Shown: one piece after another, positions 1 to 64,000 of the stretch | Layout: every line of letters begins with the position of its first letter | How positions within the stretch are numbered: position 1 is the first letter of the stretch | Assembly (NCBI RefSeq): GCF_000429825.1 | Contig: NZ_AUCP01000035.1 | Span: 1 to 64,000, forward strand | Length of the DNA stretch: 64,000 bases | Reading direction: 5' to 3' | Origin: Cohnella thermotolerans DSM 17683 | GTDB taxonomy: Bacteria > Bacillota > Bacilli > Paenibacillales > Paenibacillaceae | Notes under the pieces: generated by a model | Database searches by the model: none | Told to the model about the DNA's origin: nothing | What the model saw: only the letters and a program-made list of their open reading frames with translations | Made by a program: the position numbers and the translations under genes

Positions 1-314
1 ACCTTCCGCGAACGAACAATGATTTAGAGCAATTTTTTCGGCAGACGAAGGCTAACCACCGCCGCATCACGGGACTTCGGAATTGGAATACCTACATCCA
101 GCGCAATGGCGAATTGATCGTCCTCATTCGGGACGCACTTGGTCAGGAACACATTGAAAGCCGCTTACGCTCCGTTGACTATACCACCTATAAGAAATGT
201 AAATTGGAATGGTGTTCCCGTTTGAACGAGCATGTAGAGCGCAGACGTTTTAATCGAGATCCCAAGGCGTACCTGGCTGCACTTGAGCATGAATGGGAGC
301 AATTGTTTTGTTAG
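1..314 (+). CDS. Transposase, C-terminal part (cut by window edge)
   Basis: An open frame runs from base 3 to a TAG at 312-314 with no start inside the window, so this is the 3' end of a longer gene. The translation opens with PRTNNDLEQFFRQTKANHRR followed by TGLRNWNTY. The R-T-N-N-x-L-E-x-F-F-R pattern is what I know from the C-terminal catalytic region of insertion-sequence transposases, where the Glu would be part of the DDE triad. I cannot name the IS family or see the element's inverted repeat. The gene ends just before the terminator of the opposite-strand sugar-transport operon, so the element inserted or stopped downstream of that operon. Confidence 0.6.
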   Translation, partial: LPRTNNDLEQFFRQTKANHRRITGLRNWNTYIQRNGELIVLIRDALGQEHIESRLRSVDYTTYKKCKLEWCSRLNEHVERRRFNRDPKAYLAALEHEWEQLFC

Positions 315-332
315 CTAATTATGCTGTCGTAG

Positions 333-358
333 AAAAAAAACCATCCCGAAAAGGATGG
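333..358 (-). terminator. Intrinsic terminator of the amidohydrolase/CUT1 operon
   Basis: On the minus strand a hairpin CCATCC-TTTTCG-GGATGG (341-358) is followed by eight T (333-340). It lies 43 bases past the stop of the last permease gene and is a textbook rho-independent terminator. Confidence 0.9.
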
Positions 359-400
359 CGGCGGAACTCGATGGCCACGGCCCACTCTTGGGCGATGACG

Positions 401-1258
401 TCATTTCATGCCGCTCAACGCGATGCCCTGAATAATTCGCTTCTGGAAGATCAGAAACAGAACGATCAGCGGGAGCACGGAGACGGTCGCCCCCGTCATG
501 ATGAGAATCCACCCGCTGTTGTCTTTTAATTCACTCGAAAAATAGACCATGCCGACCGGAAGCGTATACTTGGTCTCCGTCTGCAACACGATAAAAGGCC
601 ATATAAATTGGTTCCAGCTTGAGATGAGGTTTAGAATCGCAAGCGTCACGACGGCCGGCTTCACCAACGGAACCGCGATGGAGGAGAACACCCGCCATTC
701 GTTCAAGCCGTCGATGCGCGCGGCGTCCAGCAGCTCCGATGGCAGGGTTTCCATGAATTGCCTCATAAGGAAGATCCCGAACGCCGTCATTAACCCGGGC
801 AGTAATACGCCGGCGTACGTATCTGACAACTGAAGGTTCGAAGCAAGCAAATACCACGGGATAATCAGCATCTCCGTCGGTACCATCAATGTGCTGATGA
901 TCATGAGAAAAATAATCTTCTGCCCTGCGAACGTGAATTTGGCCAATACGTACCCGACGGCGGTGTCGAAAACCAACACGGACAGCGTCGTGATGAACGC
1001 AATCGCCGAGGTATTGGCAATCCAATGGCCGAACGGAGCCTTGGCGAACAGTTCCGTGTAATTATGCCAAGTCGCGGGTGAAGGGACAAGACTCAGGTCG
1101 AATAAATCCTGGGGCCGCTTGAACGAGGACGCCGTCATCCATAAAAACGGGAACAAGGTCACAGTGATGCCCGCGAACAACAGCGTATATCGAATGACCG
1201 ACAGAGCCGCTCGCAAGGCGAACGTTCTGCCTCCCCTGTCTGTTGTTTTCGGATTCAA
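401..1258 (-). CDS. CUT1 sugar ABC transporter permease (MalG type)
   Basis: Membrane subunit of a carbohydrate ABC importer, acting in the cytoplasmic membrane. The protein shows several hydrophobic segments and the EAA loop of binding-protein-dependent permeases (LLDAARIDGLNEW, then IAVPLVKP), which docks the ATPase. It ends in the usual short basic tail IIQGIALSGMK of the MalG half. I chose the TTG at 1258, nine bases after AGGAGG; a longer reading from the TTG at 1276 would include the ribosome-binding site itself. The stop of the upstream permease (1273) is 14 bases away, so the two halves are co-translated. No ATPase gene is in this operon; a shared MsmX-type ATPase is the usual partner and one is encoded at 25186-26295. 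Substrate unknown. Confidence 0.9.
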   Translation of the reverse strand: MNPKTTDRGGRTFALRAALSVIRYTLLFAGITVTLFPFLWMTASSFKRPQDLFDLSLVPSPATWHNYTELFAKAPFGHWIANTSAIAFITTLSVLVFDTAVGYVLAKFTFAGQKIIFLMIISTLMVPTEMLIIPWYLLASNLQLSDTYAGVLLPGLMTAFGIFLMRQFMETLPSELLDAARIDGLNEWRVFSSIAVPLVKPAVVTLAILNLISSWNQFIWPFIVLQTETKYTLPVGMVYFSSELKDNSGWILIMTGATVSVLPLIVLFLIFQKRIIQGIALSGMK

Positions 1259-1272
1259 CGGTTGCCCCCTCC

Positions 1273-2208
1273 TCAATAGTCGACCTTTCGGTTTAGGATT
1301 CGCAGTTGAAGCAGCGTGAACGCCAGGATGATCGCGAACAGAATGACCGTTGCGGCCGCAGCGCTGCCCATATCGAAGCTCTTAAACGCCAATTTGTAGA
1401 TGTGATAGACAAGCGTTCTCGTCGAATTCAGCGGGCCGCCGTCCTGCGTCATGCTGACGATATGGGCGAACGCCTGCAGATAGGAGATGCCGGCGATGAC
1501 GGCCGAGAACAGAATAACGGGGTTGAGCAGCGGGATCGTAATATGGCGGAATCGCCGCCAGGCGGTCGCGCCGTCGATGTGGGCGGCCTCATAGTACATC
1601 TTCGGAATGCCTTCCAGTCCGGTGATGAAGATCAGCATCTGGAACCCCAAACTCTGCCAGATCATGGCCAGGATGACGACATACGGCGCCTGATGCGGAG
1701 ACTGGAGGAACAACTGCGCTGGCAGACCGAGATTCAGGAGCTGTTCGTTCACCCACCCGTTGGGCATCAACAGCCATCGGAATACCCAACTGACGGCGAC
1801 GATGCTCGTCACATAGGGAATGAAATAGACGGTACGGAAAAACCCGCGCAGCTTCGTCGTGCCCTGGAGCAGCAGGGCGACCGCAAGTCCAACGGCAAGC
1901 TGTCCGGGGATGCCGACGGCGACGAACAGGAAGGTGTTCGCGAGCGACTTGCGGAACGCTTCGTCTGCAAACAGCGAGGCGTAATTCGCTAAGCCGACAT
2001 AAGGTTTGGACCGGGAGAGGATATCCCACTCCCGGACGCTGATGCTGAAGGAATAGACAATCGGAACGAGCCTTGTGACGAAGAAGTACAGCAGGGGAAT
2101 CCCTATCGTCAAATAAATGAACAGGTACCGCTGCATCCGATAGGTCGCCCGCATCGCCAGCAGCTTGCGCCCTGCCCGGGTGCTCCGCCGAATCGCGTTC
2201 GTGATCAT
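1273..2208 (-). CDS. CUT1 sugar ABC transporter permease (MalF type)
   Basis: The second membrane half of the same importer. It has an N-terminal cytoplasmic stretch rich in Arg, six apparent membrane segments, and the EAA loop (YYEAAHIDGATAWRRF followed by ITIPLLNP). Length near 311 residues is normal for the short MalF-type subunits of Gram-positives. Two ATG codons compete: 2220 lies directly against GGAGGG, which leaves no spacer, while 2208 is 12 bases away; I prefer 2208. The gene follows the binding-protein gene by about 80 bases and is followed by the MalG-type partner. Confidence 0.88.
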   Translation of the reverse strand: MITNAIRRSTRAGRKLLAMRATYRMQRYLFIYLTIGIPLLYFFVTRLVPIVYSFSISVREWDILSRSKPYVGLANYASLFADEAFRKSLANTFLFVAVGIPGQLAVGLAVALLLQGTTKLRGFFRTVYFIPYVTSIVAVSWVFRWLLMPNGWVNEQLLNLGLPAQLFLQSPHQAPYVVILAMIWQSLGFQMLIFITGLEGIPKMYYEAAHIDGATAWRRFRHITIPLLNPVILFSAVIAGISYLQAFAHIVSMTQDGGPLNSTRTLVYHIYKLAFKSFDMGSAAAATVILFAIILAFTLLQLRILNRKVDY

Positions 2209-2287
2209 GCTCCCCACCATCCCTCCTCTCCGGATGCCGGCCGGGCGCCGGCTCGCGCCGCGCCGGATTCCAGACGGCCATGCCGTA

Positions 2288-3667
2288 TTATTTGCCGTCC
2301 GCTTTGGCCCAATAATCGTCGTACAGCTTCTGGGTTTTGGATACGAGATCGGCGAACGCCTTATCGACCGGGACGTGATTGCGGAGGACTTCGTTCGTCG
2401 CGTCGACGAACAACGTTCTCTCCGCCGTCTCGTCGATGAAGAAGTGGGCCTTGCTGTTGTCCAACTGGCTGATGAACGCCCCCAGCTTCTCGTCGTTCAG
2501 GTACTTGTCCTGCGTGGCGACCGCTTTCTGCGCCGGCAATTCGCCGACCTTCTCCACCCATTGTTCCTGGACCTCTTGGCTGGTAAGAAATTGCAGGAAC
2601 TTCGTAGCAGCCTCCAGCTTCGCGCCGGATACGTTCGCCGGTATGGCGTTCGCCCAGAACGAGGAAGGCACGGACTTGTTCTTGTAGGACGGCAGCGGCG
2701 CGATGCCGTAATTCAAATCGGGAGCGTCCGTCTTCAAGGATCCGAGGCGGAACGAGCCGTCGATGTTGATGGCGGCGTGGCCCGTCTTGAAGGCGGTTGC
2801 GTCGTCGGTGAACACCCCGGTCGTACCGACTTTGTGCTTGACCGCAAAATCGATCAGGTATTGAAAGGCCTCGAGCCCTGCCGGCGAATCCGCCCACAGA
2901 ACCCGACGGCGGTCTTCGCTAAGATCCTGTCCGCCCGCCTGGGGCAGCAAGCCGTCTCTGTACCAATGATGAAGCTGCGCGCCCGGCTCCCAGGCCAGAC
3001 CTTCGACGACGAACTGTCCCTTGGCATCCTTCTGCGTCAGCTTCAGAGCGTCATCGACAAGTTCCTCCCACGTAGCGGGGGGCTGCCCGATTTGGGCTTT
3101 GGCGAATAAATCCTTGTTATAGAATAAGGCAAGCGTGCGGACGGCCGTCGGAATGGCCCAATAGGAGCCGTCGATTTTGGCTGCGCTCACGAGCGGATAG
3201 TAATCGCGCTCAATCTCCGACGCCGGGAAGGCGGATTCCGGCAGCGGCTGCAGGAACCCGGAGGATACATACTTCGGCAGCCAGCCGTAGTACAGGTTGA
3301 TCACATCCGGGCCTTTGCCGGCTGGCACGAGAGTAGCCACTTTCTCGTTGTACTGATCGTAAGGAAAATTCGTCTGCTTAACCGTTATGTTTGGGTTCTG
3401 TGCCTCAAATTGCTTGATCAGTTCGTCGATAAGGGACACTTTGGCCGGATACTCGTATTGCCAATATTCGATGGTCACCTTCTCCTGGCCTTCGTCCTTG
3501 GAAGCTGCGGACGAAGCCGGAGAAGCCGAGGATCCGCTTGATCCTAGGGGCGACGAAGCCGCACCTTCGGCGTTATTGCCGCCGTTGCCGCCGCAAGCGG
3601 CAAGCAGCGCCGCCGTAACGGCGAGTATGGTGGACAGCTTGGCAGGAACCGCTAAGCTAGATTTCAT
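2288..3667 (-). CDS. Extracellular solute-binding lipoprotein (CUT1)
   Basis: Binding protein that captures the sugar outside the membrane and hands it to the two permeases downstream. A signal peptide with lipobox LLAAC predicts lipid attachment at Cys25, followed by a low-complexity Gly/Ser/Ala linker to about residue 55. The mature part starts VTIEYWQYEYPAK and contains GPDVINLYYGW and AINIDGSFRLGSL, the pattern of the MalE/UgpB family (bacterial SBP type 1). Length 459 residues is usual. The start has AAGGAG nine bases upstream. Its ATG overlaps the stop of the amidohydrolase gene by four bases (3664-3667), so the two are translationally coupled, which is unusual for a binding protein. 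Confidence 0.93.
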   Translation of the reverse strand: MKSSLAVPAKLSTILAVTAALLAACGGNGGNNAEGAASSPLGSSGSSASPASSAASKDEGQEKVTIEYWQYEYPAKVSLIDELIKQFEAQNPNITVKQTNFPYDQYNEKVATLVPAGKGPDVINLYYGWLPKYVSSGFLQPLPESAFPASEIERDYYPLVSAAKIDGSYWAIPTAVRTLALFYNKDLFAKAQIGQPPATWEELVDDALKLTQKDAKGQFVVEGLAWEPGAQLHHWYRDGLLPQAGGQDLSEDRRRVLWADSPAGLEAFQYLIDFAVKHKVGTTGVFTDDATAFKTGHAAINIDGSFRLGSLKTDAPDLNYGIAPLPSYKNKSVPSSFWANAIPANVSGAKLEAATKFLQFLTSQEVQEQWVEKVGELPAQKAVATQDKYLNDEKLGAFISQLDNSKAHFFIDETAERTLFVDATNEVLRNHVPVDKAFADLVSKTQKLYDDYWAKADGK

Positions 3668-4617
3668 CGGATCGTCTCCTTAAGTTCGGATAATGGAATG
3701 GACGGTTCAAGGCGAAGCAGCTTTCTCGCGTTGTTGCCGAAAACGCCTTCGATCTCCGATTCGGAGAAGCGCAGATCACGTGCCGCTCGTACCTGATCCT
3801 GCAAATAACGGTAGTTGTACCCTCTGGGAAAGCCGAGCGAATCGCTGCCGAATATAATTCTCTCCGGGCCGATCAGCTCGTAGGTCTTGCGGAACAACGT
3901 CTCCAGCGTCAGCTCGTACGGCATCCAACGGATCCATTGGTTGGATCCGGACGTATCGACGAAGATGTTCGGACAGCTCCAGCAAAGATGCAGCAACTCT
4001 TGGAAATACCCGCAGCCGAAGTGGGGAATGATGATCGGAATGTCAGGATAACGGCGGGCCACGTTGAAGATGGACAGCGGGTTTATATTTGTATGCTGGA
4101 CGATCCCGCCGGCATGGCCGAGCAGGCCGAAGTGGATGAGCACCGGGAGCTCCCGTTCGGCCAGAAACGTCCATACGGGAGCAAGCGACTCGTCGTCGAA
4201 CGCAACGGGCGTGAGCGGCCCGAACAGCTTGTAACCCTTCAGGCCGAGCTCGTCGACGGCCCGCTTCAACTCTTGCGCAGCATCCGGTCGCTCAATCGGA
4301 TGGGAAGCAAATCCCGTGAACCGGTCCGGCGCGAAGGCGATCTGCGCGGCCAGTTCATCGTTTGTCCACCCGGTCAGAAAGTTCAGCCCTCCGATCCCGT
4401 AGCGATCCAGTTCGTCCTTCCACCGCGCGACCAGCGGCCTCTTCGCTTGGCCGGGATCCGCTTCGGAAGCCGGGAAGTCCCAAGTTAACCGCATCCGTTC
4501 GGACCGTTCCCTACCGTACTGTTGAATCTTCTCGTGCTTCTCCCCCGTGCTCGGATAGTTATAGGGCAAATGCCCGTGGATGTCGAATACCTTAAAGCCC
4601 TCTCTGAACAAAACCAT
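3664..4617 (-). CDS. Metal-dependent amidohydrolase (amidohydrolase_2 TIM barrel)
   Basis: First gene of the operon. FDIHGHL near the N-terminus gives the His-x-His metal site of the amidohydrolase superfamily; VLIHFG, IIPHFGCGYFQE and the late IIFGSDSLGF supply the other His and the Asp. The architecture matches the amidohydrolase_2 group, which includes decarboxylases and lactone or uronate hydrolases. The ATG at 4617 sits directly against AAGGAGGG; the TTG two codons later has a better spacing and may be the true start. Being the first gene before a sugar importer suggests it processes the imported compound, possibly a sugar acid lactone, but the substrate is inference only. Expression would be controlled by the leader at 4651-4704. 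Confidence 0.85.
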   Translation of the reverse strand: MVLFREGFKVFDIHGHLPYNYPSTGEKHEKIQQYGRERSERMRLTWDFPASEADPGQAKRPLVARWKDELDRYGIGGLNFLTGWTNDELAAQIAFAPDRFTGFASHPIERPDAAQELKRAVDELGLKGYKLFGPLTPVAFDDESLAPVWTFLAERELPVLIHFGLLGHAGGIVQHTNINPLSIFNVARRYPDIPIIIPHFGCGYFQELLHLCWSCPNIFVDTSGSNQWIRWMPYELTLETLFRKTYELIGPERIIFGSDSLGFPRGYNYRYLQDQVRAARDLRFSESEIEGVFGNNARKLLRLEPSIPLSELKETIR

Positions 4618-4650
4618 CCCTCCTTATAGCGATCTATCGGCGGCTGTTGG

Positions 4651-4704
4651 ATAAAGAAAAGGAGACCCCTATCCCACATCGGGCAACGGTCTCCAGTGAT
4701 CTGG
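4651..4704 (-). promoter_or_regulatory. Leader attenuator upstream of the amidohydrolase operon
   Basis: On the minus strand the transcript reads ACCAG-ATCA-CTGGAGACC, then a loop, then GGTCTCC-TTTTCTTT. The small hairpin CCAG/CTGG (4693-4704) shares its last two G with the 5' arm of a terminator hairpin GGAGACC/GGTCTCC (4661-4694), so both cannot form fully. The terminator ends 34 bases before the gene start. The same layout recurs at 9392-9432, 31066-31111 and 26330-26393. Confidence 0.7.
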
Positions 4705-4761
4705 TAGAAGGATTGCGGTTCCTTATCCATATAAATCCCAGTTGTTTACATTGGTTAACCC

Positions 4762-4791
4762 ATACTAACACCCATAATCCCAAGGTGTCAA
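4762..4791 (-). promoter_or_regulatory. Promoter of the amidohydrolase operon
   Basis: TTGACA (4786-4791) and TAGTAT (4762-4767) are separated by 18 bases on the minus strand, a good sigma-A promoter. It is placed 57 bases upstream of the leader hairpin. Confidence 0.8.
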
Positions 4792-4817
4792 ACGGATTTA
4801 TAATAGAAAATTCCAAT

Positions 4818-5021
4818 CCAAGAATTTATTTCTTTTATTAAACTTATGAAGTCACCCGAATGATTCCCCTAGCGCCCGATGACCCTGAAGGTCGTAAAAA
4901 AAGGGCCCGCGCGTCCACGTACAGACCAGATGCATGAGCAATTCCGCCGTCATCCGCTCCCGTAACGCGAACCGCGTTCGTCCTCGTATAAACGTCTGCC
5001 CGCGACATACAATATTGTCTC
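4818..5021 (-). other. Intergenic stretch without a recognised gene
   Basis: An AT-rich part (to about 4855) is followed by a GC-rich block (4860-5010) that can be read on the minus strand as a short open frame, but I recognise nothing in it and see no ribosome-binding site. It may be eroded coding DNA next to the methyltransferase remnant. Confidence 0.5.
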
Positions 5022-5497
5022 TTATTTCTTTCTCCAAAGTGAAGTCCATAGAAATGGGACTCCAAAAAGATCACTTTCTTGATCCTTAGCTTCCATTATT
5101 CTTAATTCGGTGCATTCAAAATAATCAGACATTAAATATCGAATTTTCTCGTCAGAGAAAGCAAGCCCACCCTTCATGGTCTTCTCTTCATATACTTCCC
5201 AGTCATTCATTGTAAATTGCGGCCCTCCAACTTCCCCATATCCTGGTGCAAAGCAAGTCAATCCAAAATATCCGCCTGATTTTAAACCATTATAAATCAT
5301 ATTTAAGCATTGAATTCTGCGATGAGGCAAAATTCCATGCATACATCCGGAATCATAGATCAGGTCAAATTCATTGATTGGATTTAAATCAAAAACGGAC
5401 TGACATTTAAAATTAATATCTAAGGCTAATTCAATAGCTCGCTCTTTGGCCCAATCGATTGCAACTTGCGAAATATCTCATTCCAGACTTATTAAAA
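5022..5497 (-). pseudogene. Class I SAM-dependent methyltransferase remnant
   Basis: Minus-strand frame ending at 5022 reads VAIDWAKERAIELALDIN, then FDLIYDSGCMHG, LKSGGYFGLTCFAPG and GGLAFSDEKIRYLM. These fit the motifs after the cofactor-binding glycine loop of small class I methyltransferases (the post-I acidic/DSGxxH part onward). The N-terminal third with the SAM-binding GxGxG loop is missing, and a TGA interrupts the frame at the position where the family has the acidic residue before Ser-x-x-A-I. The DNA is much richer in A and T than its neighbours, which suggests transfer from a low-GC organism followed by decay. It probably makes no active enzyme. Confidence 0.7.
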
Positions 5498-5516
5498 CGG
5501 ATCCCCCGCATTCACG

Positions 5517-5561
5517 ACACGACCCGGCCCTAGATAGTTCCTATCTTAGGCCGGGTCGTGT
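5517..5561. repeat. Large hairpin (12-bp GC arms plus inner stem)
   Basis: CACGACCCGGCC (5518-5529) pairs with GGCCGGGTCGTG (5549-5560), with an inner TAGATAG / CTATCTTA stem around a TTC loop. No run of T follows on either strand, so it is not a standard terminator. It marks the boundary between the AT-rich methyltransferase remnant and the exporter region and could be an insertion-element end or a structural barrier to transcription. Confidence 0.7.
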
Positions 5562-5787
5562 GTTGTCTAAGCTTCTTCATGATCATACATCTGACGAACA
5601 AAGGGCGAAAGCCCCGCAACGTGAACGCAATGTTCTTGATCAACATTTCAATGATCTTTCCGTCCAAGTTAACCCTTCCGCCGGCGCTGTTCTATTTCCT
5701 GGCCATGAATTAAGAAGTTCCGCCAGAGGCAAGACCCGGATGCCGCTCAGCGGTGCGGGGTCCTCTTCGTCCGGGCGCCCGCTCGGC
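5562..5787. other. Intergenic stretch, nothing recognised
   Basis: About 225 bases between the hairpin and the end of the exporter gene. Short open frames on both strands show no family features and no ribosome-binding site. Confidence 0.5.
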
Positions 5788-7605
5788 TCACGCTTCATCC
5801 GCCTGATCGCCATGCGAATGCCGGTACAGTTCGGCGTAATAGCCTTGCCGCGCCAGCAGCTGCGCGTGAGTGCCTTCCTCGGCGATGCGGCCGGCGCGCA
5901 TGACAATGATCCGGTCGGCGTGCCGGATGGTCGACAGCCGGTGGGCGATGACCAGCGTAGTGCGACGGCGGGAGACGATGCTGAGCGCGTTCTGGATGAG
6001 CTGCTCCGTCTGCGAGTCAAGATTCGCCGTCGCTTCGTCGAGCACCAGAATCTGCGGCTCGAACACGAGAATCCGGGCGAACGAGATCAGCTGCCGCTCG
6101 CCGGCGGACAGGCTGCTTCCCCGCTCCGACAGCATCGTATCGTAGCCGTCCTTCATCCGGCCGACGATGGTGTCGGCGCCGACGAAGCGGCACGCTTCGA
6201 TCGCCCTCTCGCGGGAGATCGATTCGTCGAACAGGCGGACGTTGTCGATGATCGTTCCGGTGAACAGATACGGTTCCTGCTGGATCAGCCCGATCATCCG
6301 GTGCAGCTTGTCTGACGGAATGTGCCGCACGTCGACGCCGTCGATCTCCACCGCACCCTGCCCGACATCGTAGAACCGGCAGAGCAGTCCGATCAGCGAG
6401 CTCTTCCCCGCACCCGTCGTGCCGGCGATGCCGATCATCTCGCCGGGTCGGATATGCAGGTCGATGTCCCGGATGACCGGCACGTCTTCCTGATAGGCGA
6501 AGGAGACGCGGTTGAAGTCGATCCTTCCCTGAACCGGTAGCCGAATCGACCGCGGAAGCTCCGGCTCGGCGATGGCGGGCTCGATCGCCAGCAGACTGTT
6601 GATCCGGTTCATCGACACGATCGTCGACTGCATCGTGTTCCACTGCTGCGTAATTTGGTTGATCGGCTGGAAGAACTGGCGAATATACGAGATGAAGGCG
6701 TACATGACGCCGTATTCGATGCTGTGGTTCAGCACGGCTTCGCCGCCCAGCCACGCGACGAGTGCGACGGACAGGTTGCCCAGCGTATCGAAGGAGCGGT
6801 TGAACAGCATGTTCGCTCCGACTTCCCGCAGGCTTGCCCGGTAGTAGCCGCCGTTGCGCTCCGTGAACCGCTCCCGCTGCTCCTTCTCCTGATGAAACGC
6901 CTGCACGATGCTCATCCCCGCCAAATTCTCCGCCACGAACGCGATCAGCCGCGACAACTGGGCGCGGGACTGCTGATACGCCTTGCGCATGTAGGAGCGA
7001 AAGCCAAGCGCGATGGACACGATGACCGGAATGAGCAGGAAGCAGTAGCCGGTCAGCCGCGGGTCCAGTTGGAACAGGATGACGAGAATGAAGATCAGCG
7101 TCATGCTGTCGCGCATTAGACTGAGCAGCACATTCGAGAAAAATTGATTCAGCGTCTCCGTATCGCTCGACACGTTCGTAATTAGACTGCCGCTGGACAT
7201 CCGGTCGAAGAATGACATCGACTGCTTGGAGATGTGCGCCATCAAGTCTTTGCGAATGCTCGACACGATCGTCTGTCCGGCATACTGCAGCAAATTGTTT
7301 TGCAGGTAGCTGAAAAAGAAGCTGAGCAGCGTCAGCCCCACGTAGACGCCGATGATCCCCAGCAGCTCCGCGAAGTCGGCGCGGCCGGCCATCAGGTGAT
7401 CGTCGATCGCCACCTTCACCAGATAAGGCTGCAGCAGGTCGGCGGCAATCGCCAGCAGGGCGCACAGGAAGACGAGCAGGAACGTGCGACGCTGCGGCTT
7501 GGCGTAAGCCAGCAGCGCGCGCAACGCCGACTTGGCGTCGTCCCGCCGCAGCGGCGGCGGCGGCGATTGGCCCGTCTGCAAATCAGGCTGGCCCGTTCTC
7601 GGCAT
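5788..7605 (-). CDS. ABC exporter half-transporter, canonical subunit (YheH/BmrD type)
   Basis: A transmembrane domain (about residues 25-330) fused to an ATPase domain: Walker A GTTGAGKSS, signature LSAGERQL, Walker B ILVLDEATANLD with a proper catalytic Glu, and H-loop IAHRLST. The signature LSAGxRQLISFAR is the form found in the BmrD/YheH subunit of heterodimeric multidrug exporters. The partner gene just upstream encodes the subunit with a degenerate site. The ATG at 7605 lies ten bases after GGGAGG and overlaps the partner's end (7583) by 23 bases, so the two are coupled. In the family the heterodimer pumps lipophilic drugs or peptides outward. The C-terminus ends HGDQADEA. Confidence 0.9.
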   Translation of the reverse strand: MPRTGQPDLQTGQSPPPPLRRDDAKSALRALLAYAKPQRRTFLLVFLCALLAIAADLLQPYLVKVAIDDHLMAGRADFAELLGIIGVYVGLTLLSFFFSYLQNNLLQYAGQTIVSSIRKDLMAHISKQSMSFFDRMSSGSLITNVSSDTETLNQFFSNVLLSLMRDSMTLIFILVILFQLDPRLTGYCFLLIPVIVSIALGFRSYMRKAYQQSRAQLSRLIAFVAENLAGMSIVQAFHQEKEQRERFTERNGGYYRASLREVGANMLFNRSFDTLGNLSVALVAWLGGEAVLNHSIEYGVMYAFISYIRQFFQPINQITQQWNTMQSTIVSMNRINSLLAIEPAIAEPELPRSIRLPVQGRIDFNRVSFAYQEDVPVIRDIDLHIRPGEMIGIAGTTGAGKSSLIGLLCRFYDVGQGAVEIDGVDVRHIPSDKLHRMIGLIQQEPYLFTGTIIDNVRLFDESISRERAIEACRFVGADTIVGRMKDGYDTMLSERGSSLSAGERQLISFARILVFEPQILVLDEATANLDSQTEQLIQNALSIVSRRRTTLVIAHRLSTIRHADRIIVMRAGRIAEEGTHAQLLARQGYYAELYRHSHGDQADEA

Positions 7606-9345
7606 ATCGGTCGCTTCCTCCCTGAATAGCATACAGACGGGCGTATATGCCGTCTTGTTGTCGGAGCAGCTCGGCGTGGGTGCCTCGCTGCACGATGCGT
7701 CCTTCGTCCAGCACGACGATCTCGTCCGCGTGCCGGAGCGCGCTGATGCGGTGCGCGATAATGAGCGTAGTCTCGTTGCGCCGCTCTTCGCGCACGGCCC
7801 GGATGATCTTCTTCTCCGTCACCGAATCGACGGCGCTGACGCTGTCGTCCAGCATGAGCATCGGAGATCGCTTGATCAGGCCCCGGGCCAGACTCGTCCG
7901 CTGACGCTGTCCGCCCGACAGCGTAATGCCCCGCTCTCCGAGCCTCGTCTCGTACTGGTCGGGAAATTCGAGAATGCTCTGCTCGATCTGCGCCTGTTCG
8001 GCCGCCCGGCGCACGGGCCAAGCGCCGAGTCCCGGCGGTAGAAGGCGATGTTGTCGCGGATGGTGGTGCTGAACAGGAAGCCGTCCTGCGGAACGTAAGC
8101 GATCTGCCTGCGCAAGCTCTCCAGACGGATCTGGCGGATGTCGACGCCGCCTACCGCAATCGTGCCTGCCGGCGGCTCGTACATGCGGAGCAGCAGCTTG
8201 ACGAGCGTCGTTTTGCCGCTGCCCGTCTTGCCGAGAATGCCGACCGTGCGGCCCGGCTTGATCGTCAGATCGATGTCGTGCAGCACTTCGCGGCCCGCTT
8301 CCGGATACGCGAACGACAGGCCGCGAATCCGGATCGTATCATGGCGCAGATCGCATTCCGCGTCGGAGGGCTCCGCCGGGTCCTCCGCGCCGGTCGAAAG
8401 CATCCGGCCCAGCCTCTCGAATGACGCCTGCGACCGCTGCATCGTATTGATGACGTTGCCGATCTGTTGCAGCGGGTTGACCATCATGCGCACATACAGC
8501 GTCAGCGCCACGAAGTCGCCGAGCGAGATGCGGTCGCGGATCGTCAGGTAGCCGCCGAAGCCGAGCGTAATCGCCAGCGACAGCGAGCCGAGGAACGGGA
8601 TCAGCGCCTGGAACAGCGAAGACACCCGCACGAGGCGCACCTGGCTGTCGCGAATGCGGTCGACAGTCTCCTCGAACCGGCGAAGCATCGTCCGCTCCGC
8701 GGCGAATTTCTTCGTCACCCGGATGCCGCAGATCTGCTCCTCCGCCGATGCCGTCATTCGGCCGAGCGATTCCTGCACCGCCAGCGAACGCTGGCGGATG
8801 AGCGGTTTGAACCGGTATACGAGCACCGGAATCAGCGTCAGCGGCAGCACGCAGACGGCGATCAGCAACAAAGGCACGTCGCCCAGCAGCATCATCGTGA
8901 TCGCCGATACGATCAGCATGATCGAGTTGACCGACTGGCTAATGCCTCTGGACAGCGCCTCCCGAACGGCCGTCACGTCGTTCATGAAGTAGCTGAGCAG
9001 CCCTCCGACGCTCTGCTTGGAATAGAAGCTCTCGCTAAGCCCGGTAAAATGATCGAACAGCCTTTGCCTCATGACCGCTTCGAACTTCCGTCCCAGTCGC
9101 ATGATCGTCGACTGCCCGGACATCCCGAGAATGCCGAAGGCAAGACCCGTCCCGAGCAGCAGCAGGGTGTACTCGAGCAGCATGGACGGCGTCAGATCGC
9201 CGCGCTCCAACCCGTCGGTCAGCTTGCCGAGCAATCGCGGCGAATACGATTGCGCGAGATTGGCCAAGCAAGTAAGCAATATGGCCGATGAGTAGTACAA
9301 CCCGTTCGATTTGACGTAAGGCAACAATAAACGCTGGCTTTTCAA
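7583..9345 (-). pseudogene. ABC exporter half-transporter, degenerate-site subunit (YheI/BmrC type), frameshifted
   Basis: The first frame (9345 to about 8020) gives the transmembrane domain and most of the ATPase (Walker A GKTGSGKTT, Q-loop YVPQDGFLF, then DNIAFYRRDSALGP). The rest continues in another frame: RRAAEQAQIEQSILEF, signature LSGGQRQR, Walker B MLMLDDSVSAVD, H-loop IAHRISA. The second Asp replacing the catalytic Glu is the hallmark of the BmrC-like half. The break lies at about 8008-8025 in a GGCCCGTGCGCC stretch, a one-base change; the two parts join to a normal full-length protein. It is either a real mutation or a sequencing error. I chose the TTG at 9345, ten bases after AGGAGG, because the ATG at 9405 lies within the leader terminator. 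Confidence 0.85.
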
Positions 9346-9443
9346 CAGCCGATCCCTTCCTCCTGCAGTTCCTCTTCCACCAGGCAACGGCAAAAAGAGG
9401 CACATCGCAAACGTGTGCCTCCAGTGATCTGGTCAACAGCCAT
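9342..9443 (-). CDS. Possible 33-residue leader peptide of the ABC exporter
   Basis: Minus-strand ORF starting at ATG 9443, seven bases after AGGA, running through the leader hairpin and terminator and stopping at a TGA that overlaps the TTG start of the exporter gene (TTGA). The peptide begins MAVDQITGGTRLRC and is otherwise unremarkable. The exact stop/start overlap and the position across the terminator suggest translation could influence termination, as is known for the BmrB leader peptide ahead of B. subtilis bmrCD. The peptide itself shows no similarity I can recognise, so the role is inferred from position. Confidence 0.4.
   Translation of the reverse strand: MAVDQITGGTRLRCASFCRCLVEEELQEEGIGC
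9392..9432 (-). promoter_or_regulatory. Leader attenuator upstream of the ABC exporter
   Basis: Minus strand: GACCAG-ATCA-CTGGAGGCACA...TGTGCCTC-TTTTT. Hairpin CCAG/CTGG occupies 9421-9432. The terminator stem GAGGCACA/TGTGCCTC (9397-9421) begins at its last G and is followed by five T (9392-9396). It sits about 45 bases before the exporter start. The 14 bases ACCAGATCACTGGAG are identical to the amidohydrolase leader. Confidence 0.75.
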
Positions 9444-9471
9444 ATATATTCCTAGTTAAACGCTCGGAGAA

Positions 9472-9500
9472 ATCATAGCATTGTAAAATCTTTATGTCAA
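9472..9500 (-). promoter_or_regulatory. Promoter of the ABC exporter
   Basis: TTGACA (9495-9500) and TATGAT (9472-9477) with a 17-base spacer on the minus strand: a near-consensus sigma-A promoter. The -35 box overlaps the candidate MarR operator at 9499-9509. Confidence 0.85.
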
Positions 9501-9509
9501 CTATATATT
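9499..9509. promoter_or_regulatory. Candidate MarR operator, exporter side
   Basis: AACTATATATT is present here and again, in the same orientation, at 9605-9615. This copy overlaps the -35 box of the exporter promoter. Two identical 11-mers on the two divergent promoters are best explained as binding sites for the MarR protein encoded next door. Confidence 0.5.
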
Positions 9510-9585
9510 CTTACCCGATTTGAGGGCACCGCTGCGAATAATCGGCTTTAAACCGGCCGTTTTCCGTCGATTTCGAAGAATTGAA

Positions 9586-9613
9586 TTGACTTTTTATTTA
9601 GCTAAACTATATA
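9586..9613 (+). promoter_or_regulatory. Promoter of the marR gene
   Basis: TTGACT (9586-9591) and TATATA (9608-9613) with a 16-base spacer. The spacer holds the perfect palindrome TTTAGCTAAA (9597-9606). Confidence 0.65.
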
Positions 9614-9615
9614 TT
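9605..9615. promoter_or_regulatory. Candidate MarR operator, autoregulatory
   Basis: Second copy of AACTATATATT, covering the -10 box of the marR promoter; binding here would block the gene's own transcription. Confidence 0.5.
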
Positions 9616-9658
9616 TGAGGGTAAAGAATCTCGGCTGCGGCTGGAAGGAGGAGCGCCC

Positions 9659-10111
9659 ATGGAACCCAACGAAACGGCCGACGAACGGCTGCTCAGGCTG
9701 ACCCATCTGCTGGTCGCCATCAACCGCCGCTTGCGCAGGAAGTCGTTCGCCTTCGAGCAAGGCATCGTCACCCGCGTCCAATGGCAGCTGCTCCGTCAGA
9801 TCGGCCAACAGCCCGACCCGACGGTCGGACAGCTGGCCAAGCGGATGGGCGTACGGCAGAGTACGATGACGCAGATGCTCGACCGGCTGGAGAAAGCGCA
9901 GCTGATCGAGCGCCGGCCGTGGCCTCGCGACCCGCGGGTCCGGACCGTGACCATTACGGCCGAAGGCCATTCGCTCATCCGGCAGACGGAGGCGATGTGG
10001 ACCCGCGAGCTCGCCGAGCCGTTCGAGCGGCTGTCGCCGGCCGAGCGGCTGATGCTCGTCGAGCTGCTGGGCAAGCTGTGGGACGGCCTGGCCGAGCCGG
10101 AAGAGCGGTAG
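9659..10111 (+). CDS. MarR family transcriptional regulator
   Basis: 150-residue winged-helix regulator. The recognition helix region reads VGQLAKRMGVRQSTMTQMLD and the wing WPRDPRVRTVTIT ends with the conserved D-x-R-x5-T-x-x-G-like signature of MarR proteins. N- and C-terminal helices would form the dimer interface. The ATG follows GGAAGGAGG by seven bases. It is transcribed away from the exporter, the classic arrangement of a MarR repressor with the pump it controls; a toxic substrate would bind the repressor and release both promoters. The repeated AACTATATATT is the likely site. The gene is convergent with the cyclase gene, with 65 bases between stops. Confidence 0.9.
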   Translation: MEPNETADERLLRLTHLLVAINRRLRRKSFAFEQGIVTRVQWQLLRQIGQQPDPTVGQLAKRMGVRQSTMTQMLDRLEKAQLIERRPWPRDPRVRTVTITAEGHSLIRQTEAMWTRELAEPFERLSPAERLMLVELLGKLWDGLAEPEER

Positions 10112-10176
10112 TCCCGAAGGGAAACGAAGCTGGCGCGGCCGGCTTGTCCCGCCGGCTCGGCCCGGCCGAGCGCTGT

Positions 10177-12087
10177 CTATGAAGAATATTTGCTTTTATA
10201 GTGAGCGAGCGCGAACAGCGGCCAAATGTACCGGTAGCTGTAATAGTGGGAATAGAATATGCCCGGAAGACCCGCGCCGGTCGGATAGGCGGCGAACCGG
10301 CTCTCTTCCTGGAGCAGACCGATCAGCCGGCGAATTCCCCTGTCGATCGTCGGAGTCGGCGCCTCATGAACCGCGATGAGCGCATCGAGCGCCCAAGCGG
10401 TCTGCGAAGGCGTGCTCTCCTCAAGCGGAATATAGCGCATCTGCCGATCGCTGTCGCAGGATTCTCCCCAGCCCCCGTCGGCCTGCTGAATGTCCGTCAG
10501 CCACTGCGCTCCCGCGCGTACGGCCGGATGATCGGCTCGGATGCCCGCCGCCGCAAGCCCTGTTAAAGCGGCCCATGTGCCGTAGATGTAGCAGACGCCC
10601 CACCGCCCGTACCAGGAGCCGTCCTTTTCCTGATGGCCGATGAGCCAATCCGTTCCTCTGCGGATGAACGCGTGACCCATTCCCAGGCCTGCGTAATTCC
10701 CCAAGAATTCCAGCGTTCTCCCTGTCAAATCCGACGTCGACGGATCGATGGCCGACGACTTGGCTTCCCGGAGCGGAAGCAGGACAAGAATCTGGCGGTC
10801 CGTGTTCTTCTCGAACGCCGGCCACCCGCCGTCATCGTTCTGCATCGACAGCAGCCAGTGCAAGCCGCGGTTCCACGCTTCCCGATAGGCCGGGTCGGCT
10901 CCCGCTTGGCGCTTGATCGCTCTCAAAGCGGCCGTCGTATCGTCCACGTCCGGATTGATCGTGTTCGTATCCGAGAATCCCCACCCTCCGGGAACCGCGC
11001 TTGGATTATGCACCAGCCAATCCCCCGGTTTGCGATGCTGCTTGGCCAATAGATACGCGTTCGCGCGGCGGATCATCGGACTGTTCGCGTCGGCTCCCGC
11101 TTCCTGCAGCGCGCTGCTCAACAGGGCCGTGTCCCATACGGTGGAAGGAGCGTTCTGCAGGAAAATCGGTTGGGCGCCGCGGCAGACCATGGCCCGTAGG
11201 CCTTGAACGGCGTTGCGGATGACCGCGTGGCGTTTATCGTAGCCGATGGCGAGAAGCGCGAGAATCATCAGGAACGTGCTGGTAGCGTAACTGTACAACG
11301 TTCCGTCCGCTTCGATCCGCTCCAGCATGTAGCGCTCCGCTCGCCTGACGGCTTCCTCGTGAAGCTGCGACGGTATCCCGTTCAGACGTTCTATACCTTT
11401 GCCGATCTGCTCCAGCAGCGATTGAAGCTCACGGGGGTGACCGCGGCCAAGCGCCGGGTCGAACCAAGACGGCGGCTCCCGCGATCGGTCTCCGGCCAGC
11501 TCGGACAGATCGGGGGACGTCTTCGTCCGGAGGGAGAACCGCCGGTCGGCGAGCAGCAGAGCCGGAATCATATGAACGCGTGCGTATCCGGAAAAGTCGA
11601 AGACGCTGAGCGGAAATTGGGAAGGCAGCAGCAGAAATTCCAAGGGGATCTTCAGGGAACGCGGCCATGGATATTGGCCCGTCGAGGCCAGCATGACTTT
11701 GGTCAGCAATCCGCCGATCTGCTGAATCCCGCCCTTAGCCAGAATGAACGCCCGGGCTTTGACCAGCGGAGGATCTGCATCCCGGCTGTAGCCGGAATAG
11801 AGAAGCGCGTAATAACATTCGACCGTGGCGGACAAATTGCCTTCCCGCTCATCGGGATAAGCTCTCCAGGCACCGTCCGCGTACTGAGTCGCCAGCAGCC
11901 GGTCGCGGAGCTGGCGGATCAGGGGTTCATCCGCAATCTCCAACGTCCTCAGCGCGATGATCATATAGGCGTCCGTTAGCACCGCGTTTTCGTAGCAGAA
12001 TCGCCAGGAGCCGTCATCCGATTGCATGCGGGACAAGGATTCCGACAACCGTCCGACGGCTTGATCGACTTGGCCGCTCAGATTCAT
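10177..12087 (-). CDS. sqhC: Squalene-hopene/sporulenol-type terpene cyclase
   Basis: A 636-residue alpha-barrel cyclase. The catalytic DxDD motif is present as NPDVDDTTAA about two-thirds into the first domain region, and several QW repeats are visible (QSDDGSW, QNDDGGW, QEKDGSWYGRWG, QQADGGWGE). Length fits bacterial squalene-hopene cyclases and the B. subtilis SqhC enzyme, which cyclises tetraprenyl-beta-curcumene to sporulenol in spores. Which substrate is used here cannot be told from sequence. There is no squalene synthase or other isoprenoid gene nearby, so the precursor must be made elsewhere. The gene stands alone, divergent from a decayed cysteine synthase fragment. The protein is probably a monotopic membrane enzyme. 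Confidence 0.88.
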   Translation of the reverse strand: MNLSGQVDQAVGRLSESLSRMQSDDGSWRFCYENAVLTDAYMIIALRTLEIADEPLIRQLRDRLLATQYADGAWRAYPDEREGNLSATVECYYALLYSGYSRDADPPLVKARAFILAKGGIQQIGGLLTKVMLASTGQYPWPRSLKIPLEFLLLPSQFPLSVFDFSGYARVHMIPALLLADRRFSLRTKTSPDLSELAGDRSREPPSWFDPALGRGHPRELQSLLEQIGKGIERLNGIPSQLHEEAVRRAERYMLERIEADGTLYSYATSTFLMILALLAIGYDKRHAVIRNAVQGLRAMVCRGAQPIFLQNAPSTVWDTALLSSALQEAGADANSPMIRRANAYLLAKQHRKPGDWLVHNPSAVPGGWGFSDTNTINPDVDDTTAALRAIKRQAGADPAYREAWNRGLHWLLSMQNDDGGWPAFEKNTDRQILVLLPLREAKSSAIDPSTSDLTGRTLEFLGNYAGLGMGHAFIRRGTDWLIGHQEKDGSWYGRWGVCYIYGTWAALTGLAAAGIRADHPAVRAGAQWLTDIQQADGGWGESCDSDRQMRYIPLEESTPSQTAWALDALIAVHEAPTPTIDRGIRRLIGLLQEESRFAAYPTGAGLPGIFYSHYYSYRYIWPLFALAHYKSKYSS

Positions 12088-12319
12088 TCCCCATCATCCC
12101 CTCCCCCACTATCTTATTAGCGAAAACAGCCTTCATGCGGCGGAATCCCGATAAAGACCGGTCGTTCGCGTTCCGGGCGCAATCGGTCTTGAAGAGGGGG
12201 GGATTTATCCCGAACTTCGGAACGAATATACCGGATCGTAGACCACGCTTGTTATGCCGTCGAACAGCACGAATGCCATTCGCATAACCGCGCCGGCCCT
12301 GTCTTCATCTCGAAAATAA

Positions 12320-12403
12320 AAAAAGCGTTTGATCGTCGTCCTGCTTCCGGATACGGGCGAACGCTACCTGTCGACCGAGCTGTTCCCGGCCGAGGTCATC
12401 TGA
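12320..12403 (+). pseudogene. Cysteine synthase C-terminal remnant
   Basis: Directly after a TAA, the plus strand reads KKRLIVVLLPDTGERYLST followed by ELF and a TGA. This is the conserved C-terminus of O-acetylserine sulfhydrylase/cysteine synthase proteins. About 95 bases upstream a further scrap, GGFIPNFGTNI, resembles the earlier family segment (G-F-I-P). No start, no ribosome-binding site and no intact frame remain, so this is the tail of a deleted gene. Confidence 0.65.
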
Positions 12404-12487
12404 ATCCGCCGCATGCCCGGAACGCCGCGCGGGCGATCCACTCCCCGCCTCCGATACGGAAGCGGCAATCGCATGCGAACAGAACGG

Positions 12488-12515
12488 AAGGACCGGGCCC
12501 CCTGGCTCGGTCCTT
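12488..12515 (-). terminator. Probable terminator of the 14-kb CUT1/DUF5696 gene string
   Basis: Hairpin AAGGACCG / CGGTCCTT with a GC-rich interior, 28 bases past the stop of the last gene (12544). The T tract on the minus strand is poor (CCTTCCGTTC), so termination may be partial. Confidence 0.55.
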
Positions 12516-12543
12516 CTCCCTTCCTATTCGCCTATCAATCCGA

Positions 12544-13923
12544 TTACGGCTCTCCGATCGTCGTCCGCAGCGTCTCGACCTTCTTGTTGATCGCGTCGGT
12601 CGCCTTGCGGATCGCCGAGTTCACATCCAGGCCGTTAATCGCCAGATCCTCGGCCGCCTGCGTCATCTCGTCGCCGATCTCCAGCTCGTACGGGCTCGTA
12701 TAGTGCTCCTGCAGCGGCTCGCCGACGAAGATGTTGGATACCGTCTTGCCTTGCAGCACCGGAACGTCCTTGCCGTAATCCGCATTCAGCGATTCGTCGT
12801 TAATCGCCGGTACGCGGCCGTTGCGGGACAGAATGTCCTGGCCTTCCTCCGACAGAATCTCGGCAATGACGTCGAACGCTTCATCCTTATGCTTCGACTT
12901 GCTGTTGATGGATAGCGTATGCACCTGCGCTTCTCTCGTCTTGCCGAGCTGATCCTCGAAGTTCGGCGCCGGCGCGAAGTCCCAGTCGAACTCGACGCCC
13001 TGCTGACGCAGCTCCTCGAGCGGTCCGACCATGTTGGCCAGCCAGGAGACGCGCATCGCGATCGTCTGGTCCTTCATGAACTGGTCGCGGCCGAAATTCC
13101 ACGTCTTGTCCGGGCCGACGTAGCCGGGAATCTCGAAGATCTTCTTCTGCAACTCGAACGTGCGCCGCCAATCCGGCGTATCGAGAGCGGCGTTGCCCGT
13201 CTGCCGGTCGACATACGGCAGGCCGAGCCCTTTGGCCAAGCCGGTCAGGTTGTCGACAGCGAGGCCGACATAGTGAACACCGTTCACCGTCCGCGTCAGC
13301 TTCTTCGCCAGCTCGAGCGTCTGATCCCACGTCATCTGCTCGCCCGTCGGATACGGCACGCCGAACTTGTCGAAGATGTCCTTGTTGTAATACAGCACGT
13401 GCTGGTTGGAGTTGTAGGGAATGGCGTAGATCTGGTCTCCTTTGCCCTTGGTCATGTCAAGCACGTAATTCCACAGGAACGGCTTGATCTTCGACGTATC
13501 GAAGTTGTGCGTCCGGATCAGCTCGCGCAGATCCTCGTAAGCGCCGGCCCGGATAATATCCTGGTGCGAGGAGGAGGACGAATAGATGATGTCCGGCGTA
13601 TAGGTGGACAGCACTTCCTCGTTGGTCGTCTGCGCAGCCGGCGTAATCCGTTCGATCGTCACGTTCGGATACTTCTTGTGAATCGGATCCGCGATCTCCG
13701 CTTTGAACTCGGTATCCGTGAACGTGCCGCTTGTGACGTACAGCGTCAGCGTCAACGGCTCGTCGCCGAGCTTCTTGTACGTCGGGGCGGCGGAAGCGGA
13801 ACCTGATGCGGCGGAATTGTCCGATCCCGATGCCGCCGGAGCGGCGCCCTCATTCTTGCCGGCACAGCCGGCCAGCAATCCGACCGCCGCCAGCGCACTA
13901 AGCGATAAAGCCCCTTTTCTCAT
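12544..13923 (-). CDS. Extracellular solute-binding lipoprotein (CUT1), last gene of the locus
   Basis: Binding protein with a signal peptide and lipobox LLAGC (lipid anchor at Cys20), a Ser/Ala/Gly linker and a mature domain with LTLTLYVTSG, DIIYSSSSS, GDQIYAIPYN and DQTLELAKKL, typical of family 1 sugar-binding proteins. I place the start at the ATG 13923 with GGTGA five bases upstream; GTG 13932 and TTG 13935 are alternatives in the same frame. It is the second binding protein of this locus and lies directly behind two permease genes, so it should serve the importer formed by 14087-15058 and 15074-15943. The gap of 163 bases from the permease allows a separate promoter, though I see no convincing one. 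Confidence 0.9.
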   Translation of the reverse strand: MRKGALSLSALAAVGLLAGCAGKNEGAAPAASGSDNSAASGSASAAPTYKKLGDEPLTLTLYVTSGTFTDTEFKAEIADPIHKKYPNVTIERITPAAQTTNEEVLSTYTPDIIYSSSSSHQDIIRAGAYEDLRELIRTHNFDTSKIKPFLWNYVLDMTKGKGDQIYAIPYNSNQHVLYYNKDIFDKFGVPYPTGEQMTWDQTLELAKKLTRTVNGVHYVGLAVDNLTGLAKGLGLPYVDRQTGNAALDTPDWRRTFELQKKIFEIPGYVGPDKTWNFGRDQFMKDQTIAMRVSWLANMVGPLEELRQQGVEFDWDFAPAPNFEDQLGKTREAQVHTLSINSKSKHKDEAFDVIAEILSEEGQDILSRNGRVPAINDESLNADYGKDVPVLQGKTVSNIFVGEPLQEHYTSPYELEIGDEMTQAAEDLAINGLDVNSAIRKATDAINKKVETLRTTIGEP

Positions 13924-14086
13924 AGTTGTCACCAATCCTTTTCCTATTGAATTAAGTAGATTTCTCTACGTCTCGCTTATACCGCGATGGAAGGCTTGCC
14001 CTGACTCCTCATTTCCGGCGACAATCATACAAAGAGCCGGCCGGCTGCCGATGCATCTTGATCACCTCCCCGTTGAACCGCATCCC

Positions 14087-15058
14087 TCACTCGACAATCC
14101 CCGTCCGTTCCACGCCTTCGATGAACCAGCGCTGGGCGAAGAAATACACGATCAGCAGCGGGAAAATAATGAGGAACGAGGACGCCATCTTGATCGCTTC
14201 CTGATACACCGACATCTCGCCCGCGCCTTCTGCGGCCGCCATCTCGGCGGCCACCCGCGCCAGCGTAATCGACAGCGGCACGTGCTCGGCGGTGAACATG
14301 AAAATCGACGGCAGGTAGAAGTCATTCCAGTTCCAGACAAAGGCGAACAGCACAACCACGACGATGACCGAACGGGAGAGCGGAAACATGACGCGGAAGA
14401 ACAGCCTGAAGGCGTTCGCCCCGTCGATGCGCGCAGCCTCGTCCAACTCCTTGGGCAAGGTCGAAAAGAACGAGCGATAGATGATGACGAACATCGCGCC
14501 CTTGAGCCCGTGACCGAAGATGGCCGGCACGATCATCGGCAGCACGGTGTCCATCCATCCGAAGCTCTTGAACAGCATGATCGTCGGCAAGATGACGACC
14601 TGCGGCGGCATAATGAACGTGAACAGCAGCATCGCGCCCCAGAAGCGCTTGAACGGAAAGTCCAGCCGCGCGAACGCGTAGCCCGCGACGGCGCACGAGA
14701 ACACTTGCAGCACGGAGACGGAGCCGGCCAGCGTCACGCTCAGGAGCAGGCTTCGGCCGTACTCCAGCATCTTGCCCGCCGTCTTCAGATGCCCGAGATA
14801 GATGGTCTTCGGCACCCAGATGACGGTCGGATCGAGAATGTTCTTCGCATCCTTGACCATCGTCGTCACCATGTACAGAATCGGCTTGAGATAGATGAAC
14901 GCGACGTTGATCAGCAGAATGTAGATGATGAGCTTGAACAGCAGGCCCTGATCGATCTCCCGGCCGACGATCCGGTAGCGGAGCCGTTGGAACGTTCGCA
15001 GCCAGGTGTCCCGGGAGCCGCTCCACGGGACGGGCTTGCCGATGGGGATTTTAGCCAA
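14087..15058 (-). CDS. CUT1 ABC transporter permease (MalG/LplC type)
   Basis: Membrane subunit of the second importer of the locus. An N-terminal cytoplasmic stretch of about 40 residues precedes the first membrane segment (LLFKLIIYILLINVAFIYL). The EAA loop reads LDEAARIDGANAFRLF followed by VMFPLSRS. The C-terminal IEGVERTGIVE is the usual MalG-type tail. Start is TTG with AAGGAGG nine bases upstream. The gene begins 15 bases after its partner permease. With 323 residues it is longer than a typical MalG because of the N-terminal part. Confidence 0.9.
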   Translation of the reverse strand: MAKIPIGKPVPWSGSRDTWLRTFQRLRYRIVGREIDQGLLFKLIIYILLINVAFIYLKPILYMVTTMVKDAKNILDPTVIWVPKTIYLGHLKTAGKMLEYGRSLLLSVTLAGSVSVLQVFSCAVAGYAFARLDFPFKRFWGAMLLFTFIMPPQVVILPTIMLFKSFGWMDTVLPMIVPAIFGHGLKGAMFVIIYRSFFSTLPKELDEAARIDGANAFRLFFRVMFPLSRSVIVVVVLFAFVWNWNDFYLPSIFMFTAEHVPLSITLARVAAEMAAAEGAGEMSVYQEAIKMASSFLIIFPLLIVYFFAQRWFIEGVERTGIVE

Positions 15059-15073
15059 TGTTCTCGCCTCCTT

Positions 15074-15943
15074 CTACCGGCGCGCGCCGGAGAGCGCCTT
15101 GTCTACCCGGCTGTAGAGCAGCAGCGTCAAGCCGACGAACAGCAGAATGATCGTAAAGTAGATCCACGCCAGCGCGCTGGAGCTGCCGTAGTTGGTCGTG
15201 TTGACCTTGCTCACGATCGGATTCGACGGGAAGGTGAACAGGTCGACGACCGTGTACATCAGATTCAGGAAAATGTAGGGCACGAGTCCCGGCAGCGTAA
15301 TTTTCCAGAACGTGTTCCACGGCCCGGAGCCGTCGATGCGGGAAGCCTCGTACATCGATGCCGACAGCGTCTGCCGGCCCGCCAGGAAGATCAGAATTTG
15401 CACGCCCGAATACCAGAGCACCAGCACGAACGAGCTCATCACCGTCGTGATCGGATCCGCCCATCCCGCCGGCACGTAATCCCGCAGATAGCCGTCAATG
15501 TTCAGCGACTGCAGCACCGTGAGCGAGCCTTCCCCCTGATTGATGAATTCCTGCACGATCTGCCCCGACGAGAAGATGACCGGCAGGAAGAAGATGACCC
15601 GGAACAGCGTCCTCCCCGGGAACCGCATGTTCAGCAGAATCGCCACCAGCAGCGAGAAGACGAGAATGATCGGAATCATCATGAGCGCCTGCTTCAGGAA
15701 CGGGATCAGATCCTCATAGAGGAGGCTGCCGTTGGCGATCAGAATTTCTTTGTAATTCTGGAAGCCGAGAAACGTATAGACGACGGAATGGACCGTAATG
15801 CGCACCTGGAAAAAGCTCATGTACAGCGAGTAGCCGAGCGGAAAAGCGACGAACGCCAGAAATCCGAACACCCACGGCGCGATGAACAGGGAGCCCTCGA
15901 TCTTCCGCTGCGTAGCGGCATGAAGCCGGCCTTTTCCCCTCAT
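15074..15943 (-). CDS. CUT1 ABC transporter permease (MalF/LplB type)
   Basis: Membrane subunit pairing with 14087-15058. The sequence starts with a basic segment, then GSLFIAPWVFGFLAFVAFP, and has the EAA loop YEASRIDGSGPWNTF followed by ITLPGLVP. Its ATG overlaps the TGA of the DUF5696 gene by four bases (15940-15943), so its translation depends on that gene. This tight coupling of a glycosidase-like exoprotein to a permease is a good sign that both handle the same glycan. Confidence 0.9.
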   Translation of the reverse strand: MRGKGRLHAATQRKIEGSLFIAPWVFGFLAFVAFPLGYSLYMSFFQVRITVHSVVYTFLGFQNYKEILIANGSLLYEDLIPFLKQALMMIPIILVFSLLVAILLNMRFPGRTLFRVIFFLPVIFSSGQIVQEFINQGEGSLTVLQSLNIDGYLRDYVPAGWADPITTVMSSFVLVLWYSGVQILIFLAGRQTLSASMYEASRIDGSGPWNTFWKITLPGLVPYIFLNLMYTVVDLFTFPSNPIVSKVNTTNYGSSSALAWIYFTIILLFVGLTLLLYSRVDKALSGARR

Positions 15944-18183
15944 GGCGTCTCCCCTCCCTTCACGATGGCGAAGTCCTGCGCCGGCACCTTCACGCTGCCG
16001 ACGTCATACGCCGACTTGCCGTAGTTGACGACGACGCGGTAGCCGCCCTCGTAGATCGTCTCTTTGACCTGCGGAGCCAGCGCGCGGTGGCCGACGATGA
16101 ATTTGTCCTGCACCGGCGCGAGCGCCTCGTCGGCCTTCCGGTACTCTTCGGTCAGCTCGGGCAGCCAATCCCGGCCGTTCATGCTGTAATACCAGGCGGA
16201 ATACGCGCCTTTCAGCCGGTCCGACGGCGCCGTCGTGAGCAGGTAAGTCGGGTATGCCCCGTATTCGATCATCCGCAGGAACTCCGTCCGCGACTCGTTG
16301 CGCAGGTTCGACCATTGGGACGTATAGGGGATGAGCCCGTGCAGCGCGATTTGTGCGAAAGGCACCGCCTCGTCGGTGAAGATGTCGTAGGAATCGTCGT
16401 CCGTCAGCAGCGGGATATGATCGATCAGATCATACGTATAGGCGTTGGCGTTCGACACGGCGACGGAGCCGAGCGTTTGCTTCGTCTGCTCGATCACCTG
16501 CCTCTGAATGCCGATCTCATCGGTGCGGCTCCCCCCGTAACGGCTGTTGAAGTCGGTGGTGAGCCGCTCGCCGATGCCGTTCTCGAAGCGGATGCCGTCC
16601 GCGCCGAGCTTCTTGAATTCCTTCAGATCGGAGGCCAGCGTCTTGCGGTAGAAGCCGGCGCTGACGAGCTTGGCGCCGTCCGGCGCCTCCAGCACATTCC
16701 CCGACAGGTCCCGCACGCCGTCCCGCCGCGACCAGAAGCCGTCGTCTCCGTTGTTGTTCTCCGTATAATTGGCGGTCAGGTAGACGGGAATGCCGAGCGT
16801 ATGCGCGAAGTCGATGAACGCCTTCATCCCCTTGCTGCCCCCGATCCGCGAATCGACGGGAAAATAACCGCCCTGCGTGCTGTAGCCGTCCTGCTGCCAG
16901 CCCGCGTACTGCACGACGATCCGATGAATGCCTTGATCGTAAATCTCTTGCAGCAGCCCCTTCGCCTCCGAGGTCGGCGTGGCCGTCATGTAGTCGTCCA
17001 GCAGCAGCCCTTTGCGAATGTCGCCGCCCATCAGATCCAGGTAGAACGGGATGTCGGACGGAACGTTCGCCAGCCGCTGCACCTTCTGTTCCTTCATTAG
17101 ATAGTTGCGGTAGACGCTGGCCATCCCGACGTAGCCGCTGTCTTCGCCGCTGAGCGGATAGTAGCGTACGGAACGGCGCGGGGATTCGAAGCGGTCCTCG
17201 CCGTACGTGTAGAAGCCCGCGTTCGTGCTGCGGCTGACGCTCTGGAAAAATCGCTTCCGGTACTGCCACTCCGCCGTGACCCAGTTGGACGTTCCGATCG
17301 CGCCGGACGGCGCCGCGAACACTTTGGCGAAGGCCGCCCCGTCCGTCACCACCGCCAGAAACCCTTGATCGCCGGACTTGAGTCCGAATACCGGCAGCAA
17401 GATGCGCTGTCTGTTCGGATCGTCCAGGTAGAAGGCCGCGTCGTCGCCGAAAATGCTGTAATTGTAGACCGATTGCGGCAGAATCCGCCCGGACTTGAAG
17501 CGGATCAGCGAGCCGGAGCCGTCCGGCACGAACAGATAGCCGTCCTGTCCCTTCGTCGCCTGCCCGCCGAACAGCGGGTACAGCTTGACATTCAGCAAGC
17601 TGTTGTCTCCTTCGGCAAGCCCCTGATCCAACAGCGCCGTCTCTACGTAATCGTCGTGCAGCGTCACCTCCACCGGCAGCTTGAAGCCTCCCGCCGGAAG
17701 CACGAACGTCGCGGTGAAGCCGTCCGGCTTCGTCTGGAAGTTCTCTACATAACCTTTCTCATCGACAAGCCCCACCGTCTTCGAGGCCGCCTTGTAGTTC
17801 GACAGATTCGCGTACTCGACAATGACGGGCGAGAGCAGATTGTTTTTCCAGACGCCGGTCAGCTGCTCTTGCTTCCAGTCCTCCGGATCCGGATAAGAAC
17901 GCCAGACTTGCCCGGTCGTCTTGCTGACGACCTGGAAGTGCGCCGTCGCCGGATCGGCCAGAAGCGTCAGCGACGCCGATTCCGCCGCCTTGCGGAAGCT
18001 TCCCTCGTTCGGCAGCTGCGGCCGGAACAGCGCGGCGCCCGCCGGTGTCTCGATCGCGGCCGACGCGGCGGCCTCTTCGGTGCCCGGCGTCTGGGCGACC
18101 CGGAGCGCGAGCCAGCCGATTGCCGCCAGTACGATGGCTCCGGCCAGAAGAGGAACGATGCGGCGCCAAGGCCATCGGTTCAT
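15940..18183 (-). CDS. DUF5696-type, glycosidase-like exoprotein
   Basis: 747 residues. One N-terminal hydrophobic segment (IVPLLAGAIVLAAIGWLALRV, no lipobox) anchors or exports the protein, so the bulk lies outside the membrane. A beta-rich N-terminal half (about residues 60-340) is followed by a barrel-like part with MASVYRNYLM, IVVQYAGWQQDGY, GIPVYLTANYTENN, GADGIRFENGIG and VAVSNANAYTYDLID. The alternation of beta strands ending in acidic or aromatic residues resembles retaining glycoside hydrolases built on a TIM barrel, and the DUF5696 family in Paenibacillaceae has this length. Candidate acidic catalysts lie in FENG and DDSYDIF. Activity is inference. The ATG follows AGGAGG and overlaps the NHL/YIP1 gene end by four bases. 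Confidence 0.75.
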   Translation of the reverse strand: MNRWPWRRIVPLLAGAIVLAAIGWLALRVAQTPGTEEAAASAAIETPAGAALFRPQLPNEGSFRKAAESASLTLLADPATAHFQVVSKTTGQVWRSYPDPEDWKQEQLTGVWKNNLLSPVIVEYANLSNYKAASKTVGLVDEKGYVENFQTKPDGFTATFVLPAGGFKLPVEVTLHDDYVETALLDQGLAEGDNSLLNVKLYPLFGGQATKGQDGYLFVPDGSGSLIRFKSGRILPQSVYNYSIFGDDAAFYLDDPNRQRILLPVFGLKSGDQGFLAVVTDGAAFAKVFAAPSGAIGTSNWVTAEWQYRKRFFQSVSRSTNAGFYTYGEDRFESPRRSVRYYPLSGEDSGYVGMASVYRNYLMKEQKVQRLANVPSDIPFYLDLMGGDIRKGLLLDDYMTATPTSEAKGLLQEIYDQGIHRIVVQYAGWQQDGYSTQGGYFPVDSRIGGSKGMKAFIDFAHTLGIPVYLTANYTENNNGDDGFWSRRDGVRDLSGNVLEAPDGAKLVSAGFYRKTLASDLKEFKKLGADGIRFENGIGERLTTDFNSRYGGSRTDEIGIQRQVIEQTKQTLGSVAVSNANAYTYDLIDHIPLLTDDDSYDIFTDEAVPFAQIALHGLIPYTSQWSNLRNESRTEFLRMIEYGAYPTYLLTTAPSDRLKGAYSAWYYSMNGRDWLPELTEEYRKADEALAPVQDKFIVGHRALAPQVKETIYEGGYRVVVNYGKSAYDVGSVKVPAQDFAIVKGGETP

Positions 18184-20414
18184 CGGATCGCCACCTCCTG
18201 GTAGATGGAATAGATAAAGTCGATCAGTTCGCCGCTCAGGCTGACGAAGATAAAGATCAGCACCGCGATCATCGCCAGCGTCAGCAGCGAGAACAGCATG
18301 TTCAGCAGCGCTTCGCCGACGTTGTAGTTTTGAATGCCCTGCACCATCCAGAAAAATTGCAGCGCCGTCCAGACGAGCATCGCCAGCTGCAGGAAGTCGA
18401 AGATCGGCTTCTCGCTCAGCGTCAGCGCATGCGACAGAATCGTCAGCGGAACGCCGAGGGCAATGATCGGCAGCAGCGCGTAACAGCTGCCGTAGAACAC
18501 GTCGCGGAAGCGGCCTTCGCCCCGCATGAGCGAACTGACCAGATAGTTCGAGACGACCCAGCCGAGCCAGATGCCCGCGAATTGCACGAGCAGCGGTCCC
18601 AGATTGACCCCTTTGTATACGGCGGTGTTAAACGTGAAGCTCGTCCCCGCCTCGATCCACGAGAACGAGGCGACGGCGGCCGCCAGCACAATCAGGCTGC
18701 TGACCGCCCCGGCCTTGCCCTGATAGCGGATGGCGTGATAGCCGTCGATCGGATGCTTCACCAGGTAGCGGACGTGATTGAGCTGCAGGATCAGCTTGTG
18801 CCGCGGCCGCAGCCGCTCCCGCAGGCGGTCCCGCCATTCCCGGTTGCGCGTGAAGCGGTGGAGCAGGAAGGCCGCGAGCAGCACGCCGATCGCCAGATCC
18901 ATCCAGAATGCGAAGTGCCGCTGGAACCAGACGAGCCGGAGCTGCCAGAAGGCGTCGGAATAGCCTTTGTTCACGCCCGCCTTGTAGAACAGCTCCTTCG
19001 CCCGCGAGTAGTCCTCGCGTTCGTAGGCGGCTTTGGCTAGGCCGATCAGCGCCGGCGTGTAGTAGGCGTTCTGCCGGTACACCTCCGCCCAGAGCGGCTC
19101 GCTCTCCGCATAGCGGCCGTCGCGGGTCAGGCTGTTCGCCTGATGAACCAGCGAGCCGAACTCGGTCAGCTGCAGCCGCTGAATGAGGCCGTTCACGCTG
19201 TCGAGCACGAGCAGATCGCCGTCTGCGGTCGTCGCGATCGCGGCTGGCGTGTCGACGATGCCGAGCTTCGGGGAGCCTTCGGCGTGCGTGCCGTTCCAGA
19301 AGAAGAGCAGGCTGCCGTCGCCGTCATACTGACTGATCGTGCCGGTGACCGCGTCGATCACCGTGAAGTTGCCGTCACGGTCGACGGCGATATCCTGCAG
19401 TTGAACCGCCGGCACCCAAGCGGGCGCCGCCGGCGCGACGCTCGAGGAGGACGAAGCGGACGAGGATGTCGTCTGCACCGGAGCGGGCGGCGACAGGTCG
19501 CCGTAATATTCGCCGAACTGCTTTTTCTTTTTCTTCTTGACTTCGAATTCGCCCCCGGTCTCGAGCTGATTGAGGCCGGCGATGTTGAACTTCTTGACCT
19601 GCTCGTTGCGGATGTCCTTCGTCACGGTGTAGATGAAGCCGTCGTCGTCGATCGCGGTATTGACGATCGCCCCCGGCAGCTTGCTCAGCTCGCGCTGGTA
19701 CATCCGCCGCGTATACACGAGCCGCTTGAAGGCATCGAATAGCGTGAAGGCGACCTTGTTGGCGCCGAAGAACGTCTGGAAGCGGCCTTCCGGGTCCAGC
19801 TCCAGCAGCCCTTGGAACGCGCCGAGCGTCGTCACGTACAGGAATCCGCGTTTGTCCACGACCAGCTTCGTCGGCTGGTACTGGAACGAATCCGGCAGAT
19901 AGCTCGATTCCGGACGGCCGTATTCGCGCAGCAGCCTGCCCTCCGGGTCCAGCTTGACGACGCGCCGGTTGCCGGTGTCGGCCACGTAAATGTCGCCGTT
20001 ATCGTCCACGAACAGTCCGCTCGGGCTGCTGAGCGGGCTCTCCTTCACCGCAAACGTTGCGAGCAGGTTCCCCTGCCGATCCAGCTTCACGATCCGGTTG
20101 TTGCCCGTGTCCGCAATGTAGATCCGGTCCTGCCGGTCGACGAACAGGTCCTGCGGCTGGCTCAGTCCGGCGGGAAGCGGCTCCTCGCCGGCCGCGGCCT
20201 GCCCGCTGTCCGCACTCTCGCCGCCGGCTCCCAGATTAAAGCCGATCACGCCGGCCGGCCGGTAAGCGGACTGAATTTGCATATATTGCTGATAGGCGTC
20301 TTTGTAATAGGTCGCATAAGGGGAATATGCGTCCGCCGCGGCCGGCTTCAGCGCCGCTGTCAAAGCCGCCGCCAGAACCGCCGCCGAGACGCGCAACCAC
20401 CACCGACTGTTCAT
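18180..20414 (-). CDS. Secreted beta-propeller (NHL repeats) fused to YIP1-like membrane domain
   Basis: 744 residues. A cleavable-looking signal peptide (to about residue 29) is followed by NHL repeats, for example LFVDRQDRIYIADTGNNRIV and LFVDDNGDIYVADTGNRRVV, forming an extracellular propeller. A lysine run (KKKKKK) and a Ser-rich linker interrupt it. A short TPR-like segment (AESEPLWAEVYRQNAYY) leads to one membrane segment, then a cytoplasmic part and about five more membrane segments resembling the YIP1 family. NHL propellers bind proteins or carbohydrates; a scaffold role on the cell surface for the importers is possible. I prefer ATG 20414 with GGGGAGGG upstream over the longer frame. 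It lies 19 bases after a permease gene. Confidence 0.8.
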   Translation of the reverse strand: MNSRWWLRVSAAVLAAALTAALKPAAADAYSPYATYYKDAYQQYMQIQSAYRPAGVIGFNLGAGGESADSGQAAAGEEPLPAGLSQPQDLFVDRQDRIYIADTGNNRIVKLDRQGNLLATFAVKESPLSSPSGLFVDDNGDIYVADTGNRRVVKLDPEGRLLREYGRPESSYLPDSFQYQPTKLVVDKRGFLYVTTLGAFQGLLELDPEGRFQTFFGANKVAFTLFDAFKRLVYTRRMYQRELSKLPGAIVNTAIDDDGFIYTVTKDIRNEQVKKFNIAGLNQLETGGEFEVKKKKKKQFGEYYGDLSPPAPVQTTSSSASSSSSVAPAAPAWVPAVQLQDIAVDRDGNFTVIDAVTGTISQYDGDGSLLFFWNGTHAEGSPKLGIVDTPAAIATTADGDLLVLDSVNGLIQRLQLTEFGSLVHQANSLTRDGRYAESEPLWAEVYRQNAYYTPALIGLAKAAYEREDYSRAKELFYKAGVNKGYSDAFWQLRLVWFQRHFAFWMDLAIGVLLAAFLLHRFTRNREWRDRLRERLRPRHKLILQLNHVRYLVKHPIDGYHAIRYQGKAGAVSSLIVLAAAVASFSWIEAGTSFTFNTAVYKGVNLGPLLVQFAGIWLGWVVSNYLVSSLMRGEGRFRDVFYGSCYALLPIIALGVPLTILSHALTLSEKPIFDFLQLAMLVWTALQFFWMVQGIQNYNVGEALLNMLFSLLTLAMIAVLIFIFVSLSGELIDFIYSIYQEVAIR

Positions 20415-20433
20415 GCTGCGCCCTCCCCTTGTC

Positions 20434-21282
20434 TCATTTGATGCCGGAATGGGCCATCGTATCGATGACTTTCCGCTGCAGAAGGATAAAGAACACGAGA
20501 TTGGGCAGGAGCACAATCAGCGTCGCCACCGCCGCCGCTCCCTGACGGGCGACATTGTTGGCCAGGTTGCTCGTCAGCGTCGACAGGAAGAACGGGAACG
20601 TCTTCATGTCGTCGTCCTGCATAAAATAGGCGGATGTCTCCAGATTGCTCCACGAGCCTTGGAAGGCCAGAATGGCGACCGTCGCGACGGCCGGCATGCA
20701 GACCGGCACGGCGATCTTCAGGAACAGCCCGAATTCGGTCGCGCCGTCGATGCGCGCCGCTTCGAGCAGCGAATTCGGAATCTGCTCCATGAACTGCTTG
20801 AGCAGGAAGACGCCGACCGGCAGCGCAAGCAGCGGCAGGATGTGGCCCGGATACGTGTTCATCAGCCCCAGGCGGCTGACGACCAGGTAGCGCGGAATCT
20901 GCACCACCTCCGGCGCGAACATCAGCATCAGCACGATCGTCGAGAAGACGAGCTGCCGGCCGGGGAACGGATGCTTGGCGAGCGCGTAGCCGCACATCGC
21001 GCTGATGATCGTCGACAGCACGACCGTCAGCGCGGAGACGACGATGCTGTTGAACAGGTAGCGCGAGAGCGGAATGAGCGAATTCGACGTCACCTGCATC
21101 AGCTCGACAAAGTTCTGCGTCGTCGGATGCTTCACCAGAAATTCGGGCGGATAGACGAACAACTCGTCGTACGGCTTGAACGCATGGCTGATGATAAAGA
21201 CGATCGGCAGCAGCATGAACGCCGCGAAGAGCAGCATCAGGACGACAAACGATATGCGCGACAGCGAAAAACGGAGTCTCAT
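20434..21282 (-). CDS. CUT1 ABC transporter permease (MalG type)
   Basis: Membrane subunit of the first importer in the locus. Six membrane segments are apparent; the EAA loop is LEAARIDGATEFGLFLKIAVP, and the end reads VIDTMAHSGIK as expected for MalG-like proteins. The start has a weak GAGGG-containing site that overlaps the end of the preceding permease gene (two bases between stop and start), so the two halves are coupled. It is followed closely by the propeller protein. Confidence 0.9.
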   Translation of the reverse strand: MRLRFSLSRISFVVLMLLFAAFMLLPIVFIISHAFKPYDELFVYPPEFLVKHPTTQNFVELMQVTSNSLIPLSRYLFNSIVVSALTVVLSTIISAMCGYALAKHPFPGRQLVFSTIVLMLMFAPEVVQIPRYLVVSRLGLMNTYPGHILPLLALPVGVFLLKQFMEQIPNSLLEAARIDGATEFGLFLKIAVPVCMPAVATVAILAFQGSWSNLETSAYFMQDDDMKTFPFFLSTLTSNLANNVARQGAAAVATLIVLLPNLVFFILLQRKVIDTMAHSGIK

Positions 21283-21284
21283 GC

Positions 21285-22181
21285 CTATTCATCCCTCGTT
21301 CCGAACAATCTCCAGCTCAGCCGGTTGGAAGCGTACATCAGCAGCAGGAGAAAGACCGAAATCGCGGCGGCGTAACCCATCTCGTAACGAATGAAGCCGA
21401 AGTCGTGAATGTGGTTGACGATCAGGTTGCCCCCGTACTGCGGCGTCGGATTCTGCCCCGACAGCTCCACGCCGATCTGCCCGGTCTTCAGCGTCGTGAC
21501 GATGGCCATGACGCAGCCGAACAGCATTTGCGGCTTCATCGAAGGGATGGTCAAATACCAGACCTCCTGCAGCCGGCTGCGGATGCCGTCGATGCGGCCG
21601 GCCTCGTACAGCTGCGGGTCGACGTTGAGAATGCCCGCCAGCATCGCCAGAAAGCCGACGCCCATGCTCGACCAGAGCGAGACGACGATCATCGAGCCCA
21701 TGAGCAGATGCGGATCGGTCACCCACAGCTTCGGAACGGAGATCAGGCCCTGGTTCAGCAAGAAGCTGTTCAAATAGCCGATGCGGTCGCCCGACAGCAG
21801 CGGCAGCCAGATGATCGTCATCGCCGTGCCGGCCGTCAGCGACGGCGCGTAGACGGCCAGCGCCACCCACTTGCGCAGCCGCTTGCCGAGCAGGGAGATG
21901 AGCCAGGCCAGAACGAATCCCGCCGCGTAGCCGCCCGGTCCGACGACGATGGCGAACTTGAACGTGTTCGGCAGCGCGTACTGCAGGAACAGCAGATCCT
22001 GAGAGATCAAATATTGGAAGTTGCTCCAGCCGATGAACCGCGGCGGTTCGATCCCGTTGTAGTACGTAAAGCTGAGCCCCGCCGTCATGACGACCGGAAT
22101 GACGATAAAGGCCAGGAAGACGAGCATGAACGGAGCGATGAACAGATACGAGACGCGATATGACCAGATTCTACTCCACAT
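21285..22181 (-). CDS. CUT1 ABC transporter permease (MalF type)
   Basis: Partner of 20434-21282. First membrane segment YLFIAPFMLVFLAFIVIP; EAA loop YEAGRIDGIRSRLQEVWYLT followed by IPSMKP, a slightly altered form with Gly in place of the second Ala. The ATG overlaps the end of the large binding-protein gene by 11 bases (22171-22181). Length 298 residues is normal. Confidence 0.9.
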   Translation of the reverse strand: MWSRIWSYRVSYLFIAPFMLVFLAFIVIPVVMTAGLSFTYYNGIEPPRFIGWSNFQYLISQDLLFLQYALPNTFKFAIVVGPGGYAAGFVLAWLISLLGKRLRKWVALAVYAPSLTAGTAMTIIWLPLLSGDRIGYLNSFLLNQGLISVPKLWVTDPHLLMGSMIVVSLWSSMGVGFLAMLAGILNVDPQLYEAGRIDGIRSRLQEVWYLTIPSMKPQMLFGCVMAIVTTLKTGQIGVELSGQNPTPQYGGNLIVNHIHDFGFIRYEMGYAAAISVFLLLLMYASNRLSWRLFGTRDE

Positions 22182-25158
22182 AAGGATCGATTCCTTCCCA
22201 CGGCTTGCGGATCACCGGAATGTCCAGCCGCTTCAACCGGTTGCCGCCGGCGTCGACGAAGCCGAATTCCTGCTGCTTGCGGCGAAGCTCCCGGTTGATG
22301 TCACGGTTGGCTTGCTCCAGAGAAGCGCGGTAGTTGACCTTGCTCACGACCGTCCGGTTCCAGGCGTTGTTCAGCTCTCTCGTCAGGAAGTAGCCGCCGG
22401 GCACGTTCGGAATGTCTTTGTACCAGCGCCACTGCTCGAGAATGACGCGGGCGTCCTCCTTCTTCCAGGGAAGCCGGGAGAACGCTTCGACATTGGCCGT
22501 GTTCCAACGGAAGGCGACGCCGTTGATCGCCTCCAGATCCTCTCCGAACGCCTGCTGGACATCGGCCGACGTCCACCATTGCAGGAACCGCCACGCTTCG
22601 TCCTTCTTGTTCGAGCGCTTGAACATGACGTCCGTCTGCTGGCCTCCGCCCGCCCAATGGGTGACCGTCCCGTCCGCCTGGCGGACGCCGGGGATCACCG
22701 CGATGCCCCAGCGGCCGTTCAGTTCGGGCGCGGCCGCGGCCAGCTGCACGTACGTGTTGTAGTCGGAGATGCCGATCGGCATCGTGCCGTCGCGGAAGTG
22801 CTCGTAGAAGCTCGGCACCTGCTGCTCGACGGCGTACGTCGTGAACAGATCCGTCCACCGCTTGAACGCGCTGAACGCCGCGGGCGTGTCGAGCGCCGTC
22901 TTCAAGCCGTCCTGATCGTAAAACTCGACATTGTTGTTGTAGAAATATTGCGAGAATTGCGTCGGATCGACATAGAAGTTCATCGCGTTCTGCTGCAGCG
23001 TCGGCAGCATCGCGTACACGTCGTCCCACGTCTGAGGCACCTTCAGGCCGAGGCGGTCCAGAATGTCCTGACGGTAGAAGAGCACTTGGAACGACTGCGT
23101 CTCCGGCAGCGCGTAATAGCCGCCGTCGTAATACAGCGGGAGCCAGGAGCCCGGGCTGAACCGTTTGTACGTGTCGTCGAAGCCGCTCATCTCCGACAGA
23201 TCCTGCAGGCTGCCGCGAATGGCCAGGTCGACCGGCATATCCTGCGTCAATCCGAGCGCAAGGTCGGGTTGAACGCCGGCCGCGTTGGACAGCAGCAGCA
23301 GCTCCTGATTGGCGATCAGGTTCACCTTGACCTGAATGCCGGTGGCTGGCGTAAACTCTTCGTCCGCCAGCTGCTGCAGCTGGTCGACGTAGTCGCGGCC
23401 GCGCCGCACCCAGACGTTCAGCTTCGTGTCGTCCGTCTTCGCGATGCTGTCCCGGCTGTTGAACGAATAGGCGAAGTTTTGCAGACTGCCGGTCACCCGG
23501 TTCCAGATGGACGCCTTCATGCTCGGGAACTTGGCGTCCTTCGGCGCGATATACAGCTCGTCGAGCTGCAGCGCCTGATCCAGCAGCGAGTCGGCTGACA
23601 CATTCAGCTTCTCTCGGATCGCCGTAATCTCGTCCGTGTTGTACGGAATATCCTCCGGTTTCTTTAGAATCGTACGGATGTCCTTGGCGCCCGCCTTCAG
23701 CGCTTGACTGACGGCGTCCGAACCGCCGTTGATCCGCACGGAATCGTCCGCCAGCCGATCCATTCGTTCCGCCAGCTCCTGCAGCTTGCCGGGCAGCTCC
23801 GGATAATCCCGCTCCGGCACCCACGTCCGGTTGCGGTCGATGACCGCTCCGACTAGCCCGCGAAGGTCCCAGTTCACGGAATCGAGATCGTCGGACAGAT
23901 GCTGAATCCCTTCCAGCACCGGTTGCACGGGTGCATGGGTGACCGCCAGCGAGATTTGGTGCGTCCCCTTTGTCAGATAAACCAGATAGGGTTTGCCGTC
24001 GCCGTCGGCGATCACCTTGCCCTTCCAACTCGCGGTATAGGGAAATGCGTAGGCTTCGAATTCCCGGAACGGCACCCGGCCGTCGATCCGGATCGTGCGG
24101 AACGACGTCTTCTGCGACACGAGATTTTGCAGCATGCGGAACGCGAACTTGTACTCGCCGTCGGCCGGCACCTCGAACGTCCACGTGATTTCCTGATTTT
24201 GTTCCACCCATCTTGTCCCGCCGACGGTGTTGTAGGTAATTCTCCCTTTCGCGCGGGGCACGCTGCGCGGATCCCGGTCCGAGAACAGCTTGATGGCGGT
24301 GTCGTTCTTGTATGTAAAATCTTCGGCCTGGATTGTCTGCGCTTTGCCTTGCGACCGCTGCGCTTCCGGCGTCTGCTCCGGATACCCGGCGGAGACTTCG
24401 GCATAGGATGCAACCGGCTTGCTCGGCGCCAGATCGAACCGCTCCAGCGCAACGGGCTCGTTGCCGGAGAAGCGAATGACATGCTTGCCCTGCGTGAAAT
24501 ACCATTGCAGCGGTTCGGAATAACCGCCGGCCGCGTCGAGCAGCGGCTTCACGCTCCAATCCGACACCTCTTCGGAGCGCGGCCGGATCTGGTCGCCGTC
24601 GGCATTCTTCAGGATTGGACGATCGTCCTTCCAGAGACGGTACAGCGCGGTTGAGGAAGATTCTTCGAACTGGCGCTCCCCGTCGATCGAGACGTCCCAC
24701 AGAATCGGTCCCGTGCCTTCTCCGGCGATCGGTTCGTAGGAGACGTCGATCTCGTACAGTGCGCTCTCCGGCACGCTCGCCTCGTACTCCACCCAGTTCT
24801 CGTTCGAGGAGCGCCACAGCAGCACTCCCGACTTGCCCGCGTAGTCGCCGATCGTCAGCTTCGCGGCATCCGAGACGCGATGCGGCTGCCCCGCGTCGAC
24901 CGACACCGTCTGCCGGGCGCCGGCGATCCCCTTCGCTTGCCACTCGAGCTTCTTATCCGCATAAGAGGGATCCCTATGGATGGAAGTCTCCGAAGGAGCA
25001 ACGGCGGCCTGCGCCTGCCGGACGGACCCCGCCGCGGCATCGCCGCCCGTATCCGCTGGGCCGCCGGATTCGGAGAAGCCGAGCTGCGACGGAATGACGA
25101 AGATCAGAGCGGCGGCCGGGACAAGAGCGCAAGCTTTCTGCCACAATCGAATATTCAA
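22171..25158 (-). CDS. 995-residue binding protein with N-terminal carbohydrate-binding-like modules
   Basis: A composite exoprotein. Residues 1-30 form a signal sequence without a lipobox Cys. Two beta-sandwich-like modules follow (roughly 45-230 and 265-400), with phrases such as WVEYEASVPESALYEIDVSY and later ITWTFEVPADGEYKFAFRML that match galactose-binding-like/CBM6-CBM35 folds. A helical stretch (about 400-540) leads to a family 1 sugar-binding-protein domain (from about 560) with QPDLALGLTQDM, YALPETQSFQVLFYR, GTMPIGISDYNTY and AWRFLQWWTS. Normal binding proteins are 400-550 residues. Start is TTG 25158 with GGAAGGAGAGG upstream. It comes right after the ATPase gene and before two permeases. 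I infer that the extra modules hold the polymer near the transporter. Confidence 0.85.
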   Translation of the reverse strand: MNIRLWQKACALVPAAALIFVIPSQLGFSESGGPADTGGDAAAGSVRQAQAAVAPSETSIHRDPSYADKKLEWQAKGIAGARQTVSVDAGQPHRVSDAAKLTIGDYAGKSGVLLWRSSNENWVEYEASVPESALYEIDVSYEPIAGEGTGPILWDVSIDGERQFEESSSTALYRLWKDDRPILKNADGDQIRPRSEEVSDWSVKPLLDAAGGYSEPLQWYFTQGKHVIRFSGNEPVALERFDLAPSKPVASYAEVSAGYPEQTPEAQRSQGKAQTIQAEDFTYKNDTAIKLFSDRDPRSVPRAKGRITYNTVGGTRWVEQNQEITWTFEVPADGEYKFAFRMLQNLVSQKTSFRTIRIDGRVPFREFEAYAFPYTASWKGKVIADGDGKPYLVYLTKGTHQISLAVTHAPVQPVLEGIQHLSDDLDSVNWDLRGLVGAVIDRNRTWVPERDYPELPGKLQELAERMDRLADDSVRINGGSDAVSQALKAGAKDIRTILKKPEDIPYNTDEITAIREKLNVSADSLLDQALQLDELYIAPKDAKFPSMKASIWNRVTGSLQNFAYSFNSRDSIAKTDDTKLNVWVRRGRDYVDQLQQLADEEFTPATGIQVKVNLIANQELLLLSNAAGVQPDLALGLTQDMPVDLAIRGSLQDLSEMSGFDDTYKRFSPGSWLPLYYDGGYYALPETQSFQVLFYRQDILDRLGLKVPQTWDDVYAMLPTLQQNAMNFYVDPTQFSQYFYNNNVEFYDQDGLKTALDTPAAFSAFKRWTDLFTTYAVEQQVPSFYEHFRDGTMPIGISDYNTYVQLAAAAPELNGRWGIAVIPGVRQADGTVTHWAGGGQQTDVMFKRSNKKDEAWRFLQWWTSADVQQAFGEDLEAINGVAFRWNTANVEAFSRLPWKKEDARVILEQWRWYKDIPNVPGGYFLTRELNNAWNRTVVSKVNYRASLEQANRDINRELRRKQQEFGFVDAGGNRLKRLDIPVIRKPWEGIDPYVE

Positions 25159-25185
25159 TGTTGTCCTCTCCTTCCAGACGGAGGT

Positions 25186-26295
25186 CTAGTCCGCGAACCT
25201 CACGCCGGTGTCCGGGTGGAAAAACAGCATTTTCAGCGAGTCGATGCCGAGACGGACTTTGTCGCCGGGTTCGAAGCGGACGGAAGGACTGACGCGGGCC
25301 GTGAGCAGCTGATCCTGGCCGATGTCGAGGTAGATGAACCGGTCGGCGCCCATCAGCTCCGTGAACCGGTACGTTCCGGTGACGACCGCGTCGGAGAACA
25401 GCGCTTCGAGGCTGATGTTCTCGGGACGGATGCCGAGCAGCACCTGCCGATTCACCTGCCCGTGCTTGCGCAGCAGCTCGGCGTTCGACTCGTGAATTGC
25501 GATGCGCAGCCGCGAGGTGAGGAATTCAAGCCCTCCGAGCGCATTCTCCTGGATGCGGCCGCTAATCAGATTGATCTGCGGCGAACCGATAAAACTGGCC
25601 ACGAACGTATTGCTCGGCAGCGTATAGATGCGCTCCGGCGTATCGATCTGCTGGATAACGCCTTCCTTCATGACGACGATTCGGTCGGCCATCGTCATCG
25701 CCTCCACTTGATCGTGCGTCACATAGATGAAAGTCGTCTCCAGGCTCTGATGCAGCTTGATGATCTCCATCCGCATCGCAACCCGCAGCTTGGCGTCCAG
25801 GTTCGACAGCGGTTCGTCCATCAGGAACAACTTCGGATTGCGCACGATCGCCCGGCCGATCGCCACGCGCTGCCGCTGGCCGCCCGACAGCTGACGGGGC
25901 TTGCGGTGCAGGTAGGATTCAATCTCCAGAATGCGGGACGCCTTCTTGACGGCAAGCTCGATCTCGTATTTGGGCAGCTTGCGCATGCGCAGCCCGAAGG
26001 CGATATTTTCAAAGACGCTCATGTTCGGGTACAGCGCGTAGTTCTGGAACACCATGGAGATGTCGCGGTCCTTCGGGGGCAAATGGTTGACCAGTTGATC
26101 GTCGATATAAATCTCGCCTTCCGTAATGTCCTCCAGCCCGGCGATCATGCGCAGCATGGTCGATTTGCCGCAGCCGGACGGACCGACGAACACGATAAAT
26201 TCCTTGTCTCGGATCTCCAAGTTGAAATCCTTCACGACCGGATGTTTGTCCTTGCCGTAGCGCTTATAAATGTGGTCGATTCGAATATTCGCCAT
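25186..26295 (-). CDS. CUT1 ABC transporter ATPase (MsmX/UgpC type)
   Basis: 369-residue ATPase: Walker A GPSGCGKST, Q-loop MVFQNYALYPNMSVFEN, signature LSGGQRQRV, Walker B LFLMDEPLSNLD, H-loop VTHDQ. The C-terminal region (from about 240) is the TOBE/regulatory domain with IGSPQINLI and GIRPENISL. Proteins of this type energise several sugar importers in one cell. It heads a gene string with four permeases and two binding proteins and no other ATPase, so it probably serves both importers and perhaps the two other CUT1 systems in this window that also lack an ATPase. Its transcript has a long leader with a terminator (26330-26393). Confidence 0.95.
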   Translation of the reverse strand: MANIRIDHIYKRYGKDKHPVVKDFNLEIRDKEFIVFVGPSGCGKSTMLRMIAGLEDITEGEIYIDDQLVNHLPPKDRDISMVFQNYALYPNMSVFENIAFGLRMRKLPKYEIELAVKKASRILEIESYLHRKPRQLSGGQRQRVAIGRAIVRNPKLFLMDEPLSNLDAKLRVAMRMEIIKLHQSLETTFIYVTHDQVEAMTMADRIVVMKEGVIQQIDTPERIYTLPSNTFVASFIGSPQINLISGRIQENALGGLEFLTSRLRIAIHESNAELLRKHGQVNRQVLLGIRPENISLEALFSDAVVTGTYRFTELMGADRFIYLDIGQDQLLTARVSPSVRFEPGDKVRLGIDSLKMLFFHPDTGVRFAD

Positions 26296-26329
26296 AGAAT
26301 TCCGCTATCTCCCTTGTCGTCCACGACGC

Positions 26330-26393
26330 AAAAAAAACGGAGACGCTCGGCGGGATTTAAGGGAATCCCTGCCGAATGTCTCCGTTCGAACGG
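26330..26393 (-). promoter_or_regulatory. Leader attenuator upstream of the MsmX-type ATPase gene
   Basis: Minus strand: the perfect palindrome CCGTTCGAACGG (26382-26393) overlaps by four bases a long terminator hairpin, ACGGAGAC...GTCTCCGT (26337-26385) followed by eight T (26330-26337). The terminator ends 35 bases before the ATPase start. The order tetraloop hairpin, GGAGAC, terminator matches the leaders at 4651, 9392 and 31066, but the hairpin stem is CCGT/ACGG rather than CCAG/CTGG. Confidence 0.7.
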
Positions 26394-26480
26394 TCGCTTG
26401 TCGTTATTGCGGCCTTGCGGCCGGTGGAAACGAATTCCTAATAAAACCGATTAACTTGGTCTGCTTTATGATCGGGTCTT

Positions 26481-26510
26481 ACTATAACAATCCCTTTTCC
26501 CATTTGTCAA
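26481..26510 (-). promoter_or_regulatory. Promoter of the ATPase-led CUT1/DUF5696 gene string
   Basis: TTGACA (26505-26510) and TATAGT (26481-26486) with an 18-base spacer, about 190 bases upstream of the ATPase start. TAGGAATT, also seen in other leaders here, lies downstream at about 26433-26440. Confidence 0.8.
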
Positions 26511-26601
26511 CCAATGATTTTAATTTTTGTCGTTCGTCCGTGATCATGTCAGCCCGTAACTGTTCTGAGATCATGTCACTATGGGACAGGAGAGAATGAT
26601 A

Positions 26602-26688
26602 TTGACAAACGCTGAGTGGGATGGCCATATGACGAATCTGAAGCGAGCGCAGAAGCCGGAGTATCGGCCGAAGGCGAAAAAGAAATAG
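26602..26688 (+). CDS. Possible 28-residue basic small protein
   Basis: TTG start at 26602 with AGGAGAG upstream; the product begins MTNAEWDGHMTN and ends in a Lys/Arg-rich tail (RPKAKKK). The stop overlaps the left arm of a GC hairpin (26688-26718). No family is recognised; the only support is the ribosome-binding site and the coding-like composition. Confidence 0.3.
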   Translation: MTNAEWDGHMTNLKRAQKPEYRPKAKKK

Positions 26689-26718
26689 GCGGGCGCTGCG
26701 CCGCCACGCAAACCCGCC
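26688..26718 (-). terminator. GC hairpin of a recurring terminator family
   Basis: GGCGGG...CCCGCC around TGCGCCGCCACGCAAA. Closely similar hairpins stand at 51080-51113 and 62457-62492. On the minus strand a T-rich stretch follows (TATTTCTTTTTC). No minus gene ends here, so its use is unclear. Confidence 0.45.
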
Positions 26719-26771
26719 GCCGGTCACCTTGGAGAAGGGCGCACCGCGGATTTTAATTTTTTGTAAGGTGA

Positions 26772-26800
26772 TTGACGAATCCGTCGACATCCGTTAATAT
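26772..26800 (+). promoter_or_regulatory. Promoter of the two-monooxygenase operon
   Basis: TTGACG (26772-26777) and TAATAT (26795-26800) with a 17-base spacer, followed by a leader with a terminator. Confidence 0.75.
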
Positions 26801-26841
26801 GCGGGTAAACGGATTGGTTTACATATAAATTGGTCCAGATA

Positions 26842-26887
26842 CCGGTCAACCGGATTCATGGCGTTGCCGCCACGGGTCCGGTTTTTT
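26842..26887 (+). promoter_or_regulatory. Leader hairpin plus terminator before the monooxygenase operon
   Basis: CCGG-TCAA-CCGG (26842-26853) overlaps the 5' arm ACCGGA of a terminator (26849-26882) ending TCCGGT and six T. This has the same layout as the other leaders: a 4-bp stem with a 4-base loop just ahead of and overlapping the terminator. The sequence is more divergent. The terminator lies 67 bases before the GTG start. Confidence 0.55.
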
Positions 26888-26953
26888 GCCGTCTCCCGGG
26901 CATGTTGCAAGCCGATGGTCCGTACCATGCACAAACCGAAGGAGAGATGTAAA

Positions 26954-28294
26954 GTGGGAAAGAAGCGGAAACAGGTTCATTTTAACGTATTTATCCGCGG
27001 AGCCGGCCACCATGCGGGCGCATGGAAGCACCCGCTGGTCAATCCGCATACCGATCTGGATCTGGAGCATTACGCGAATCTGGCCGCCATCGCGGAACGC
27101 GGACTGTTCGATTCGCTGTTCATGGCCGACAACTACTCGGGCCTTGGACGCCGGCTGGAGCCGTTCACGCTGCTGTCTGCGCTGGCGGGGCTGACGAAGC
27201 ACGTTGGCTTCATCGCCACGGTCAGCACCACCTACAACGATCCGTACCATGTCGCCAGGAAGTTCGCCTCGCTCGACCACATCAGCAAAGGACGCGCTGG
27301 CTGGAACATCGTCACCGGCCATTCGCAGGAGGACGCGGACAACTTCGGCAAGCCCGGCCATCCCGAACATTCCACGCGCTACGACATCGGCACCGAATTC
27401 ATCGAGGTGACGAAGCAGCTGTGGGACAGCTGGGAGGAAGACGCTCTCGTATACGACCGCGACAACGGAGTGATGATCGATAACAGCAAGGTGCACGAAA
27501 TCAACTTCAAGGGCAAATACTTCAACGTCAAAGGCCCGCTCAACATTCCCCGGCCGCCGCAAGGCTATCCCGTTCTCGTTCAGGCCGGCTCGTCGGAGAG
27601 CGGCAAGGAGCTGGCGGCGCGCGCGGCGGAAGTGATCTTCACCGCGCAGCAGACGCTGGGCGCGGCCCAGGAGTTCTACAATGACGTCAAATCGCGGCTC
27701 ATCCGCTACGGCCGAACACCGAACGAGCTGCTCATTATGCCGGGTCTCAGCCCGATCGTCGCGGATACCGAAGCCGAGGCGCGCGACCTGCAGGAGGAGC
27801 TCGATTCGCTCGTGGATGCGAAGCGTTCGCTGAAGCGGCTGTCGAACTACTTCACCGTCGATCTCTCCGAATACGATCTGGACGATCCGGTGCCGGTTGA
27901 GAAGTCGAAGCCTTACGGCTTCTCGCAGAACGGCATTACGAGCCGCCACGAGGCTGTCGTCGATGCGGCGATCCGCGACAAGATGACGATCCGCCAGTTC
28001 CTGAGCCGCAGCTACGCGGGTCACGGCCATGTCTCGTACACCGGCTCGGTGCTGCAGGTCGCCGACTTCATCGAGAAGTGGGTGACCGAGAACGGCGCCG
28101 ACGGCTTCAACATTCTGCCGCCGCTGTTCCCGAGCAGCCTCGAGACCTTCGTCGACAAGGTCGTTCCCGAGCTGCAGAACCGCGGGCTCTTCCGCACCGA
28201 ATACGAAGGAACGACCTTGCGCGACCGTCTCGGCCTGACGCGGCCCGAGAACCAGCACAAGCAAATCTGGGCGCTGAACCGTGAGGCCAATTAA
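26954..28294 (+). CDS. NtaA/SnaA/DszA-family FMNH2-dependent monooxygenase
   Basis: 446-residue flavin-dependent monooxygenase of the bacterial luciferase superfamily. Conserved stretches are LDLEHYANLAAIAERGLFDS, LEPFTLLSALAGLTKHVGF, TYNDPYHVARKFASLDH, SKGRAGWNIVTG and PVLVQAGSSESGKELAAR, as in nitrilotriacetate monooxygenase component A and relatives that oxidise C-N or C-S bonds. The enzyme needs FMNH2 from a separate reductase; two candidates are in the window (30269-31024 and 62508-63056). I use the GTG at 26954 with AAGGAG seven bases upstream; the longer frame from 26858 runs through the leader. An SsuD-like gene follows after 27 bases. Confidence 0.92.
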   Translation: MGKKRKQVHFNVFIRGAGHHAGAWKHPLVNPHTDLDLEHYANLAAIAERGLFDSLFMADNYSGLGRRLEPFTLLSALAGLTKHVGFIATVSTTYNDPYHVARKFASLDHISKGRAGWNIVTGHSQEDADNFGKPGHPEHSTRYDIGTEFIEVTKQLWDSWEEDALVYDRDNGVMIDNSKVHEINFKGKYFNVKGPLNIPRPPQGYPVLVQAGSSESGKELAARAAEVIFTAQQTLGAAQEFYNDVKSRLIRYGRTPNELLIMPGLSPIVADTEAEARDLQEELDSLVDAKRSLKRLSNYFTVDLSEYDLDDPVPVEKSKPYGFSQNGITSRHEAVVDAAIRDKMTIRQFLSRSYAGHGHVSYTGSVLQVADFIEKWVTENGADGFNILPPLFPSSLETFVDKVVPELQNRGLFRTEYEGTTLRDRLGLTRPENQHKQIWALNREAN

Positions 28295-28321
28295 CCGAAC
28301 CGTTCGAACGGAGTGAAGCAG

Positions 28322-29548
28322 ATGGCAGATTACCAATCAGAAGATATCGAGTTCGGCTGGTACATGCCCACGCGGGGAGACGGGCCTTATATCGGCGTCG
28401 AATCCGAACGGGTGGTGGACACCGCGTACATGATCCGGGTCGCTCAAGCGGTGGAGGAAGCGGGCTATACGTTCGGCCTGATTCCGACCGGCGGCACTTG
28501 CGCCGACGCCTGGATCATGGGCGCCACGTTGGCCGCCCACACCCGCGTGTTCAAGCCGCTGATCGCCATGCGGCCGGGGCTGATCGCCCCCGCCCTGGCG
28601 GCGCGCATGGGTGCGACCTTGGACGAGGTGACAGGGGGACGGGCGCTCTTCAACATCGTCACCGGCAGCTCGCCTGACGACATGCGATCGATGGGCGATC
28701 CGCTCGCCGATGACAAGGAAGCCCGCTACGAACGCACGCTTGAGTACATCCGAATCGTGCGCGAGCTGTGGATCCGCTCGCACGGCGCGGAAGGCCGCCG
28801 GCTGCTCGCCGGCGGCAATCTGGCGGCCGGCAATGCGGAACAGGCGGCGCCGACGCTCGACTATCAGGGCAAATACTTCTCCCTCGAAGGAGGTAAGAGC
28901 TATCCTCCGCCCGTACAACGGCCGCATCCCCCTTTCTACTTCGGCGGAAGCTCGGCGGCGGCCCAGCGCACGGCGGCAGCGATCGCCGACGTGTATCTGA
29001 TGTGGGCGGAGCCGGTCGACTGGATTCGCGAGCAGATCGCGGAGGTCGAGCGGCACCGCGAGGAGCTGCGGCGAACGGAGGGAACCGAGCGCCGCATCCG
29101 TTACGGCCTGCGGGCGCAAGTCGTCATCCGCGACACCGAGGAGGAAGCGTGGGCAGCCGCTTGGCGCATTATCAGCAAGGTTGACCGCAGAGCGCTGGAA
29201 GCGTCGGAGCTCCAGTTCGCGTCCTCGCCGTCGGTCGGCCAACAGCGGCAGAATCAAGTCCGCGAGTTGGCCAAAGCGAACGATTACATCATCGGCCCCA
29301 ACTTCTGGGCCGGCCTGTCCGCCATCCGGGGCGGGGGCGCCATGGCGTTCGTCGGCACGCCCGACCAGGTTGCGGACCGATTGCTTGAATACGTCGACAT
29401 CGGTATCTCTTCCTTTATTCTGTCCGGCTATCCGAACCTGGAGGAAGCGACGATCTCCGGCCGGCTCATCCCCGTCTTCCGCCGCAAGTTCGCAGAGCGT
29501 CTCGCGAATCAGCGAGGCAGCGGCCAAGCCAGTCCGGCAGCGACATAA
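28322..29548 (+). CDS. SsuD-like alkanesulfonate monooxygenase family protein
   Basis: 408-residue luciferase-superfamily enzyme. Features: FGWYMPTRGDG at the N-terminus, AWIMGATLAAHTRVFKPLIA, MRPGLIAPALAARMGATLDE, GRALFNIVTGSSPDDM, DYQGKYFSLEG and PPFYFGGSSAAAQRTAA. These match FMNH2-dependent alkanesulfonate monooxygenases, which release sulfite from sulfonates; family members also act on other sulfur compounds, so the exact substrate is open. The ATG 28322 follows GGAGTG. It forms a two-gene operon with the NtaA-like gene and is closed by the terminator at 29574-29619. No sulfonate-binding transporter lies next to it. Confidence 0.88.
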   Translation: MADYQSEDIEFGWYMPTRGDGPYIGVESERVVDTAYMIRVAQAVEEAGYTFGLIPTGGTCADAWIMGATLAAHTRVFKPLIAMRPGLIAPALAARMGATLDEVTGGRALFNIVTGSSPDDMRSMGDPLADDKEARYERTLEYIRIVRELWIRSHGAEGRRLLAGGNLAAGNAEQAAPTLDYQGKYFSLEGGKSYPPPVQRPHPPFYFGGSSAAAQRTAAAIADVYLMWAEPVDWIREQIAEVERHREELRRTEGTERRIRYGLRAQVVIRDTEEEAWAAAWRIISKVDRRALEASELQFASSPSVGQQRQNQVRELAKANDYIIGPNFWAGLSAIRGGGAMAFVGTPDQVADRLLEYVDIGISSFILSGYPNLEEATISGRLIPVFRRKFAERLANQRGSGQASPAAT

Positions 29549-29573
29549 AGAGGGCGCGGCTCTACGGCGCACG

Positions 29574-29619
29574 GGGCTGTCCCCGAAGGTTTTGAAGACC
29601 TGGGGACGGCCCTTCTTTA
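29574..29619 (+). terminator. Terminator of the two-monooxygenase operon
   Basis: GGGCTGTCCCC...GGGGACGGCCC with an inner AGGTTTTGAAGACCT stem, followed by TTCTTTAT, 25 bases after the stop. Confidence 0.8.
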
Positions 29620-29688
29620 TGGCAAAGCCGCGAAGAGTTGCTGCAGTAGGCCGCCTGTTCTTCCGAGGGAGCAAGATCCTGGCTTCAA

Positions 29689-30240
29689 ATCGATTTTCGA
29701 TCTTGCAGCTCGCAATCGCGCCGAAACCCCGACCACAACACGCCGCTGTTAGATCGAAAATCGCACCAGCTTTGCATACAAACTTTAGATACTCGTCCAC
29801 GAGACTTTATGGGGATGTTTATTCCGTCTACAGTCCCCTTTTTTATTCGTGTGGGTACTCCGATTCCAATCTTAGGATTACCTTCGCTCTTACGGACCCT
29901 TGATCCGCTATTTCATGTCTGGAGGCCTATCTAAGCTATGGAACGGACAGAGGATCCGCTATTGGCTTCAATCCGTGCCTCCATCGCGGAAAATCCGACG
30001 CATAGCGGAACCAGGGTCCGTTAAAATATCAAAAACGCGTTTTTTAGACAAATAACGGCCCTGTGTCCGTTAGCGTTCGGAATTCTGCTAGGTCACACTC
30101 CATGCAGCCCTAAAGATGCCGAAGACGTGTTTGCTTGTGGAAGAACCCTGATTTTGTTATGCAAAGCTAGTGCGAAAATCGATCTTGCAGCCGGGGCCGC
30201 GGTGCGATTACGAGTTGTAAGATCGAAAATCGATCTTACA
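29689..30240. repeat. Intergenic repeats, family 1 (AAGATCGAAAATCGATCTT)
   Basis: Four copies or part copies of a dyad built on GATCGAAAATCGATCTT occur at about 29689-29708, 29749-29764, 30172-30190 and 30216-30240. The last is a perfect hairpin, TGTAAGATCG / CGATCTTACA with a five-base AAAAT loop. They bracket the 29.6-30.25 kb gene-free region on both sides of the family 2 repeats. Confidence 0.75.
29892..30074. repeat. Intergenic repeats, family 2 (ACGGACCCT..CCGCTATT)
   Basis: Four related units: about 29892-29913 and 29942-29964 in one orientation, 30001-30027 inverted, and 30051-30074. The first and third are inverted copies (ACGGACCCT / AGGGTCCGT and CCGCTAT / ATAGCGG) and could pair into a long stem that encloses the second. 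No open frame of interest lies here. Such multi-copy intergenic dyads are common in Paenibacillaceae genomes. Confidence 0.75.
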
Positions 30241-30268
30241 GCAATTGTTCGGCCGAACGCAACTGATC

Positions 30269-31024
30269 TTATTGGAAGCGGAAGCCTTGACCTTCGATAA
30301 AATCCCGCAAGTGATAACGCAAGCGTTCCTTGCGGAAGCGCGAGGCCATCTCCTTGGACCAGTAAGTGTCCTTGATGCCGCCCGTACGACCGGCGTAATA
30401 CTGCCTTGTCGCGTCGTCATACGCACGAATGCCGTCGGCGAAAGCGTCCGTCCGGTAAGTCTCCGCGTGGTAGACGGTTTGAACGGGCAAACGAGGCCGG
30501 AGCGTCGGCTCCTGGTCCGGCACGCCGATGCACATGCCGAAGACCGGATAGACGAGCCGCGGCAGCCCGATCAGCTCGGCCGCACGCTTCGGGTTGTTTC
30601 GGATTCCGCCGATATAGACCGTCCCCAGTCCGAGCGCTTCCGCCGCTATCGTCGCATTCTGTGCCGCCAGCGTTGCGTCGATCGTGGCGAGCAGGAACGT
30701 CTCAACGTTCTGATCGAGTTCAAGCTCCGGATTGTTCTCCTGCAGCCGGATCGCCGTCTGCAGCCGGTTCAGGTCCGCACACCAGACCAGGAAAATGCCG
30801 CTCTCCTCGATGTGCTTCTGACCGCCGGCGAGCTCCGCGAACTGCCGCTTCGTCTCGGGATTGCGGACGCCGACGACGCTGTACGCCTGAATGTTGGAGG
30901 AAGTCGGCGCGGATTGGGCCGACGCCAGAATTTGCGCCAGTTGCTCCTCCGTCACCGGTTCCGGCTTAAACTTGCGAACGGAGCGATGCGACTGCAAGTG
31001 CTCGATAATGTCCAGTTTGCTCAT
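30269..31024 (-). CDS. NfsA/NfrA-type NAD(P)H nitroreductase / flavin reductase
   Basis: 251-residue FMN-containing reductase of the nitroreductase superfamily, NfsA-FRP branch: SHRSVRKFKPEPVTEEQL at the N-terminus binds FMN, SSNIQAYSVVGVRNPE and GLGTVYIGGIRNNP are typical. Members reduce nitro groups, quinones or free flavin with NADPH. Here it lies behind two FMNH2-dependent monooxygenases, so a role as their flavin supplier is plausible but unproven. The ATG 31024 has AGGAGGG six bases upstream. The gene has its own promoter (31151-31179) and a leader attenuator (31066-31111), so it is regulated apart from the monooxygenases. Confidence 0.9.
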   Translation of the reverse strand: MSKLDIIEHLQSHRSVRKFKPEPVTEEQLAQILASAQSAPTSSNIQAYSVVGVRNPETKRQFAELAGGQKHIEESGIFLVWCADLNRLQTAIRLQENNPELELDQNVETFLLATIDATLAAQNATIAAEALGLGTVYIGGIRNNPKRAAELIGLPRLVYPVFGMCIGVPDQEPTLRPRLPVQTVYHAETYRTDAFADGIRAYDDATRQYYAGRTGGIKDTYWSKEMASRFRKERLRYHLRDFIEGQGFRFQ

Positions 31025-31065
31025 GGTTCCCTCCTGCGCATGATCGTTAACTCCTGGGAAAACAC

Positions 31066-31111
31066 AAAAAAAGAGCACAAGTTTATCCATCTTGTGTCTC
31101 CAGGGGTCTGG
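31066..31111 (-). promoter_or_regulatory. Leader attenuator upstream of the nitroreductase
   Basis: Minus strand: GACCAG-ACCC-CTGGAGACACAAG...CTTGTGCTC-TTTTTTT. The hairpin CCAG/CTGG spans 31100-31111; the terminator stem (31073-31100) starts at its last G and is followed by seven T (31066-31072). A short AUG-led frame (MLTRPLETQDG, stop) starts just before the hairpin. TAGGAATTGC lies upstream, as TAGGAAT does in the exporter leader. Confidence 0.75.
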
Positions 31112-31150
31112 TCAACATATTCCGCAATTCCTACTTATCATATCGGCTTC

Positions 31151-31179
31151 ATACTAGCATGCCTCTTTAACCGCGTCAA
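31151..31179 (-). promoter_or_regulatory. Promoter of the nitroreductase gene
   Basis: TTGACG (31174-31179) and TAGTAT (31151-31156) with a 17-base spacer on the minus strand, 40 bases upstream of the leader hairpin. Confidence 0.8.
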
Positions 31180-31285
31180 GACGTACCGGTCGAATAGGAT
31201 AGCGCCGTAAACTGTCCGGCCGATCGTCTCGGCATAGCGCGCACGACGCAATCGAATCCGGCCGCGGACGGCAGCCCGTCGGCCG

Positions 31286-31402
31286 CACTTTAAGACGGAC
31301 GACCGCCGTGTTGACGTGTCGGGAGGGACAAACAATCCGGAGCGGGTCGCCACCGCGAAGGCCAAGCTGGCCGCCACCGAATGCTGGCGGCTGATCATAT
31401 AG
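31286..31402 (+). pseudogene. Possible gene remnant, not recognised
   Basis: A plus-strand frame without a start reads HFKTDDRRVDVSGGTNNPER and ends ECWRLII before a TAG. It looks coding but I cannot name a family, and nothing upstream continues it. It sits between the nitroreductase promoter and the FAD oxidoreductase gene. Confidence 0.25.
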
Positions 31403-31456
31403 AGTTGCAAATTCCTGCTATAGTAACACGCTCATTTGATACGGGAGGATTCGTCC

Positions 31457-32596
31457 ATGGTCGATCTGGTCATTATCGGAGCGGGACCTTACGGCATATC
31501 GCTTGCGGCCCACGCCAAGTCCGCCGGCTTATCCTACGTGCTGCTCGGACAACCGATGCATTTCTGGAAAAATCAAATGCCGCAAACGATGTTCATCCGC
31601 ACGAATCCGCGCTACATCAGCCTCTCTGACCGCGAGGACCGGTGGACGATCGACAGGTTCAGCGATGAGACGGGCACGCCGCTCGACTCCCCTTTCCCGC
31701 GTCCCGCCTTCGTCGATTACGCCTTCTGGTTCGCCCGGCATGCCGGCGTCGAATTTACGCCGGAGTTGGCGGTCAGGGTTGACCGCACGCCGGAAGCGTT
31801 TACCGTCGTGACGGAAACGGGCCGCCGCTGGACGGCCGCCCGCGTCATCGTCGCCACAGGCTTGCAGCATTTCAGCTACGTCCCGGATGAGTTGCGCGCA
31901 CTGCCCCCCTCCCTGTTGACGCATACGTTCGGCCAGACCGATTTTGAACGCTTCCGGAACAAGAAGGTTGCCGTCATCGGAAGCGGCCAGAGCGCGTGGG
32001 AGGCGGCGGCGCTGCTGCATATGGCCGGAAGCGACGCGGAGATATTGTTCCGCCGGGAAGCCGTGCAATTCGCGGGAGAAGATAACACGGCCACCGGTCT
32101 GCGCCTGATTGAATCCGCCGAGCAATTTTACCGCCTGCCGCTCGAACAGAAGCAGGAGCGTTGGAATACGCCGCGCCGCGGCAGCGTCGCTTTATTTCTG
32201 AAGCCTTACGTGGAAGGCAAAGTCAAAACGACCGGCGGCGTGGAGATCGTTCGGGCCGAAACTTGGGGCGACGGCCAGGCGCGCCTGACGCTGACCGGCG
32301 GCGAAACCCGGATCGTCGATCATGTTGTCAGCGCCACTGGATATCGCATCAAGCTGGATTTGCTGCCGTTCCTGCCTCCCGCGCTGCTGGAAGCCGTCGA
32401 GCGGGAACCCGAGCCGTATCACGGCTTTCCGCTGCTCAGCGAGCAGTTCGAGAGCAGCGTGCCCGGGCTTTACTTTACCGGCCCGCTGGCCAGCCACACC
32501 CATGGTTCCGCCTTCGGCTTCGTGGCCGGTATCCGTCAGGCGTGCCGCTCCATCATCCCCCATATCGAACAGGGCAAAACGCAAATGGATCCCTAA
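31457..32596 (+). CDS. FAD/NAD(P)-dependent oxidoreductase
   Basis: 379-residue two-dinucleotide-binding flavoprotein. The N-terminus LVIIGAGPYGISLAAHAK is the FAD-binding GxGxxG fold; a second Rossmann motif, VAVIGSGQSAWEAAAL, near residue 180 binds NAD(P)H; ATGYR near residue 295 is the usual late motif of flavin-containing monooxygenase-like and N-hydroxylase-like proteins. VDLxx-start with FWKNQMPQTMFIR resembles lysine/ornithine-hydroxylase relatives whose substrate is unknown. The ATG 31457 follows GGGAGG; the longer frame from 31436 is unlikely. The gene is divergent from the nitroreductase and has no terminator I can see. Confidence 0.85.
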   Translation: MVDLVIIGAGPYGISLAAHAKSAGLSYVLLGQPMHFWKNQMPQTMFIRTNPRYISLSDREDRWTIDRFSDETGTPLDSPFPRPAFVDYAFWFARHAGVEFTPELAVRVDRTPEAFTVVTETGRRWTAARVIVATGLQHFSYVPDELRALPPSLLTHTFGQTDFERFRNKKVAVIGSGQSAWEAAALLHMAGSDAEILFRREAVQFAGEDNTATGLRLIESAEQFYRLPLEQKQERWNTPRRGSVALFLKPYVEGKVKTTGGVEIVRAETWGDGQARLTLTGGETRIVDHVVSATGYRIKLDLLPFLPPALLEAVEREPEPYHGFPLLSEQFESSVPGLYFTGPLASHTHGSAFGFVAGIRQACRSIIPHIEQGKTQMDP

Positions 32597-32829
32597 TCAA
32601 TCAAAATGCCTCTGTCCAATCGGCATAAACCACCCGATTTTCTCCCATTTTTTACTGTAAATTTATCGTGCCCACAACCAGCTTCTAAGCTGTTGGGTAC
32701 TCCTCAACCACTCCATCAATCTTTCGTCAAATATGGCGCGAGGCCGACCGCGAGAGACACTCCGATAACGGAATTCAAAGGCGCTCAGCAAGCTGTCCGC
32801 CAAAGTCGAAACGACGATGCCGATATTGC
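32597..32829. other. Intergenic stretch, nothing recognised
   Basis: Between two convergent genes. It has a small dyad at about 32680-32702 (CAACAGCTT/AGCTGGTTG on the minus strand) without a good T tract, and a minus frame with no recognisable similarity. Confidence 0.5.
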
Positions 32830-34170
32830 TTACCGCCGCTTGGCGCCGTATGCCGTTCCGTTGTCGAACTGCTCCTGCCAGTCGGGCGCCGCAATGCCCG
32901 GCACCTTGCCTTCGAGCAGCCGGTCGTTCGTTCGCCGCATCCAGCCGTCCACTTTGGCCCGAAGCTGCTCAAGCACCTCCCGATAGCTTTCGTCCGCAGC
33001 CAGATTGTGTTGTTCCAGCGGGTCGTTCACCAGATCGTACAGCTCTTCCGGAACGTTCGGCTTATAGTAATCCTTCCGCACGTCCATGCCGGACAAGCTG
33101 CGGTGAATATCGAGCGGCAGATAGACCGACGGGCCTTCTTCGAAATTACGGATATATTTGTACCGTTCCGTCCTCACGCCGCGCATCGGGTGATACCAAT
33201 CATGCCAGGTCAGCTCCGAGAAAAAGTGGTCGCGAACCGGTTCCTCCCCTTCCCGTGCGAGACGGTGCCAGAAGCTCTTGCCGTCGAGACCTTCGGGAAC
33301 CGTTGCGCCCGCATAGGTCAGCAGCGTCGGCATCAGATCCACGTTGCACAGCAAGTCGTCGACGACCCGGCCGCGGTCAAGAACCCCCGGATGCCGCATG
33401 ATCAGCGCCGTCTCCAGGCCGGCGTCCATTAGAGTTCCCTTGGCCCGGGGGAAAGCGATGCCGTGGTCGGTCGTGTATACGACCAGCGTATCCTGAGCCA
33501 ATCCGGCGGCTTCCAGCGCATCAAGAATACGTCCGACCGCGGCATCCAGCGTCTTGACCGAACCGTGCAGCAGCGCGAAGTCCTCCCTCACGTTAGGGGT
33601 GTCCGGCAAATAAGGAGGAGGCGTAATTGAGTCCGCCGGATCCGCTACTGGCTTATATTCGTCAAAGTCCCGGTGCGTCTCGAAAAATCCGACGGAGACG
33701 AAGAACGGACGGGAGCCGGCTCCGTTCGCGCGTTCCTGCAGGAAGCCGGCGACTTGCTCCGCGACGTCGGGCGCACGGTCTCCCGGCACCGGAATGACGG
33801 TGTTATACCCGAGCTTGTAGGTGGAGGATGTGATCCGGCTGTCGGGTTCGCCGATCGTCTCATGGCTGAAACCGATCAGCACCGTGTCATAACCCGCTTC
33901 ATTCAAGCATTTCGGCAGCGTGGTGACGGCTTCGCGCATGGAGAAGCCGAGATGGCTGAGTCCGATCATCCCGTGATTTTGCGGATAGAGCCCCGAGAGG
34001 ATGCTTCCCCGGCTTGGACTGCATTGGGGAGCCGGGCAGAAGTAGCGGTCAAACCGGATGCCGTCCTCCGCCAGCTTGTCGATGGCGGGGGTGTTCACCG
34101 GCTTCCCGTAACAGCCAAGGTAGCGGCCCGTATCGTGCGAGATCATGAACAGAATGTTCTTATGTTTCAT
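32830..34170 (-). CDS. Type I sulfatase (formylglycine-dependent), apparently cytoplasmic
   Basis: 446-residue arylsulfatase-family enzyme. The maturation site C50-S-P-S-R (in PAPQCSPSRGS) is intact; a maturase must convert Cys50 to formylglycine, and none is in the window. Metal-site segments include ILFMISHDTGRYLGCYG at the N-terminus, VGFFETHRD, and VVYTTDHGIAF. There is no signal peptide, so it should act in the cytoplasm on an imported sulfated sugar. It is the last gene of an operon with a CUT1 importer and lies 39 bases after the second permease. Heparan or other sulfated glycan fragments are possible substrates; the operon has no glycoside hydrolase to narrow this. Confidence 0.9.
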   Translation of the reverse strand: MKHKNILFMISHDTGRYLGCYGKPVNTPAIDKLAEDGIRFDRYFCPAPQCSPSRGSILSGLYPQNHGMIGLSHLGFSMREAVTTLPKCLNEAGYDTVLIGFSHETIGEPDSRITSSTYKLGYNTVIPVPGDRAPDVAEQVAGFLQERANGAGSRPFFVSVGFFETHRDFDEYKPVADPADSITPPPYLPDTPNVREDFALLHGSVKTLDAAVGRILDALEAAGLAQDTLVVYTTDHGIAFPRAKGTLMDAGLETALIMRHPGVLDRGRVVDDLLCNVDLMPTLLTYAGATVPEGLDGKSFWHRLAREGEEPVRDHFFSELTWHDWYHPMRGVRTERYKYIRNFEEGPSVYLPLDIHRSLSGMDVRKDYYKPNVPEELYDLVNDPLEQHNLAADESYREVLEQLRAKVDGWMRRTNDRLLEGKVPGIAAPDWQEQFDNGTAYGAKRR

Positions 34171-34209
34171 CGAATCCAGTCTCCTTTAGCGGGGAAATGA
34201 AGAAACGGG

Positions 34210-35037
34210 CTATTCCTTCACCGCTCCGGAAGTAAGTCCGGAGATGATGCGGCTCTGGAACAACAGGACAAGGACGATAATCGGAAAAGTGACCGTAACC
34301 GTTGCAGCCGATATTTCGCCCCAAGGAAACGTAAATTCGCCCTGGAACATCGCGATGCCCACGGGCACGGTCATCATCGCTTCCTTCGTATTGATCGTGA
34401 GCGCGATGAGGAACTCATGCCAGGCGTCGACGAATACGATGATGGCGGTCGTAAACAGACCGGGGGCGACCAGCGGCAGGAGCACCTTGCCGAAGACGAC
34501 GAGCACCGATGCGCCGTCCATCTTCGCCGCTTCTTCCAGTTCATAGGGAATCTTCCGGAAGAACGTCGTCAAATACCAGATCGCAAGCGGCAGCGCATAG
34601 GTCGTATACGGAATAACCAATCCCGCATACGTATTGCGAAGCCCGGCCGACTGCATGAACAAAAACAACGGCGAGAGCGTCGCGATCTGGGGGAACATCG
34701 ATACGGCCAGCAGAACGCCCAGGAAGAACGATTTGCCCCAAAAATGGAGCCTTGCTATCGCGTAGGAGGCGAAGGAAGCGACGACAAGCGACACGCCCAT
34801 CGTAAGCAGCCCGACCGCAAAGCTGTTCAGCAGATAGCGGCCGAACGGATGATTCGTAAAGACCGATACGTATTGGTCAATCGTATACTTCGGCACGATG
34901 ACGTCGAACGCATAGTCTCCGTACAGATAGGCCGGAGCTTTCACGGACGCAAGAAAAACCCAGAAGAACGGGAACAGAACGATCAGTACGAAGACGGCGA
35001 CAACCGCATAGAAAGCCGGACCCGCACGTTTGTTCAT
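34210..35037 (-). CDS. CUT1 ABC transporter permease (MalG type) of the sulfatase operon
   Basis: 275 residues with a short N-terminus, first membrane segment FYAVVAVFVLIVLFPFFWVF, EAA loop LEEAAKMDGASVLVVFGKVL followed by LPLVAP, and tail IISGLTSGAVKE. The ATG follows AGGAGGAGG and starts 13 bases after the partner permease. It forms the inner-membrane channel with 35051-36355. Confidence 0.92.
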   Translation of the reverse strand: MNKRAGPAFYAVVAVFVLIVLFPFFWVFLASVKAPAYLYGDYAFDVIVPKYTIDQYVSVFTNHPFGRYLLNSFAVGLLTMGVSLVVASFASYAIARLHFWGKSFFLGVLLAVSMFPQIATLSPLFLFMQSAGLRNTYAGLVIPYTTYALPLAIWYLTTFFRKIPYELEEAAKMDGASVLVVFGKVLLPLVAPGLFTTAIIVFVDAWHEFLIALTINTKEAMMTVPVGIAMFQGEFTFPWGEISAATVTVTFPIIVLVLLFQSRIISGLTSGAVKE

Positions 35038-35050
35038 CTAAGTCCTCCTC

Positions 35051-36355
35051 CTATCCGATTCGCCGGCTCAGCACTTCGCCGCCCAGCAGTTTGACGTAAA
35101 CGATGCTGATAAGAAGAACGCAGGCGAAGACGATTACCGATAACGCGGAGCCGGCGCCGAAGTCGAGCTCCGCGAACATCGTCTTGTAAGCGTAGATCGA
35201 GATGGATTCGGTCGAATTGGCGGGGCCTCCGCCGGTCAGCACATAGATCAGATCGAACACCCGGAAGGCGTCCAGCGTCCGGAACAGCAGCGCGACGAAG
35301 AAGGTCGGCTTCAGCATCGGCACGGTCACATGGACGAATTGCTTCCATCGGCTCGCGCCGTCCATCTGGGCAGCCTCATAAAGAGAGGCGGAAATCGTCT
35401 GCAAGCCCGCAAGAAGCAGCAACGCGACGAAGGGGGCCGTCTTCCACACATCGGCAAGCACGACTGCGAATAAAGCCCAGGCACGGGTTGACAGCAGGGC
35501 GCCCATATCCGGAATCAAGCCGATCTCCGCAAACAGCTTGGCGACGATGCCGTTCTGGCCGTCATAGAGAAAATGCCAAATCATGGCCGAGACGGCGGTC
35601 GGAGTCGCCCACGGAATGAGAACGGCAGCGCGCACAAGCCCTCGTCCGCGGAACGCGCGGTTCATGAGAAGCGCGATCAGCAATCCGGCCAGCATCTCCA
35701 GAGCGACCGCAATGGCGGTGAACAGCGCCGTATGATCCAGCGCCTCCCACAGCCGCGGTTCCGACAGCAGCCTTGCATAATGGCCGAATCCGACAAAATT
35801 CGGAACGGTGAACGACTGCTGCACCGCCTTCGCCAGTCCGATCGCCTCGTCCGCGCGGGACAAGGCGCCTTGCTCCTTCAGCGTCTGAAGCGATTGGCCG
35901 ATACCGGACAATTCGCTTCGCATTCGTTCCGCTCCGGTCTTGTCAATATGGATATTCTGCATATCGGCCGGGACCGGCTTGAAATCGTCCAGCAGCGCAT
36001 TAATCCGATCCAGCCTCGTCTGAAGCGCCGCGTCTTCCCTCAAGCCGGCGTCGGCGCGGGCCAGCCGGTCCGCCAGCTCCCGCAGCTCCGTATGCGATTT
36101 CCCGCTCGCCGCTTCGGCTTCTTTGTTCAGCAGCGAGAGCAGCAGCGGCATTGAATTCGCATATTTCTCCGCGTTGATGCCGTACGAGACGTTCAATTCG
36201 TTACGTGCCGGGTCGTTAAGCCGTAAATCGTACATGCTGATCCAGAACGTACGGATCAACGGCCATACGGCGATGACGGCGATAATCAGAACCGCGGGCA
36301 GCACCATCGCGTAAGCCGTCCAGTTCGCCGTACGGATACGTTGTCGGAATCGCAT
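35051..36355 (-). CDS. CUT1 ABC transporter permease (MalF type) with a large insert
   Basis: 434 residues, much longer than the usual 290-320. The extra part (about residues 50-175) lies between the first and second membrane segments. It is hydrophilic and helical, with heptad-like ELRELADRLARADAGLRE and LQTLKEQGALSRADEAIG, so it should form an outside coiled-coil domain comparable in position to the periplasmic P2 loop of E. coli MalF. The rest is standard: EAA loop YEAAQMDGASRWKQFVHVTV and PMLKP. I use ATG 36355 with AAGGAGGG upstream. The insert may contact the binding protein. Confidence 0.9.
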   Translation of the reverse strand: MRFRQRIRTANWTAYAMVLPAVLIIAVIAVWPLIRTFWISMYDLRLNDPARNELNVSYGINAEKYANSMPLLLSLLNKEAEAASGKSHTELRELADRLARADAGLREDAALQTRLDRINALLDDFKPVPADMQNIHIDKTGAERMRSELSGIGQSLQTLKEQGALSRADEAIGLAKAVQQSFTVPNFVGFGHYARLLSEPRLWEALDHTALFTAIAVALEMLAGLLIALLMNRAFRGRGLVRAAVLIPWATPTAVSAMIWHFLYDGQNGIVAKLFAEIGLIPDMGALLSTRAWALFAVVLADVWKTAPFVALLLLAGLQTISASLYEAAQMDGASRWKQFVHVTVPMLKPTFFVALLFRTLDAFRVFDLIYVLTGGGPANSTESISIYAYKTMFAELDFGAGSALSVIVFACVLLISIVYVKLLGGEVLSRRIG

Positions 36356-36388
36356 TCTGTTGTTGTCCCTCCTTGCCCTCCGCCTCTG

Positions 36389-36425
36389 AAAACAAATGAA
36401 GAGTCCCTGCGGGCGACTCTTCATC
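36389..36425 (-). terminator. Intercistronic attenuator after the binding-protein gene
   Basis: ATGAAGAGTC / GACTCTTCAT hairpin (36397-36425) followed by TTGTTTT on the minus strand, 21 bases after the binding-protein stop and before the permease genes. It would let the binding protein be made in excess over the membrane subunits. Confidence 0.75.
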
Positions 36426-36445
36426 TGCCGGTAAGCTACGGAACG

Positions 36446-37786
36446 TTACTTGGCCGCGTTCTGATCGATCTGCTTCTCCAGATTCGCAAGCGCTTGTTCG
36501 GGCGTCTGCTGCCCGGCTATCGCCTTGGATACTTCCACCTGGATCAAACCCGATATCTTCGCATAATCCGGAGTGATGGCGCGCGGAACCGCGCTTTTCA
36601 GGCCGTTGACGAAATCGCGGCTGGCAAATAGCGGGCTCGCTTGCTGAACCTCGGCGTCGTCGAATAGCTTGAGGTACGTCGGCGTCTGCGTGCTGTTGAC
36701 GGCAATGATCTTCTCGCCTTCTTCACTGACCAGGAACTTCAGAAATTCCCAGGCTTCCTTCGGATGCTCGGAATATTTGCTGATCGCTCCCAGCCACCCG
36801 CCGAGCGCGGCCGCCGAACGGGCATCGCCCGCCGGAAGCGGAGCAATGCCGACTTTGCCGACCACTTTGGATTTGGACGGATCGTTCGCTTGCGCATACA
36901 GGGCCGGCCAGTGGCGGGCGAATACCGCACGGCCTTCAATGAAGGCGTTAAGCGTCTCCTTTTCCGTAAAGGTATTGATGTTGGAAGGCACCGCGGGGGA
37001 AGTGTAAATCTCGATCAGCTTCTTTAGACCTTTCAGCGCTTCCGGGCTGTTGACCGCCGATCTGCCGTTCTCATCCAGAATGGTTCCGCCATAAGCGCCG
37101 ACGAGCTCCGTGAATCCGACCGTCAGACCTTCGTACTGCTTCCCTTGGGAGACATAGCCGTATTGCGTGCCGCCCTTGCCCTTAAGCTCCTCCGCCTGCT
37201 TCAACAGCTCGTCCCACGTCTTCGGCACTTCCTTGACAAGATCCGTCCGGTAGTACAGCAGCCCCGAATTGTTGTAGCGCGGAAGCGCCCACTGCTGGCC
37301 GTTGTAGTTGCCTGCATTCACGCCGCCTTCGAGATATTGGGAGAGATCGAGGCCGTCGTTCTGAATATAACGGTCAAGCGGAAGCAGAAACCCGGCCTGG
37401 GCGAATTCCGCGGGCCAGACGACGTCCAGGTTGACGACATCGAGCTCGGGCGATTTCCCGCCAAGAATCGTAACGAGCTGATCGTGCATCTGAGTCGAAT
37501 CGTTGGGAAATTCCCGCACATCAACGTCAATCTCCGGGTGCTTCGCCTCGAATGCTTCCACGAGCTTCTTCGTGCCGTCCGTCTGGTCCGCCCCCTGCCC
37601 GAACACGATCTTCACTTTGGAAGCGGGCTGCCCCCCGCCTGCCTGAGTCTGTTCGCTCGCCGAGGCCTGCCCGTTCGAAGCCGTGTCAGCAGCCGGATTC
37701 ACATCGTCTCCCGTTCCGCCGCAGCCGGCCAGAAGTCCTCCCGCCAGCGTGACGGCCGAACCGGCACTCCACCATTTTTTCGACAT
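36446..37786 (-). CDS. Extracellular sugar-binding lipoprotein of the sulfatase operon
   Basis: 446 residues; lipobox LLAGC anchors it at Cys22. The mature part has KIVFGQGADQTDGTKKLVEA, DVVNLDVVWPAEFAQAG, ALPRYNNSGLLYYR and AFIEGRAVFARHWPALY, matching family 1 binding proteins (trehalose/maltose and related). ATG 37786 lies eight bases after GGGAGG; ATG 37792 is too close to it. The operator at 37830-37843 sits 44 bases upstream, so LacI binding should stop transcription of this gene and those that follow. Confidence 0.93.
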   Translation of the reverse strand: MSKKWWSAGSAVTLAGGLLAGCGGTGDDVNPAADTASNGQASASEQTQAGGGQPASKVKIVFGQGADQTDGTKKLVEAFEAKHPEIDVDVREFPNDSTQMHDQLVTILGGKSPELDVVNLDVVWPAEFAQAGFLLPLDRYIQNDGLDLSQYLEGGVNAGNYNGQQWALPRYNNSGLLYYRTDLVKEVPKTWDELLKQAEELKGKGGTQYGYVSQGKQYEGLTVGFTELVGAYGGTILDENGRSAVNSPEALKGLKKLIEIYTSPAVPSNINTFTEKETLNAFIEGRAVFARHWPALYAQANDPSKSKVVGKVGIAPLPAGDARSAAALGGWLGAISKYSEHPKEAWEFLKFLVSEEGEKIIAVNSTQTPTYLKLFDDAEVQQASPLFASRDFVNGLKSAVPRAITPDYAKISGLIQVEVSKAIAGQQTPEQALANLEKQIDQNAAK

Positions 37787-37829
37787 TGTCATTTCCTCCC
37801 GTTTTATTCGTTATGCGTTCAGATGAGTT

Positions 37830-37843
37830 TGAAAAGCTTTTCA
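37830..37843. promoter_or_regulatory. LacI-type operator before the sulfatase/importer operon
   Basis: Perfect palindrome TGAAAAGCTTTTCA between the LacI gene and the binding-protein gene. An identical palindrome, including flanking bases TTTGAAAAGCTTTTCAG, lies before the LacI gene at 38917-38930. Confidence 0.85.
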
Positions 37844-37871
37844 GAAAAGATAAAAACGCGTCTGACCTCCA

Positions 37872-38891
37872 TCAAATCCGCTTGCCCGGTGCCGCGACCG
37901 AATCCCGTTCGACAATGCTGTGCGGGACGATCGTCCTCAGATCATCCACCGGTTCGCCATTGATAAGCCGCAGCAGCTTGACGACGGATAAATAACCGAT
38001 GTCGTACAGCGGTTGGGCGACCGTCGTAAGCTTCGGAAAGCACATGCCGGCCATCCGCGTATTGTCGAAACCGATAACCGATACTTGTTCCGGGATGCGG
38101 ATGCGATTCTCGTGCAGATAGGAGATGGCGGCCAGCGCCCGTTCGTCTCCGGAAGCGAACACGGCCGTCATGTCCGGATATTTGGCATGCAGCTTCTTCA
38201 TCGCCTCGTAGCTGTGCTCGAAGCGATAGCTTCCATACTCGATGCAGCGTTCCGGGTCGGACTGCAGGCCATGGTCTTCGAGAGCGCGAATAAACCCGCG
38301 AATCCGCGGACCGCCGGAGATCGGATCGTCCGCAAGCCCGCTAATCATGCCGATTCGGACGTGGCCGAGACCGATCAAGTAAGCCGCCGCATCGTACGCG
38401 GCTTGCTCTTCATCCACTTTAACCGAAGCGATGGCGTAATCGGGACTGTGCGTTGCCGCCAGAACGACCGGACAAGCAAGCTTGGCGATCATCGCCTGAT
38501 CGTCCGGCAGCACCGGCTCGCTCGTCAGGATAAGCCCATCGATTTGCTTCTCGTCCAGAACTTTCAGGATGGCGCGTTTTCGATCGATATTGTTGTCGGT
38601 ATTGCAAATAATCAGATTGTTGTCCGACTCGTAAGCAGCGCTTTCCATCCCGGCAAGCACTTCCGAGTAGAACAGGTTGGAGATATCGGGGAACAGAACT
38701 CCCAACGTTCTTGTCCGTCTGTGGATGAGTCCCCGAGCCAGGGCATTCGGCGAATAATTGAGCTCTGCGATCGCTTCGAGCACTCTCTCCCGTTTGCTTC
38801 TTACAACCATATCCGGAGCGTTGAGCACACGCGATACGGTGCTGATCGATACATTGGCGAGCTTGGCTACATCTCGGATTGTCGCTTTCAT
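37872..38891 (-). CDS. LacI family transcriptional regulator
   Basis: 339 residues: N-terminal helix-turn-helix ATIRDVAKLANVSISTVSRV, hinge helix YSPNALARGL, and a periplasmic-binding-like sensor domain (LGVLFPDISNLFYSEVLAGM, VSVIGFDNTRMAGM). The ATG 38891 follows AAAGGTG by six bases. It probably represses the downstream importer and sulfatase genes and itself through the two identical palindromes, until the imported sugar or its product binds. The gene is 85 bases upstream of the binding-protein gene and on the same strand. Confidence 0.94.
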   Translation of the reverse strand: MKATIRDVAKLANVSISTVSRVLNAPDMVVRSKRERVLEAIAELNYSPNALARGLIHRRTRTLGVLFPDISNLFYSEVLAGMESAAYESDNNLIICNTDNNIDRKRAILKVLDEKQIDGLILTSEPVLPDDQAMIAKLACPVVLAATHSPDYAIASVKVDEEQAAYDAAAYLIGLGHVRIGMISGLADDPISGGPRIRGFIRALEDHGLQSDPERCIEYGSYRFEHSYEAMKKLHAKYPDMTAVFASGDERALAAISYLHENRIRIPEQVSVIGFDNTRMAGMCFPKLTTVAQPLYDIGYLSVVKLLRLINGEPVDDLRTIVPHSIVERDSVAAPGKRI

Positions 38892-38916
38892 TCGAAACAC
38901 CTTTCCTCGCGAGGTT

Positions 38917-38930
38917 TGAAAAGCTTTTCA
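38917..38930. promoter_or_regulatory. LacI-type operator before the regulator gene
   Basis: Second copy of TGAAAAGCTTTTCA, 26 bases upstream of the LacI start and about 90 bases downstream of its promoter, so it would act as a roadblock or in a loop with the copy at 37830. Confidence 0.8.
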
Positions 38931-39016
38931 GTCGAAGCGAACCTCCACATCCCTCCCATTGCTCTGGATCCAATGCGGTTGCGCCACGTATGAACCGTTT
39001 GCTTCTATATCAGAGT

Positions 39017-39044
39017 ATTATACTTGGCTTTATGGGAATGACAA
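39017..39044 (-). promoter_or_regulatory. Promoter of the LacI gene
   Basis: TTGTCA (39039-39044) and TATAAT (39017-39022) with a 16-base spacer on the minus strand. Confidence 0.75.
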
Positions 39045-39129
39045 CAACTTCTTTAATAAATCTTTTCTATTTAATATGTAAAAATTTAATCTATCATAAC
39101 AAAGAGGAGGCGAGCATCGCCTCCATGAC

Positions 39130-40326
39130 CTACCGGCTTCTCTCCCACTCCAGCAGCTTGTCCGCGGCGAGAACGAACAGCCGGACACCGATCTGCAAAG
39201 CGTCCTCGTCGAACGTAAAGCGGGGATGATGATGGGGGTACACGATCCCCTTGTCCGCATTGCCGGCTCCGATATTGACGAACGTGCCCGGAACCTTCCG
39301 CTGGTAGGCGGAGAAATCTTCGCCCCCCATGCCCGGAGGAACATGGATCACCGCCTCCTTGCCGACAAGTTCGATCGCCGCTTCCTCCAGAACGTGCGTA
39401 ACCGATTCGTCGTTGACGACGGGATGATAGCCGTAGACGTATTCAATCTCGACTTGGGCTCCATGCGCCGCGGCAATACCTTCCGCGATGCGGTGCAGCC
39501 GGTCGCGGGCGTCCGCGCGAACCCGTTCGCCGAAGCTTCGCACCGTCCCCTTCAGAACGGCGGTATCGGGTATGACGTTGTGGGACGAGCCGGCTGTAAA
39601 CTGAGTCACCGAGATGACCAGCCGGTCCAGAGGATCGGCAAGCCTCGAGACGATATGCTGCAGATTGGATACGATCTGCGCCCCCACCGCGATCGTGTCG
39701 ACGGTTTTGTGCGGGTACCCGGCGTGTCCGCCGTATCCTTTGATGACGATCGTAAAATTATCCGGCGACGCCATCATGTCTCCGTAGGCGATGCCGATTT
39801 GGCCCACGGGAAGCTGGGAAGCCAGATGCTCGCCGACCACCCAGTCCACTCCTTCCATGACGCCCGCCTCTACGAGCTCTGCAGCTCCGCCGGGAAGCCG
39901 TTCCTCGGCATGCTGGAAAATAAAACGAATCTCGCCATGCAGCCTCTCCCTGCGAGCGGCCAGCAGCCGCGCAGCCGCCAGCAGCATCGCCGTATGTCCG
40001 TCATGGCCGCAAGCGTGCATGACGCCGGGCGTCTGGGACGCGAATTCGAACGTATTCTCCTCCTGAATCGGAAGGGCATCCATATCCGCCCGCAAGGCGA
40101 GCGTCTTGCCCGGACGGCTGCCGATCAGTCGAGCCAACACGCTCGTCGGCGTCGGACGGCTGACGATCAGACCGTCGATGCCGCGCAGAATGTCCTCGAC
40201 GAACCCGGCGGTCCGGTTCTCCTGGAAAGAGAGCTCCGGATGCCGGTGAAGATGTCTTCTCCAGGCGATCAGCTCTTCCGCCAATCCAACCGGCCAGGCT
40301 TCGGAAGTCAACGTTTGCTCTGCCAT
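39130..40326 (-). CDS. M20 family amidohydrolase / N-acyl-amino-acid deacylase
   Basis: 398-residue dinuclear metal peptidase-fold enzyme: RRHLHRHPELSFQE, ALRADMDALPI, MHACGHDGHTAML (metal His-x-Asp), a catalytic Glu in FIFQHAEERLPGG, the lid-domain GGHAGYPHK, and GMGGEDFSAY. Length and motifs fit the HipO/YxeP/YtnL group, some of which remove acetyl from N-acetyl-S-substituted cysteines. ATG 40326 has GGGAGGAGG nine bases upstream; the longer frame is unlikely. It is the second gene of a pair with the AhpD-like gene (22 bases between). With the monooxygenases upstream it suggests an oxidise-then-deacetylate route. Confidence 0.92.
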   Translation of the reverse strand: MAEQTLTSEAWPVGLAEELIAWRRHLHRHPELSFQENRTAGFVEDILRGIDGLIVSRPTPTSVLARLIGSRPGKTLALRADMDALPIQEENTFEFASQTPGVMHACGHDGHTAMLLAAARLLAARRERLHGEIRFIFQHAEERLPGGAAELVEAGVMEGVDWVVGEHLASQLPVGQIGIAYGDMMASPDNFTIVIKGYGGHAGYPHKTVDTIAVGAQIVSNLQHIVSRLADPLDRLVISVTQFTAGSSHNVIPDTAVLKGTVRSFGERVRADARDRLHRIAEGIAAAHGAQVEIEYVYGYHPVVNDESVTHVLEEAAIELVGKEAVIHVPPGMGGEDFSAYQRKVPGTFVNIGAGNADKGIVYPHHHPRFTFDEDALQIGVRLFVLAADKLLEWERSR

Positions 40327-40348
40327 ATCGTATCGCCTCCTCCCGTCT

Positions 40349-41008
40349 TCAGACTCTTTCAAACGCTTGCAGCGCGTTAACCCGATGCGCGATGGCCGAC
40401 CCCGCTTTGAGCGCGGTAGCGACCAACGTCGTCTCGGCGATCTCCTCGATCGTCGCCCCAGCCTCCTTGGCTTCCCTCGTAAACGTCTCGATGGCATAAG
40501 GATTGCCTTCGGCAAGCGCCGATCCGACGGCGATGAGCCGCTTCTCCTTCTTGGCGATTCTCCCCTCTCCTAAGGTGAGCCGCAAATATTCGTGAAAGGC
40601 GGTATACAGTTCTTCATTGAAGCTCTCCAGCCGTTCGACCGACTCCAAGTTGCTTAACGGATACAAGTCCGATTCCCGGTTGTCTTCGAACGCCCGCAGC
40701 GCGTTCGCGGCATTGTAGAAAGCGGAATAGGCCTTCACCGCCGCTGCGACCGCGATCGATTCGAATATTTCCTCGAAGGCGGCTTGCTCCGCTTTGGACT
40801 TGCTTACATGCGCCTCGATGCAATAAGGACATCCCGTGATGTGCGCGACCGCCACCGCGATCAGCTCTTTTGTTTTGACCGGCAACGCGCCGTTCGCCAG
40901 CGCCTGCTTATTGAATTCGCCGAACGCTTTGAATCCTTCCGGAGCGTAGCCGGCCAATTTGGCGGAGAAACTCGGGTTATGCCGAACGTACAAGCTTTCA
41001 TTGGACAT
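40349..41008 (-). CDS. AhpD-like / carboxymuconolactone decarboxylase family protein
   Basis: 219-residue all-helical protein. The thiol motif TGCPYCIEAH (Cys-x2-Cys-x3-His) in the first CMD domain is that of AhpD-type peroxidase/disulfide reductases; a second, motif-less CMD repeat follows (EGRIAKKEKRLIAVGSALAE). Such genes often accompany luciferase-like monooxygenases, where they may remove peroxide released by flavin uncoupling. It heads the transcript that continues into the M20 gene. The promoter carries the shared TTAT-N7-ATAR motif (41073-41087). Confidence 0.85.
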   Translation of the reverse strand: MSNESLYVRHNPSFSAKLAGYAPEGFKAFGEFNKQALANGALPVKTKELIAVAVAHITGCPYCIEAHVSKSKAEQAAFEEIFESIAVAAAVKAYSAFYNAANALRAFEDNRESDLYPLSNLESVERLESFNEELYTAFHEYLRLTLGEGRIAKKEKRLIAVGSALAEGNPYAIETFTREAKEAGATIEEIAETTLVATALKAGSAIAHRVNALQAFERV

Positions 41009-41072
41009 GATGATAACCTCGCTTTGATGGATGGTTTTAATTCCTTGTAATCCACTTTCGTTAATAAACTAT

Positions 41073-41087
41073 TTATCTATATAATAG
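41073..41087. promoter_or_regulatory. Candidate LysR binding site, AhpD-like/M20 promoter
   Basis: TTAT-CTATATA-ATAG followed by GGG, a T-N11-A type dyad. It has counterparts at 50927-50941 and 59440-59454 with the same spacing and the same neighbouring G-run. Confidence 0.55.
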
Positions 41088-41109
41088 GGGAGAAAACGCA
41101 AGATGTATA
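41081..41109 (-). promoter_or_regulatory. Promoter of the AhpD-like/M20 operon
   Basis: TATACA (41104-41109) and TATTAT (41081-41086) with a 17-base spacer ending in CCCC. The weak -35 box and overlapping dyad suggest an activated promoter. Confidence 0.55.
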
Positions 41110-41181
41110 GTTGTTGCGCCAAAAGATCGGGTGGAGTATTCGCAGACGGGCTGCGGATGCCGGCAAGCGCCCGCACCGCCG

Positions 41182-42516
41182 TCAAGCCTGCGTTGCGGCG
41201 GCCGCATAGCGGTTGGACGGAATCGGGATGCCTAAGTTGCCGCGCAGCGTATCCGCTTCGTATTCTTCGCGGAACAGTCCGCGCCGCTGCAGAATCGGCA
41301 CGACGCGATCCACGAATTCTTCCAGCCCCTTGGGCGTAACCGAGCCGACGATGAAGCCGTCGGCGGCCCCGGTCTCGAACCAGTGCTCCAGCTTGTCGGC
41401 GACCGCTTCGGGCGTTCCCAGGAACGCCGGCTTCGGAGTTGCGACCCGCAGCGCAACTTGACGGAGCGTCAGCCCCTCCTTCTTCGCCCACGCCTTCATG
41501 CGATCCGTCGTGCTTTGAAAGCTGTTGCGCCCCAACTCGCCCAGTTCGGGGAACGGTTCGTCCAGCGGATATTGCGTAAAATCGTGATGTTCGTAGAAGC
41601 GTCCCAAGAAATCGAGAGCTTTGTCGATCGACACCAGATTGGCCAGTTCCTCGTACTTGCGCTCCGCTTCCTCCGTCGTGCTGCCGATAATCGGCCCGAT
41701 TCCGGGCAAGATGACGATCTCTTCCGGGTTGCGGCCCAGCGCCTTCGCCCGTCCTTTCACATCGTCGTAATAGAGCTTCGCCTCTTCCCGGGTCTCCGGG
41801 CCGGTGAAGATGGCATTGGCCCATTGCGCCGCGAACTGCTTCCCGGTCTCGGACGCCCCCGCCTGGAAAATAACGGGCTGGCCCTGCCTGGAGCGCGCGA
41901 TATTCAGCGGCCCTTTGACCGAGAAGTAGTTCCCCTTGTGATTGAGTGCATGCATCTTGGCCGGGTCGAAAAAGACGCCGGACTCCTTGTCGCGCACGAA
42001 CGCGTCATCCTCCCAGGAATCCCACAGTCCCGTCGCGACGGTCAAATATTCGTCCGCGATGCGATAACGCTCGGAATGAGAAGGGTGCTGCTGCTCCGTC
42101 TTGCCGTAATTGAGCGCGGAGCCTTCGAGCGGTGAAGTCACGACGTTCCAGCCTGCCCGGCCTCCGCTGATCATGTCGAGCGACGCGAACTGGCGCGCCA
42201 CCGTGAACGGCTCGCTGTAGGAAGTCGACAGCGTCCCGACCAGCCCGATCTTGGAGCTGACTCCGGCCAAAGCGCTTAAGATCGTGACCGGTTCGAACCG
42301 GTTCAAGAAATGAGGGATCGATTTCTCCGTGATATAAAGCCCGTCTGCGACAAAGACGAAATCGAATTTGCCCTCCTCGGCTTTCTGCGTCCACTTCTTA
42401 TACAGTCCGAAATTGACGCTCGCATCGGTAACGGCGTCCGGATGCCTCCATCCGGATATGTTGCCGCCGACTCCGTGCAGAGCGGCTCCCAGTCTGATTT
42501 TTCTTCTCGTTCCCAT
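41182..42516 (-). CDS. NtaA/CmoJ-family FMN-dependent monooxygenase
   Basis: 444-residue luciferase-superfamily enzyme, closely related to the copy at 48142-49467 (shared [18 protein letters not shown] start, FGKxx or YGKTEQQ region, [20 protein letters not shown]). Conserved elements: [49 protein letters not shown]. This branch includes enzymes that oxidise a C-S bond in N-acetyl-S-substituted cysteines as well as NTA monooxygenase. ATG 42516 follows GGAGGAGAGA. It is the last gene of the second peptide-type importer operon. An FMN reductase must be supplied elsewhere. Confidence 0.9.
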
Positions 42517-42541
42517 CGTTTCTCTCCTCCCTGTTTTCAGC

Positions 42542-44572
42542 TTATCCCGCCGGATCGTGGCAAGCGACAAAGTGGCCTGGGCCGATCTCGCGAAGTTCGG
42601 GCGGCTCCAACGCGCATCTGGCCGTCGCCGCCGGACAGCGGGTGCGGAACCGGCAGCCGGAGGGCGGATGGGCGGGCGAAGGAATCTCGCCGTGAATGAC
42701 CCCGAGATCCTGCTGCCGTTCCGGAACGGGAGTCGGGATCGAAGCGATTAACGCTCTCGTATAATGGTGAGCCGGCCGTCGAAACAGCCGCTCGCCGGGA
42801 GCGATCTCGACCAACTTCCCCAAGTACATGACGCCGATGCGGTCCGACACATAGCGTACGACGTTCAGACCATGGCCGATAAACAGAATGGTCAGGTTCA
42901 GGCGCCGCTGAAGATCCGACAGCAGATTAACGATCTGCGCCTGAACCGACACATCCAGCGCCGAAACCGCCTCGTCCGCGAGCAAGAACTTCGGCCTCAG
43001 GGCAACGGCTCTGGCAATCGCGATCCGTTGCCGTTGCCCTCCGGAGAATTCGTGCGGGTAACGGTCGTAAGCGGCCGGACTCAGTCCGACCAGGCTCAGA
43101 AGCTCCAGAACAGCCTCCTTCTTCTCCCGAGCGCCCGCCCGGCCGTGAACGGAGAGAGGTTCGCCGACGATGTCGCCAATCTTCCAGCGCGGGTCGACGG
43201 AACCGTACGGGTCCTGGAAAATCATCTGCATATGCTTGCGTTCCTCCCGCAGCTTGGCCGGGGACAACGCACCGAGCTCTCTTCCTTCAAACAGAACGGA
43301 CCCGGACGTCGGTCTCTCCAGATGCAGCAGCACCCGCCCGAGCGTAGACTTGCCGCTTCCGGATTCCCCGACCAGGCCGAATGTTTCCCCTCTGCGAATC
43401 GCCAGGGACACGTCCTCGACTGCCTGAACCGCCCCCTTCTTCCGCGAGAAGACCGAGCGGCCGAACGGGTAATGCTTGGTCACGCGCCGCAGTTCGATCA
43501 GGACATCGTCCGGAAGTCCGGCCGAAGCGTCTGCCGGCTCCGGAGTTGAAGATGCGGCGGCGGCGGCTTCGAACGCCGGCGGACGCTCTCCCCGTGCGAT
43601 CAGCCGGTCCGTGTGCCAGCACGCCGCTTGCCGGCCGCCCCAATCCTTCAGAGGCGGCGCCTCGCTACGGCACTTCTCCGATACGTACGGGCAGCGGGGA
43701 TGGAAGCGGCAGCCGTCCGGCAGATCGGCATGGCCGGGAATGGAGCCCGGGATCGCGAACAGCCGTTGCGAGCGGTCGCTGTCCATGGTCGTAATCGACT
43801 GCAGCAAGCCTTGCGTGTAGGGATGATGGGGCCGGGCGAACAATTCCGCAGTCGAAGCCTGCTCGATCACCTGTCCCGCGTACATCACGACGATTCGGTC
43901 GGCTATTTTCGCGGCAACGCCCAGATCGTGCGTAATGAGCAGAATCGACATGTTGAATTCGTTCTTCAATTCCTGCAGCAATTGCAAAATTTGCGCTTGA
44001 ATGGTGACGTCGAGCGCCGTTGTCGGCTCGTCGGCGATGAGCAGCTCGGGCCGGCAGCTTAGCGCCATGGCGATCATGGCCCGCTGCAGCATTCCGCCGG
44101 ACAGCTCGCCCGGATATTGCTTTAGCCGCTGCTCCGGCTCCGAAATGCCGACCCGCCGCAGCATCTCCACCGCTCGTTGATGGGCTTCGTTCGGCGTTAT
44201 CCGTCTGTCGTGACGCCGAATCGTCTCCGTAATCTGCCTCCCGATCGTAAACACCGGGTCGAAGGCCGTCATCGGCTCTTGAAAAATCATCGCCGCCTTC
44301 TTCCCGCGAATCGACCGCAGTTCCTGCCGCGGGAGAGCGGCGATATCGGTCCCGTTCAACTTGATCGACCCGGAGCTGATCTTGCCGTTCTCGTCGTCGA
44401 TCAGCCGCATGACCGCTTTGGACACGACCGTCTTCCCGCTTCCCGACTCGCCTGCCAGACATACGGTCTCGCCGGCGGCGATCGAGAAGCTGACGTCGCT
44501 GACGACCTGCAGATCGCCCCGCCCCGTAGCGAACCGAATGCTAACCCGGTCGATCTCCAGCAGTTGGCTCAT
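42542..44572 (-). CDS. Fused dipeptide-type ABC ATPase (two ATPase domains)
   Basis: 676 residues with two complete ATPase domains, equal to DppD and DppF joined end to end. First domain: [32 protein letters not shown] and the Cys-rich oligopeptide tail ([14 protein letters not shown]). Second: [31 protein letters not shown], with [10 protein letters not shown]. Such fusions, like GsiA of the glutathione importer, are known in the family. It energises the two permeases encoded just upstream. ATG 44572 follows GGGAGGAGAG. Confidence 0.93.
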
Positions 44573-44585
44573 TCGTCTCTCCTCC

Positions 44586-45479
44586 CTATTCGCGCCGCTT
44601 TCTCGGGTCAAGCGCATCGCGCAATTCATCGCCGATCACGTTGACGGACAGGACGAACAGCGTGATTGCCATTCCGGGAAACGTGCAAATCCACCAAGCG
44701 ACCGTTAAATATCCTCTTCCCTGCGAGAGCAGCGCTCCCCAATCCGGTATTTCCTTCAGCACTCCAAGTCCCAGGAAGCTGAGGCCGGACCCGGTCAGAA
44801 TCGACGTTCCCACTCCGATGCACGCCATAACCAGCAGCGGTGACAGCGAATTGGGCAGCACATGTTTGACGAATACCGACAGCTCGCTTGCGCCGATGGA
44901 ACGGGACGCCGTAATAAACGGTCTGCTTTTTACGCTGAGAATCTGTCCTCTCATGATCCGTGCATAGTTAGGAAGCGAGGCGATGGCCACGGCCAGTACA
45001 ATATTCCATAGTCCGGGCCCCAGACCGGCGGCGACCGCCAGGGCGAGAAGCACGCCCGGAATCGTCATGATGACGTCGACAATCCGCATCAGCACGCTGT
45101 CCACCCATCCGCCCAGATACCCGGACAGTGCGCCGAGCAGCGCGCCGGACACCCCGCCGACCAGAACCGAAGCAAAGCCGATGAACAGCGATTCGCGGGC
45201 TCCGTATACAATGAGGCTGAAGACGTCGCGGCCGAAGTAGTCGGTTCCGAGCCAATAAGCGCTCCCCGGAGGGAGAAGAATCCGGTCCGCCTGCATGTCT
45301 GTAGGCGAGTAAGGGGCAATCCACTGCGGCACCAGGGCGCAAGCGATCAGAAACAGCACGACGGCCCCGGCGGTCAGCGACATCCAGCGGGCAACGACGA
45401 TCTTGGGAACCGTGCGCTGCAGCGTTGTCGGGGTTCTTTTCGTTCGCCATGCCGTCTTAACGGAAGCGGCTTCCCTCAT
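44586..45479 (-). CDS. Peptide-type ABC transporter permease (DppC type)
   Basis: About 297 residues. The N-terminal cytoplasmic part is basic, followed by a first membrane segment, then the DppC-typical APYSPTDMQ..PPGSAYWLGTDYFGRDVFS linker region and the EAA-like loop RSIGASELSVFVKHVLPNSLSPL. Start is ATG 45479, with AAGGAG nine bases upstream. It overlaps the DppB-type gene by four bases. Confidence 0.92.
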   Translation of the reverse strand: MREAASVKTAWRTKRTPTTLQRTVPKIVVARWMSLTAGAVVLFLIACALVPQWIAPYSPTDMQADRILLPPGSAYWLGTDYFGRDVFSLIVYGARESLFIGFASVLVGGVSGALLGALSGYLGGWVDSVLMRIVDVIMTIPGVLLALAVAAGLGPGLWNIVLAVAIASLPNYARIMRGQILSVKSRPFITASRSIGASELSVFVKHVLPNSLSPLLVMACIGVGTSILTGSGLSFLGLGVLKEIPDWGALLSQGRGYLTVAWWICTFPGMAITLFVLSVNVIGDELRDALDPRKRRE

Positions 45480-46426
45480 GCCCAACCACTCCTTCTGTCG
45501 TTATGCAGACGTCTGATCCGCGGATCGATGTATGCATACGAGATGTCAACGAGGGCGTTGACGATGACATAGACGATGGCCGTGAATAAGACGACGCCCT
45601 GCACCACCGGCAAATCCTTGGCCATGATCGCGTCGGCAATAATCCTTCCGATCCCCTGCCGCGAGAAAACCGTCTCGATGACGACCGTGCCGGCCAGCAT
45701 TTCTCCCGCAAGAATGCCCATCATCGTGACGCCCGGTATGAGCGCGTTGCGCAGCGCGTGACGGTACAAGACAGCTCTCTCCGCCAGACCTTTGGCGCGA
45801 AGCGTCGTAATGAACGGCTCGCCAAGCACCTCAAGCATCGAATTGCGCACCATCCGAACGATAAATCCGGCACCAAGCATGCCGAGCGTCAGCGCGGGAA
45901 GAACGAGCGTGTTCCAGCCGTTCGAGCCCATCGCGGGGAACCAGCCAAGGAAGACGGAAAATATGAGAATCAGCAGAATGCCGGACCAGAAGGTGGGCAT
46001 GGAAATGCCGAACAAGGCGACGATTCGGACCGCAATATCAATCGGTTTGTTGCGATGCACGGCCGACAGCACGCCTAGCGCCAATCCGACCGTCAGGGAC
46101 ACGAACGAAGCCGAGATCGCAAGTTCCAGCGTGGCCGGCAAGTGAGCGAAGATTTTCGGCAGCACGGGCTCCGAGTTCACCAGCGATTTGCCGAAGTCTC
46201 CGCGCAGCACTTCTCTGAAATAATGCAGGAACTGTTCGTAGAAAGGCCGATCCACCCCAAGCTCGTGCCGAAGATTGGCGATCGCTTCCGGGCTCATCGA
46301 GCTCGGGTCGATCATATTCATCACTACGTCTCCAGGGAGGACGTATAGGATGCAGAACACCAGTACGGACGAGCCCGCGACAACGGCCAGACAACTGAGC
46401 AACCGAACCGCTATGACTTTGGCCAT
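45476..46426 (-). CDS. Peptide-type ABC transporter permease (DppB type)
   Basis: 316 residues: membrane segment at the start (LLSCLAVVAGSSVLVFCILY), LPGDVV, then RPFYEQFLHYFREVLRGDFG, the DppB hallmark of D-x-P-x-x-x-Q followed by GDFGKS. The permease loop is LRAKGLAERAVLYRHALRNA and it ends VDISYAYIDPRIR. It pairs with the DppC-type subunit and follows the binding-protein gene by 15 bases. Confidence 0.92.
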   Translation of the reverse strand: MAKVIAVRLLSCLAVVAGSSVLVFCILYVLPGDVVMNMIDPSSMSPEAIANLRHELGVDRPFYEQFLHYFREVLRGDFGKSLVNSEPVLPKIFAHLPATLELAISASFVSLTVGLALGVLSAVHRNKPIDIAVRIVALFGISMPTFWSGILLILIFSVFLGWFPAMGSNGWNTLVLPALTLGMLGAGFIVRMVRNSMLEVLGEPFITTLRAKGLAERAVLYRHALRNALIPGVTMMGILAGEMLAGTVVIETVFSRQGIGRIIADAIMAKDLPVVQGVVLFTAIVYVIVNALVDISYAYIDPRIRRLHNDRRSGWA

Positions 46427-46441
46427 CTTCCGGTCCCCTTC

Positions 46442-48091
46442 TTACTTGGCAAGCGAGACATCGTTGAAGAGCGGATAGCCGAGCGAATCGAACTTCAAGC
46501 CGGACAAGTCGCGCGTTGCCGCCACCGTATACGGGAATACATAAATCGGCAGAATGACGGCATTGTCGATAATATAACGCTGAACCTTCCCGTAAATCTC
46601 CTTGCGCTTCACGTCATCCGTCTCGACGACGCCTTGTTCGAGCAGTTTGTCGATCTCGGGATCGGCGAGATGGCTCAACGTCGGACGGGCGCCCGGAGCG
46701 ATGGAATGATAGAACGAATTGAGCGCAACCGGGTCGGAGTTCACCTGACTGTTGCCATAGAGATCGTACGCTTGGTTCGTATATACGACGGTCGACACAT
46801 CCTTGGTGATCTCCACTTGGACATCGATGCCCGCTTTTTTCAGTTGCTGCTGGATCATGGCGGCGATGTCGTTGCGTTTCTCCCGGTTCGGCGAACCGTC
46901 GACATAACGGAGGACGAGCTTTTTGGCGTCTTTCTCGCGCACGCCGTCCGCCCCTTTGACCCAGCCGAGCTCGTCGAGCAGACGGTTCGCCTTGTCGAGA
47001 TCCGGCTTGACGCCGTTCTCCAGAGACGGGTCGTAGCCGAATGTAGTCGGCGCGAGCGGCGACCAGGCGCGCTCATAAGTGCCCAGGTACAGACTCTTGA
47101 CGATGGCGTCGATATCGACGGCGTACTGTACCGCCTGCCGCGCCTTGGCATCGTTCCACGGCTCATGGCTCAGATTGAAGAAGAGCGTATACGGCAACCC
47201 CCCCGTATTGACCTGGAACAGCTGCAGCTTGGCGTCGTTCTTCAGCGACAGGACATTTTGCGGAGGGACCGTCTCGATCGCGCCAACTTGCCCGCTCTGG
47301 ACGCTGCCGATTCGCGTCGCCTCTTCCGGAATGATCTTAAAATCAATGGCGTCCAAATAGGGCGCGCCTTTGTTGTCCACCAGCTCGGGCGCCCATTTGT
47401 AGTCGGGATTGCGCTCGACGCGAATGTCCGAATTTTCGTCCCACTTCACGAATTTGTACGGACCCGTGCCGACAGGATGCTGTCCGAATTGGTCGCCGTA
47501 TTTGCGGGCCGCTGTGGGCGAGACGATCCCGAGCATGGCTTGGCTCAGGTTGCCCAGGAAAGCGACGGAAGGCGTCTCCAGATTCAGCTTGATCGTATAG
47601 TCGTCGATCACTTCGGAAGATTGGTAAGGCTTCAACAACGCCGTGGCGTTCTTGGCTCCCGTAGCCGGGTCGAGGATGCGGTCGAAGCTAAACTTCACCG
47701 CTTCCGCGTTGAAAGGCGTGCCGTCCTGGAACTTGACGTCCTGGCGCAGCTTAAACGTATAGCTCTTGCCGTCCGGGGAGACGGTCCACGAGGTCGCCAG
47801 CCACGGCTTGATCGTATGGTCGGGAAGCTGTGCGACCAAGCTGTCGAAGATCGTGCGGAATACCCTCACCGATACGGCCAAACCGCTGCGATGCGGATCG
47901 AGCGTATCCGGCGACGTGGCCAGAGCGTAAGTCAATTCGCCGCCGGATGCGGGCGCCGTGCTCTCGTTCGCTTCGGAAGCGCCGCTCGGGAAGCTGGCTC
48001 CGTTCTTCGATTCGGACGCGCTGCATGACGACAAGATCGTCGAGGCGATCAGAAAAAGCGCAATAAATGGAGCCTTCCAACCTTTTCGCAT
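46442..48091 (-). CDS. Family 5 extracellular binding lipoprotein (peptide-type importer)
   Basis: 549 residues; lipobox LSSC gives a lipid anchor at Cys23. The mature part has GGELTYALATSPDTLDPHRS, WTVSPDGKSYTFKLRQDVKF, PVGTGPYKFVKW and KARQAVQYAVDIDAI, which are family 5 (Dpp/Opp/nickel/glutathione) signatures. ATG 48091 lies ten bases after AGGAGG. It sits between a CmoJ-like monooxygenase gene and the permease genes, so its ligand is likely the monooxygenase's substrate or its precursor, rather than simple peptides. Confidence 0.92.
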   Translation of the reverse strand: MRKGWKAPFIALFLIASTILSSCSASESKNGASFPSGASEANESTAPASGGELTYALATSPDTLDPHRSGLAVSVRVFRTIFDSLVAQLPDHTIKPWLATSWTVSPDGKSYTFKLRQDVKFQDGTPFNAEAVKFSFDRILDPATGAKNATALLKPYQSSEVIDDYTIKLNLETPSVAFLGNLSQAMLGIVSPTAARKYGDQFGQHPVGTGPYKFVKWDENSDIRVERNPDYKWAPELVDNKGAPYLDAIDFKIIPEEATRIGSVQSGQVGAIETVPPQNVLSLKNDAKLQLFQVNTGGLPYTLFFNLSHEPWNDAKARQAVQYAVDIDAIVKSLYLGTYERAWSPLAPTTFGYDPSLENGVKPDLDKANRLLDELGWVKGADGVREKDAKKLVLRYVDGSPNREKRNDIAAMIQQQLKKAGIDVQVEITKDVSTVVYTNQAYDLYGNSQVNSDPVALNSFYHSIAPGARPTLSHLADPEIDKLLEQGVVETDDVKRKEIYGKVQRYIIDNAVILPIYVFPYTVAATRDLSGLKFDSLGYPLFNDVSLAK

Positions 48092-48141
48092 ACTTGTCCA
48101 TCCTCCTGAATATCGATTGCTTGATCGATACGGCAAAGTCT

Positions 48142-49467
48142 TCATCCGACCGGATTGGACTCCGGCGCATAGCGGTTCCGCGGAACCGTCAGACCCAAAT
48201 TGCCGCGAAGCGTATCACTCTCGTATTCCGTCCGGAATAAGCCTCGCCGCTGCAAGATCGGAACGACGCTGTCGACGAAGTCGGTCAAGCCGTTCGGCAC
48301 GACGGTGCGAACGTTGAAGCCGTCCGCCGCGCCGCCTTCGAACCATTGCTCCATCAGATCCGCCACCTTCTCCGGCGTGCCTATAAACGAGGTGGGCGTC
48401 GACGCACGGATGGCCGCCTGACGCAGCGTTAGCCCCTGTTCCCGCGCTTCTCGCTTGATTTTGTCCGTTGTGCTGCGGAAGCTGTTGCTGCCCAAGTTGC
48501 CGATATCGGGAAACGGTTCGTCCAGCGGGAACTTAGAAAAGTCGAAGTGGTCGAAGTAGCGTCCCAAATAAGACAGCGCCTGCTCGATCGTCACCAATTC
48601 GGCAATCTCTCGATACTTTCGCTCGGCCTCCTCTTCGGTTCTGCCGACAATTGGTCCGATCCCCGGAAAAATCAATATCTCTTCGGGTTTTCGACCATAC
48701 TTGGCCGCCCTTGATTTTACATCCCGATAAAATTCCCTTGCCTCTTCGAACGTCTCGTGCGCCGTGTATACCGCATCCGCCGATTTGGCCGCAAGCTCTT
48801 TCCCCGCTTCGGACGAACCGGCCTGGAACACGACCGGGTAGCCTTGTCTGGAACGCGCTACGTTGAGCGGGCCCCGAACGGAAAAGTGCTTCCCTTGGTG
48901 ATTCAATACGTGCAGCTTGGCCGGGTCGAAAAAGACGCCGTTCGTTTTGTCGCCTATGAAGGCATCGTCCTCCCACGAATCCCACAAGCCTCTGACGACC
49001 GCCAGATGCTCTTCCGCAATCTCGTAACGCAAAGCGTGGTCCGGATGATCTCCCTTGCCGAAGTTCAGCGCGGAGCCTTCCAGCGGCGAAGTAACGACAT
49101 TCCAGCCCGCTCTTCCGCCGCTCAGATGGTCGATTGAGGCGAACTGCCTGGCTACCGTAAACGGTTCGCTGTATGAGGTGGACACGGTTGCCACGAGTCC
49201 GACGTTGGAGGTCACGGACGCCAGAGCGGACAACAGCGTAAGCGGCTCGAACCGGTTCAGAAAGTGCGGATTCGACTTCTCGTTAATGAACAATCCGTCC
49301 GCAATAAACAACAAATCGAATTTTCCTTCCTCCGCCTTGAACGCCTGCTTTTTGTAATAGTCCAAGCTGACGCTCGCCCGGATCGGCACATCCGGATGGC
49401 GCCAGAAGGAGATGCTGTTGCCGACGCCGCTCAAATTGGCTCCCAATTTTAATTGTCTCTTCCCCAT
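48142..49467 (-). CDS. NtaA/CmoJ-family FMN-dependent monooxygenase
   Basis: 441 residues, paralogue of 41182-42516 with nearly the same motif series: [97 protein letters not shown] 49467 has GGAGGGG six bases upstream; the longer start at 49485 is unlikely. It comes after the MFS gene and before the binding-protein gene. Two paralogues flanking one importer suggest a set of related substrates, or successive oxidations. Confidence 0.9.
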
Positions 49468-49536
49468 GGTTTCCCCTCCGATCAAATACGTGATTATACT
49501 TATGATTTTTGTCGGATTTAGAAGTGCATCTTACCG

Positions 49537-50868
49537 TTACTCATCAAGCCGGCGGTGTCTCGCACCCTTCGGACGCAACCGCGCTGCCCAACTGCCCGGC
49601 ACCCGCATTCCCGGCCGGATGGAATTCATGCTGTTGAAGCCCCACGCGGCACCAAGCAGCGCAAGGCCGGTCAGAAGAAATACGAACGGAATGCCGATCC
49701 ACCCGCCCAGAATACCGCCGAGCAGCGGTCCGGCTACAATTCCGAACTGGTTCGCGCTTTGACTGAGACTGACCGCCCTTGCCCGAAACCCGTTATCCGC
49801 ATTTTGAATGACAAGCGCGTTGATCGCCGGATATACAGCGGCAAAAAACAGCCCGTAACCAAAACGCAATAGACCGAAGGCAGCGAGATGATGCACGGCC
49901 AGTTGGAGCAGATTGCCGATTCCGCCTCCGAGCAGTCCGATCAACAACGTTCTCTCATATCCGATTCTCCCTCCGATCCTCCCCCAAACGGAGCCCATGA
50001 GAACCGTAGCGAAGCCGACCGCCGAAAACACGATGCCAGAGCTTAGCGCCGCGTTCGTTGCGGTGCCTCCAATCTGGATCACATAAATCGTCAGCAGCGG
50101 TTCCAGAATCATGACCGAGGTCGACACCAGCAACATGAGTCCGTACGCCCGCATTAATCGGGGGTTGGCGGCCGCGTGCTTCAGGTCCTGGAGAACGCTG
50201 GGGCGAGTCGGGGAACGGGACTCGCGAACTTCCTTCACGCCGAGAACGATGGCGGCCGAGAGCAGCATAATGACACCCGATGCGATAAAGCAGCCCCGCA
50301 GTCCGAGCCAAGAGGCAAGCACCCCTCCGGCAAGCGGTCCGAGAATGCCGCCCGCAGCGGTCGAGGTGGAGATGACTCCGAGCGCGTAGCCGACATGCTT
50401 CTCCGGCGTATGGGTACCGACCAGAGCTACGGCAGCGGGACTGAAGCCGGCCATTAAACCTTGGAAAATTCGCGCTGCAATGAACATGAACGGATCATGG
50501 ACGAAATAGTTGGCCAAATGCGCCAGTCCAAGGCCGACACCCGACCGGACCAGCATCAGCTTGCTGCCGTGCTTATCGGCCAGCGATCCCCAGAACGGCG
50601 CGCATAAACCGCTGATCAAGAAGCTGATCGAGATGGAGATGCCCGACCAAGCCTCCAGTCCGCTCCGAATCCCCAGAAAGTCCCGCAAAAACAAGGGATA
50701 AAAAGGGACCGAGAGCGTAAACGCCATATGATTTAAAAACAAGCCCAGCCATAAAATATACAGATTGCGCTTCCAGCAGGCCACTAAACCATTCCCCCAA
50801 TCGTTGGCTCTCTTAAGCCTCAGTCCAGTGAGGGGGACGTTGTCGCTCGTCCACGTTCCTGGCTTCAT
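49537..50868 (-). CDS. MFS transporter
   Basis: About 443 residues with twelve apparent membrane segments, including LYILWLGLFLNHMAFTLSV and the inter-helix motif GSLADKHGSKLML (loop 2-3, the MFS G-x-L-a-D-x-x-G-r signature) repeated in the second half as GRIGGRIGYERTLL. It resembles DHA1-type drug efflux proteins and may expel a toxic by-product, such as sulfite-like or aldehyde compounds; this is inference. ATG codons at 50880 and 50868 flank AGGAGGAGG, so the start is ambiguous. It heads the operon, with the candidate LysR site 59-73 bases upstream. Confidence 0.88.
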   Translation of the reverse strand: MKPGTWTSDNVPLTGLRLKRANDWGNGLVACWKRNLYILWLGLFLNHMAFTLSVPFYPLFLRDFLGIRSGLEAWSGISISISFLISGLCAPFWGSLADKHGSKLMLVRSGVGLGLAHLANYFVHDPFMFIAARIFQGLMAGFSPAAVALVGTHTPEKHVGYALGVISTSTAAGGILGPLAGGVLASWLGLRGCFIASGVIMLLSAAIVLGVKEVRESRSPTRPSVLQDLKHAAANPRLMRAYGLMLLVSTSVMILEPLLTIYVIQIGGTATNAALSSGIVFSAVGFATVLMGSVWGRIGGRIGYERTLLIGLLGGGIGNLLQLAVHHLAAFGLLRFGYGLFFAAVYPAINALVIQNADNGFRARAVSLSQSANQFGIVAGPLLGGILGGWIGIPFVFLLTGLALLGAAWGFNSMNSIRPGMRVPGSWAARLRPKGARHRRLDE

Positions 50869-50926
50869 CCTCCTCCTCATTTCGCTCTTTCGGTGTTATT
50901 CTTATCATTTCTGTGTGAAAAATTGG

Positions 50927-50941
50927 TTATTAATAATATAG
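50927..50941. promoter_or_regulatory. Candidate LysR binding site, MFS/monooxygenase/importer promoter
   Basis: TTAT-TAATAAT-ATAG followed by GGG; same layout as 41073-41087 and 59440-59454. Confidence 0.55.
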
Positions 50942-50964
50942 GGGAAGGCGGATAGGGTTGTATA
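50935..50964 (-). promoter_or_regulatory. Promoter of the MFS-led operon
   Basis: TATACA (50959-50964) and TATATT (50935-50940) with an 18-base spacer ending in CCCC on the minus strand, overlapping the candidate LysR site. Confidence 0.5.
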
Positions 50965-51079
50965 ATTGAAAAAAGCAATCATAATATACAAAATTTATAT
51001 ATATGCCGCTGTTTCCGGAAAACGAAGGTGGGGGTCCGCATGCGAGCGGTTCCGCCGTTAAACAAGCAAAGAACGGCGC

Positions 51080-51113
51080 AAAAAAAAGGGCTTTGCGCCG
51101 TAACGCAAAACCC
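51080..51113 (-). terminator. Intrinsic terminator after the histidine kinase remnant
   Basis: GGGTTTTGCG-TTA-CGGCGCAAAGCCC hairpin followed by eight T on the minus strand. It belongs to the same hairpin family as 26688-26718 and 62457-62492. Confidence 0.85.
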
Positions 51114-51116
51114 GCT

Positions 51117-51415
51117 TCAACTCCCGCTTCCCTCCGGTTCCCGAAGCGGAAGGTTCAGAGAGACGACGGTGCCCCGGCCGGATTTGCTGCGAATCGCAAG
51201 TCCGTCTTCGGTGTGGTAGATCAACCGAATTCGTCTTGCGGTATTGGCCAAACCGATGTGCCGGTACACCTCTTCCTCCGATTCGATCCGTCTCCTCACC
51301 TCCAGCAGCTGCTCCTCGTCCATGCCCGGTCCGTCGTCGATGACGGCCACGCGAAGCCGATCCCGTATTTCTCGATTCTCCGGGAATGTTCTATCAGAAC
51401 CGCATTTTCCTATTG
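51117..51415 (-). pseudogene. Histidine kinase (YesM-like) C-terminal remnant
   Basis: The main minus frame (to 51117) reads IRDRLRVAVIDDGPGMDEEQ, then IGLANTARRIRLIYHTEDGL and GRGTVVSLNLP, which are the G1 (DDGPGM), G2 (IGLAN) and final strand of the ATPase domain of YesM-type sensor kinases. Just upstream another frame gives ENAVLIEH, the N-box of the same domain, so at least one frameshift separates them. The rest of the kinase is gone. The piece keeps its terminator. It lies between the MFS promoter and the LysR gene and probably has no function. Confidence 0.75.
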
Positions 51416-51419
51416 GAAT

Positions 51420-51443
51420 AGTATATTTTGATTATGATATACT
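51420..51443. promoter_or_regulatory. Inverted repeat upstream of the LysR gene
   Basis: Perfect AGTATAT-N10-ATATACT, 61 bases before the LysR start. LysR proteins usually bind dyads of this size near their own promoter, so this is a candidate autoregulatory site. Its sequence differs from the TTAT-N7-ATAR boxes. Confidence 0.5.
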
Positions 51444-51503
51444 ACTACTCACAAGAAATGGTAAGGACTTTCTATGAATCATTAGGGAAGAAAGGTGTTT
51501 GCC

Positions 51504-52427
51504 ATGGAAATGCGGATGATCAAGACCTTTCAAACGATCGTAAAGCTAGGGAGCTTCCAACAAGCGGCAGAAGCGCTGCAATACTCGCAGCCCGCCATCA
51601 CGCTGCACATTCAGAAGCTTGAAGCCGACCTGGGCACTAAATTGCTCGACAGAGGGAAAAAGATTAAGTTGACAGAGGCGGGGAAAATCTTCTACGCCAG
51701 AGCGGATCAGCTCCTCAAAGAATACGAATATTTAACCCATACAATTGCGGACATTCAGCAGGGGAAAGCGGGATATGTAAGGATCGGCGTTTCGGAGCCG
51801 ACCGCCAGCCATCGGCTGCCCGCCATTCTCTCTGCGTTCGTGGAGCAAAATCCCAGGATCAAGCTTAGCGTGCGCATCGGGGACAGCAAGCTGCTGAATG
51901 ATCTGCTCATGGACGAGCAAATCGATTTTGCCGTCTGCCCTTCTCCCGAAGTCAGCTTGGAGACCGATTTTCAGCCTCTTCTCTTTGAGCCCATGGCTTT
52001 GCTCCTTTACGATACGCATCCTTTTGCGCTGTTAAGGGAAGTTTGTTTGCAGGATTTAAAAGAGCAGCAATTTTTATTTACCCCGCCGAACTGTCCGATC
52101 CGAATCCGGATCGAACAGTTGCTTGCCGAGAAACTCGACGGCAAATATCAAAGCATTGAAATTAGCAATATCAGAGCTCACAAATATTACGTGCAAGCGA
52201 AGCTTGGCATCTCGATCGCCCCCATCGCTACCATCTGTCCCGCCATACCCGGCACGGTCATAAAGAAGATCGCCGATTTGAATGTCGGTCCGATCGTAGG
52301 CATCTTGCGCAAACGGAATACGCCGATCGGTTCGGCGAGCGAAAGGCTGCTTCAAGATATTCAATCCGCCTTATTGCAGCACAATATATACATTCCGGAG
52401 TTCGAGCGTCCTTCCAAGATGGCGTAA
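51504..52427 (+). CDS. LysR family transcriptional regulator
   Basis: 307 residues. The helix-turn-helix spans about 1-60 (MIKTFQTIVKLGSFQQAAEA, then LQYSQPAITLHIQKLEADLG), followed by a linker helix and two-subdomain effector-binding region (YVRIGVSEPTASHRLPAILS). ATG 51504 has AAAGGTG six bases upstream; the GTG at 51495 is inside that site. It is the only regulator between the two peptide-type importer operons and the AhpD/M20 operon, which share the TTAT-N7-ATAR motif at their promoters. In B. subtilis a LysR protein (YtlI) activates the ytm sulfur operon, which has a similar gene set, so an organosulfur signal is a reasonable guess. Its 3' end overlaps the small gene 52361-52615 in convergent order. 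Confidence 0.9.
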   Translation: MEMRMIKTFQTIVKLGSFQQAAEALQYSQPAITLHIQKLEADLGTKLLDRGKKIKLTEAGKIFYARADQLLKEYEYLTHTIADIQQGKAGYVRIGVSEPTASHRLPAILSAFVEQNPRIKLSVRIGDSKLLNDLLMDEQIDFAVCPSPEVSLETDFQPLLFEPMALLLYDTHPFALLREVCLQDLKEQQFLFTPPNCPIRIRIEQLLAEKLDGKYQSIEISNIRAHKYYVQAKLGISIAPIATICPAIPGTVIKKIADLNVGPIVGILRKRNTPIGSASERLLQDIQSALLQHNIYIPEFERPSKMA

Positions 52428-52615
52428 CCTTTAAACGGTTGCCGGCTATTGCCTGTCCAGCCGCCTTTCAAATACAAGAAGGCGCGCAATTCCTCTTCCG
52501 AGCCCGACAAGCGCACTTCCTTAGCGATCTGTCCGTTATATTCGGTCAGCAGCTTGGGGTTTATATCATTTAACAGCGAATCCAATTCCGTCTGTTGCTG
52601 CTCCGGCTCAGCCAT
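52361..52615 (-). CDS. Small hypothetical protein, 84 residues
   Basis: Begins MAEPEQQQTELDSLLNDINP with a ribosome-binding site GGGAGG nine bases before ATG 52615; the start overlaps nothing and lies two bases beyond the M20 stop (ATGACATG), so it looks translated with that gene. The C-terminal half contains LKGGWTGNSRQPFKGYAILE and ends CCNKAD. No family recognised. Its 3' end overlaps the LysR gene by 67 bases on the other strand, which is unusual. Confidence 0.5.
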   Translation of the reverse strand: MAEPEQQQTELDSLLNDINPKLLTEYNGQIAKEVRLSGSEEELRAFLYLKGGWTGNSRQPFKGYAILEGRSNSGMYILCCNKAD

Positions 52616-52616
52616 G

Positions 52617-53833
52617 TCATCCATCCTCCCGCAATCGCTTCAGTGGCTGCTTGGCTTCGTTCAAATAACGAATCGCCGTCTCTCCGAGCACGGATATCCC
52701 CGTAACGATGGCGTTCTCATCGAAAATGATAGCGTCGCTGTGGAGCGGAAGCTTGGACCGGGGATCTTCGGAAGTCACGGTACCCAGCCGGAACATCGCA
52801 CCCGGTACGAATTCCAGATAAGCACCGAAGTCTTCGGCGCCCATGGACGGCTCCTTTAAATAGACGACGTTGTCCCTCCCGATTACGGAAGCCGCAGCCT
52901 CCTCGATCAGATCGACGATGCGTTCGTCGTTGATGACCGGAGAGCCGCCGCGGAAGTACGTGAATTCCGCCGCGCCTCCGAAGCCGGCCGCTATCGTTTC
53001 CGCCAGCCTGGCGATTGCGCGGGGATCGCTTCGCGGATTTCCTTGCTATGCGTACGGATGGTGCCTCCAAGCCGAACCTCGCTGGCGATGACGTTATAGG
53101 CGTTGCTGTTGCTTTGCAGCTTCGTAATGGAAATGACGGCGGAATCGAGCGGCGATACGTTCCTGGATACGATCGATTGCAGCGCGGTCACGATCTGCGC
53201 CGCAATGGGGACGGGATCGACGGTTCGATGCGGATAGGCGGCATGGCCGCCTTTGCCGGTGACGCGAATATCGAAGCTGTCGGCGGCCGCGAGCAGTGCG
53301 CCTTTCCTCAAGCCGATCGTTCCGGCAGGCAAGTCCGGCCATACATGCAGCGCGATAATGGCGTCCACATCCGGATTCCTTAATAAACCCGCTTCGATCA
53401 GATAGGGAGCCCCTCCGCTCACCTCCTCCGCAGGCTGGAAAATAAACTTCACCGTGCCCCGAAGCCGATCCCGGTATTCGTTCAAGGCAGCTGCCGTGCC
53501 CAGGAGGATCGCGGTATGAACATCGTGTCCGCATGCGTGCATGACGCCCTCTCGAACGCTGGCGTAGGGCAATCCCGTCTTCTCCACAATCGGCAAGGCG
53601 TCCATATCGGCGCGTATTGCGATCGTCGGCCCCTCCTGCACGCCCCTTAACAAACCGATCACGCCGGTTCCGCCTACGCCGGTTTGCACTTCCAGCCCCA
53701 AACCGGTCAAGAATCCGGCTGCCAGCTTGGCCGTTTCAAACTCTTGGTGGCCCAGCTCCGGGTTCTGATGGATATGGCGGCGAAGCCGTATCGCTTCATC
53801 CTTCCACTTCTCTGCCGCATTGCGAAAACTCAT
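52617..53833 (-). pseudogene. M20 family amidohydrolase, frameshifted
   Basis: From ATG 53833 the frame reads RRHIHQNPELGHQEFETAKL, AIRADMDALPIVEKTG, MHACGHDVHTAIL, FIFQPAEEVSGGAP, GGHAAYPHRTVDP and ends TIRTHSKEIREAIP before running out of frame. The C-terminal part continues one base off: RAIARLAETIAAGFGG, VINDERIVDLIEE, SMGAEDFGAYLEF. The break is at a run of four C (about 53022-53025); one more C would restore the full-length enzyme, so it is a one-base deletion or a sequencing error. All metal-site residues are otherwise intact. Related to the intact M20 gene at 39130-40326. It is the sixth gene of the peptide-type importer operon. Confidence 0.85.
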
Positions 53834-53878
53834 GGTGCAAGCTCGCCTCGCTTTCCGTTCAAGCATTAAACGATTGGA

Positions 53879-54868
53879 TCATTGATGGTATAGGTGACAC
53901 TTCACTTCGCGGTTCGGTCCGACAAGCTGTCTCTCCGGAACCGTATGCCGGCAAGCTTCCATGGCGTAAGGACATCTCGTATGGAAAACGCAGCCGGAGG
54001 GGGGCTTCAGGGGCGAAGGAATCTCCCCGCTCAGCATGACCCTTTGCCGCTTGGCCCTCGGATCCGGAACGGGGACGGCGGACAGCAGCGACTTCGTATA
54101 AGGATGCAGCGGATGAGCGAACAACGCTTCCGTGGGCGCTTGCTCGACCATTTCTCCCAAATACATGACGCCTATCCGATCCGCGATGTGGCGGACCACG
54201 CTAAGGTCGTGCGCAATAAACAAATACGCGATGCCGAGCTCCTCTTGAACCTCTTCCAGCAGATTAATGACTTGGGATTGGATCGAGACGTCCAAAGCCG
54301 AGACCGGCTCATCGCAGATGAGAAGCTTCGGCCCAAGCGCGAGCGCTTTGGCGATTCCGAGCCGCTGGCGCTGGCCGCCCGAGAATTCATGAGGGAACCG
54401 ATCGTAATGCTCTTCGCTGAAGCCGACTTTCCGAAGCAGCGCCATCGCGATCTCCGTTCGTTCCCGCTTGTTGCCCTTCTTATGGATGAGCAGCGGCTCT
54501 TCAATGGAATATCCTACGCGCTTGCGCGGATCGAGCGAAGTATAAGGGTCCTGGAAAACCATCTGCATGTTTTGCCGATAGCTTCGCAATTCCCGTCTGT
54601 CCAAAGCGAACAGATTCGTTCCCTCATAGGCCGCTTCCCCGGATGTCGGCTCGATCAGCCTGAGGATGGTCCGTCCCAACGTGCTTTTGCCGCAGCCGGA
54701 TTCGCCTACGAGGCCGAACGTCTGTCCCGTCTCAATGTCGAAGGAGACGCCGTTCACCGCTTTGACATGCCCCGTCGTCAGGCCAAGCGAAGATTTGACG
54801 GGAAAGTGCTTGTGCAGCTCTTTAACCTGCAGCAGCGGCTGCGTCTTAACCGAAAATTCCGAGTTCAT
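53879..54868 (-). CDS. Peptide-type ABC ATPase (DppF/OppF type)
   Basis: 329 residues: Walker [11 protein letters not shown]-loop [13 protein letters not shown], signature FSGGQRQRL, Walker [14 protein letters not shown]-loop IAHDLSV, and the C-terminal oligopeptide-transporter segment with [14 protein letters not shown], whose Cys residues are typical of OppF-like proteins. The ATG 54868 overlaps the DppD-type gene end by 23 bases, and a GGAGGAGG site lies just ahead. Partner of 54846-55862. Confidence 0.94.
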
Positions 54869-55862
54869 GTGCCTCCTCCTCAACCGGCGCGATTCCGGGA
54901 TACCAGCAGCGCACCGCATGTCCGTCAGCCGTCCGGTTTAAAGGAGGCTCCCGGTGAAGGCAGCGCTCGTCCGCATACTTGCATCGCGGCGCGAACCTGC
55001 AGCCGGCCGGAACATGGCGCAGCGACGGCACGGTTCCCTCGATGACATGGAGCTTGCGGTTGCGTTCCCCGTCGATCCGAGGAATGGATCTCATCAATCC
55101 GATCGTATAAGGATGCTGTGGCCGGTAGAATAAATCGTCCACGCCGGCCTCTTCCACCACTTGCCCGAGATACATGACGGCGACCCTTGCGCAGATTTCG
55201 GCGACTACGCCCAGGTCATGCGTAATCATGATAACGCCCATGCCCGTCTCCGCTTGAAGATGACCGATCAGCTCTAAGATTTGAGCCTGGATCGTAACGT
55301 CCAGCGCCGTCGTAGGCTCGTCGGCGATCATCAGCTTGGGCTTGCAGGCGAGGGCGATGGCGATCATGACGCGCTGCCGCATGCCGCCCGATATTTCGTG
55401 CGGGTGCTCGTCCACCCGTTGCTCGGGCGACGGGATGCCCGTTAACCGCAACAGCTCGACAGCCGCGCGGCGCGCCTGCTTGCCGCTCAAGCCGCGATGC
55501 AGCTTCAGGCTCTCGGCAATCTGCTTGCCGATCGTTTGAACGGGATTAAGGGAAGACATCGGATCTTGGAAGATCATCGATATTTCATTGCCGCGGATGC
55601 TCTCCATCTGCCTATCCGATAATTGCAGCAAGTCGGTTCCCTCGTACAGCACTTGTCCGGAGTAAGTGACGTCCTCTTGGTCGAACAGCCTTAGGATCGA
55701 TTCGGCGGTCACGCTTTTGCCGCAGCCCGACTCCCCGACAATGCCCAGCGTCTCGCCCGCATGCACATGGAAGGTTACGCCGTCCACGGCCACTACGGTT
55801 CCGGTCTCCGTTGCGAGAGAGACCTTCAAATCCTTTACTTCAAGGAGAGGTTTTGTTGCCAC
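54846..55862 (-). CDS. Peptide-type ABC ATPase (DppD/OppD type)
   Basis: 338 residues: Walker [10 protein letters not shown], signature ISGGMRQRV, Walker [14 protein letters not shown]-loop ITHDLGVV, Cys-containing tail [17 protein letters not shown] start with GGGGGAAG upstream; it overlaps the DppC-type gene by 23 bases. With DppF-type partner and two permeases this makes a full importer, separate from the fused ATPase system at 42542-44572. Confidence 0.94.
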
Positions 55863-56763
55863 GGCGTCTTCCCCCTTTCATCCTGCTTGCGCGCGGGTCG
55901 AGCACATCCCGCAGACCGTCGCCGAACAGATTGAGCCCAAGCACGACCAGCAGCAGGAAGCTGCCGGGAAATACCGTCATCCACCAGGCGTTATAAATGA
56001 CCGCTTTTCCGTCGTACAGCATATTGCCGAGGCTCGGAGACGGCGAGGGGATGCCGGCCCCGAGGAAGCTTAAAGAGGCTTCCGTCAAGATGGAGACGGC
56101 AAAAATATAAGTGGACTGGATAATCAAAGGGGACAGCGCATTGGGCGCCATATGAATCCAGATGATGCGCCAACTGCTCGCCCCTTGCGCATGAAGCGCT
56201 TCAATGTAGGTCAACTCTCTCACGACCAACGCCTTCGAACGGATGATGCGGGCCACCGACGGGATGAAGATTATGCTTAAGGCGATCACGACATTGCCCG
56301 GATGCGGTCCGAGCGCAGCCATAATCGAAATCGCCAGCAAGATGGAAGGGAATGCGAACAAGCCGTCGCAGATGCGCATGAAGATAGCGTCCAGAACCGA
56401 ATAGCACGCCGATAATAATCCGACGATCATCCCGATCAGGGAGGCGATTGCCGTTACGGCAAATCCGACCGCAACCGATATGCGCAAGCCGTATACCGCC
56501 CGGGTGAAGACGTCCCGGCCGAAATTATCCGTTCCGAAAAGATGCTGCCAGCTAGGTCCCTTCAACCGGTTAACCGGATCGATCTGAAGCGGACCGTACG
56601 GCGTCGCAACCGGCGCAATCGCCGCCAGCAGCACAACGACGAGCAGGATGACCGCTCCGAAAGTCAACAAACGGTTCGCCAGGAATCGGCTGACCGCGAG
56701 CTGCCGGCGCTCCCGCCTGCGAAGCGCCGTCGGCGCCGTGACTGTCTCCGAATGGGCCGCCAA
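55840..56763 (-). CDS. Peptide-type ABC transporter permease (DppC type)
   Basis: 307 residues: N-terminal basic segment, first membrane segment LLTFGAVILLVVVLLAAIAP, then GPSWQHLFGTDNFGRDVFTR, characteristic of DppC. The loop reads LHAQGASSWRIIWIHMAPNA. TTG start with GGAGGAGAAGG. It begins 18 bases after the DppB-type gene. Confidence 0.92.
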   Translation of the reverse strand: MAAHSETVTAPTALRRRERRQLAVSRFLANRLLTFGAVILLVVVLLAAIAPVATPYGPLQIDPVNRLKGPSWQHLFGTDNFGRDVFTRAVYGLRISVAVGFAVTAIASLIGMIVGLLSACYSVLDAIFMRICDGLFAFPSILLAISIMAALGPHPGNVVIALSIIFIPSVARIIRSKALVVRELTYIEALHAQGASSWRIIWIHMAPNALSPLIIQSTYIFAVSILTEASLSFLGAGIPSPSPSLGNMLYDGKAVIYNAWWMTVFPGSFLLLVVLGLNLFGDGLRDVLDPRASRMKGGRRRGNKTSP

Positions 56764-56781
56764 GCCTTCTCCTCCTCCCGC

Positions 56782-57732
56782 TTATTTCTTGCTTAATCGA
56801 ATGCGAGGATCGACCAAGCCGTATAGCAAATCGACGATCAAATTGATGAAGACGTAAGCGACCGTCACCAGCAGCACCGAACCTTGAATGACGGAATAAT
56901 CTCTTCGGCTGATGGAGTTGACAATGAGCTGTCCGACGCCTGGGATATTGAACAAGGTCTCAATGACGGCCGCTCCGGTGACGAGTCCTCCGAACGATTC
57001 TCCTATGACGGTTAAGATGGGGATAAAAGAGACGCGCAGCGCATGGGTGTATATGATCGTTTTTTCTTTCACGCCCTTGGCCTTAGCCGTCTTCATGAAA
57101 TTCTCCGATAAGACGTCGAGAATGGAGGATCGGGTCATCCGGGCAATGAGCGCCGCCTGGATGACGCCCAGCACGATTCCCGGCAGGATCAAATATTTCA
57201 GATGCGGCCACAGCCCGGCGCTGAGCGGCTGATAGCCCGCGACGGGAAGGCAGCGCAGCTTGACGCCAAAAAGCATGACGAGCAGCGATCCGAGCAGAAA
57301 ACTCGGGATGGAAATGCCCAGCATGGAGAAGCTCATCACCGATTGATCGATGGCCGTTCCTCTACGCTTCGCCGCCGTGATGCCGAGCAGCAACGCCAAC
57401 GCGACGCCAATCGCCTGCGCGATGACCGTTAAGGACAACGTAGGACCGAGCCGCTCGAAGAAAGCTTCCGTCACAGGCTTGTGCAGGAAGATCGACTGTC
57501 CCAGATTGCCGGAGAGCACGCCCCATATCCATATGCCGAACTGCTCGTAGATCGGCTTGTCCAGGCCCATCTTGCTCTTCATATCGTCGATTTCGGCTTT
57601 GTTCGCCTCTTCGCCCAGCAGAATAGCCGCCGGATCGCCGGGCGTTAGATGGATGATGGAGAACACGACGATCGCGACGACGAGAAGAACGGGAACGAGC
57701 GATAACAACCGGCGAACGACATACCCTCCCAT
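56782..57732 (-). CDS. Peptide-type ABC transporter permease (DppB type)
   Basis: 316 residues from ATG 57732 (GAGG upstream): membrane segment LLSLVPVLLVVAIVVFSIIH, LTPGDPAAILLG, KMGLDKPIYEQFGIWIWGVL with the DppB D-x-P motif, GNLGQSIF, and the tail VDLLYGLVDPRIRLSKK. Partner of the DppC-type subunit. Confidence 0.92.
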   Translation of the reverse strand: MGGYVVRRLLSLVPVLLVVAIVVFSIIHLTPGDPAAILLGEEANKAEIDDMKSKMGLDKPIYEQFGIWIWGVLSGNLGQSIFLHKPVTEAFFERLGPTLSLTVIAQAIGVALALLLGITAAKRRGTAIDQSVMSFSMLGISIPSFLLGSLLVMLFGVKLRCLPVAGYQPLSAGLWPHLKYLILPGIVLGVIQAALIARMTRSSILDVLSENFMKTAKAKGVKEKTIIYTHALRVSFIPILTVIGESFGGLVTGAAVIETLFNIPGVGQLIVNSISRRDYSVIQGSVLLVTVAYVFINLIVDLLYGLVDPRIRLSKK

Positions 57733-57758
57733 GATGGCGACCTCGCTTTCGCAACGGC

Positions 57759-59351
57759 TTATTTGCCATTGGTCGTATTCCAAAAGATAGGACCTAATAT
57801 ATTCTGGAAGCCTTGAACGTTTTTCGACAGCGCCGTCACCTGCTTCGAATGGCCGATCAGCGAGAACGGCACTTCCGTCCAGACGAATTGCTGCAGCCGG
57901 TCGATGAGCGGCCTGGCGGCTTCAACCGACTCCGACGTACGGATTCCCTGGAGCAGCTCATCCAATTCCGGGCTCTTCAGCAATCCGGCCCCGCCGCCCC
58001 AGAAGGCATATTGATAGAAGGTGGGACGGAACGCATAACTCATCGGATAGATGTCCCACCCTGTCCCTGCTGCAAGCTTCTCCTGCAGCGTGGGCCAATC
58101 GTAAACATCCAGCTTGACCTTCACGCCGATCGACTCGAGCTCCTGCTGCAGAACGACGGCCACGTTATACTGATCTATATAGTCCCTGGTCGTGAAAATT
58201 TTAACTTCTTCTCCGTTGTAACCCGCCTCCTGAAGCAACTGCTTGGCTTTCTCCGGGTTGGCTTGGCTATAGAATTCCTTGCCCGCTTCCGAGTACCAGT
58301 TCGGATAATCCGGAAGGACAAGCGAAGACGTCTTGACATAGAATTGCGGATCGCGGAAAGCCGAAGTCAGAATGTCGTCCGCGTTCTGGATCGCGTTCAC
58401 GGCTTGGCGAAGCTTGACGTTCCGGAACAAGCCGTCGTTGCTGTTATAGAAATAGGCGATAAGCCCTCCGGGGCTCAGGAAGGTTTGAAGATCCGGGTTG
58501 CCCTCAATTTGCCGCTCGTTGTCGACCGATATGTTCAGCGCGATATCGTACTCCCCGGAGGCAATGCCGGCCAGCCTTGTCGATTCGTCCGTCACGAAAC
58601 GGAAGTACAAGTCGTCGACGAGCGCTTCCTTCTTCCCTCCGGCGCCGTCGCTAGGCTCCGTTCGAGCCGAGTAATCGTTAAATTTGGTTAAATGAATGTA
58701 CTGGTCCTGCTTCCACTCTTCCAAGCGGTAAGGGCCGGTTCCGATATACGTCTTGATGCCCTTATCGTCGGCCGCGTCCACGACTTCCTTCGGATAAATG
58801 GCCGCTGCCGGGATCGGATCGGCAAGAAGCTGCAGCGTCAGCAGGAACGGCGTTTTTAACTGGAGCACGACCGTATATTCATCCTTTTCCTTCGCTTCCG
58901 CGCCTGCGAAGTTGGCTTTCCCGTGGCTGGACAGCCGAATCCAGCGGTTGAGGGAAGCGACAACGTCTTCCGCTTTCAATTCTTTGCCGTTATGAAATTT
59001 CACTCCCCGGCGCAAATGGAACGTATAGGATAACTTGTCGTCGCTGATCTCATACGATTCAGCCAGCATCGGGATGACCTGCGCATTTTTATCCAGCGTA
59101 ACCAACTGCTCGTAGATTTCGCGCGTAATATCCTTTACAGCCGTATTCGAAGAGATATGGGCGTCAAGCGTGACTGGTTGCGTCGGGTAACCGATGTTCA
59201 ACGTTCCGCCCTTCTTGGCATTTTGGTTTGCCGGCGCCGGCTCGGTGGACGAACCCTCTTGCGCGCCTTTCCCTTGTTCTCCCGATGCGCATCCCGATAT
59301 GAGCAGCAAAGCTAGAAAAGCAAACAGGGCAAGTTTAATTTTGATTGTCAT
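57759..59351 (-). CDS. Family 5 extracellular binding lipoprotein (peptide-type importer)
   Basis: 530 residues; lipobox LISGC anchors at Cys21. The mature domain has GGTLNIGYPTQPVTLDAHIS, LRRGVKFHNGKELKAEDVV, IGTGPYRLEEWKQDQYIHLT and KLRQAVNAIQNADDI. This is the first gene of the operon that continues through two permeases, two ATPases, the M20 enzyme and the small gene. Its promoter carries the TTAT-N7-ATAR motif. A ligand such as an N-acyl amino acid or modified peptide fits the M20 enzyme in the operon; this is inference. Confidence 0.93.
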   Translation of the reverse strand: MTIKIKLALFAFLALLLISGCASGEQGKGAQEGSSTEPAPANQNAKKGGTLNIGYPTQPVTLDAHISSNTAVKDITREIYEQLVTLDKNAQVIPMLAESYEISDDKLSYTFHLRRGVKFHNGKELKAEDVVASLNRWIRLSSHGKANFAGAEAKEKDEYTVVLQLKTPFLLTLQLLADPIPAAAIYPKEVVDAADDKGIKTYIGTGPYRLEEWKQDQYIHLTKFNDYSARTEPSDGAGGKKEALVDDLYFRFVTDESTRLAGIASGEYDIALNISVDNERQIEGNPDLQTFLSPGGLIAYFYNSNDGLFRNVKLRQAVNAIQNADDILTSAFRDPQFYVKTSSLVLPDYPNWYSEAGKEFYSQANPEKAKQLLQEAGYNGEEVKIFTTRDYIDQYNVAVVLQQELESIGVKVKLDVYDWPTLQEKLAAGTGWDIYPMSYAFRPTFYQYAFWGGGAGLLKSPELDELLQGIRTSESVEAARPLIDRLQQFVWTEVPFSLIGHSKQVTALSKNVQGFQNILGPIFWNTTNGK

Positions 59352-59439
59352 GACATAACCCCTCCCTCATCCCCACTCGAAATGTCTAATCCAGCATCGC
59401 CATATATACAACTTAATAAGTAGGATTAGTAATAAATTT

Positions 59440-59454
59440 TTATCGTTAGTATAA
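59440..59454. promoter_or_regulatory. Candidate LysR binding site, peptide-type importer/M20 operon
   Basis: TTAT-CGTTAGT-ATAA, a perfect inverted repeat of the consensus TTAT-N7-ATAR, followed by AGGGAGGG. It covers the -10 box of the promoter at 59448-59476. Confidence 0.6.
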
Positions 59455-59476
59455 AGGGAGGGTTTTCTTTTGTAAA
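59448..59476 (-). promoter_or_regulatory. Promoter of the peptide-type importer/M20 operon
   Basis: TTTACA (59471-59476) and TATACT (59448-59453) with a 17-base spacer on the minus strand. Confidence 0.65.
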
Positions 59477-59614
59477 ATAAGCAATCTTAATACATTCATT
59501 CATTTTTTGTTAATCGAGAGAGGCATATGGATTATTGCAAAACTATGTACATGCCTTTTATGAAGTGCTAATATACTTTCAAAATTATCCTTTATTTAGA
59601 AAGGGCGAATAAAA

Positions 59615-61138
59615 TTGACTGTTCTTAAACGATTAAATCCGCAATTGCAGCAGCATATCGAGAAGATTGAGCATTACAAACAGATCCAAACGCTGCTGGC
59701 CTGGGATGCGCGAACAGGCGCTCCCAAGAAGGGCGCCTCCTACAACGCGCTTGCCAAAGGAACGCTGGCGGGCGAGCTGTTCAAGCTGCAAACCGATGCG
59801 GAATTCGGCCTTCGGCTGGAGGAAGAAGCGGGACGCGACCACCACGACGAGGTAACGCGAAGGATAATAGCGGAGCACTGGAAAACGTTTAAGCGATGGA
59901 GCTCCATTCCCGTCGAGGAGTATCGGGCTTTTGTCCACCGGCAGGGGCTTGCCAATATTGCTTGGCTGGAAGCCCGGGCGGCCAACGATTTTGCCTTGTT
60001 TGCCCCTCACTTGAAGCAAATATTCGATCTGAGCTTGAGATTCGCTTCCTATTGGGGGTATGAGCATCACCCCTATGACCCCTTGGTCCAGCAATTCGAC
60101 CCTGATCTGGACAGCGCAACGTTAAATCGCCTGTTCGGCGAGCTGAAATCCGCCCTGCTGCCCCTGATCCGGCGCGTTACATCTTCCCCGAAGCAGCCGG
60201 ACGTTTCGATCTTCACCAAGCCTTTCCCGCTCGATAAGCAACGGCAATTAGGCATTGAGCTGCTTCAGGCCATCGGCTACGATTTTGAGGCCGGTAAATT
60301 CGGAGAGACGGTCCACCCCTTCAGCTCGGCCATCAACCCCTTCGATGCCAGACTCGCGGCCAAGTTCGTCGAGAATGACGTTCGCGTCTCCCTGTGGAGC
60401 GCCCTGCATGAAGGCGGGCATTCCCTGTATACCCAGCACATCAACCCCGACCTCATCCATACGGGCTTGGGCATCTTCACTTCTTACGGCATTCATGAAT
60501 CGCAATCGATCTTCTTTGAGAAATTCATCGGCAGGCATAAGGGCTTCTGGGTCAACAACTTCCCGATCCTGCAAAAGCTTCAGCCCGAGACGTTCGGGGG
60601 CGTGCGGCTCGACGACTTTTATTTCGCTTTGAATGCGGTCAAGCCGACATTCAACAGATTTGAGGCCGATGAGTTGACCTATAATCTGCATCTGATTATT
60701 CGTTATGAGCTCGAACAAGCCATTATCGCCGGCGAAGTGGACTACGACGGCCTTCCGGAAGCATGGAACGATAAATACGAGCAGTATTTGGGCGTTCGTC
60801 CCCCTACTCATCTGGAGGGCATCCTGCAGGACGGGCATTGGACCGCCGGATTCGGACTGTTCCCTTCCTATACGCTCGGCTTTGTGTATGCCGCTCAGCT
60901 GCATGAAGCCATCAGGCGCGATCTTCCGCAATACGACCTTCTGGTTGAAGCCGGAGAGATCGATACCATTACCCAATGGCTAACAAACCATATTCATCGG
61001 TTCGGCAAATCCAGGTCGGCGGACGAGCTTATTCGGGCCTCTACAGGGAACGGAATCGATACCGCTCCCTTAATCCGGTATCTGACGGACAAGTACGAAG
61101 GACTGTACGAACTGTCGCCGGTTGAGACGGCAAGCTAA
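59615..61138 (+). CDS. M32 family metallocarboxypeptidase (carboxypeptidase Taq)
   Basis: 507 residues, the standard length of the family. The zinc motif HEGGHSLY (His-Glu-Gly-Gly-His) is at about residue 267. Other family segments: LLAWDARTGAPKKGA near the N-terminus, DELTYNLHLIIRYELE, and GILQDGHWTAGFGLFPSYTLG with the conserved W-x-x-G-x-x-G-x-F-P-x-Y. The enzyme removes C-terminal residues in the cytoplasm. TTG start with AAAGGG upstream; a promoter TGTACA-N17-TAATAT lies at 59546-59574. Divergent from the peptide importer, so it may digest the peptides that importer brings in. Terminator at 61180-61202. Confidence 0.93.
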   Translation: MTVLKRLNPQLQQHIEKIEHYKQIQTLLAWDARTGAPKKGASYNALAKGTLAGELFKLQTDAEFGLRLEEEAGRDHHDEVTRRIIAEHWKTFKRWSSIPVEEYRAFVHRQGLANIAWLEARAANDFALFAPHLKQIFDLSLRFASYWGYEHHPYDPLVQQFDPDLDSATLNRLFGELKSALLPLIRRVTSSPKQPDVSIFTKPFPLDKQRQLGIELLQAIGYDFEAGKFGETVHPFSSAINPFDARLAAKFVENDVRVSLWSALHEGGHSLYTQHINPDLIHTGLGIFTSYGIHESQSIFFEKFIGRHKGFWVNNFPILQKLQPETFGGVRLDDFYFALNAVKPTFNRFEADELTYNLHLIIRYELEQAIIAGEVDYDGLPEAWNDKYEQYLGVRPPTHLEGILQDGHWTAGFGLFPSYTLGFVYAAQLHEAIRRDLPQYDLLVEAGEIDTITQWLTNHIHRFGKSRSADELIRASTGNGIDTAPLIRYLTDKYEGLYELSPVETAS

Positions 61139-61179
61139 TCGTGCTTGGCAGCGGAGCAGAGAGTACGGACAACTTCTTT

Positions 61180-61202
61180 GGAGGGCGGATCGCCCTCCTT
61201 TT
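61180..61202 (+). terminator. Terminator of the M32 carboxypeptidase gene
   Basis: GGAGGGCG-GAT-CGCCCTCC followed by TTTTGCTG, 42 bases after the stop. Confidence 0.9.
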
Positions 61203-61260
61203 GCTGTTCGGCGCTCCGCGATAATGAGACGAATCCCTATGTGTCAAATCGGAATAAATC

Positions 61261-61289
61261 TTGAATTTATAAATCGGGTGTCCTAGAAT
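61261..61289 (+). promoter_or_regulatory. Promoter of azlCD
   Basis: TTGAAT (61261-61266) and TAGAAT (61284-61289) with a 17-base spacer, 48 bases before the azlC start. Confidence 0.65.
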
Positions 61290-61336
61290 ATGGCTAAACC
61301 TAGCATACTGTACTTCGATAGATTTCTGGAGGATCA

Positions 61337-62095
61337 ATGAGGCCGGAGAAGAGAATCGACCGAGAGACGCATGCCCCTCCTGACATCAAGCATGAAGCGC
61401 AAGCAAGCGGCGAAAGCTTCCTTCAAGGCGTAAAAGATTGCGTCCCGACGTTGTTAAGTTATTTGAGCATCGGATTTGCCGTTGGCGTCGTTGGCAAGAC
61501 GGCGGGATTAAGCATAGCAGAAATCGCCTTCATGTCATTGCTCATTTATGCCGGTTCCGCCCAATTTATATTTGCCGGAATGGTCACGGCGAACGGTTCG
61601 GCCGCTGCGATTATACTGACCATTTTCATCGTCAATCTTCGTCATCTCTTGCTAAGTGCGGCCTTATCTCCTTACTTTCGCCATCTATCTCCCTTGCGGA
61701 ACATGTGGATCGGTTCTTTGCTTACGGACGAGACGTTCGGAGTTGCCATGAATCATATAACGCAAAAGAGCGCAATCAGCGAGAAATGGATGGTCGGGCT
61801 TAATCTCGCCGCTTATTTGAATTGGCTGATCGCAACTCTATTGGGAGCCGTGTTAGGCCAGTGGATAACAAATCCCGAGAAGTACGGCCTTGATTTTGCG
61901 CTGACAGCGATGTTTATCGGACTTCTTGTCCTGCAGATAGCAAGCAGAAAAAAGATCGCAAAAGACATCGTGGTTGCTTTAAGCGCTGCCGTCGTTGTCG
62001 TAGGAGCGAGTTTTGTAATATCCGGGAGTGCGGCCGTTATTGTGGCTACTATCGTCGCTGCAACAATAGGGATGGTGATGGAAAAATGGAAATAA
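61337..62095 (+). CDS. azlC: AzlC family branched-chain amino acid exporter subunit
   Basis: 252-residue membrane protein with GVKDCVPTLLSYLSIGFAVG, GSAQFIFAGMVTANGSAAAI (the AzlC hallmark), IVNLRHLLLSAALSPYF and LLTDETFGVAMNH. AzlC and the small AzlD form an exporter of branched-chain amino acids or analogues. ATG 61337 has GGAGG five bases upstream. The next gene overlaps by ten bases. No amino-acid-responsive regulator is adjacent. Confidence 0.93.
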   Translation: MRPEKRIDRETHAPPDIKHEAQASGESFLQGVKDCVPTLLSYLSIGFAVGVVGKTAGLSIAEIAFMSLLIYAGSAQFIFAGMVTANGSAAAIILTIFIVNLRHLLLSAALSPYFRHLSPLRNMWIGSLLTDETFGVAMNHITQKSAISEKWMVGLNLAAYLNWLIATLLGAVLGQWITNPEKYGLDFALTAMFIGLLVLQIASRKKIAKDIVVALSAAVVVVGASFVISGSAAVIVATIVAATIGMVMEKWK

Positions 62096-62412
62096 GATGG
62101 TATATTCTAATAACAATCGTAGGAGCCTCCATAGCAACCTTCATTCCAAGAGTCCTTCCTCTCATGGTGCTTAGTCGATTGAATATTCCCGCCTGGGCCA
62201 TGCGATGGCTGAATGATGTTCCCGTTGCCGTTATGGCCGCTTTAGTCGGTCAAGAGTTATTGCTGTCGGATGGGAAATTCTCGCTCCACGCCAACAGCGC
62301 CGGGATCCTTGCCGCATTGCCGGCTTTTCTCGTCGCCTTATTCACTCGAAGCCTGCTGGGAACCGTTGTGACCGGGATCCTTGCGATGTTGTTGCTGCGT
62401 TTGGTTTATTAG
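62086..62412 (+). CDS. azlD: AzlD family small exporter subunit
   Basis: 108 residues with about four membrane segments: IRWYILITIVGASIATFIPR, RVLPLMVLSRLNIPAWAMRW (the R-x-L-P motif of AzlD) and LPAFLVALFTRSLLGTVVTG. Overlaps azlC by ten bases, so the two are translated together. Confidence 0.92.
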   Translation: MEIRWYILITIVGASIATFIPRVLPLMVLSRLNIPAWAMRWLNDVPVAVMAALVGQELLLSDGKFSLHANSAGILAALPAFLVALFTRSLLGTVVTGILAMLLLRLVY

Positions 62413-62456
62413 AAGCCCGTCATCGTAAGCGCAACACGCCGGACACGGCGACAAAG

Positions 62457-62492
62457 AAAGCGGGCTCTGCGCCGCAACGCGAAACCCGCTTC
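62457..62492. terminator. Terminator between azlD and the FMN reductase (bidirectional)
   Basis: GAAAGCGGG...CCCGCTTC around CTCTGCGCCGCAACGCGAAA. On the minus strand it is followed by TTTCTTTG, 16 bases past the reductase stop. Third member of the hairpin family at 26688 and 51080. Confidence 0.75.
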
Positions 62493-62507
62493 AACCGTTA
62501 TTTGCCT

Positions 62508-63056
62508 TTATCTCAATGTTTTAAGCGCGCCGCTCCAAGCAACGACCTGATCGAGCATGGCATTCACATTGGCCAGGTGAAGATCGGCAGGCTTGAACAC
62601 GGAGAAGTTCTCGAAGTCGGTAAACAACGATAAGGTCGGATGAACGCGAACGTCCGCCACGGAGAGTTCGCCCAGTATCCCCCGCAGATGTTCAGCGGCT
62701 CGGGCCCCACCTGTAGATCCATAACTTACGATGCCGGCCGCCTTGTTATTCCATGGTTCGCGGGCCGAGTCAAGGGCGTTCTTCAAGGCGCCTGTAATGC
62801 TATGATTATATTCCTGGACAATGAATACGAATCCGTCCAGGCTCTCGATCTTGGCATTCCAAGAAGCGATTCCCGGTTCCTGCCCGGTGCCTTCGCCGAC
62901 GAACGGCAGTTTGTACTCCGCAATATCCACAATTTCGTACTCGGCATCCCCGCGTTTATCCGCGATTTTTTTCACCCATTGGCCGACTTGCGGGCTTACA
63001 CGTCCTTGGCGGGTGCTGCCAAGAATAATACCGATCTTCAACTTCTCGTTTGCCAA
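62508..63056 (-). CDS. NAD(P)H-dependent FMN reductase (SsuE/azoreductase-like)
   Basis: 182-residue flavodoxin-like protein: IGIILGSTRQGRVSPQVGQW (phosphate loop), VQEYNHSITGALKNALD (typical of NADPH-dependent FMN reductases), IVSYGSTGGARAAEHLR. It could supply FMNH2 to the monooxygenases of this window, although it is not in their operons. TTG start with AGGAGGG upstream. A TATAAT box lies about 52 bases upstream, but its -35 region would fall in or at the edge of the adjacent transposase gene, so its transcription may depend on that insertion. Confidence 0.9.
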   Translation of the reverse strand: MANEKLKIGIILGSTRQGRVSPQVGQWVKKIADKRGDAEYEIVDIAEYKLPFVGEGTGQEPGIASWNAKIESLDGFVFIVQEYNHSITGALKNALDSAREPWNNKAAGIVSYGSTGGARAAEHLRGILGELSVADVRVHPTLSLFTDFENFSVFKPADLHLANVNAMLDQVVAWSGALKTLR

Positions 63057-63118
63057 ATCCTATCCCTCCTATCGAAAATCCAGATATTTAACGGACTTTC
63101 CATTAAATTATACATGAG

Positions 63119-64000
63119 TTATGCACTTCGCCCCAATTCTTGGTAGCTGCTCTTTGAAAACCATCGTAAATCCAGGCTTTCGGGCCAAAACAACCGAAAT
63201 AAACTTGCAAATTGCTGCGCTTGTATGTCAAAATCAACGTAGACTCGCTCTTTCCCCTTGTGGGTTCGAGTGTTGATCTGACAACGAGTGTGGAAGAGGC
63301 CGCGGACCATTTCGCCGTGGGTGCAGCCTTCATCATCACTCGTTTTTTCTTTGTTCAGTTGCCATAGTGCGTAAGCGAGAAGAGTTTCGGCCGCAAATAG
63401 TAGCTCCAAATGCGCGTGATGATGGGCTTCCGACGTCGAATGGCACTTTTCAAATCCAAGCTCCTGCTTAGCCGTCCGAAAAAACACCTCGATCCGCCAG
63501 CGTTTGACGTAGGTGCCGAGTGCTTGAAGCGGCACATCATGACGGTTACTAATGATGAGATAGGCGCCTCTGTAGGTGGCTGGAGACTCGTTGTCGTCGT
63601 CGGTTTTGCCGTGGGCGGTTTCCTCGTCTTCTTTTAGGCGGGTAGCGACTACGGCTGCAATCGGAACGAGGCGTTGCTTCTCAACCCGTTTGCCGTTGCG
63701 GTTCGTCACGGTGTAAGGCAGTTTCATATAGATATCGGGAATGGCGATGCCTACAAGTCCGGACGAACCGAGCTTTATCAAGTCTTTGAATACGGCTTTG
63801 ATGAGCATAATCGGCGTGACCGGAACAAACCGCTCCCGCCCTGTTCCCGGTTCGATGACCCGCTGAAACAGCGCGGTATTGCGCTTGGCCTTGGTCACCC
63901 AGTCATAACCGTTTGCCATCAGAAATACGAAAAACTCTTTGCACAAATACCAGCGATCCATGGCCACCCATAAGCGGCAAGAGACACTCTCGCGCAGCAT
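63119..64000 (-). CDS. IS4-family transposase, C-terminal part (runs off the window)
   Basis: Minus frame open to base 64000; 293 residues seen, N-terminus missing. The IS4 YREK signature Y-x2-R-x3-E-x6-K is present in TYVKRWRIEVFFRTAKQ, giving the third catalytic acid. A likely second Asp is in MDRWYLCKEF near the start of the visible part. QELGFEKCHSTSEAHHHAHL is common in this IS4 subgroup. The frame ends at TAA 63119 with no visible damage, so the element may be intact. I could not identify its inverted repeat between 63057 and 63118. Confidence 0.85.
   Translation of the reverse strand: MLRESVSCRLWVAMDRWYLCKEFFVFLMANGYDWVTKAKRNTALFQRVIEPGTGRERFVPVTPIMLIKAVFKDLIKLGSSGLVGIAIPDIYMKLPYTVTNRNGKRVEKQRLVPIAAVVATRLKEDEETAHGKTDDDNESPATYRGAYLIISNRHDVPLQALGTYVKRWRIEVFFRTAKQELGFEKCHSTSEAHHHAHLELLFAAETLLAYALWQLNKEKTSDDEGCTHGEMVRGLFHTRCQINTRTHKGKERVYVDFDIQAQQFASLFRLFWPESLDLRWFSKSSYQELGRSA

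Follow-up and report, generated by a model that had tools for sequence, protein, structure and literature searches.

A conserved gene block in Cohnella thermotolerans with two CUT1 permease pairs around a glycosidase-fold DUF5696 protein: a candidate compound importer

On the minus strand of Cohnella thermotolerans DSM 17683, nine co-directional genes (12544–26295 of a 64,000-nucleotide stretch, hereafter the window) bring together what look like two CUT1-type ABC importers, a DUF5696 protein and an NHL-propeller/Yip1 protein, and so raise a question: is this one machine or two? The block opens with a UgpC-type CUT1 ATPase (369 aa; 25186–26295), followed by a large binding protein (995 aa; 22171–25158), the MalF-like permease F1 (298 aa; 21285–22181) and the MalG-like permease G1 (282 aa; 20434–21282). 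Then come a protein with an NHL beta-propeller, a TPR-like region and a Yip1 membrane domain (744 aa; 18180–20414), DUF5696 (747 aa; 15940–18183), a second permease pair, F2 (289 aa; 15074–15943) and G2 (323 aa; 14087–15058), and a lipoprotein-like SBP_bac_1 binding protein with the lipobox LAGC (12544–13923, its open reading frame extending to 13935). This inventory had been proposed in a sequence-only reading of the same DNA, and Pfam and NCBIfam profiles, on which our domain calls in the block are based, recover all of it; the window sequence places all nine genes at these coordinates.

In each of the nine genes, one candidate start is preceded by a plausible ribosome-binding site. For the NHL-Yip1 protein the start is most likely ATG 20414 and not TTG 20516, which begins the longest open reading frame, because a ribosome-binding site and a signal-peptide-like start are found there; the open reading frame at 20411–21292, which overlaps the true frame of permease G1, is in the wrong frame. 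The four-base overlaps reported earlier are real: NHL-Yip1 overlaps DUF5696 at 18180–18183 (Yip1/DUF5696 overlaps of this length recur in 48/155 loci), and the start codon of F2 lies over the DUF5696 stop at 15940–15943 (88/153). Upstream of the ATPase gene, also on the minus strand, are a promoter-like site, TTGACA-18-TATAGT with a TG preceding the second hexamer (26481–26510; relative L171 shows a similar one), and, between it and the ATPase start, a leader terminator hairpin followed by T8 (26330–26386), at which attenuation is possible. Rfam gave no match in the window, the leader or seven relatives, and a tRNA scan found none.

Evidence that the block is a unit came from its relatives. 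That its genes form a co-conserved unit had been claimed from the window and staked on their staying together in relatives; a neighbourhood survey across loci finds that they do. In all 118 loci selected by DUF5696, its immediate upstream neighbours are NHL and Yip1, an order far beyond chance. Where there is room, a permease pair lies directly downstream of DUF5696 in 114 of 116 loci, and the large binding protein with its own permease pair lies upstream in 105 of 111 (DUF5696-selected). The conserved core order – large binding protein, permease pair 1, NHL, Yip1, DUF5696, permease pair 2 – is found in Bacilli, Clostridia and Chloroflexota, and the complete seven-part order in 137/155 loci. 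All 40 propeller-selected loci also hold DUF5696, these being hand-picked and some known beforehand to adjoin a DUF5696 match. Pairwise distances among the seven parts are correlated (r 0.82–0.96 over 137 loci, without a control-gene baseline). Synteny and correlated distances also arise by co-inheritance without a complex; nonetheless, because seven to eight genes remain grouped in many bacteria of soil and gut, our data suggest an undescribed multi-part nutrient importer and not a chance cluster.

The loci were drawn from propeller matches (20 + 20, hand-picked), from DUF5696 matches (20 + 20, hand-picked from the listed high-scoring ones) and from the best 80 of 579 related loci. Six (L091, L093, L111, L123, L150 and L164) were dropped as repeats before counting, after which no pair of DUF5696 proteins exceeded 97% identity. 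Eighteen loci fall outside the strict order: L097, L152, L219, L231, L239, L240 and L244 are truncated at the end of a contig, L103, L115, L169 and L200 are disturbed by broken or extra short open reading frames, L168 has a changed gene order, and in L245 two genes separate the last two permeases. L154, L155, L157, L158 and L162 have the series from NHL-Yip1 through DUF5696 to a permease pair but no large binding protein or pair 1 immediately before it; in these loci pair 1 is apparently dispensable. No cassette ATPase was found within the stretch fetched for 101/155 loci; these presumably share one. Weak DUF5696-profile matches elsewhere in the phylum were set aside: the seven scanned were five alpha-amylase-type and two DUF6259 proteins.

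A central issue is the nature of DUF5696. The protein matches its profile almost end to end (591 bits, profile positions 2–612 of 612) and comprises an N-terminal hydrophobic helix (residues 6–30) followed by an ectodomain of GH129 fold, supported by a confident model (pLDDT 93.3), a sequence profile (E 2.3e-12) and Foldseek (E 6.3e-35). It is nearer to GH129 structures such as NagBb and ZgGH129/DagB, the whole fold being alike (Z 29–32; best 31.8 across 563 residues), than to GH13 (Z 21 and less). Unlike GH129, it carries the hydrophobic helix, lies within an importer operon in every locus examined and lacks a conserved catalytic Asp/Glu. The pair is intact in our GH129 relatives (D 19/19, E 19/19); among 154 DUF5696 proteins an acid stands at the nucleophile column in 56, at the acid/base column in 42 and at both in 9. 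The nucleophile register is unsure – the column of NagBb D435 (= ZgGH129 D486), an Asp common to both enzymes, was placed by residue counting – and D/E counts are 56/154 at position 534 (loop-length register) versus 6/154 at 532 (hhalign). A looser window (533–536 for the nucleophile) finds an acid near the nucleophile in 105/154, near the acid/base in 61/154 and near both in 36/154. At the acid/base column, which in NagBb we take to be E478, the window's protein has Ser. From the unconserved pair we infer that DUF5696 is probably non-catalytic. Our literature search found nothing on DUF5696 or on PDB entry 8RZG.

A hydrophobic N-terminal segment is present in 145 of 153 DUF5696 proteins tested. 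An AxA-like motif follows the helix in 48, and K/R are more numerous before than after it in only 112/145; in some proteins the helix may be a signal peptide that is cleaved off. By analogy, we read DUF5696 as a membrane-tethered and probably non-catalytic subunit that would act in the manner of 4F2hc, a heavy chain of heteromeric amino-acid transporters. 4F2hc and rBAT (SLC3) are described as transporter subunits with glycosidase-like ectodomains, and the same account has the catalytic triad incompletely kept among rBAT orthologues (PMC8537225); human rBAT keeps it. Like DUF5696, these heavy chains have a single membrane helix and an ectodomain built as a glycosidase-like TIM barrel, the partnership of DUF5696 with a carrier being supposed here. 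They differ in that their ectodomain is GH13, a type that DUF5696 does not have (4F2hc sequence matches reach only E 0.54–0.97), and in that their partners are animal SLC7 carriers, not ABC importers. The likeness is one of working, not of kinship.

The transport genes themselves contain every part of a CUT1 importer of the MalFGK2 type. The ATPase scores 468 bits against the UgpC profile PRK11650 (cut-off 432) and has OB_MalK and TOBE_2 domains; the binding proteins belong to SBP_bac_1; and the MalF/MalG-like permeases, all BPD_transp_1, carry the EAA-type, ATPase-coupling motif (pF1 in 136, pG1 in 118, pF2 in 105 and pG2 in 122 of 137 loci). Unlike such importers, including that of the beta-1,2-glucooligosaccharide-binding protein Lin1841, the block ties two permease pairs to constant non-importer proteins, and its large binding protein has some 570 additional N-terminal residues. 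In the AF2 model (pLDDT 88.1) these form beta-sandwich regions (about 85–244 and 274–406) and a helical bundle (409–526) after a low-confidence helix (3–21). The binding domain proper (about 574–969) resembles the beta-1,2-glucooligosaccharide-binding protein 5ysb (Z 37.3) and fills the listed matches of the fold search, which left the N-terminal 570 residues unplaced. A profile match to residues 431–519 of a cycloisomaltooligosaccharide glucanotransferase hints at a CBM-like fold in the N-terminal part.

Of the domains in the NHL-Yip1 protein, the NHL repeats (71.9 bits, gathering score 20) and Yip1 (PF04893; 33.2 bits against 28.6, residues 585–754) exceed their gathering scores; the TPR match is sub-threshold. 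PDB matches to the propeller are designed Pizza propellers and PknD. NHL and Yip1 are one fused gene in 87 loci and two adjacent genes in 50, with six changes of state by parsimony, three of them forced by well-supported branches. A precedent for a Yip1 protein in transport is YknW of Bacillus, reported to modulate assembly of the YknXYZ ABC exporter (PMC4887032); by analogy the Yip1 and NHL domains may be assembly parts. YknWXYZ differs in being an exporter with a MacB-like permease, and that account, as far as consulted, describes neither a propeller nor a glycosidase-fold subunit. A literature search found nothing linking Yip1 with NHL, an importer or Paenibacillus.

What the block might carry is best approached through its neighbours. 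The earlier statement that no pathway enzymes accompany it holds inside its coordinates and fails just outside them: NtaA/DmoA-type flavin monooxygenase genes adjoin it in 9/9 loci of the window's clade. In the window, the opposite strand carries two luciferase-family monooxygenase genes (26858–29548), starting some 560 bases upstream of the block, which encode an NtaA/DmoA-family FMN-dependent enzyme (478 aa; 26858–28294) and an SsuD-like one (411 aa; 28313–29548; 346 bits against a curated cut-off of 510). Because such enzymes flank the block, a sulphur-bearing glycoside is possible for this clade. A sulfoquinovose pathway, considered for the set of SsuD-like monooxygenase, aldo/keto reductase and CUT1 system, is not claimed: the monooxygenase scores higher against SsuD (293 bits) than against 7olf (140 bits), and the reductase is generic. 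A literature search on this reading of the clade's gene set found nothing. Relatives' flanking enzymes are of many kinds – GH35/GLMA (many GH35 rows coming from related Bacillaceae), PF10091, GH26, GH32, GH113, GH106, GH95, arabinofuranosidase and RGL11 – and for this reason we reject the idea that the glycan derives from the cell's own wall or matrix. The neighbours scanned were the 57 longest among 131 downstream proteins of at least 500 aa (325 of at least 300 aa), 118 of 186 downstream proteins of 300–519 aa (from L116 on) and, on the upstream side, 91 of 142 (after a size cut, with 27 then left out by hand); binding-protein counts among neighbours are lower bounds, those recognised earlier having been removed. 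Carbohydrate as the cargo is suggested by neighbours and homology only.

We propose that the block encodes one compound CUT1-type importer, not two unrelated ones, its proteins forming a membrane complex, and give this model as a whole a probability of about one half. DUF5696, held by its N-terminal helix, would be a heavy-chain subunit steadying the permeases, its retained cleft cradling the incoming glycan; the Yip1 domain would join both permease pairs, and outside the cell the propeller would form a ring on which the large binding protein docks. This large binding protein would catch a long or branched glycoside and pass it to pair 1, the lipoprotein would feed pair 2, and a single ATPase would power both, with the substrate set by flanking enzymes that differ among loci. 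Glycan binding and import at the surface, as first suggested, would fit these parts. That the block represents a new importer class, with two permease pairs around a pseudo-enzyme "heavy chain" and a Yip1/propeller scaffold, is put forward more tentatively.

The suggestion that the glycan is also trimmed fares less well, given a GH129 fold without its conserved catalytic pair, although a shifted active site is possible. DUF5696 would then be a working glycosidase, exo- or endo-acting, whose catalytic acids have moved, and it would act at the membrane before import. Its complete GH129-like architecture is in keeping with this, as are the retained W429, R553, N580 and Y582 and the acids D221 (149/154), D248 (147/154), D544 (142/154) and E640 (147/154); D248 aligns with D202, which ZgGH129 needs, and GH129-like enzymes use partly different acids, ZgGH129 being active without the acid/base Glu of NagBb. 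Yet the nucleophile Asp is unconserved in either register tried, and one specific hydrolase would hardly serve a cassette that adjoins enzymes for unlike glycans; we consider this explanation unlikely.

Two independent, co-transcribed CUT1 importers, with NHL, Yip1 and DUF5696 only aiding secretion or folding of surface proteins, would account for the paired binding proteins and permeases, for loci without pair 1 and for the many cassettes without an ATPase. This is rather improbable given that the order hardly varies across Bacilli, Clostridia and Chloroflexota while the outer genes change, and that DUF5696 sits between the permease pairs and overlaps the second. The three proteins might instead be a surface sensor that measures ligand or transport flux and then signals, a view to which nearby histidine kinases (7/118 mid-sized downstream neighbours scanned), LacI or AraC regulators and the leader terminator lend something; a profile scan found no cytoplasmic signalling domain in NHL-Yip1-DUF5696, however, and the regulators are not constant partners, which makes it very unlikely.

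If the compound importer is real, three little-explained protein families would be tied to one directly testable function, and a glycosidase fold would have been turned into a transporter subunit for a second time. Were the new class to hold, it would stand as a convergent parallel to 4F2hc/rBAT, present in many copies (single genomes have at least eight DUF5696 matches), and would extend uptake beyond the reach of ordinary CUT1 systems to larger or branched glycosides. Because DUF5696 scores above cut-off in 96 of the 148 family genomes searched, the block may form one of the main routes for nutrients, hidden from present annotation.

The cassette is a co-conserved unit. Evidence comes from a survey of DUF5696 neighbourhoods, of the kind that the sequence-only reading had proposed, in which the complete order – large binding protein (SBP), MalF- and MalG-like permeases (pF-pG), NHL propeller, Yip1, DUF5696, pF-pG – was found at 137 of 155 loci, with NHL/Yip1 as a fusion or as two genes. 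From 160 fetched neighbourhoods (40 via propeller matches and 40 via DUF5696 matches, both sets hand-picked from match lists, plus the best 80 of at least 579 confirmed relatives), six repeats were dropped and the window was added. Among the loci selected through DUF5696 (n=118; 19 + 19 + 80), NHL and Yip1 lie directly 5′ of it in all 118, pF-pG immediately 3′ in 114 of the 116 with room, and the large SBP with the first permease pair upstream in 105 of the 111 with room. DUF5696 is likewise present at 40/40 propeller-selected loci, its presence at some having already been seen at choosing. The true exceptions are L154, L155, L157, L158 and L162 (without the upstream half), L168 (reordered) and L245 (two inserted genes). 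The half cassettes combine NHL-Yip1 and DUF5696 with just a single permease pair; a GH106-like protein is encoded upstream of that in L154.

The 80 best-related loci belong to Bacilli (66), Clostridia (9), Bacillota without a named class (2) and Chloroflexota (3). The seven parts have correlated pairwise distances across the 137 loci (0.82–0.96); these values include shared ancestry and are set against no control gene. A fused NHL-Yip1 gene occurs in 87 loci and two separate genes in 50, with six changes of state on the tree by parsimony, three of them forced by well-supported branches; fusion of neighbouring genes is commonly read as a sign of joint function. A second cassette in the window's own genome (L156, contig C17) has NHL and Yip1 as separate genes, and is followed by an SBP and then AraC-type and LacI-type regulators.

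In the window all nine genes of the previously proposed co-directional block are present, and the four-base overlaps described there are real. On the minus strand, from 26295 down to 12544, the order is ATPase, large SBP, F1, G1 (pair 1), NHL-propeller/Yip1 (start most likely at 20414), DUF5696, F2, G2 (pair 2) and a lipoprotein-like SBP; gaps are short as far as G2, which 151 bases separate from the last gene. Immediately 3′ is a squalene-hopene cyclase gene (10177–12087, minus; 442.8 bits against a cut-off of 431.1). Upstream on the minus strand, a promoter-like site (26510–26481) precedes a 5′ leader (26296–26480) that contains a strong terminator hairpin (fold z −4.2). The palindrome CCGTTCGAACGG overlaps the 5′ arm of this hairpin; an Rfam search of the leader gave no match. 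Terminators also stand just 5′ of the ATPase gene in L105–L108 and L171–L173, and none was detected upstream of it in L104. Those in L172 and L173 may simply end the preceding gene, since an aldo/keto reductase gene lies before each.

The AlphaFold2 model of DUF5696 (74 sequences; mean pLDDT 93.3, pTM 0.91) comprises an N-terminal hydrophobic helix (6–30) and an ectodomain whose best structural match is GH129 (ZgGH129, Foldseek E 6.3e-35; NagBb, Z 31.8, 3.8 Å over 563 residues); GH101 and GH13 rank next, with Z no higher than about 21. Sequence-profile comparison makes the same link (E 2.3e-12; hhalign probability 98.8). The second NagBb catalytic residue we take to be Glu478. Published work states that only Asp435 of the NagBb pair is kept in ZgGH129 homologues, as Asp486, and that change at each of Asp486, Glu517, Glu531 and Asp202 inactivates ZgGH129 (PMC5698469). 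The 19 GH129 relatives taken from genomes in the same family as the window, 16 of them mutually close, carry both NagBb-type residues (D 19/19, E 19/19) in columns inferred by residue counting. In DUF5696 an acid occupies the nucleophile-aligned column in 56/154 proteins (column 534, loop-length register) versus 6/154 (column 532, hhalign register), column 577 in 42/154, and both columns in 9/154; a loose register gives 105/154, 61/154 and 36/154 for nucleophile, second column and both. The window's protein has Glu534 and Ser577. On these alignments the GH129 pair is not conserved, while the cleft-side residues W429 (151/154), R553 (150/154), N580 (127/154) and Y582 (140/154) are, as is D248, which aligns with D202 of ZgGH129. 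From this pattern we infer a binding or scaffold role. In L251 and L252, DUF6259 proteins of ~660 aa reach weak scores of 22.8 and 23.5 bits with the DUF5696 profile (cut-off 25.6), and DUF6259 may share its group of folds.

Such a role has precedent in the 4F2hc/rBAT subunits of transporters, which have glycosidase-like ectodomains; a catalytic triad is reported as present in human rBAT and not fully kept across all rBAT orthologues (PMC8537225). For the Yip1 domain the precedent is YknW, which is itself a Yip1 protein and modulates how an ABC exporter is assembled (PMC4887032).

In the model of the large SBP (pLDDT 88.1), the N-terminal part consists of two beta-sandwiches plus a helical bundle. 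The closest match of the SBP domain is the beta-1,2-glucooligosaccharide-binding protein of Listeria (E 8.9e-34; Z 37.3, level with 3uor at 37.2). A lipobox-like motif occurs at only 5/137 loci, so most large SBPs must be held some other way. Because EAA-type motifs occur in all four permease sets (F1 136, G1 118, F2 105 and G2 122 of 137 loci), both pairs can, to judge from sequence, couple to an ATPase. At 54/155 loci the cassette includes an ATPase gene; the others presumably borrow a shared ATPase, in the manner of MsmX, which is shared in Bacillus.

Flanking genes differ from locus to locus. GH35/GLMA accounts for 21 of the 57 longest downstream proteins; the 118 mid-sized downstream proteins include 15 PF10091, 13 SBP_bac_1, 7 GH26, 5 GH32 and 3 GH113, and the 91 upstream proteins 35 SBP_bac_1 and 11 LacI. 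Proteins of ~400–460 aa and ~800 aa follow the cassette in Bacillaceae loci L201, L203, L205–L207, L210, L211, L213 and L215. In L207 these are PF10091 and GH35, immediately after the cassette, a pairing that we presume to be linked to beta-1,2-glucan; the arrangement is perhaps a beta-1,2-glucan system.

In the window's clade the neighbours are of another kind. NtaA/DmoA-type monooxygenase genes adjoin the cassette in 9/9 members (FastTree local support 100), and overall in 12/54 loci with a cassette ATPase versus 0/101 without. In the window, NtaA/DmoA-type and SsuD-like luciferase-family genes (26858–29548, plus) diverge from the cassette; the NtaA/DmoA-type gene is divergent from the ATPase here and in L171, the nearest locus by tree path, and downstream in others. 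The window's NtaA/DmoA-type copy is nearest YtnJ/MoxC in the PDB and the adjoining monooxygenase nearest SsuD. Since YtnJ/MoxC and SsuD both serve in organosulphur utilisation, the substrate could conceivably be a sulphur-bearing glycoside; an alpha-L-rhamnosidase gene after the cassette in L171 points instead to a plant-type glycan. Further along, 30269–50880 looks organosulphur-related, with two more NtaA/DmoA-type monooxygenases, an M20 peptidase, a nitroreductase, a sulfatase (32830–34170) and an SBP_bac_5 oligopeptide-type system.

The earlier interpretation – a machine that binds, trims and imports a glycan, perhaps from the cell's own wall – thus stands in part: the co-conserved unit holds, and the wall as substrate is not supported, the outer genes varying between loci. 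From its varied neighbours the cassette looks like a general module and not a wall-recycling locus; that it represents a distinct class of importer is a tentative proposal, to which we give a probability of roughly 0.3.
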